Shown one piece after another: positions 1 through 20,999 of a DNA stretch of 20,999 nucleotides. The DNA lies in IMG/VR virus record IMGVR_UViG_3300023184_007219, positions 1-20,999 of that record; one strand, given 5' to 3'. The notes below the pieces were generated by a model. It made no database searches and was not told the origin of the DNA. It saw only the letters and a program-made list of their open reading frames with translations. The position numbers and the translations under genes were made by a program. This stretch comes from a virus. Each line of letters begins with the position of its first letter. Position 1 is the first letter of the stretch.

Positions 1-759
1 GACACATTTGAGGCACTATGGCCTGCAGATGTCGCTCTTGTTATATATGCTGAAAATTGCCAACCCCGTACAATTAGACCAAACACCACTGTGATAAATC
101 TTCTGGAGGCCAGTGCAGACTTACGTGTGTTTATTGATCGGCATCGTGACAACCCACTTGCTCATGGTCGTGCTGGGCCTCCCGAGGTATTTGATCCAAA
201 AAAACAATTCCGCTGGGATGCTGTACGGTTTAGCTATAAGGTGTTCTCTGTTGCACATGCTGCAGAACATTTGTCCACTGACTGGATGATATGGATTGAT
301 GCAGATACGCACACACATACTCCTGTGCCGATGTCGGCATTTGATGAGTTATGTCCTGCCACTGCAGGATTAAGCTATCTTGGTCGTGGAGAGAAATATC
401 ACAGTGAGTGTGGTTGGGTAGGCTACAATCTTAATGATCCAGATTGCAAGAAATTTATACAAGAGTTTGTCAATATGTACAAGCAGGATGATATCTTTAA
501 ACTATCCGAATGGCATGATAGTTATGTATGGGATCGAGTAAGAAAGCGTTCATCACCTGCTATATTCCATAATCTCAATCGCCATATGCATGCTAAGAAT
601 CTATCTGGGCATCCGTTTATCAATAGTGCATTGGGGAATTACATGGATCATGCCAAGGGTAACAGGAAAAAATATGGTCATAGTTTATCCACTGATATAC
701 AGCAACATCAAGATCATCCGTATTGGAAACAAATTTTACAATCACAAAAGGCACAATAA
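1..759 (+). CDS. Glycosyltransferase-like protein, 5' end missing
   Basis: The reading frame is open from base 1 and encodes at least 252 residues, so the gene begins left of the window; the GTG at 91 is only an internal codon, because upstream codons read as ordinary protein (ALWPADVALVIYAENC). The segment WMIWIDADTHTHTPV, about residues 95-109 of the visible part, looks like the DxD metal/nucleotide-sugar site of a GT-A glycosyltransferase, with a hydrophobic strand before it. A later stretch, GWVGYNLNDPD, is typical of the acceptor side of such enzymes. The visible part shows no signal peptide or membrane helix. The stop lies 2 bases before the start of the next gene, and all genes from here to 10211 read the same way, which suggests one glycan operon. 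The sugar donor and acceptor cannot be told. The enzyme class is inferred from motifs only. Confidence 0.6.
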   Translation, partial: DTFEALWPADVALVIYAENCQPRTIRPNTTVINLLEASADLRVFIDRHRDNPLAHGRAGPPEVFDPKKQFRWDAVRFSYKVFSVAHAAEHLSTDWMIWIDADTHTHTPVPMSAFDELCPATAGLSYLGRGEKYHSECGWVGYNLNDPDCKKFIQEFVNMYKQDDIFKLSEWHDSYVWDRVRKRSSPAIFHNLNRHMHAKNLSGHPFINSALGNYMDHAKGNRKKYGHSLSTDIQQHQDHPYWKQILQSQKAQ

Positions 760-761
760 TC

Positions 762-1418
762 ATGTATGAATCATATGGTTGGTGGTTTCCGGATACAGAG
801 GATCATTTCCCCAAGATGATTGCCAAGGGTATTTCCAAGGGAGGTCCTGCTGAATATCAATGGCAAGTCAGGGATAAAAGTTTAACACATGTCCGGCAAC
901 GTCGTACTGCGTTGGATATTGGTGCTAATGTAGGGTTATGGAGTCGTAGTTTGATTACCAAATTTGACAAGGTTGTTGGGTTTGAGCCGGTACCAATGTT
1001 CAGAGAATGTCTTGAGAAAAATGTCGTGGGTCAAAACTTCTTTATCAGTCCGGTGGCATTGGGTGATCAAGATACACGAGTTAACATGATCATTACCGAA
1101 GGTAATACTGGGCATACTCACATTGATCCTGCAAGTATTGGTATGGGCAACACTCCGGTGATAAAACTCGACAATCTAGGTATTGATAATGTGGATTATA
1201 TCAAGATAGACTGTGAGGGATATGAATATAGAGTATTGCAGGGTGGTGAACAAACTATACGTTATTGGAAACCAGTGATTGTGATAGAGCAAAAGCCGCA
1301 TGCGGCATATAGCAAAGAGTATGGCCAGTTTGCTGCCATTGAATTATTAGAATCCTGGGGCATGATAAAATTGGATCAAGTGAAAGATGATTGGATTATG
1401 GGTTGGGCTTCTTCTTGA
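762..1418 (+). CDS. FkbM-family SAM-dependent methyltransferase
   Basis: A 218-residue protein starting MYESYGWWF. The ATG at 762 is preferred over an in-frame TTG at 723 because it clears the previous gene and has an AAAGG about 11 bases upstream. Motif I for S-adenosylmethionine binding is ALDIGANVGLW (residues 50-60), followed by the acidic strand end VVGFEPVP (71-78). The stretch VDYIKIDCEGYEYRVLQGG (144-162) is the hallmark of FkbM-type O-methyltransferases, with the KIDCEG/E core. The family methylates hydroxyls on sugars and polyketides, which fits the surrounding glycosyltransferases. The protein is shorter than many members but the fold elements are all present. Its substrate is unknown. 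The stop overlaps the probable TTG start of the next gene. Confidence 0.88.
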   Translation: MYESYGWWFPDTEDHFPKMIAKGISKGGPAEYQWQVRDKSLTHVRQRRTALDIGANVGLWSRSLITKFDKVVGFEPVPMFRECLEKNVVGQNFFISPVALGDQDTRVNMIITEGNTGHTHIDPASIGMGNTPVIKLDNLGIDNVDYIKIDCEGYEYRVLQGGEQTIRYWKPVIVIEQKPHAAYSKEYGQFAAIELLESWGMIKLDQVKDDWIMGWASS

Positions 1419-1993
1419 AAACTTATTATATAAAAGAAAATTACGTACATCGATTAGATAATTTGTTTTATGATGACACCCCAAAAACAGACAAATGGCA
1501 AAAAGAAGTTTATATATTTTCTAAAAAGATTGCGGAAGAAAACAAAATAGAAAATATATTAGATATAGGAACTGGGTCAGGATACAAATTATTAGAAAAC
1601 TTTAAGAATTTTAATACTCTGGGACTGGATCTTGAACAAACCGTAGAATGGCTTAAAAAAACATATCCTGATAGAAAATGGACAAGTAATTTTGAACCTG
1701 TTATTGGCTACGAACTAATAATTGCCTCCGATATTATTGAACACATGCAAGATCCAGATATATTACTAAACTTAATACAAGAGTCGAGTCCAAAATTTAT
1801 TGTTTTTTCGACCCCTGATAGAGATTTATTAAATAGAACGCCCGATGGTCCTCCTAAAAATAGAGAGCATGTTAGAGAGTGGACCATGCCAGAATTTTTT
1901 AATTATATAAATTCCAGATTTGATATTATAGAACATTTTATATCTAATAAAACGCAATCCACTCAGGTAATTTTAGCCAAGATTCGCCGATAA
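1415..1993 (+). CDS. Class I SAM-dependent methyltransferase
   Basis: The frame has no ATG before the conserved core; the TTG at 1415 overlaps the preceding TGA (TTGA) and gives 192 residues. TTG at 1391 or 1403 are alternatives, so the start is uncertain. ENILDIGTGSGYK (about residues 46-58) is SAM motif I, LGLDLE is motif II, and IIASDIIEHMQDPDILL is the post-I region of methyltransferase type 11 proteins. The segment FSTPDRDLLN followed by HVREWTMPEF resembles methyltransferases found in polysaccharide clusters. The gene is visibly richer in A than its upstream neighbours, which hints at separate acquisition. It is coupled on both sides: the next gene starts within its stop codon (TAATG). 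The substrate is probably a sugar or lipid-linked glycan, by context only. Confidence 0.83.
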   Translation: MKTYYIKENYVHRLDNLFYDDTPKTDKWQKEVYIFSKKIAEENKIENILDIGTGSGYKLLENFKNFNTLGLDLEQTVEWLKKTYPDRKWTSNFEPVIGYELIIASDIIEHMQDPDILLNLIQESSPKFIVFSTPDRDLLNRTPDGPPKNREHVREWTMPEFFNYINSRFDIIEHFISNKTQSTQVILAKIRR

Positions 1994-2691
1994 TGAAAAC
2001 GCTCATAATCAGATTAAAGGATAATGCGCTGTCAGAGAGATTGGCTGATGAGTGTATAGAACAGGCAAAGAAATTTAATATATATCCTGAAAAGTTTAAT
2101 GGCATAAATGGTCTCACATATCCGGAACATCTAGACAAGTTAAATATTCGACCATTGAAAAAATTTAAGAAGGGGCGTCCGGGAGTAGTTGGATGCGTAT
2201 TAAGTCATTATTATATTTGGTTGCAATGCCAGGCAGATACAGAATCTTATCTAGTATTAGAACACGATGGCTACTTGATCAAATCTATTCCCAAAGATAT
2301 TGAAGAACAATTCTTGGATATATTGAAATTAGATTTTTTAAATCCCTATAAAATAGACTATACACATAGGATAGAACAGGATGCAAATAATCCAATGGAA
2401 ATAAAAACAGTTGCGCCTGGTGTTGGCACATGCACCGAGGATATGAATCAAGGTGCCGGATGGTATTCAACAGGATCTTATGCTTATATTATCAAACCAC
2501 ATGCCGCTAAAAAACTTGTTGAATGGATTAAAACTAATGGATTTTTACCATCAGACCAGCAATTAGGAAGTTATGCAGCTGATATTAAAATATGTGATCC
2601 AAGTATTGTGCAATTGCATCCTTATTTTTCTCCTGAAGATGGACTAATAAAAGCGATGTCTATGACTATGAATACGGAGTTACTAACATGA
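1993..2691 (+). CDS. Family 25-like glycosyltransferase
   Basis: A 232-residue protein beginning MKTLIIRLKD, with its ATG inside the TAATG overlap with the previous stop. It shows the layout of GT25 (LgtB/Lex2-like LPS glycosyltransferases): an N-terminal strand and 'LxxRL' segment, then GVVGCVLSHYYIW (residues 64-76), the family's G-x-x-G-C-x-x-S-H motif, then YLVLEHDGYL (86-95). In the family this second motif is normally EDD; here it is EHD, so the middle position of the metal-binding triad differs. In GT25 enzymes this domain transfers galactose or related sugars to LPS. The acceptor here is unknown. No membrane segment is seen, so a cytoplasmic enzyme is likely. Confidence 0.72.
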   Translation: MKTLIIRLKDNALSERLADECIEQAKKFNIYPEKFNGINGLTYPEHLDKLNIRPLKKFKKGRPGVVGCVLSHYYIWLQCQADTESYLVLEHDGYLIKSIPKDIEEQFLDILKLDFLNPYKIDYTHRIEQDANNPMEIKTVAPGVGTCTEDMNQGAGWYSTGSYAYIIKPHAAKKLVEWIKTNGFLPSDQQLGSYAADIKICDPSIVQLHPYFSPEDGLIKAMSMTMNTELLT

Positions 2692-3641
2692 AAATACGAT
2701 TTACAAGTAGCAAATATAAAACCAAACGGGCCAGCCACCGTTTGCGTGGTGAAGTAACTTGCAGAGCGTTAGCCGATCAAGGATATGATGCGAAAATATT
2801 AGCAGATTGGAAGGAAGTCGACTCTGATACGTTGGTGATATTTTTAAAACTTAGCCAACCCGAACAGATACAACAGGCCAAAGATCTTGGTGCTAAAACA
2901 GTTTATGACTTATGTGATAATAAATTTGATGAGCAACCAGAGTATGAGCCATGTTGTCGACTTGCTGATGCGGTATCTGTCAATAGTATACAAATGGGAA
3001 TAAGTGTTAAAGAACATACTGGATTGGATGCTATAGTAATGCCGGATCCATATGAAAGGCCAAAACTTGATCCTGCATTCTCCCCAGACAAAGAACTTAA
3101 ATTATTGTGGTTTGGAAGTCAATCGAGTTTTAAATTTTTACCTATTGTAGAAGTATGGCAACGTCTTGAGACAGATATAGGCAAGTATTTTTATACAATG
3201 ATTAGTAGCAAACCCGAAAGATTACTTAGCAAGATGACAAAACGTCAAGATAAAGGTGTAATAAGTGGAGTCAATTTTAATAAACTTGACATGAGAGCAT
3301 GGACTTGGGACTTGCAGGGCGAATTACTTAAAAATTGTGACATTGTATTAATGCCGATACAAACTGATAATCCAAGAACCGATACTAAAAGTGCTAATAG
3401 GGTGATCGACAGTTTAATATCTGGACGATTTGTAATCACCAGTCCACTTGCCAGTTACGAAGAGTTTGCTCCATATACTTGGCAAGGTGATTATATAGAA
3501 GGAATTAAGTGGGCTTGTGCTAATCCCACTAAAGTGGTTGAAATGATCACTGCCGGACAGAAATACACAGAAGAACATTACTCAGCACAGATGTTAAGTA
3601 AACAATTCGTCGATAATATTATAACACAAGTGAAGAAATGA
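2688..3641 (+). CDS. GT-B fold glycosyltransferase, GT4-like
   Basis: 317 residues, starting at an ATG that overlaps the previous stop (ATGA) and is preceded by GGAG with an 8-base spacer, a good ribosome site. The N-terminal half has the alternating strand/helix pattern of a GT-B domain, with SHRLRGEVTCRALADQGYD near residues 16-34. The C-terminal half holds LKLLWFGSQSSFKFLP (137-152) and then LLKNCDIVLMPI (213-224) and SANRVIDSLISGRFVITSP (235-253), the donor-nucleotide side of GT4-like enzymes (many have a Glu near here; this one reads RVIDSLISG). Family knowledge: retaining transferases using nucleotide-sugars. The specific sugar is unknown. It sits between a GT25-like gene and a methyltransferase in the same coupled run. 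Confidence 0.75.
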   Translation: MKIRFTSSKYKTKRASHRLRGEVTCRALADQGYDAKILADWKEVDSDTLVIFLKLSQPEQIQQAKDLGAKTVYDLCDNKFDEQPEYEPCCRLADAVSVNSIQMGISVKEHTGLDAIVMPDPYERPKLDPAFSPDKELKLLWFGSQSSFKFLPIVEVWQRLETDIGKYFYTMISSKPERLLSKMTKRQDKGVISGVNFNKLDMRAWTWDLQGELLKNCDIVLMPIQTDNPRTDTKSANRVIDSLISGRFVITSPLASYEEFAPYTWQGDYIEGIKWACANPTKVVEMITAGQKYTEEHYSAQMLSKQFVDNIITQVKK

Positions 3642-3642
3642 T

Positions 3643-4236
3643 ATGGCCACACTAAATGAATTGCTATACATAAAACAAGTTTGCCCCAAGATAAATGGTC
3701 CGGTGCTTGAGATAGGTGCTCTACTCACTGCAGGATATCGTGAATTGTTTGCGCCACAAGGATTTGAATTTATCACGACTGATCTCGAAGACTCTACTCC
3801 ACCAGGACGAATTGATGTTATTTGTGATCTTACAACTCCAGAAAATCCACTACCTAAGAATTATTTTGATCTTGTGCTATGTTGTAGTGTGATGGAACAT
3901 GTTCCCAATCCATGGGTTATGGCAGAGAAAATATCTGAAGTAGTTCGCCCTGGTGGGAAGTTATATATTTCAGTGCCTTGGGTATGGAAATATCATGGCT
4001 ATCCAAAAGATTATTATAGATTTACCTATTCAGCAATACAATATCTATATCCGGCATTTGAGTGGGATCACTTTGCTTGGTCAAGTAAAACAGAAGGGGA
4101 TATTCTATTTCAGGATATGAACAATATCACTGATCGTAGTTTTGCACATATTGAATTTGGTGCTGATGGGATCGAGACTAAAAAATATCTTAAATATTTA
4201 AATAGCAATATGCTTGGGACTAAAAAACATGCTTAA
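3643..4236 (+). CDS. Class I SAM-dependent methyltransferase (type 11)
   Basis: 197 residues, starting one base after the previous stop. VLEIGALLTAGYR (residues 21-33) is SAM motif I in which the usual G-x-G-x-G is reduced to GALLTAG. Next come ITTDLED (acidic strand end), YFDLVLCCSVMEHVPNP (74-90) and VVRPGGKLYISVPWVWKYHGYPKDYYRFT (100 onward). The last element, a proline-rich 'VPW.W..HGYP.DYYRFT' stretch, is typical of methyltransferases of capsule and LPS clusters, where it probably shapes the acceptor site. Its end overlaps the start of the next methyltransferase by 8 bases. The methylated position is unknown. Confidence 0.85.
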   Translation: MATLNELLYIKQVCPKINGPVLEIGALLTAGYRELFAPQGFEFITTDLEDSTPPGRIDVICDLTTPENPLPKNYFDLVLCCSVMEHVPNPWVMAEKISEVVRPGGKLYISVPWVWKYHGYPKDYYRFTYSAIQYLYPAFEWDHFAWSSKTEGDILFQDMNNITDRSFAHIEFGADGIETKKYLKYLNSNMLGTKKHA

Positions 4237-4795
4237 TAACAAGGTGCAAGAACTTATTCAACAAGGATTGCCTGTTAAACTGCATCTTGGCTGCTGTAAT
4301 AGATATTTTGATGGATATGTAAATATTGATGGTGAATACATGAAGGACGATCCCAATGTAATCATACATGATATCACCACTGTATTTCCTATTCCCGATA
4401 ATAGTGTGGATGAGATATTAACTGTTCATGTTATTGAACATATAGATCGTTGGGCTATAGAGGATACACTCACCGAATGGCATAGAATCCTACGTCCGGG
4501 TGGACAACTGTCTACCGAGTGGCCGGATCTGTTAAAGGCATGTCTACAAATTGCAAAAGATCCAAGTAGTTTATTAGAAACTCAATCAAGAGAGAATAAA
4601 AGAGTAACAAAACATACTATGCATGTGATTTATGGTAATCCTAGATTTAAACATAAGGCAATGACACATGCATGGGGATATAGCATAGATTCTCTAATAG
4701 AGCTAATGAAGAAAATCGGATTCTCCTCTGTCACTGCCGAAGAAAATTTATACAGAAAAACCCCAAACGACAGCAGAGTAGTTGCTGTAAAATAA
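4229..4795 (+). CDS. SAM-dependent methyltransferase, tandem copy A
   Basis: 188 residues from MLNNKVQELI. The ATG at 4229 aligns exactly with the start of the next gene's product; an in-frame TTG at 4214 is less likely. KLHLGCCNRYFDGYVNID (about residues 17-34) is SAM motif I of the group that reads 'LHLGCG...GYVNID'. VDEILTVHVIEHI is the post-I strand and RILRPGGQLSTEWPD is the following loop. The Cys-Cys in LGCCN replaces the usual LGCG, so the central glycine of the SAM loop is changed. The protein is a close paralogue of the product of 4812-5366, and the pair arose by tandem duplication. A role in methylating the glycan made by the cluster is inferred from context. Confidence 0.85.
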   Translation: MLNNKVQELIQQGLPVKLHLGCCNRYFDGYVNIDGEYMKDDPNVIIHDITTVFPIPDNSVDEILTVHVIEHIDRWAIEDTLTEWHRILRPGGQLSTEWPDLLKACLQIAKDPSSLLETQSRENKRVTKHTMHVIYGNPRFKHKAMTHAWGYSIDSLIELMKKIGFSSVTAEENLYRKTPNDSRVVAVK

Positions 4796-4811
4796 TTTAT
4801 GGAGATTAAAA

Positions 4812-5366
4812 ATGCTTGAAAATAAAATACAAGAAATCATACAACAAGGGCTTCCTCTTAAATTACATCTGGGCTGTGGCCCTGTGATTTTTGATGGATA
4901 TGTAAATATTGATGGAAATGAATCTAGTAATCCCGATTCCTATGTTCATGATGTTTCTTTGGCATTTCCTATCCCTGATAATAGCGTGGATGAGATACTA
5001 ACTGTACATGTTATTGAACACATTGATAGACGAGACATAGAACAAATCTTTAAAGAATGGATTAGGATACTTAAACCCGGTGGGATAGTAGCAACAGAAT
5101 GGCCCGATATGCTCAAGGTATGTAAGGAGATTGTTGCTAACCCAGAAGTGCTGTGGAGTACTGATAGGGCGGAGATGAAACGAACTATGTATCTTCTGTT
5201 TTCTAATACTATTAGATACAAAGATCCTGCAATGCGGCATGTTTGGGGATATAGTGAAGAAAGTCTTGGCAAGAAATTTCTCGAGCATGGATTTTCTTCG
5301 TGGAAAGCCGAAGATAATTTGCATAGAAAAACAACAAATGATAGCAGAATTGTTGCATACAAATAA
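4812..5366 (+). CDS. SAM-dependent methyltransferase, tandem copy B
   Basis: 184 residues, preceded by GGAG at 4801-4804 with a 7-base spacer, one of the clearest ribosome sites in the plus-strand run. It matches the previous gene along its whole length, with an identical core of more than 20 residues around IPDNSVDEILTVHVIEHIDR and the same ends (NKxQExIQQGLP; NDSRxVAxK). Unlike copy A it keeps the standard KLHLGCGPV SAM loop (residues 17-25). KPGGIVATEWPDML is the following loop. The two proteins differ mostly after residue 35 and in the central third, where the acceptor site would lie, so they may act on different positions of the same glycan (inference). Confidence 0.86.
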   Translation: MLENKIQEIIQQGLPLKLHLGCGPVIFDGYVNIDGNESSNPDSYVHDVSLAFPIPDNSVDEILTVHVIEHIDRRDIEQIFKEWIRILKPGGIVATEWPDMLKVCKEIVANPEVLWSTDRAEMKRTMYLLFSNTIRYKDPAMRHVWGYSEESLGKKFLEHGFSSWKAEDNLHRKTTNDSRIVAYK

Positions 5367-5367
5367 C

Positions 5368-6111
5368 ATGGTCGCTAAGATAGTCAAAGAATTCTACGGA
5401 TTTTCGGGTAATCAAATATTCCTAATGCACGAAAACGATCGATTATTTGTACGCAAGATAGGTAATATATCTAGAAATATTGAACGCATGCAAGCATTAT
5501 GTAATGATTACCCTGTTCCTCAATTATATGCGGTATCAACTAATTTGGTTGATATGGAATACATACATGGACTAGATATCAAATTATATCTAGCGACACA
5601 TAACTATGAGAAATTACTAGATTTTTTACTTTGTATACTTGGGCAATTTTGCAAAAACTCTGTGGATAAAGATTATACACAAACATACATAAAAAAATTA
5701 CAAGAAGTCAATTTTGATTGCCTTCCGTTTACTGCCGAACAACTACTAGAACGTTTGCCAAAGAAATTACCTGCTTCAAACTATCATGGTGATTTAACAT
5801 TAGAGAACATCATCTATACTGCAGATAGAGGATTTTTTTTAATAGATTGTGCAACAATAGAATACGATTCCTACATCTTCGATATTGCTAAATTGCGACA
5901 AGATTTAGAACTTGGATGGTTTACTAGAAAAACCTATCCTATGCTGGACGTTAAAATCAAACATATACAACAGAAAATATTAGAAACTTACCCATTAGCC
6001 GATAATAATTATTTACTGATCTTAATGTTGTTAAGAGTATTACGCCACAGCCAACCAAAAACCCTTGAGAGAACATTTTTACTAGAAGGAATTAAATCAT
6101 TATGGAAATAA
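5368..6111 (+). CDS. APH/choline-kinase-like phosphotransferase
   Basis: 247 residues from MVAKIVKEFYG, one base after the previous stop; longer in-frame starts (5239, 5338) lie inside the preceding gene and are rejected. YHGDLTLENII (139-149) is the catalytic loop of the aminoglycoside-phosphotransferase/choline kinase group (His140, Asp142, Asn147), and FLIDCATIEYDSYIFDIAKL (157-176) holds the metal-binding Asp160 in the place of DFG. LFVRK with Lys30 may be the ATP-binding lysine. Such kinases phosphorylate choline, ethanolamine or sugar hydroxyls. The next gene encodes a nucleotidyltransferase, so the two look like a kinase-activating enzyme pair of the LicA-LicC kind (inference). The end overlaps the next gene by 10 bases. 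Confidence 0.8.
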   Translation: MVAKIVKEFYGFSGNQIFLMHENDRLFVRKIGNISRNIERMQALCNDYPVPQLYAVSTNLVDMEYIHGLDIKLYLATHNYEKLLDFLLCILGQFCKNSVDKDYTQTYIKKLQEVNFDCLPFTAEQLLERLPKKLPASNYHGDLTLENIIYTADRGFFLIDCATIEYDSYIFDIAKLRQDLELGWFTRKTYPMLDVKIKHIQQKILETYPLADNNYLLILMLLRVLRHSQPKTLERTFLLEGIKSLWK

Positions 6112-7124
6112 TAATGCCAGCTGTTGGATTATCGACAAGATTTCCTAACATGCGACCAAAATATACATTGACAGACTTTTCTGGCAAGATGATGTTTGAG
6201 CGATCTTTAGAATCCTTCATCGGTAAACATAATATTACTATTGGTATTTTGCAAGAACACAACGATAAGTATCATATCTCAGATTATATTAAAAGTGAGT
6301 ATGGAAATGCCATTAAAGTTGTTGTAATAGCACAGCCAACCGCAGGACCCGCAGATACTGTTTATCAAATGTTAAACCGTACCGGATTGACGCATGAAGA
6401 ATTTTTGATCAAAGATTGTGATAGTTTTTTTAATCATGATTATGAGTTAGGAAATTATATATGTGTCTCCAACATTAATGATCATGCAATATTAAAAAGA
6501 TTAGGATCTAAAAGTTTTATTGTATCAAACAATCAAGGAATTGTTACCAGTATTGTTGAAAAGCAAGTGGTATCTAACAAGTTTTGTGTCGGTGGCTACA
6601 AATTTGAATCAGCTAACCTGTTTATGTCTGTATTTGATAAATTAACAAACGTACCAGTTAAGGAAATGTTTGTAAGTCATGTGATTGAAGAATGTCTGAA
6701 TTTAGGAGTTATTTTTAAAGAAAGCGCAGTACGTAATTATGTTGATGTTGGTACTGCTGAAGAATGGTTTGAATACAATGACAAATCTGTTATTTTCTGT
6801 GATATTGATGGCACTATAATCAAAGCTCAATCCAAGACAGAGATGAACTCAACCCCAATTGCATTAGAAAAAAATATTAAGGCAATCAAACGTCTATTAG
6901 ACGCTGGTGGAGAAATAGTTTTTACAACTGCTCGATCCACTCAGTATCATTCTATAACAGAAAACATGTTGTTTGATCTAGGCTTTACTAATTTTAAATT
7001 GTTATCTGGATTGTCTAATGCCAAACGCATATTAATCAACGACTACAATGAAGCAAATCCTTATCCTAGGGCTATTGCTATCAATTTAAAAAGAGATTGT
7101 GATAGCCTTGGAGATTATTTATGA
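6102..7124 (+). CDS. Nucleotidyltransferase fused to a HAD-family phosphatase
   Basis: 340 residues with two domains. Residues 1-225 form a nucleotidyltransferase of the sugar/choline-phosphate type: PAVGLSTRFPNMRPKY (6-21) is a variant of the G-x-G-T-R-F...PK signature, FLIKDCDSFF (101-110) gives the D-x-D metal site, and the domain closes with YVDVGTAEEWFEYN. Residues 229-340 form a HAD-like domain: IFCDIDGTII (231-240) is motif I, VFTTARST (273-280) is motif II, and AKRILINDYN (307-316) contains the later lysine and acidic residues. The same pairing occurs in capsule gene clusters, where the HAD part is usually a phosphatase or regulatory domain. A run of AGAAGGA lies 11 bases before the ATG. 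The substrate is unknown; a phospho-head-group from the upstream kinase is the simplest guess. Confidence 0.84.
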   Translation: MEIIMPAVGLSTRFPNMRPKYTLTDFSGKMMFERSLESFIGKHNITIGILQEHNDKYHISDYIKSEYGNAIKVVVIAQPTAGPADTVYQMLNRTGLTHEEFLIKDCDSFFNHDYELGNYICVSNINDHAILKRLGSKSFIVSNNQGIVTSIVEKQVVSNKFCVGGYKFESANLFMSVFDKLTNVPVKEMFVSHVIEECLNLGVIFKESAVRNYVDVGTAEEWFEYNDKSVIFCDIDGTIIKAQSKTEMNSTPIALEKNIKAIKRLLDAGGEIVFTTARSTQYHSITENMLFDLGFTNFKLLSGLSNAKRILINDYNEANPYPRAIAINLKRDCDSLGDYL

Positions 7125-7837
7125 AACCAAAAATTGCGTTATTTTATATAGGACAAAAAAGATATGTTGAAATGGGTGAAAAAAATCATAAAAAATTAAT
7201 TTCAGAATTAGAAAAAATTGCCCTTGTAACAATATATAATTTTACACGTGATCTAGACCAACCAAGTGCCAGCCCTTGGCCGCAAGGAGGCGCAATACAA
7301 GTTTTTGAATTCTTAGAGAGCATAGAAAAAATTGAAGAAGATATTGTGATAAAACTCCGGACTGATCTCTGGTTTACCAATAGTGCTATTTTTGCATTGG
7401 TCGAGGAAGTTAGGTTGGTCTGCGAAAATAAACAAGATGCCACATTTATGACATGTAATTTAAGAGATTACCTTGGGCATACGTACACTAAAGATCCGAT
7501 TGATTTGCACCCGATACCTGGAGATTTTGTTGTGCTTGTTAATAAAAAGATATTGCGAAATAAAGAAGAAATATACAAGAGTATTGACAATCTCTCGCCA
7601 AAGAAACGCGAGGGCGGAAATAAGCCATTTGGGGCAATAATAAAAGACCGTCAACAAACATACAATGTTCATTCGCAAATCTATCTAATTAGAAAACATC
7701 TTGATGACCCATTTGATCCTTGGCAGGTAGGATACGATTATATTTCTACAGAAGTCAGCAAATTTGGGCATAAAATGCCCGATGCAATGCCGTGGTACTT
7801 AACAACAAAGGCAATGGTCAATGAATACAAAATCTAA
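7121..7837 (+). CDS. WavE-like LPS/glycan synthesis protein
   Basis: 238 residues. The start overlaps the previous stop (ATGA) and has GGAG at 7110-7113 with a 7-base spacer. The protein begins with a Rossmann-like strand (KIALFYIGQKRY) and carries DIVIKLRTDLWF (about residues 74-85), which resembles the 'K-x-R-x-D' strand of WavE-type lipopolysaccharide synthesis proteins, themselves GT-A-like. PIPGDFVVLVNKKIL and FGAIIKDRQQTYNVHSQIYLIRKHL further along fit the later part of such a fold. The assignment is weak at family level; a glycosyltransferase role rests on this motif plus the neighbours. The C-terminus overlaps the next gene by 17 bases. Confidence 0.55.
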   Translation: MKPKIALFYIGQKRYVEMGEKNHKKLISELEKIALVTIYNFTRDLDQPSASPWPQGGAIQVFEFLESIEKIEEDIVIKLRTDLWFTNSAIFALVEEVRLVCENKQDATFMTCNLRDYLGHTYTKDPIDLHPIPGDFVVLVNKKILRNKEEIYKSIDNLSPKKREGGNKPFGAIIKDRQQTYNVHSQIYLIRKHLDDPFDPWQVGYDYISTEVSKFGHKMPDAMPWYLTTKAMVNEYKI

Positions 7838-8816
7838 ACCATTACTTGTATTATACCATGTTCCGTATCAGACTTGGTCGTTTTTTCATGATGATTGGTT
7901 TAAATCTATTGTTGATGATTATTTTAACATAGAACATTACGACGAAACTAAAACTTATTCTGATGATACTACATTTCTAACTGGATGTAATGTGTATATT
8001 GTTCCTGAACATAGAAATAAATTTATCGATAGAAAATTAATCGTTGATGCCACCTGGGAAAGTTTTGTAGGTAAGTGGGGAAAGATATATCCGTCAAGGT
8101 CGGATAGACACCATTTTATATACGGCAATCACTCAACTGAGGCGGTAGACAATGTGATTTTTGTTCCTAACTTCTTTTGGTATCAATTTAGTCTTTGGTG
8201 GCAAACTAGAGAAATGTATCCTTATATGCCCAATAGAACATATAATAAAAAGTTTTTAATGCCGATAGGACATCGTAGAGGTTGGAGAGACGAAGTATTA
8301 AATGCAGTAGACCCATGGCTATCCGAGTCTTTGTGGAGTTGTATATCAAACGGACAGCATCTACCTGAACCTGTTGTTCATTCAGGAAAACGTATGGATT
8401 GGACATATTCAAATCCTGATTGGTATGATCAAACTTGTTACAGCATAGTACTCGAAACTGCAAAAAAATGGGAGTGGATGTCTTTATTCCTAACTGAAAA
8501 AACTTATAAACCATTGGCATTTAAACATCCATTTATGCTTATGAGTGGAGTGGGCGCACTTGCATATTTAAAATCCCAAGGGTTTGAAACCTTTGATAAT
8601 ATATTTGATGAAAGCTATGATACTACCGATGTATTTCAGGACAAACTAAATATCATACTTAATAATGTTATAAACTTTAAAGGCGCACCATTTGATCAAG
8701 AAACTATTAGGCGAACCGAACATAATTATAACTTATTCTATAACACAGATAGAATACTGTCAGGATTGAAAGAAGAACTAATAAATCCTATCTTAGAATT
8801 TATAGAGAGAAAATAA
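7821..8816 (+). CDS. Glycosyltransferase, GT10/fucosyltransferase-like C-terminal half
   Basis: 331 residues; AAAGG at 7807-7811 with a 9-base spacer supports the ATG. FLTEKTYKPLAFKHPFMLM (223-241), followed by YLKSQGFETFDNIFDESYD (249-267), is the nucleotide-sugar binding region of an exostosin/alpha-1,3-fucosyltransferase-like GT-B fold: the pattern 'TEKT-x-K-P-x-A-x-x-x-P-F' with a later 'LG(F)xTFxxxxDESYD' recurs in phage and bacterial surface-glycan enzymes. The N-terminal half has alternating strands (PLLVLYHVPY, VYIVPEH, KLIVDATWE, VIFVPNFFW) consistent with the acceptor domain. A deoxy-hexose donor would fit the RmlD/GalE-like enzyme at 9420, but that is inference. There are no membrane segments. 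Confidence 0.75.
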   Translation: MNTKSKPLLVLYHVPYQTWSFFHDDWFKSIVDDYFNIEHYDETKTYSDDTTFLTGCNVYIVPEHRNKFIDRKLIVDATWESFVGKWGKIYPSRSDRHHFIYGNHSTEAVDNVIFVPNFFWYQFSLWWQTREMYPYMPNRTYNKKFLMPIGHRRGWRDEVLNAVDPWLSESLWSCISNGQHLPEPVVHSGKRMDWTYSNPDWYDQTCYSIVLETAKKWEWMSLFLTEKTYKPLAFKHPFMLMSGVGALAYLKSQGFETFDNIFDESYDTTDVFQDKLNIILNNVINFKGAPFDQETIRRTEHNYNLFYNTDRILSGLKEELINPILEFIERK

Positions 8817-8820
8817 ACAC

Positions 8821-9423
8821 ATGCCATCAGAATATTATTCACAAAGTGTAGAGTTGGGTCGAGAGTTTCAACGAAATAATCCTAAAAACTGGGCCGGCAA
8901 AGATAGCAAAAATTATCACAATCAAATACGTGCTCTTATGGATCGATACAATGCTAAGTCAGTCTTGGACTATGGCTGTGGTAAAGGAAATCAATACACT
9001 AATATGGAATGTTATACTGCTGCCGGTGCTCTACCAGGAGTACATACTGAACCTATGACATTCCAAACTCGAATAAATGCAGAATCGGTTTATAAATTTG
9101 ATCCGTGCGTGGAGGAATTTAACATAGAACCTGTTGGGCAAAAATTCGATGCTGTTATTTGTACACAAGTGCTAGGCAGTATTCCTGATGTTGACATCTC
9201 CTGGATCAAAGATAAGTTTATGAACTACGCAACTAAATTTGTTTTTATCGGGATGCATAGTGCTATACCCAAGAGTAAGAAACGCATATATGATACAACC
9301 CATGTTGATATGTATAGAACTGTAGATTGGTATATGGAGCAATTTAGTAATTGGTCAGGTCCTGATCTATATTGGTGGTTTAGATATACAGAACACAAAT
9401 GCAATGATTGGTATAAACTATGA
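8821..9423 (+). CDS. Class I SAM-dependent methyltransferase
   Basis: 200 residues beginning MPSEYYSQSVELG, 4 bases after the previous stop. The N-terminal KNWAGKDSKNYHNQI precedes SVLDYGCGKGNQY (47-59), the SAM-binding motif I in the 'DYGCGKG' form often seen in phage-encoded methyltransferases. KFDAVICTQVLGSIPDVDISWI is the motif IV-like region, in which the usual 'EH' is replaced by 'GS'. The tail is very aromatic (WYMEQFSNWSGPDLYWWFRY) and probably contributes to substrate binding. It is the fifth and last methyltransferase of the plus-strand run. The start codon of the next gene overlaps its stop (ATGA). Confidence 0.82.
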   Translation: MPSEYYSQSVELGREFQRNNPKNWAGKDSKNYHNQIRALMDRYNAKSVLDYGCGKGNQYTNMECYTAAGALPGVHTEPMTFQTRINAESVYKFDPCVEEFNIEPVGQKFDAVICTQVLGSIPDVDISWIKDKFMNYATKFVFIGMHSAIPKSKKRIYDTTHVDMYRTVDWYMEQFSNWSGPDLYWWFRYTEHKCNDWYKL

Positions 9424-10211
9424 TTACGTTAATTGGGCACGGCTATGTTGGTAAGCACATCAAAAAAGAATTAGAATATCAAAAGATCGATCACCAATGG
9501 ATTTCGCATTATGAGCGAATACCAGCAGCCACCACTGTTATTATTAATGCTGCTGGATATACAGGAAGTCCTAATGTTGATGCTTGTGAGATCTATAAAC
9601 AAGAAACAATAAACGGTAATGTTATATTTCCAATACAATTAGAAGAGACTAATAAAAATATTCCTATTGTGCATATTACCAGTGGCTGTGTCTATACCGG
9701 ATATAAAGATAACGGATGGACTGAAGATGACACACCGAATTTTACTTTTAATAATGGTTCTTTTTACAGTGGATCTAAAGCACTGTTACAAACACTGATG
9801 ACCCCGTATTATGATAAATCTTATCTACTAAGGATTAGGATGCCATTTGGTGATGATCATGATCCTAAAAATATTTTCACAAAACTTTCTAATTACCAAA
9901 AACTTATTGATTATGAAAATTCATTTAGTTATGTAGTTGATGTGGCCAGGGTGGCTATTTACTTTGCTCTTAATAGGCCGGCGGGTGGGATTTATAATGT
10001 GTGTAATCCCGGATCAGCAACCACTAAACAAGTGGCAGATAAACTACAATTACAAAAAGAATGGTTTACTAAAGAAGAATTCAATGCGGCCACTGTAGCA
10101 CCAAGATCTAACTGTGTGTTAAATATCGATAAATTATCTGCGATATATCCGTTGCAGAATGTGACCGCTGCGTTAGATACTGCTATAGAAAAATTACAGC
10201 AAGTAAGGTAA
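9420..10211 (+). CDS. NAD(P)-dependent sugar epimerase/dehydratase or reductase (extended SDR)
   Basis: 263 residues. LIGHGYVGKHI (4-14) is the N-terminal G-x-G-x-x-G nucleotide site; IINAAGYTG (41-49) holds the conserved N-A-A-G; HITSGCVYTG (86-95) supplies the catalytic Ser88; and YSGSK (116-120) is the Y-x-x-x-K pair. MPFGDDHDPKNIFTKL and YNVCNPGSATT are typical late elements of RmlD/GalE-like proteins. The length is nearer to RmlD-type dTDP-4-dehydrorhamnose reductases and the bifunctional epimerase/reductases than to GalE (about 330 residues). The likely role is to make a deoxy- or epimerised nucleotide-sugar for the glycosyltransferases of the cluster. It is the last plus-strand gene, and its end overlaps the end of the convergent gene by 18 bases. 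Confidence 0.85.
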   Translation: MITLIGHGYVGKHIKKELEYQKIDHQWISHYERIPAATTVIINAAGYTGSPNVDACEIYKQETINGNVIFPIQLEETNKNIPIVHITSGCVYTGYKDNGWTEDDTPNFTFNNGSFYSGSKALLQTLMTPYYDKSYLLRIRMPFGDDHDPKNIFTKLSNYQKLIDYENSFSYVVDVARVAIYFALNRPAGGIYNVCNPGSATTKQVADKLQLQKEWFTKEEFNAATVAPRSNCVLNIDKLSAIYPLQNVTAALDTAIEKLQQVR

Positions 10212-11099
10212 GAATTTTTTATAGATAAGGCCTTGCTGACTTTCTTCATCGGTCCAATGGCAAGCAGCAAGATCATGTAACCACTGTGTTCTATCCGGAT
10301 ATACAGGATTAAGTAGCGTGCTGATGTCTGTTTGCGCTACTGTACGGCATACACTACTTGGATCATCGATCCACAGTGGAACTCCGTACAATAATGCTGC
10401 CACACCACTGCTGCTATTAAACACAAAAGCACACTGAGCATGTTTTAGATCTGCTTGCAATGATCGAGTTGCACTATCGCTTATAGTAATTCCTGGCGCG
10501 GCAAGATGTGTAATATCGCTAATTTTTCCTGGGTGAGGACGCAATACAATAGGCTGATTGGTATATTGACGTATCGCTTTGATTTTTTCTTGTGTCCAGG
10601 ATACTGGATCTTGTCCTTTCATACCAAACCCACCATTGCGTTGTAACAGCAATAGGATATAATCGCCGGCAGTTTTCCACTCTCGTACTGTTGCTCCGAT
10701 GGTATGTGATAGTTGATTCCACTTGGTACCATCAGCATTTTTGTTTGCATATTCTCCAGTATCGTAATATGGACTGTTGATGCTATAACGTAGATATTGA
10801 CTGGTTTGGTCTAGGAATTTAAAACAGCTTCCATCAATGCACATGGTATAGTTATGTTGTTGCTGTTGTTTAGCAACTATCTCTGCACGTAGTTTAATGT
10901 TTGGAGAAGTTTGTTCAGGGCTTGGCCAGCCCAATATTACTGCCAGTTTAGATGGTGTATATACATACTTTGTTTCTATATGCACCGTTGCACCTGCCTG
11001 TTTGGCACCATTGGCAAATGCCAACAGCACTTCTAATTTTCTACTAGGAGTTTGTTTTAATATAGAACTTAGATATACTATAACATCAGGCATTTTCAT
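10194..11099 (-). CDS. Capsule polysaccharide (KpsC-like) transferase domain protein
   Basis: 301 residues from MKMPDVIVYL; an ATG two codons later is also possible. IVLRPHPG near residues 184-191, followed by DLKHAQCAFVFNSSSGVAALLYGVPLW, is the KpsC/KpsS-like pattern (R-P-H-P then S-S-x-x-x-x-A-L-x-x-G-x-P) of beta-Kdo transferases and related capsule proteins. GDYILLLLQRNGGFGM precedes it as the first strand of that half. The C-terminal part matches the end of the next gene's product, including a late W-x-x-x-L-A-x-C-x-(W/F)-T-(D/E) motif, so the two are paralogues. The start overlaps the end of the upstream gene by 14 bases, indicating coupling. The donor sugar is unknown, and Kdo is not proven. 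Confidence 0.72.
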   Translation of the reverse strand: MKMPDVIVYLSSILKQTPSRKLEVLLAFANGAKQAGATVHIETKYVYTPSKLAVILGWPSPEQTSPNIKLRAEIVAKQQQQHNYTMCIDGSCFKFLDQTSQYLRYSINSPYYDTGEYANKNADGTKWNQLSHTIGATVREWKTAGDYILLLLQRNGGFGMKGQDPVSWTQEKIKAIRQYTNQPIVLRPHPGKISDITHLAAPGITISDSATRSLQADLKHAQCAFVFNSSSGVAALLYGVPLWIDDPSSVCRTVAQTDISTLLNPVYPDRTQWLHDLAACHWTDEESQQGLIYKKFLPYLL

Positions 11100-12729
11100 T
11101 TAGTATCTGCCAAGCAAATCCGTTTTTCATATCAACTTCAGTGAATTGACAATAAGCCAAATGTGCTGCCCATTCTTCAACTTGGTCTAAGGTAGGAATA
11201 AATGGATTTTCGATATCTTTGCAATCGTTACTGCATACCGAATGAGCTGCACTTGGTCCCAGCACAATTGCAGGTTTTCCCAACAGCACCGCTTCTACTG
11301 CTGCAATGCTCGAAAAGGTAACTAGACAATGTATGTCACGTTCAAGGGCCATTTCCATTGTGTCTGTTGTAACTCTTGCAGTGCGTCCGACCTTCTCTCG
11401 AATGATAATATTCCTGTCTGTGTACAATTGTAATCTATCCTTTGTTTCATGCACCCAGGTATCGAGATCCAGATCATAAACAGCTAATAATTTCTGACTA
11501 GGGGGTGTTAACAAAATGTTTGCTCCCCCTTTAAATTTCCTTGCACGATACTTGGTTGCTGCCAGGCGGTCGCGTGGACGTGATATTACCGGCCCCAAAT
11601 TCTGCATATCATTTTTAGTTATCCTGTGATAGATTTTTTTACTAACGTTACCAAAATATCCAGTGTCGATATAATAGAAATCTCGGTTGGCCTGTCTACA
11701 CGCTTCCATATGTTTTCTTTTTGTCACGCCGCGAAGTACCAGTGGCACCGTGGAATCTTTAACTTGATCCCATACTGTAATCTGTCCACCCGATCCCTGG
11801 ATGAAACTTGCCAGGTAAGGATCATACTCTGCTCCTTTGCTTTGTTGTTTGTTATTGGTGTCTGACATGGTATCTGCCTCTACCGCAAATGCGGCTTGAT
11901 TGTTCATGGTCACAAGTGTCTGATTAATTCTACCTATCGTATCTGCATAATACTGTTCCTGCGGATCGATTCGATATTTTAATATATCATCAAACAATGC
12001 TGTTATTTCGGGAGTAACTGTCTCAAATCTTGAAGGTAATGGTTTAGGTATTAAACTGGTTTTCCATTCATGATAAGCATTGGCCCATTGAGCACCGTAT
12101 TCGGTTTTTTCATAATTAGGAAACCAAGGACCACCTTCGGTATAATGCAATGCTTTGGGTGTGCCGTCGGCTGGTTCGTGATACCAGTTTATCAACCAAT
12201 TCCATGTTTTATCTAAACTATCGATGTTCTCGGTCCATTCTAATCTATGTAGATATGCTCCTGATTCGGAGTTGACTACTTCTGCTGTCAGTTGTTGAGT
12301 ATCAGGATGACTGCAATTAAACAGCATCAGGCTACTCCAATTTTTTCTTGGATATTGATGTTGGACTTTGCCATCCATTTTGATCGTGTTGGTTGGGACA
12401 TAATCGTGTTGTACAACACTAACTGCTATTTCATCTTTAATTTGTTGGAATAGTTCTCTTATGTCGTGCGTGAACAGGAAATCACAATCGACAAATATTG
12501 CCCATCCTTTGTAATCACATAAGTGTGGCACAAGGAATCGAGTGAATGTAAATTCTGTGGCGGCCTCTTCATCTATTTCTCTGGTATAGATACCTTTATC
12601 ACGCAAGTCTTGTTGCTTGAGCATGTGTATTTCAACTGTTATAGTGGCATGTTTGAGTATGCTATGTTTGCATACCTCTGCCACTTCGGCTTCACGGGGA
12701 TCCCATCCGATAAAAATCTTAAATGTCAT
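11086..12729 (-). CDS. Two-domain glycosyltransferase: GT8-like plus KpsC-like
   Basis: 547 residues. Residues 1-230 form a GT8-like domain: KIFIGWDPREAEVAEVCKHS at the N-terminus, AIFVDCDFLF with the D-x-D at 81-83, KNWSSLMLFNC (129-139), and HYTEGGPWF (195-203), the conserved 'H-x-T-x-G-G-P-W'. A polar linker follows, and residues 305-540 resemble the KpsC-like protein encoded downstream: FYYIDTGYFG, then DIHCLVTFSSIAAVEAVLLGKPAIVLGPSAAHSVC (465-499) and EEWAAHLAYCQFTE near the end. An internal Met at 288 (base 11868), starting the linker, suggests that two genes fused here. The start overlaps the cupin gene's stop (ATGA). The fold of each half is clear; the sugars are not. Two transfers by one chain are inferred. 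Confidence 0.8.
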   Translation of the reverse strand: MTFKIFIGWDPREAEVAEVCKHSILKHATITVEIHMLKQQDLRDKGIYTREIDEEAATEFTFTRFLVPHLCDYKGWAIFVDCDFLFTHDIRELFQQIKDEIAVSVVQHDYVPTNTIKMDGKVQHQYPRKNWSSLMLFNCSHPDTQQLTAEVVNSESGAYLHRLEWTENIDSLDKTWNWLINWYHEPADGTPKALHYTEGGPWFPNYEKTEYGAQWANAYHEWKTSLIPKPLPSRFETVTPEITALFDDILKYRIDPQEQYYADTIGRINQTLVTMNNQAAFAVEADTMSDTNNKQQSKGAEYDPYLASFIQGSGGQITVWDQVKDSTVPLVLRGVTKRKHMEACRQANRDFYYIDTGYFGNVSKKIYHRITKNDMQNLGPVISRPRDRLAATKYRARKFKGGANILLTPPSQKLLAVYDLDLDTWVHETKDRLQLYTDRNIIIREKVGRTARVTTDTMEMALERDIHCLVTFSSIAAVEAVLLGKPAIVLGPSAAHSVCSNDCKDIENPFIPTLDQVEEWAAHLAYCQFTEVDMKNGFAWQILNENA

Positions 12730-13082
12730 TGTTTTTGCTCACGATATCCCACAGTTTCTCGTTCGATATCATTGTGATCAAACTCTGCCCAATATAGCTC
12801 AAATGCAACGCAATCTTCAAGAGCTTCAAATTGATGGTATTCGCCAGGAGCAACTTTTGTATATTGTCCTGCTGTTAGTATAGTTTCATCGATTAAATCG
12901 TAGTTACCTTTCCACACACGGATAATCATTCGGCCAGATTCAACAAAGAATCCATTCCATTTAAACTTGTGCTTATGCTTTGAGCAAGTACCACCTGCTG
13001 CTGCTTCAATGCGATGAAATTCCAATACACCATTGGCTTCAAGCAGTTCGGTTTGTCCCCATACTTTTCCAAATTTACTCAT
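12726..13082 (-). CDS. Stand-alone cupin, mannose-6-phosphate isomerase-like
   Basis: 118 residues from MSKFGKVWGQTELL. An upstream in-frame ATG at 13112 would add an unlikely basic stretch inside the previous gene, while 13082 overlaps its stop (TAATG). The two cupin motifs are visible: CSKHKHKFKWNGFFVESG (33-50, with His36, His38 and Glu48) and AGQYTKVAPGEYHQFEA (71-87, with His83), together giving a 3-His/1-Glu metal site. The end, HNDIERETVGYR, mirrors the 'E-D-D-I-x-R...Y-G-R' tail of type II phosphomannose isomerases. It is therefore a relative of the cupin half of the preceding protein. It might isomerise or bind a sugar-phosphate; enzyme activity is inferred. Confidence 0.78.
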   Translation of the reverse strand: MSKFGKVWGQTELLEANGVLEFHRIEAAAGGTCSKHKHKFKWNGFFVESGRMIIRVWKGNYDLIDETILTAGQYTKVAPGEYHQFEALEDCVAFELYWAEFDHNDIERETVGYREQKQ

Positions 13083-13846
13083 TATTTTCTTTCTATATCG
13101 TCTTCGGCACAATTGTCGCCGTATTGTATTTCAATTAATTTCAATGGCAACAAGGTTTCGTTGGCCAATTGATGCCAATCATTGTTGGCTATCCATAAGT
13201 TTTGATGCTCGGTAAATTTGCCAGTTAGCTCGGTATCAGTTTTCCTATTGATGCCGTATACTGTGGCTTCGCCTTCTGTGACAAACCAAAATTCAGCACG
13301 ATTAATATGTCGTTGCATGCTTAGTCGCTGTCCAGGCTCTACCGTAAGTTCTTTAAGTTTGACTCTGGGTGCAGCTTCATGCAGCACACGGTAATAACCC
13401 CACGGACGTAGTGTTTTTGGGGCGCGCCATTCCTGCAGGATCCAGCTACTGGAATTCATTTTGTTGTCACCACCTACGCCGAACGCAAATTCTAGATTAT
13501 GATCAACAATGCTCATTTCGGGGATATTTTCTCTTGTTCTATCACCACCATTTGCAAAGATAATGTTGTCAGTTGGATAGCTTTGCCTAGTCATCCTAAT
13601 AGCATCACATGCTGAATTATCTGAATCGTCGAAGCCGATAACAAAATCTACGCCTTGGATACTTTTTATAATAGCAAGGCGTTCGTGTAAGGGCATGAAT
13701 GCTCGTCCTTTTTTTCGAACCAGCCATTCATCGCTGTTTACAGCCACTACAAGTATATCACCAAGCTGTTTTGCGGCTTGTATGTAGGCAATATGCCCAC
13801 TGTGAATGGGATCATACCCACCCGAAATTAGAATAATTTTCTTCAT
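13082..13846 (-). CDS. HIGH-type nucleotidyltransferase fused to type II phosphomannose-isomerase cupin
   Basis: 254 residues, two domains. Residues 1-136 are a nucleotidyltransferase of the RfaE/TagD type: GGYDPIHSGH (9-18) is the H-x-G-H site, and NKMNSSSWI (128-136) corresponds to the second 'K-x-S-S-T' motif. Residues 145-252 are the cupin half of a type II mannose-6-phosphate isomerase: RPWGYYRVL, PGQRLSMQRHINRAEFWFVTEG (171-192), NNDWHQLAN and LIEIQYGDNCAEDDIER. In bacteria that cupin usually sits behind a GDP-mannose pyrophosphorylase domain (ManC), so this partner is unusual. The likely role is to make and activate a sugar-phosphate, perhaps a heptose or mannose derivative (inference). 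No ribosome site precedes the ATG; a palindrome abuts it at 13848-13876. Confidence 0.85.
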   Translation of the reverse strand: MKKIILISGGYDPIHSGHIAYIQAAKQLGDILVVAVNSDEWLVRKKGRAFMPLHERLAIIKSIQGVDFVIGFDDSDNSACDAIRMTRQSYPTDNIIFANGGDRTRENIPEMSIVDHNLEFAFGVGGDNKMNSSSWILQEWRAPKTLRPWGYYRVLHEAAPRVKLKELTVEPGQRLSMQRHINRAEFWFVTEGEATVYGINRKTDTELTGKFTEHQNLWIANNDWHQLANETLLPLKLIEIQYGDNCAEDDIERK

Positions 13847-13847
13847 G

Positions 13848-13876
13848 ATTTGTAGTGATATTTATTACCTACAAAT
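13848..13876 (-). promoter_or_regulatory. Palindrome with late-promoter-like core before the sugar genes
   Basis: ATTTGTAG and CTACAAAT form a perfect 8-bp inverted repeat around a 13-base loop, one base upstream of the ATG at 13846. Read on the minus strand, the loop contains AATAAATA (13866-13859), one base off the T4 late consensus TATAAATA. The next gene has no Shine-Dalgarno sequence, so the fold could control its translation, or the site could be a promoter or operator. With TATAAATA-type spacing the RNA would start only a few bases before the ATG. Which role applies cannot be decided from sequence. Confidence 0.35.
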
Positions 13877-13888
13877 TTACATGATTTA

Positions 13889-14341
13889 TTATACGGTGTA
13901 GTCTTCCATTCCTGCAGATTTAAGTCTAACTAGATGCCCTAGCATGAAATTCTTTGATTCAAGGGCCTTGAGAATTCCTAAGAATTGATTACGTAATAGT
14001 GCAACAGAATTGATAATAGTTTCAAAATCAATCACTTCATCCTCACCATCTACATATTTTTCAGCATCGCGGCTGGTAAGTGCTCGAGCATATCCTTCAA
14101 GATATTTTTGGAAGTGTTTGCGACGTATTTTACGTAATTGTATGTTTAAATGATTGAGTACTGCTTCTACTTCTTGCAACTGATTAAATCGTTGTTCTGT
14201 AATGCCGGGCAAGGCGGTGATGTTTTTTTCTATTACACCACCCACCCTGCAATCTCGTTTAGCATCTGCCAGTTCAATTTCGTAATAGGATATGAAGTCT
14301 GGGATTTGACTTAGATCAGCAACAACACGGCTATACCACAT
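13889..14341 (-). CDS. uvsY: UvsY-like recombination mediator
   Basis: 150 residues, close to the 137 of T4 UvsY. The protein is mostly helical and charged. The middle third, LTSRDAEKYVDGEDEVID (88-105), followed by LLRNQFLGILKALESKNFMLGHLVRLKSAG (115-144), parallels the T4 C-terminal half, where the pattern 'W-G-I-L...A-L-x-x-I-x-S-R-G-F-x-x-x-H-x-x-x-x-R' is recognisable. In T4, UvsY loads UvsX onto gp32-coated single-stranded DNA, and both partners are encoded just upstream here, which supports the call. The ATG directly follows the previous stop (TAA ATG), with GGA 7 bases before it. The identification rests on remembered similarity and context; a short-protein homology search would settle it. 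Confidence 0.74.
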   Translation of the reverse strand: MWYSRVVADLSQIPDFISYYEIELADAKRDCRVGGVIEKNITALPGITEQRFNQLQEVEAVLNHLNIQLRKIRRKHFQKYLEGYARALTSRDAEKYVDGEDEVIDFETIINSVALLRNQFLGILKALESKNFMLGHLVRLKSAGMEDYTV

Positions 14342-15526
14342 TTATAATTCCAGCCAGGTTAAAAAAGTTGTTGGGAATATCTTAAGATCTAGGTCTGGTC
14401 GTCGAGAAACAAATTCAGTTAAAAATTCTTTAAGATTCTTTTTCTCCATCTCCGTCGGTGTAGCCTGCATCATTTGTAGTACACTCATTGCAAGATCGGG
14501 TGATAATTCTGTCAAACTTTGTTGTATCATTTGTTTGCTATCTATATCCAATATATGTGGTGCTAACATTGTAGGTTGATTTGCAACATCAAACGTGAAT
14601 GTATATTTCTCAAAAATTTTATAAAATTCCACAAACTTAAATAACGTTAAATTAGATAGAGTTGAGTGAAATATAAAATTTATATTTTGAGTTTTTAGAA
14701 GTTCTATTTTTTCTAAAAACTCATTCCATTTATTTCCATATCGATTAAATTCGAAAAATTTATCAGTTGATTCGGCACTAATCTTTAATTGAAAATTAAC
14801 ATATTTTTTATTAATTGTTTCTAATTTTCCTAATAATAATTTAAATCTAGACATACTCATACCAAGTCCAGTAAACAACTTAAACTCTACCAATGGATCC
14901 AACGGCAGATCTATTAGAATATCAATCAATTGATTATCAAGCAATGGTTCTCCACCGGTTACATATAATGTCTTTAACCCTGGGGACATAAGCCTAATTT
15001 CATTCAATAATAATTGATAATGCTTAGAACGTTTGATTGTTGACTGACTTAATTTGTTTAATACATAATCTTTAGTCTCTGCTTGATATCTACTATCAGC
15101 CTGGGTGATTTTATAATTACCATTGTTAATAATATCCTGCCGCCAGGCGCTACTATATTCTTTACAACAATATGAACAGGTTAAGTTACAATTGCCATTA
15201 ATTGTTAAATCAAGAATTTCTGGCTGTGTATATATTTCTGTATGGGTTTTTACATTACCGTTACGCAATAATCGTGGGCTAAGTGTTCCTCTATCTTCGG
15301 CCGGCCAACAATTCTGTTCACAACTACTATTACGTCGATTCTGCAACATCATACGTCTTTCGTTGATGTTAATTTCATTATTAAATAATTGACCTGGATT
15401 TTTTTCTAACCACTGTAAATCGATATTATGTGATTTTGCTGCATCACAAGTATACATTGTATTAGATTCCAGATCGATCTTTATAAAACGAAATTTTTGT
15501 GAACAGTAATATTCACGATTATCCAT
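14342..15526 (-). CDS. Radical SAM protein with N-terminal twitch-type cysteine cluster
   Basis: 394 residues. CNLTCSYC (Cys113, Cys117, Cys120) is the C-x3-C-x2-C motif that binds the [4Fe-4S] cluster and S-adenosylmethionine, with one more Cys at 121; LYVTGGEPLL (187-196) is the GGE motif. Before it lies a second cysteine set, Cys27, Cys69 and Cys73, in the frame 'SSC-x3-C-WPAEDRGTLSPR' that marks a twitch/SPASM-like domain placed N-terminally, a form I associate with phage-encoded radical SAM proteins. Radical SAM enzymes with auxiliary clusters often modify peptides or sugars. The gene starts in the previous stop (TAATG) and is very AT-rich compared with uvsX. What it modifies is unknown, and its place between uvsX and uvsY is unexpected. 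Confidence 0.88.
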   Translation of the reverse strand: MDNREYYCSQKFRFIKIDLESNTMYTCDAAKSHNIDLQWLEKNPGQLFNNEININERRMMLQNRRNSSCEQNCWPAEDRGTLSPRLLRNGNVKTHTEIYTQPEILDLTINGNCNLTCSYCCKEYSSAWRQDIINNGNYKITQADSRYQAETKDYVLNKLSQSTIKRSKHYQLLLNEIRLMSPGLKTLYVTGGEPLLDNQLIDILIDLPLDPLVEFKLFTGLGMSMSRFKLLLGKLETINKKYVNFQLKISAESTDKFFEFNRYGNKWNEFLEKIELLKTQNINFIFHSTLSNLTLFKFVEFYKIFEKYTFTFDVANQPTMLAPHILDIDSKQMIQQSLTELSPDLAMSVLQMMQATPTEMEKKNLKEFLTEFVSRRPDLDLKIFPTTFLTWLEL

Positions 15527-15783
15527 TACTCGTCTTCATCTAAATCGTCATCTTCATCAAACTCTTCGGGGTCGATGTCTTCTTCTGCTACTTCATCATC
15601 GAGATATTGTTTTAATGCATGTTTGATATCTGGATCACTTTTGAAGGCAGCACGTATTTCATCTGCATCTATATCATTATCAACTAAGATTGCAATCATG
15701 CTGCTGGCTGCAGAGCTCACATCGACTACATTGATGTGATGTTTAAGCTCTGCCCAGATTTCGTAAGAAAGTTCTGCTGACAT
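15526..15783 (-). CDS. Small acidic protein of unknown function
   Basis: 85 residues. The first 60 residues appear helical (WAELKHHINVVDVSSAASSMIAILV...), and the last 25 or so are almost wholly Asp and Glu (DDEVAEEDIDPEEFDEDDDL). No catalytic motif is visible. It is not a shadow: it has a strong AGGAGGAA ribosome site, lies 3 bases after uvsX and runs into the radical SAM gene by TAATG overlap. Acidic tails in T4-type systems mediate contacts among gp32, UvsX and helicase loader, and acidic proteins can also mimic DNA; either role here is a guess from composition and neighbours only. Confidence 0.72.
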   Translation of the reverse strand: MSAELSYEIWAELKHHINVVDVSSAASSMIAILVDNDIDADEIRAAFKSDPDIKHALKQYLDDEVAEEDIDPEEFDEDDDLDEDE

Positions 15784-15786
15784 CGT

Positions 15787-16857
15787 TTATTCCTCCTCGG
15801 GCGCGGTTGGTGGTTCAGCTGTACTTACCTCAACTTTGCTTTTATTGAAATCTGCCATTACCTTGTCGAGAGAACCGTTTTCATTGCTTTCCCATTTTTT
15901 ACGGAATTGTTTAATGATTTCACCAGTACTAGTAACAAATACTAAACTGTTGCCTTCTTTCTTTAGCATACCTTTTTTCTCTGCTAAGTCTGTTAACCCA
16001 CTATATGGATTCATGCCTGTTTCATATGGAATCTTGATCTGAACACCTTCAAATGGTTTAGCATAGCGTGTTTTCATAACCTTACAGGCGGCACGGATAC
16101 CCATAACATCTGATATCTTATTGCCATCTTCATCTTCTTTGAGCTTGAGTTTCTTCATTGCTACCACAATGCTACTGGCATAGATAAAGCCTTGACCACC
16201 TGAAATTTTATCATCGGGGTCAAACATATCCTGGCTGGCATACGTGTGATTAGTACAAACAAGCCCTACATTATAACTGCCAAACATATTAACACAGTTA
16301 CGAACCAACGAAGTCAGTGCTTTGGGTTTACGCCCCATGTCACCCTTCATATCTCCTGCTTCAAATTGATTCACATCAGTTGGTGTCAGCAGCATACCAA
16401 GACTGTCGATCACAAATAGAACTTTTGGACGATCGCCATCGGCCAGTGTTTTATAGTCTGCCATAAATGTGCTTATGGTCTTGGCTACATCGTCAATCAT
16501 TGCCATGCTGAGTTTTAGCAGTTTTGAATCTGAAGTATCAACTCCTAATGCTTCGAGCCATGCATGATCAAGTGCATTTTCTGAATCGACAAGCACCACA
16601 AAGATGCCTTGTTGTTGTGCGTGTTTGATGATATTGCCAGCACAGATATAACTTTTTCCTGCACCACTTTCGCCGGCAAAGACTGTTACCTTACCAAGTG
16701 GAATACCTTTATTAAAATCACCACTGATGAGATAATTCAGTGCATAGTTACCAGTGCTAACCCAATCTGTTGGGTCATTAAATCCAATACTCAATCCTTC
16801 AATTGATTTGGTTATCTCTCGACGAAACTTGCTTACATCAAATGGTTTGGCCATCAT
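15787..16857 (-). CDS. uvsX: UvsX RecA-like recombinase
   Basis: 356 residues (T4 UvsX has 391). GESGAGKS (62-69) is the Walker A site, VLFVIDS (146-152) Walker B, NHTYAS (203-208) the sensor-like segment of RecA/UvsX, and ISGGQGFIYASS (218-229) the strand with the GGxG. MKGDMGRKPKALTSLVRN (170-187) is the UvsX-type DNA-binding loop region. It forms filaments on single-stranded DNA and catalyses strand exchange, working with gp32 and UvsY. AAAGGA stands 5 to 8 bases before two adjacent ATGs (16857, 16854), either of which fits. The last residues (PPTAPEEE) form a short acidic tail. Its start overlaps the upstream 312-aa gene by 20 bases. Confidence 0.95.
   Translation of the reverse strand: MMAKPFDVSKFRREITKSIEGLSIGFNDPTDWVSTGNYALNYLISGDFNKGIPLGKVTVFAGESGAGKSYICAGNIIKHAQQQGIFVVLVDSENALDHAWLEALGVDTSDSKLLKLSMAMIDDVAKTISTFMADYKTLADGDRPKVLFVIDSLGMLLTPTDVNQFEAGDMKGDMGRKPKALTSLVRNCVNMFGSYNVGLVCTNHTYASQDMFDPDDKISGGQGFIYASSIVVAMKKLKLKEDEDGNKISDVMGIRAACKVMKTRYAKPFEGVQIKIPYETGMNPYSGLTDLAEKKGMLKKEGNSLVFVTSTGEIIKQFRKKWESNENGSLDKVMADFNKSKVEVSTAEPPTAPEEE
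15791..15797 (-). promoter_or_regulatory. Ribosome binding site inside the uvsX 3' end
   Basis: On the minus strand the sequence AGGAGGA lies 7 bases before the ATG at 15783. The same bases encode the final Glu-Glu-Glu of UvsX, so uvsX termination and initiation of the small acidic gene are physically coupled. It decides the start of the small gene and supports its being real. Confidence 0.7.
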
Positions 16858-17776
16858 TTCTTCCTTTAAAATAATTTATTAATGTTACATTATTATCCAA
16901 CAAATAGCAACCTGTTGTGTTCCAATGTAGTGTTCTTGGATTAATCTTGAAATATTTGCAGCTTTTAGCTATTACCATTGCCTTTTCCCATACAGCAAGA
17001 TCCACTGGCTGTTCTTTAAAATTAAGTATGTCTACCACAGTGGTTTTTATTTTAGATAGCCAATCAAAGTAACTTTGATTTATATGTAGTATCCAACTAT
17101 GAATTTCGTTACTTTTGGCCTGATCCCATGTCCACTTGGGAAACACACTAATTATTTTTTGTTTAAGTAAATCTACATTGTTAGCAAAATAATCACCTAG
17201 TGGGTAAAACAAAGAATTAGGATAATTTGATTTTATTGATATCTCCCACTCATCGTAGTAGGTAATAGATAAAAATTCTAATAATTTTAAATCATTTGTT
17301 AATTTGAATGTTACTGGTTGTTGATATGATTCATGAATTTCCTGTTGTATGTTGCTTGGTAAGTATTTTACATTGTCATACGTATTACACATTGGCCAAG
17401 TTGAATCTTTTACTTTAATATAATAATCATTCCATAATGCATTATTATTTGCGCATGATGATAATGTAAAAAATTTATGTATATTATCTAGTCTTGGTTC
17501 ATCGTTAGTCCATTTACTAAATCCCATCTTTCGTCTTAGCAGTTCGTTCCAACCGTCTGGATACAGTTCTACAATACAAGTTAAATTTGGATCAGGAAAT
17601 TCTATTAGATGTGCTGCAATAAGTTGAGTTCTGTTTAGTGTAGTAATATTATGTGCGTTACCTGAAGTAGAAAAAAAGTTTGAAAAATCAATATCAATTT
17701 GTCCGCAGGAATACAACACATGAGTCAGAACTGCGTTACCTAACCCCCCGTTGCGATAATCGATACAATATCTCAT
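16838..17776 (-). CDS. Protein of unknown function between gene 32 and uvsX
   Basis: 312 residues from MRYCIDYRNGGLGNAVLTHVLY. The first motif, RNGGLGNAVLTHV, recalls the 'G-G-L-G-N-Q' nucleotide-sugar loop of GT11 fucosyltransferases, but nothing else in the chain supports that, so no function is assigned. The protein is rich in Asn, Trp and Tyr (SYFDWLSKIK, WTWDQAKSNEIHSW), has no membrane segment, and shows no metal-binding cluster. It is clearly AT-rich compared with gene 32 and uvsX on either side. No Shine-Dalgarno is seen; a perfect hairpin lies 12 bases before the ATG. The overlap with uvsX suggests co-translation. It looks like an accessory gene placed in a conserved operon. Confidence 0.75.
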   Translation of the reverse strand: MRYCIDYRNGGLGNAVLTHVLYSCGQIDIDFSNFFSTSGNAHNITTLNRTQLIAAHLIEFPDPNLTCIVELYPDGWNELLRRKMGFSKWTNDEPRLDNIHKFFTLSSCANNNALWNDYYIKVKDSTWPMCNTYDNVKYLPSNIQQEIHESYQQPVTFKLTNDLKLLEFLSITYYDEWEISIKSNYPNSLFYPLGDYFANNVDLLKQKIISVFPKWTWDQAKSNEIHSWILHINQSYFDWLSKIKTTVVDILNFKEQPVDLAVWEKAMVIAKSCKYFKINPRTLHWNTTGCYLLDNNVTLINYFKGRNDGQTI

Positions 17777-17788
17777 TTATGCATGACA

Positions 17789-17825
17789 AGATATCAACAG
17801 TAGCATAACACTACTGTTGATATCT
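17789..17825 (-). other. Perfect 15-bp hairpin between gene 32 and the next gene
   Basis: AGATATCAACAGTAG and its exact complement flank the 7-base loop CATAACA. This is the strongest inverted repeat I found in the window. It begins 15 bases after the gene 32 stop and ends 12 bases before the ATG of the 312-aa gene. There is no run of T after the stem on either strand, so it is not a standard intrinsic terminator. It could be an RNA-processing or stability element for gene 32 mRNA, a partial terminator, or an operator. Confidence 0.6.
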
Positions 17826-17840
17826 CTTAGTCGATTTTAA

Positions 17841-18797
17841 TTACGACTTCTGCCTTGCACGGATCAATGCCAGGATGTCTTCAGCTTTTTGACTGGAAAC
17901 TTTTGCTGGTACTTGCACCGGCGCATCTTCCTCAACATCGGCTTCTACTGGTGCTGGCGCTGCCTTTGTTGCTGGTGCTGCATTAGCTGTAGCTGCTGGC
18001 GCTGCTGGCGCTGCTGCACCGGCTGGGCGATAATACTGTGCCCAACGTTCAGCATCGTAACTTTGTCCTTCTACACTTGCTTCAAACATCTCTTTGATGA
18101 CTTTGAGTTCAGCAGCACCTGGCTTGTTTGGCAAGAAGTCTGCCAATGTGAACAGGCCATGTGCAGCAATAGCTGCTTGCTCTGCTTCTGTCAACGCAGA
18201 CTCTTTACGTGCCCACTTGCTGGTGTTGTAGTCTGCGTAGCCACCTTTAGTGGTCTTGGTCATACGGAAGTCAAGACCATGTGTATAATCGGTTGGCAGT
18301 TCTTCCAGCTCAGGATCCATCAACGCACCTTTAAGTATGGTGAAGATCTGAGGACCGATAATGAAACGCCGAATTGGATTATCTGGTGTCTTGTCATCTG
18401 CAAGAGGATTCTCACGAACAAAGCCTTGGAAAATATAACTGCGTTTTTTCCAATATTTACGACCCATATCTTCGAGACTCTTGTCTTTAAACCATGGACG
18501 GACTTCGGTTAGGATCGGGCAAGCTTCGCCCCACATCTCCATGCATGGAACTTGCACCTGTACTTGTTTGCTGTCGGTTTCGCCTTTAACACCGGCAAAT
18601 GGCAGTTTAATTACTGCGCGTTCTGCCCAAAAGAATGTGTTTTTTGCATCGCCATCTGGAAGGAAGCGGACTGTTACGCTTGCACCTTCCTCAATGTTCC
18701 AATGTGGGTAAATGGCTTGATCGCCACCGCCGGTTGAAGAACCGATTTTTGTATCTGCTGCCTGTAAACGTGCGCGAATTTCTGCTAATGAGGCCAT
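17841..18797 (-). CDS. 32: Single-stranded DNA-binding protein, T4 gp32-like
   Basis: 318 residues (T4 gp32 has 301). The start MASLAEIRARL at 18797 has a strong AAGGAGA at 18811-18805 with a 7-base spacer; an in-frame ATG at 18893 is in the leader and is rejected. SVTVRFLPDGD (40-50), TFFWAERAVIKLPFAG (54-69) and MGRKYWKKRSYIFQGFV (111-127) match the gp32 core that wraps single-stranded DNA. Only two cysteines are present (Cys85, Cys93), against the three Cys and one His that bind zinc in T4 gp32. Residues 258-283 are an Ala-Pro tract, then a short acidic patch (EADVEED) and a basic end (ALIRARQKS), unlike the acidic end of T4. It heads an operon with uvsX and uvsY, with a leader rich in signals. 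Confidence 0.93.
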   Translation of the reverse strand: MASLAEIRARLQAADTKIGSSTGGGDQAIYPHWNIEEGASVTVRFLPDGDAKNTFFWAERAVIKLPFAGVKGETDSKQVQVQVPCMEMWGEACPILTEVRPWFKDKSLEDMGRKYWKKRSYIFQGFVRENPLADDKTPDNPIRRFIIGPQIFTILKGALMDPELEELPTDYTHGLDFRMTKTTKGGYADYNTSKWARKESALTEAEQAAIAAHGLFTLADFLPNKPGAAELKVIKEMFEASVEGQSYDAERWAQYYRPAGAAAPAAPAATANAAPATKAAPAPVEADVEEDAPVQVPAKVSSQKAEDILALIRARQKS

Positions 18798-18835
18798 AAT
18801 AATTTCTCCTTGTAATATGCCTATGTAATGCCTAA

Positions 18836-18885
18836 ACTTACTATGTAAGTATTTTGCCTTGTGTTGCTGCCTATACAACAACACA
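18836..18885 (-). promoter_or_regulatory. Two hairpins in the gene 32 mRNA leader
   Basis: Hairpin 1 (18885-18860) pairs TGTGTTGTTG with CAGCAACACA, ten pairs with one G-U, around the loop TATAGG. It begins where transcription from the promoter at 18893-18921 should start, so the RNA would carry a stem at its very 5' end. Hairpin 2 (18850-18836) pairs ACTTAC with GTAAGT around a 3-base loop. In T4, gp32 represses its own translation through a structured leader; these could play the same part, or protect the RNA end. Confidence 0.5.
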
Positions 18886-18892
18886 TGAAACA

Positions 18893-18921
18893 ATTATACA
18901 TGATTCATGTGCCCTTGTCAA
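18893..18921 (-). promoter_or_regulatory. Consensus sigma70-type promoter of the gene 32 operon
   Basis: On the minus strand, TTGACA (18921-18916) and TATAAT (18898-18893) are separated by exactly 17 bases, all twelve consensus positions matched. The expected start is near 18886, giving a leader of about 90 bases before the gene 32 ATG. A perfect host-type promoter implies early or constitutive use of the host polymerase, without a phage factor. Confidence 0.88.
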
Positions 18922-18924
18922 TGT

Positions 18925-18932
18925 TATTTATG
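18925..18932 (-). promoter_or_regulatory. Possible T4-type late promoter (CATAAATA)
   Basis: CATAAATA on the minus strand fits the NATAAATA form of T4-like late promoters and lies just upstream of the -35 box of the sigma70-type promoter. T4 gene 32 is known to be transcribed from both earlier and late promoters, so a tandem arrangement is plausible. A single 8-base match in AT-rich DNA may be chance. Confidence 0.4.
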
Positions 18933-18960
18933 CCTTAATGTTGCCTAATGTTTATTTGTA

Positions 18961-20999
18961 TTACCGAATTAAAATACCCGATAGCTGACGCATTCTAATC
19001 AAACTATCTTCCTGCACCTTGTCTGGCTCGATTGAGGATTTATCCTGTGCTTCTGCTTTGGTCATATCATATTTGTTTTCGAATTCGGCATCGGACAATG
19101 CTTCCAAATCCATTGACATTTCTTTAACTTTGCCTTCCTCAAGCTCGCCATTTTTATAATCACGTGCTAAATTGGCCGCATCTAATCCTATAGCTGCCGC
19201 AGTACCAATACCTGGAACTAATGCTGCCAGACCACTTGCGCCGGCAATAGCAGCACCGGTGTAGTCACCTTTCTTAGCACGGTCGTATGCATCTGTTGCA
19301 CCAAGTGCCAATCCAACACCTGGAATAGCTTTTTTTGCTATCACTTTGCCAATACCCGGAAGATCTGATTCCATTTTTGCACTTGTATCAATTGTATAAT
19401 GAGCAAGCCCGGGTGGATTAATTGAGCTGTTGGGTGATGCTATAGCTGCTCCTGCCACCCCCCCAACACCTATTTTTGCGGCTGTTCCACCTATTTTTGC
19501 GGCTGTTCCGGCAACTGGTTCATCGGCTTTTACGCCGATGCGTGCGGCACCAGGTAACATTTTCATTATGTCGCCGACGCGGCCTTCGTTTTCCATATCT
19601 CGATCACGTGCTGCATCACGTGCATCATCTGCTCTGGAGATATCCGTATCTGTAACTTCCTCTGACGCTATGTCGCCGTATTGTGTGTCAAGATATGTCA
19701 ATACTTCATCTTGAAAACTTGGATCTTCCATTGGTTGACCAGTTGCATCGATGATTTGCACATTTGCCCAATAGTATGGATCATCATACTCGTTACCGTC
19801 ACGCTCGGCATCAGCAGTGACAGAATACTGTTGTCCATTTGCAGTTACAGTAAATTCATTGCCGCGTACATGCTTGACAGAGATTTCATTGCGATCATCT
19901 TCGCCAAGTCCGGCTAATTCTATAATACGAGACATGCTGCCGGTGTCTTCGTCCATATCATTAACTCGCTCGGCATCAGAATCGGGATCTTGATAAGTTG
20001 GTTCTTGGTCTGGTTCGTCTGCATCCGCATCGGGATCTTGATAAGTTGGTTCTTGATCAGGGTCAAGTCGGTTAAGGACTGAAATTATATTGGTATCGTT
20101 TGCAAGTTCTTGCAAACGATCCTTAATCACTTGACGTGCATCAGCATCTGGATCTGTTTTGGCCAAATCTTTCAGCTCAGACGTTAAATCATCAAGCCAA
20201 TCTTCAGGTGCATTCACCAGCAATTCCAGCACCGGTGCAGCATTTGAAGCATAAGCACCGACTGGGAATTCTTTTGAAAGTAATTCTACCAACTCATCTT
20301 GATCTTCTTCTGTGTGTAACAAGCTGTCTGACGATTGATCGCCTTCAGTTATTTCATCTACCCATGCTTCAAATATATCTGCTTGTTTCATATCATGCCC
20401 TTGTTTAATTTTTACCAGCATGGGCAGAGCTTGCTCTATCCTGCTGTCTATGCTTTGTTCTACAAACATCTTTTTTATATCGTCGATCATGATGTTCTGT
20501 TCTGTAATAGCTGCCGGATTCCATGATTCAAAATAATTTTGATATCCACGACCACTTGCTATACTCTTCATTGCATGACGAAGATTTTCATAATAAGCTT
20601 GTGTTTCTGTCACAAGAACATTGGCTTCGCCTTCAAATATACGTCCATGGTTGGCGCGGCGAAATCTTGACAATACATTAAGTTCTTCCACCATTTCCGC
20701 TATATGTTGTCCGCGTGGATCATATGGTCGACCACCTTGACGCACATGTTCTACCATGGCACGGCCACCTGCTAGTTTTTTAAATGGCAGCTTATATCTC
20801 TCTCCATCTGTTGTTTCTACAAACAAGCTTTCAATATAACGGTGACGAGCATCACCTTCACCAAGCGGACGCTGATGACGGATCATAAGACGTACTGCAT
20901 CGGGGCGATCGGTCCAGCTGGTGGTCTTTGTTCCGTTCCAACCTTCAAATATGCTTTCTGTCATTTTAGCTTGGCCAGCAAGTGCATATTTTAATTTGG
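18961..20999 (-). CDS. Large protein of unknown function, probably virion-associated, 5' end missing
   Basis: At least 678 residues. The frame stays open from the ATG at 20964 to the right edge, and no ribosome site precedes that ATG, so the gene probably starts outside the window. From that ATG: residues 1-205 are a well-ordered region (GERYKLPFKKLAGGRAMVEH, GQHIAEMVEELNVLSRFRR) that I associate with uncharacterised T4-like phage proteins; 205-300 are acidic and helical; 300-330 hold two copies of DQEPTYQDPD; 345-430 hold a small beta-rich part; 485-600 are rich in Gly and Ala (GTAAKIG twice, AAIAGASGLAALVPGIGTAAAIG), a glycine-zipper pattern able to insert into membranes. R-[IM]-x-x-L-[AS]-G occurs near 346 and at the C-terminus. 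Structural or injected-protein roles are inferred. Confidence 0.7.
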   Translation of the reverse strand, partial: KLKYALAGQAKMTESIFEGWNGTKTTSWTDRPDAVRLMIRHQRPLGEGDARHRYIESLFVETTDGERYKLPFKKLAGGRAMVEHVRQGGRPYDPRGQHIAEMVEELNVLSRFRRANHGRIFEGEANVLVTETQAYYENLRHAMKSIASGRGYQNYFESWNPAAITEQNIMIDDIKKMFVEQSIDSRIEQALPMLVKIKQGHDMKQADIFEAWVDEITEGDQSSDSLLHTEEDQDELVELLSKEFPVGAYASNAAPVLELLVNAPEDWLDDLTSELKDLAKTDPDADARQVIKDRLQELANDTNIISVLNRLDPDQEPTYQDPDADADEPDQEPTYQDPDSDAERVNDMDEDTGSMSRIIELAGLGEDDRNEISVKHVRGNEFTVTANGQQYSVTADAERDGNEYDDPYYWANVQIIDATGQPMEDPSFQDEVLTYLDTQYGDIASEEVTDTDISRADDARDAARDRDMENEGRVGDIMKMLPGAARIGVKADEPVAGTAAKIGGTAAKIGVGGVAGAAIASPNSSINPPGLAHYTIDTSAKMESDLPGIGKVIAKKAIPGVGLALGATDAYDRAKKGDYTGAAIAGASGLAALVPGIGTAAAIGLDAANLARDYKNGELEEGKVKEMSMDLEALSDAEFENKYDMTKAEAQDKSSIEPDKVQEDSLIRMRQLSGILIR
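19468..19509. repeat. Tandem 21-bp repeat in coding sequence
   Basis: Two perfect back-to-back copies of a 21-base unit beginning ACCTATTTTTGCGG encode the doubled GTAAKIG of the glycine-rich segment of the minus-strand protein. The copies are identical, which suggests a recent slippage duplication that kept the frame. Confidence 0.85.
19981..20055. repeat. Perfect 27-bp direct repeat, 48 bp apart, in coding sequence
   Basis: The 27 bases starting ATCGGGATCTTGATAAG at 19981 recur at 20029. They encode the repeated DQEPTYQDPD in an acidic linker; the 48-bp offset equals 16 codons, so the frame is kept. Length variation in this linker between related phages would be expected. Confidence 0.85.

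Follow-up and report, generated by a model that had tools for sequence, protein, structure and literature searches.

A phage-borne island of putative glycan-assembly genes at a fixed but variable uvsY–uvsW site in uncultivated T4-like phages

Results

The window, by which we mean the whole stretch of DNA analysed, is an entire IMG/VR contig (IMGVR_UViG_3300023184_007219) of 20,999 bases that is classed as linear, and a megablast search of all of it against named phages gave no match. Positions 1–13846 hold 18 tightly packed open reading frames (g01–g18), 14 on the plus strand and four on the minus strand, as originally predicted. This island comprises seven glycosyltransferase-like (GT) genes and six methyltransferases, together with two genes for nucleotidyltransferase fusions and one each for a kinase, an RmlD-like reductase, and a cupin. 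The original prediction of at least seven glycosyltransferase-like proteins thus holds, with g11 and g12 counted among the seven by position alone, while the predicted methyltransferases (at least five) are present but number six by Pfam matches above the curated cut-off (g02, g03, g06, g07, g08, and g13). Starts were corrected for two genes (g02 to 762, g09 to 5368), and g01 is cut by the contig start, the island ending at position 1 in the window with uvsW not reached. The gene assignments are not due to chance, judging by E-values far under thresholds and by the many intact, same-order homologs that most of the genes have.

The truncated g01 (1–759, +) is a GT-A-like glycosyltransferase with a DxD motif (D100/D102) conserved in an alignment of 20 homologs; it has no family match of its own, and 13 of the 20 family members weakly match Glycos_transf_2 (GT2). 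Farther along the same strand are g04 (1993–2691, +), of the GT25 family (PF01755, Pfam 1.8e-12), and g05 (2688–3641, +), a GT-B, GT4-like enzyme according to an AlphaFold model (pLDDT 92.7) and Foldseek, in which the best PDB matches were BshA, SenB, PimA, and WaaG (E 1e-10 to 1e-8) and the predicted fold has the twin Rossmann domains of GT-B enzymes. Two putative glycosyltransferases, g11 (7121–7837, +) and g12 (7821–8816, +), are without significant family matches and are assigned by conserved syntenic position and by syntenic homologs in the related loci L005, L017, and L019, respectively; g11 family members likewise gave no GT match in Pfam. On the minus strand, structure and profiles indicate that the core gene g16 (11086–12729, −) fuses a GT8-type GT-A domain to a DUF6716-like GT domain. 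Residues 1–227 of its model resemble 3tzt (Z 17.6), in keeping with a GT8-type GT-A fold, with D81-C-D83 (DxD) invariant among aligned homologs; the C-terminal half has a weak match to DUF6716, a family of putative glycosyltransferases, and the whole predicted model is of moderate confidence (pLDDT 68). The adjacent g15 (10194–11099, −), a DUF6716/capsule-type GT-like protein, is homologous to this C-terminal half (hhalign 98.1%, E 1e-13). Profile searches of the PDB returned nothing useful for g01, g05, and g16 and only weak, unrelated-looking matches for g15 and g11.

The methyltransferases include an FkbM-family member, g02 (762–1418, +; PF05050, 7e-17), and two Methyltransf_23 members, g03 (1391–1993, +; PF13489, 1e-9) and g13 (8821–9423, +; PF13489, 3e-6, 27.4 bits against a cut-off of 27). 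Methyltransf_11 accounts for g06 (3643–4236, +), which is 96% identical to its homolog in L007/L017, and for the paralogs g07 (4214–4795, +) and g08 (4812–5366, +), which share 59% identity. Among 160 related loci, none has a homolog of g03 (E 1e-5), whereas neighbouring genes are represented there; g03 may be a recent acquisition or may have diverged fast. Near the glycan genes of two relatives (L045:11408–12787, L039:16184–17470) we noticed by eye an adenosylhomocysteinase-like gene, which would recycle SAH from methylations.

Genes for sugar activation and conversion complete the island. The APH-type small-molecule or sugar kinase g09 (5368–6111, +; PF01636, 2e-6) has a GD(x)4N motif and D160 invariant across 17 homologs, and the core gene g10 (6102–7124, +), of a phage-specific family, fuses a nucleotidyltransferase to a HAD phosphatase, the motifs of both being invariant in the homolog alignment. 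This g09–g10 pair also occurs in a second viral group (L049–L081, e.g. L065:9252–11029) beside other GT- and methyltransferase-like genes, without most of the other island genes. At the far end, the core gene g18 (13082–13846, −), adjoining uvsY, joins an HldE/TagD-type nucleotidyltransferase (cytidylyltransferase), with HxGH invariant in the homolog alignment, to a cupin like type II mannose-6-phosphate isomerases, and next to it lies the cupin g17 (12726–13085, −, start approximate; PHROG 7851). The RmlD-like NDP-sugar reductase g14 (9420–10211, +; PF04321, 2.5e-8) is the only sugar-converting oxidoreductase, and no dehydratase is present, so the pathway would probably have to draw on NDP-sugar pools of the host, and the set may be less complete than first suggested.

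To the right of the island the window holds, in order, UvsY, a radical-SAM gene, a gene of 85 aa, UvsX, a gene of 312 aa, a gp32-like gene, and one for a 667-aa protein. As predicted from the start, the island thus adjoins T4-type recombination genes: UvsY (13889–14341, −; PHROG 231, 2e-13), which forms its phage-side border, the UvsX recombinase (15787–16857, −; PHROG 97, 2e-66), and a gp32-like ssDNA-binding protein (17841–18893, −; PHROG 1192, 5e-65). The radical-SAM gene (14342–15526, −), between uvsY and the 85-aa gene that adjoins uvsX, is found in some relatives only, and gene content marks this spot as a second variable site beside the island. The 312-aa gene (16838–17776, −), between uvsX and gp32, has no family match and only two homologs in related loci.

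A search for UvsW and UvsY over 30 contigs located the island of relatives between uvsY and uvsW; both genes were present on 18 contigs, all colinear. The gap between them measured 2,250 bases (no island), 6,442 bases (where none of the window's island genes was matched), and then 7,297–19,404 bases, with a median of 13.7 kb. L113, a relative that lacks the island, has after uvsY a methyltransferase-like gene, then a protein of PHROG 1250, and then a helicase of PHROG 16 that we read as UvsW. Of 16 loci with at least 8 kb past uvsY, 14 carry one or more island-type genes and 13 carry three or more, a count confined to UvsX-found loci since L002–L081 were found via g10 and are biased to contain it. 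Such gene sets are therefore less exceptional than first supposed, and comparable clusters have been described from cyanophages and pelagimyophages (PMC3037559, PMC7029224, PMC7824862). With a gene order common to dozens of viral contigs, the comparison indicates a site that is fixed but variable in content in an uncultivated T4-like lineage, most relatives carrying differing sets.

The phage origin of this pathway-sized set, as originally predicted, is borne out by its flanks and by related contigs. The T4-type Gp23 capsid gene occurs on G014, G017, and G019; the first and last of these carry the T4 portal as well, and also have the uvsY site. Beside uvsY, G014 has homologs of g18, g16, g15, and g02, while on G019 (182 kb) other glycosyltransferases come after a homolog of g18. 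The uvsY–uvsW site of G019 (L154:13305–20255) holds a largely different set that includes two PHROG 1962 glycosyltransferases. UvsX relatives have the same arrangement as the window, and the nearest isolate UvsX proteins belong to jumbo phages, among them Phosso, CBB, GAP32, and Atu_ph07 (65–68%); the island's carriers appear to be T4-like phages, as yet uncultivated. The sheath family PF04984 had no match on any of 20 contigs, and tail genes were thus not placed.

If the set were a host locus for O-antigen or capsule, misassembled beside phage genes or captured with them, the enzyme classes by themselves would be compatible, but such a locus would have bacterial chromosomal flanks and a flippase and polymerase or ABC exporter together with an initiating PNPT. 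The window's island has none of these membrane functions, Wzx and Wzy included, and in place of the bacterial core genes that would have told against the original reading its flanks are UvsY, UvsX, and gp32, with uvsW on the far side in relatives; the uvsY border is identical in dozens of independent contigs. Moreover, g10 has at least 80 homologs in viral contigs, while 84,980 bacterial and archaeal genomes gave only distant matches, the best full-length one at 24%. We rejected the host-locus explanation on this conserved synteny and consider it scarcely credible; by its genomic context, the island is phage-borne.

Neighbouring genes differ sharply in their similarity to the same relatives: adjacent window genes are 80, 96, 97, 57, 72, and 78% identical to those of L007/L017, and of the tandem paralogs g07 and g08 (4214–5366), g07 is 97% identical to the L007 gene and g08 57%. 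Such unequal identity to one relative, 97% beside 57%, indicates cassette exchange at the island. Median pairwise dN/dS values were 0.05–0.17 for the 16 island genes with usable pairs (g03, without homologs, and g17, without a usable pair, were left out, and g07 and g08 pairs overlap because the paralog queries draw the same relatives), compared with 0.026 for uvsY, 0.065 for uvsX, and 0.13 for gp32 in the flank. These values point to strong purifying selection on the island genes. Functionless packaging filler DNA, an explanation weighed for cyanophage LPS clusters (PMC3037559), would account for gene content that differs greatly among relatives, some of which have only 2–6 kb at the site. 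The purifying selection is strong, however, with dN/dS well below 1, the reading frames are intact, and the catalytic residues do not vary, and we rejected filler as very improbable.

A hydropathy scan, in which control proteins of E. coli K-12 (flippases, polymerases, and WcaJ) showed 5–9 transmembrane (TM) segments, detected no Wzx-, Wzy-, or PNPT-like membrane protein in 49 islands (496 kb, 637 ORFs), so the original prediction that no Wzx/Wzy-like protein is present extends well beyond the window. None of the 18 window genes was of TM type; g16 scored 1.64 against a threshold of 1.6, yet its N-terminus is predicted to be a soluble GT8-type fold. The single genuine membrane gene in the 49 islands (L006:5757–6446, L010:13241–13930) has seven TM segments and is TerC-like by eye, and one more short match among the 637 ORFs is apparently spurious. 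With no such membrane protein in 49 islands, the phage would supply soluble enzymes only.

Discussion

The island in the window is a large run of glycosyltransferase, sugar-nucleotide, and methyltransferase genes in a T4-like phage, which is what defines the LPS-type clusters of such phages. P-SSM2 and S-SSM7 likewise have runs on a 15-gene scale of glycosyltransferases, methyltransferases, and nucleotide-sugar enzymes, and the main P-SSM2 cluster, like the window's island, is without membrane proteins (no TM segments). That comparison concerns one P-SSM2 cluster, near hli03 (hli03/phoH), as opposed to uvsY–uvsW in the window, and its enzymes are non-homologous to ours save that the FkbM protein weakly matches two from P-SSM2 (E 1e-4 at best); P-SSM2 also has several nucleotide-sugar epimerases, where the window has one RmlD-like reductase and the kinase and nucleotidyltransferase fusions. 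Among isolates, the closest homologs of g01, g15, and g16 (27–38%) stand in a row with two methyltransferases in a mini-cluster of Pelagibacter phage Mosig EXVC030M, but this set is far smaller, lies beside RuvC/RNR genes, and has g16 as two adjacent genes, and no homolog of g10 or g05 was found in the pelagimyophage comparison. Caulobacter jumbo phages (CcrColossus, CcrSC, and others) also have both halves of g16 (about 31%) as two adjacent genes, and several have an FkbM homolog (33%), as in the window; they belong to Dolichocephalovirinae, not to a T4-like family, and the glycosyltransferases of CcrColossus come after tail genes, unlike the recombination flank here. The kind of cluster is thus known from P-SSM2, S-SSM7, and pelagimyophages, while our comparisons indicate a different insertion site, enzyme set, and phage lineage.

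Beyond the observed gene content, location, site, exchange, selection, and lack of membrane proteins, we infer substrates, product, and acceptor from the domains. The kinase g09 may phosphorylate a sugar or alcohol, and g10 and g18 would convert phosphorylated precursors to nucleotide-activated donors, which g14 and the cupins may then adjust. Seven soluble glycosyltransferases would assemble a short oligosaccharide, and up to six methyltransferases would cap or decorate it. Because all of these steps would use soluble enzymes, the chain probably grows in the cytoplasm on an acceptor that is soluble or provided by the host, and the lack of a membrane step narrows the mechanism to soluble assembly of this kind. 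We give about an even chance to the reading that this is a phage-encoded glycan-assembly island at the fixed, variable uvsY–uvsW site, with a virion protein as the most likely acceptor and host LPS or O-antigen precursors as the other.

For the acceptor itself, a phage virion protein has a slightly better than even chance. We prefer it slightly because assembly would be wholly soluble, because the g16 homologs of CcrColossus sit shortly after tail genes, and because soluble phage glycosyltransferases glycosylate the capsid and tail-tube proteins of the mycobacteriophages Che8, Corndog, and Myrna (PMC12363180). Those phages have one or few glycosyltransferases and a proven acceptor, whereas the window has a multi-GT island and a predicted acceptor. 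We also counted in favour of the virion that pelagimyophage glycosyltransferases sit among tail-fibre genes (PMC7029224); against it counts that the GT genes on G014 and G019 are not beside virion genes, the capsid and portal lying about 42–55 kb away (capsid 42–51 kb).

Host LPS is nearly as likely a target as a virion protein. The enzymes may modify LPS-core or O-antigen precursors in the cytoplasm for export by the host, the altered surface then blocking superinfection, a proposal whose likelihood we place somewhat short of even. Surface change is what is usually proposed for P-SSM2 and pelagimyophages and is favoured in the literature on pelagimyophages (PMC7029224) and jumbo phages (PMC7824862). 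GT25, FkbM, RmlD, HldE-type nucleotidyltransferase, and GT8 enzymes all fit LPS or capsule synthesis, cassette exchange is compatible with serotype-like diversity, and LPS-core glycosyltransferases are likewise soluble, making the absence of membrane proteins compatible with this target. Weighing against it, however, are the absence of a flippase, polymerase, PNPT, or exporter from the 49 islands and the papers we consulted on these phages, in which we found no experimental support and of which PMC3037559 gives the function as unknown.

The glycan may instead be placed on phage DNA bases, a hypermodification that would protect against restriction and for which T4 and phages with elaborate DNA glycans are precedents. 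Recombination genes adjoin the island, and multi-GT sets can hypermodify DNA (Pyle 2024, as cited in PMC12619734), but we found no base hydroxymethylase of the thymidylate-synthase fold (PF00303) on 20 partial contigs and no C5 DNA methylase (PF00145) on 17 partial contigs, including the 182 kb one, with bacterial controls matched in both searches. A TET search carries no weight, its control being itself silent. On this gene content, DNA glycosylation is unlikely.

Returning to the virion protein as acceptor, particles would leave the cell with a variable methylated glycan coat. That a lineage of uncultivated T4-like phages may coat its virion proteins with its own O-methylated, cassette-diversified oligosaccharide, using soluble enzymes only, is a proposal we make tentatively and would sooner bet against than on. 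Purifying selection in any case argues against filler, a possibility raised for such clusters in PMC3037559, and islands can be compared at a defined place, the fixed uvsY–uvsW site, of which an empty form (2.25 kb) exists. If the proposal is true, this dedicated, recombination-adjacent uvsY–uvsW locus would be the phage counterpart to a serotype locus.

Follow-up and report, generated by a model that had tools for sequence, protein, structure and literature searches.

Does the leader of a gp32-like gene in an uncultured phage control that gene, as the leader of gene 32 does in T4? The question was raised by a 21-kb fragment of a phage (the window, a complete IMG/VR virus record of 20,999 bases), which carries an ssb gene for a gp32-like single-stranded DNA-binding protein (SSB) of 318 amino acids, matching PHROG 1192 (E 4.5e-65) and PHROG 224 (E 9.1e-8). 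Downstream of ssb follow a UvsX-like gene (16857-15787) and then a UvsY-like gene (14341-13889). Used as a single-sequence query against the PDB, the window SSB gave nothing convincing. By profile comparison it is a distant gp32 homologue, because a profile of 25 SSBs matched the T4 and RB69 gp32 structures 2a1k, 2atq, 1gpc and 8gme with E values of 1.4e-5 to 1.3e-4 (2a1k, E 1.4e-5). Its relatives in named phages came from 61 records, mostly of jumbo phages, each with less than 60% identity. Elsewhere in the window (13082-13846), a cytidylyltransferase-like domain is fused to the C-terminal (cupin) domain of a mannose-6-phosphate isomerase.

The features of the ssb leader, in the direction of transcription, are the following.

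18942..18946, minus strand: AGGCA box 1, 5' of the promoter, in read-through RNA only
18931..18935, minus strand: AGGCA box 2, 5' of the promoter
18924..18932, minus strand: CATAAATAA, a late-promoter-like element by its sequence
18893..18921, minus strand: predicted sigma70-type promoter, TTGACA-17-TATAAT
18898..18910, minus strand: ACATGAATCATGT, read from the sequence as a perfect palindrome in the promoter spacer between -35 and -10
18860..18885, minus strand: hairpin at the 5' end of the predicted transcript, 11 pairs, z -4.4
18868..18872, minus strand: AGGCA box 3, within the 5' hairpin
18855..18859, minus strand: AGGCA box 4, core array (its first free box)
18836..18850, minus strand: spacer hairpin ACTTAC-ATA-GTAAGT between boxes 4 and 5 (interval of 26 nt, 11 minus the hairpin)
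18829..18833, minus strand: AGGCA box 5, core array
18818..18822, minus strand: AGGCA box 6, core array
18806..18810, minus strand: Shine-Dalgarno sequence (SD) AGGAG, 12 nt past box 6, in the register of a next box
17841..18797, minus strand: ssb gene

The initial annotation had described a full-consensus sigma70 promoter in this region, and the element at 18921..18893 of the minus strand indeed matches the consensus at 12 of 12 positions; an exact TTGACA-TATAAT match with a spacing of 16 to 18 occurred once in the 21-kb record and not at all in the reversed control. The late-promoter-like element was recovered as CATAAATAA at 18932..18924. The hairpin reported at the predicted RNA start proved strong (-14.6 kcal/mol, with none of 200 shuffles equally stable) and to have one pair more than the 10 first counted, and the second hairpin (18850..18836) is also present, though weak when taken singly (-3.3 kcal/mol, z -1.3, 26 of 200 shuffles equally stable). 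Downstream of the palindrome ACATGAATCATGT lies a third half-site, TTCATGT (18889-18883), and together they make a possible DNA operator, that is, a candidate repressor site.

All six AGGCA copies stand on the same strand, with spacings of 11, 13 and 11 within successive twos. Over the entire window AGGCA is not over-represented (34 found, 37.2 expected). The arrangement AGGCA-N6..8-AGGCA was found three times in the window (0.13 expected), a number that none of 100 shuffles reached, and 200 first-order Markov sequences of the same length never held more than three AGGCA per 134 nt. The cluster of six is thus far beyond chance; a few other 5-mers also reach six or seven copies per 134 nt elsewhere in the window. 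The motifs had been described as six copies in 11-base pairs, of which the number stood and the pairing held only in part, as one spacing is 13 and relatives display an even row. Since boxes 1 and 2 lie upstream of the promoter and box 3 is buried in the 5' hairpin, the core consists of three boxes, the spacer hairpin and the SD. Boxes 1 to 3 fall, on comparison with relatives, outside this conserved core, and if boxes 1 and 2 are functional, they would be so in read-through RNA. The free boxes start at 18859, 18833 and 18822 and the SD at 18810, which gives steps of 26 nt (11 minus the hairpin), 11 nt and 12 nt.

The leaders of related ssb genes were collected from viral contigs, using the best 80 of at least 597 confirmed loci. 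Together with the window, and after removal of three loci without a start codon, 78 remained; upstream sequence of 130 nt or more was available for 73 of them, giving 69 distinct leaders. Many of these 69 leaders are mutually related and do not count as independent events. In their last 110 nt we counted 181 AGGCA, compared to a mean of 5.3 and a largest value of 12 in 200 mononucleotide shuffles. Four copies were present in 2 leaders, three in 41, two in 24 and one in 2, so that 67/69 carried at least two, and the complement TGCCT was nearly absent (a single copy in each of 3/69 leaders). The initial annotation had proposed comparing the leaders and repeats of related phages, and near relatives do keep the array. 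The nearest relative among the loci listed (L002, 97% identity), which has 55 nt upstream and stands outside the 69-leader set, retains the last two boxes. On this comparison, the AGGCA array is conserved on the mRNA strand in the ssb leaders of a large clade of uncultured giant phages.

The full-consensus promoter, for its part, is peculiar to the window among the 69 leaders (1/69), and a looser promoter was found in the same zone in 45/69. TAAATA was present in 65 of 67 ssb leaders, compared to 9.7 in shuffles. In 33/69 leaders (L006, L010-L012, L015 and others) a terminator-like stem followed by a T-run was observed within 40-150 nt 5' of ssb. By eye, this stem overlaps the -10 region of the ssb promoter in several leaders, and therefore upstream transcripts would stop where ssb transcripts start.

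The distances from box to box (n = 112) were 9-14 nt in 35 cases, 16-17 in 6, 25-30 in 44, 32-36 in 12, 51-54 in 9 and other values in 6. Hairpins of at least five pairs could be folded in 40 of the 60 distinct intervals of 12 nt or more, and once the hairpin span was removed from these 40, 10-13 nt remained in 24, 30-35 nt in 10 and other lengths in 6. Taken one by one the interval hairpins are weak (16/60 at P <=0.05 against dinucleotide shuffles), and therefore their support lies in their recurrence at one place. A scan anchored at the right end of the interval found six pairs in 27/36 intervals, compared to 1.5 in shuffles (largest of 300, 6), and five or six pairs in 35/36, three of these being a poorer, different match. 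The stems were of the types ATCTAA/TTAGAT (23), ATCTAT/ATAGAT (2) and ACTTAC/GTAAGT (the window), with one register-shifted stem and additional five-pair types. When arms were exchanged between stem types, 3.5 of 6 pairs formed on average; most hairpins probably share one stem type by descent. When 26 of the 29 distinct hairpin intervals were aligned with MAFFT, the row of the window was misplaced, and the alignment was not used for pair counts. The conserved unit reads as boxes in a row, one every 11-14 nt or so once the hairpin is looped out, with the SD taking the register that follows.

The position of the row relative to the start codon followed the same rule. The last box started 11-13 nt before the AUG in 31/69 leaders and 23-27 nt before it in 29/69. 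A canonical SD was present in 29 of the 30 leaders with the last box one step up and in 0 of the 33 with a box at the SD place; in the 6 others the box lay further up. The SD and the box thus use a common register.

Another 80 ssb loci, centred on the protein of Sinorhizobium phage Phosso and with SSBs 51-68% identical to that of the window, provided 65 further distinct leaders. AGGCA was found 78 times in their last 70 nt (2.9 in shuffles), with none in 15 leaders and one in 28. Two or more copies of GGCA or GGCT were present in 49/65, most commonly 14 nt apart (22 of 67 distances), and by eye the leaders closest to Phosso carry GGCTC words. In a subgroup with a single AGGCA (L267, L335, L301, L311 and L276), the leader word AGACCATCTT stands near the SD. 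Of the 61 named-phage records, 14 were read over the 230 nt before ssb, and 11 had no AGGCA and 3 had one. These 14 distant phages have unrelated leaders, and therefore the AGGCA design is specific to the clade.

AGGCA arrays were not confined to ssb. A simple script predicted 1,231 genes in the records of four relatives (300, 340, 210 and 172 kb), and only eight carried two or more AGGCA within the 60 nt upstream of the start: ssb in 4/4 records, a gene for a protein of about 110 amino acids in 3/4, and one other gene, labelled by eye as GIY-YIG-like (G001 near 25073-25126; L113). In one of the four genomes (G001 near 152590) we also observed an intergenic hairpin, CAGTGGCAA-GTTGCC-TTGCCACTG, the loop of which is nearly complementary to the AGGCA box. 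The protein of about 110 amino acids (L164-L243) is widespread and strongly conserved in uncultured jumbo phages, and its gene is preceded by a TATAAT-like element and the two-box leader. Fetching 80 relatives gave 61 distinct leaders, with two boxes in 48, three in 3, one in 9 and none in 1, and typically of the form AGGCAac-ttagaa-AGGCAac before the AUG. The commonest spacing was 13 nt (40/54 distances), and in all 60 leaders with a box, out of 61, the last one lay 9-13 nt before the AUG. A search of all viral contigs for the exact two-box pattern returned 61 stretches, 60 of which precede this gene (59 assigned by BLAST and one preceding its first 13 residues at a contig end) and one of which is unrelated. 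The pattern of the ssb version gave at least 80 stretches; among the 80 examined, 60 precede ssb, 2 lie at contig ends and 18 are others, which look mostly like coding sequence.

An ssb match was found in 11 of 16 records with the gene of about 110 amino acids. The ssb leader could be read in nine of these loci, one ssb lying too near the contig start and two being missed by the start filter of the script, and two of the records are near-copies; all nine ssb leaders had at least two boxes, and the paired genes one to three. A profile search for the protein of about 110 amino acids gave a match in 5 of 18 records, four of them divergent (G005, G012, G013 and G014). None of these four has AGGCA before the homologue, and the ssb leader of G005 has four boxes, which makes ssb the steadier target.

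Our preferred reading, to which we assign a probability of roughly 0.6, is that the ssb leader is a translational operator, most likely an autogenous one with SSB as the binder. The transcript would start near 18886 and fold the 5' hairpin, and AGGCA boxes about 11-13 nt apart would be exposed in single-stranded RNA, with the small hairpin looped out as a spacer and the row continuing into the SD. When SSB is in excess of the available single-stranded DNA, several monomers would occupy the boxes side by side, presumably with cooperativity, and the bound protein would cover the ribosome site and stop translation of ssb. In the gene for the protein of about 110 amino acids, where the second of two boxes replaces the SD, the same binder would bring about the shut-off. 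SSB is proposed as the reader because it is homologous to a proven autogenous repressor, gp32, and because ssb is the steadier target. Against the operator reading count the leaders with one AGGCA (2/69) and, in the more distant set, those with none in the last 70 nt (15/65), as well as the weakness of the single hairpins and their mostly common stem type. Against SSB itself stands the second gene with an array, which could mean that another protein regulates both. In addition, the binding of gp32 to single-stranded DNA is described as sequence-independent in PMC535899, and therefore the reading of a fixed AGGCA would be unusual.

The array is real and conserved, and the mechanism is likely. 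The AGGCA leader would thus be an undescribed RNA switch, probably letting SSB limit its own production, and the clade would add a conserved RNA element without an Rfam match and a widespread gene linked to how a replication protein is regulated. To a farther-reaching proposal we give somewhat less than even odds: SSB would read AGGCA boxes at fixed spacing as a sequence-specific RNA code, governing a translational regulon of two genes, with a code that drifts between clades (AGGCA, other GGCA/GGCT, GGCTC), or else the protein of about 110 amino acids would be the reader and found a new family of translational repressors. In the first case, a protein thought to ignore sequence would read a periodic code in single-stranded RNA.

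That the protein of about 110 amino acids is a new RNA-binding repressor of itself and of ssb through the boxes, as RegA is for many T4 mRNAs, seems unlikely to us. Its own leader has the tightest array, at least two boxes being present in 51/61 distinct leaders; 60/61 matches to its two-box pattern in the entire viral collection precede its gene; and tblastn against named phages, including the 14 without an ssb array, gave no match to it. Its homologues in G005, G012, G013 and G014 nevertheless lack AGGCA, despite the four boxes in the ssb leader of G005. No relative was found in Pfam or NCBIfam and only weak matches in PHROG, and the predicted fold, of middling quality (pLDDT 72, pTM 0.51), matched no solved structure in the PDB (best E 0.4). 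Against a viral library, the same fold gave six matches at E <=0.001, all of them proteins of uncultured phages without assigned function.

A little less probable again is some other reader of the boxes, whether a protein of phage or host, a small RNA or a RegB-like RNase with GGCA as its target. That two genes carry arrays would fit a factor acting in trans, and the endoribonuclease RegB of T4, whose target is GGAG, cuts short G-rich motifs at ribosome sites, as an RNase reader might. Even box spacing is, however, unnecessary for an RNase. Among the records of 11 relatives, some possibly incomplete, RegA (PF01818) was found in none, and RegB (PF10715) gave no match above the cut-off, with one weak partial match of 18.8 bits in G035; both T4 controls were positive, and we rejected RegA as the reader and regard RegB as improbable. 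A small RNA pairing to the boxes was also discarded, since their complement GTTGCCT had, in the intergenic DNA of four records, no conserved place save opposite the arrays.

A role of the boxes as translation enhancer, or as spare ribosome-binding sites of a highly expressed gene, is improbable. The last box does stand at the SD place in 33/69 ssb leaders and in 60/61 leaders of the gene for the protein of about 110 amino acids, but AGGCA is not used as an SD elsewhere in these genomes: among the 1,231 genes of the four relatives it occurred at -18..-3 in 28 and at -60..-45 in 25, compared to 146 and 5 for AGGAG, which rules it out as the ordinary SD of these phages. An enhancer would also leave unexplained why the boxes number two to four, why their effective spacing is fixed and why there is a hairpin. 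DNA sites, either a promoter operator or origin iterons, are the least credible reading, for although 2/6 window boxes lie upstream of the -35 hexamer, this upstream pair is not general in relatives, and the boxes keep to one strand (181 vs 3), are positioned by distance from the AUG and have a hairpin between them.

Among known systems, the STAXI motif (Rfam RF01728) is alike in being a repeated element near SSB genes; it consists, according to Weinberg et al. (2010; PMC2864571), of repeated pseudoknots in Enterobacteriales, whereas the window leader has no Rfam match. Covariance models of Rfam 15, run on the window and on the loci of six relatives, matched nothing close to the leader at E values up to 5. 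Our literature searches found that paper on structured RNAs near SSB genes, only T4 and RB69 work on gp32 autocontrol, and none on AGGCA in phage leaders. With the targets of T4 RegB the boxes share a short G-containing motif at the SD place, but here they are also evenly spaced away from it. T4 RegA is comparable as a small protein that competes with ribosomes for several mRNAs; its sites are A+U-rich and contain the AUG (PMC3014915), in contrast to the AGGCA boxes of this clade, in which no RegA member was found in the 11 relatives' records.

The closest comparison is the gene 32 operator of T4 and RB69. PMC535899 and PMC3014915 describe gp32 as a proven autogenous repressor and its T4 operator as a 5' pseudoknot followed by UUAAA/UAAA repeats across the ribosome site. 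Alike are the homologous SSB gene and the combination of a structured 5' part with short single-stranded repeats across the ribosome site; unlike are the AGGCA boxes at fixed spacing in place of UUAAA/UAAA, and the array on a second gene. In the T4 leader, taken from its record, TAAA occurs five times and AGGCA is absent, and the window has AGGCA boxes and no UUAAA/UAAA repeats across its ribosome site. A pseudoknot scan recovered the T4 pseudoknot at its known place (1/40 shuffles as good); in the window it reached a score of 22 (16/40 shuffles as good), and seven sampled relatives likewise gave none above chance, so that a T4-type pseudoknot was rejected for these AGGCA leaders. The ssb leader of phage PA5oct (L245, within 600-700) holds a candidate H-type pseudoknot, GTTTTGC/GCAAAAC with AACCC/GGGTT (0/40 shuffles equal), which recalls T4 gene 32; the sampled AGGCA leaders have none. 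The initial annotation was right that the leader elements differ from those of T4, and its suggestion of a separate design of the same control agrees with the gp32 homologue, the array conserved in the clade and the missing T4 elements, with the amendment that the conserved unit is a row and not pairs. Because two sequence features of the T4 operator, pseudoknot and UUAAA/UAAA, fail here, the window leader is on this evidence a variant of gene 32 control and not a member of the T4-type operator. PMC535899 and PMC3014915 treat it as an open question by what means gp32 selects its own message, and whether those relatives of T4 that lack the pseudoknot retain this ability. With a code that is short and countable, dozens of natural variants and a second target, the proposed operator of this clade makes the question of mRNA choice directly testable.
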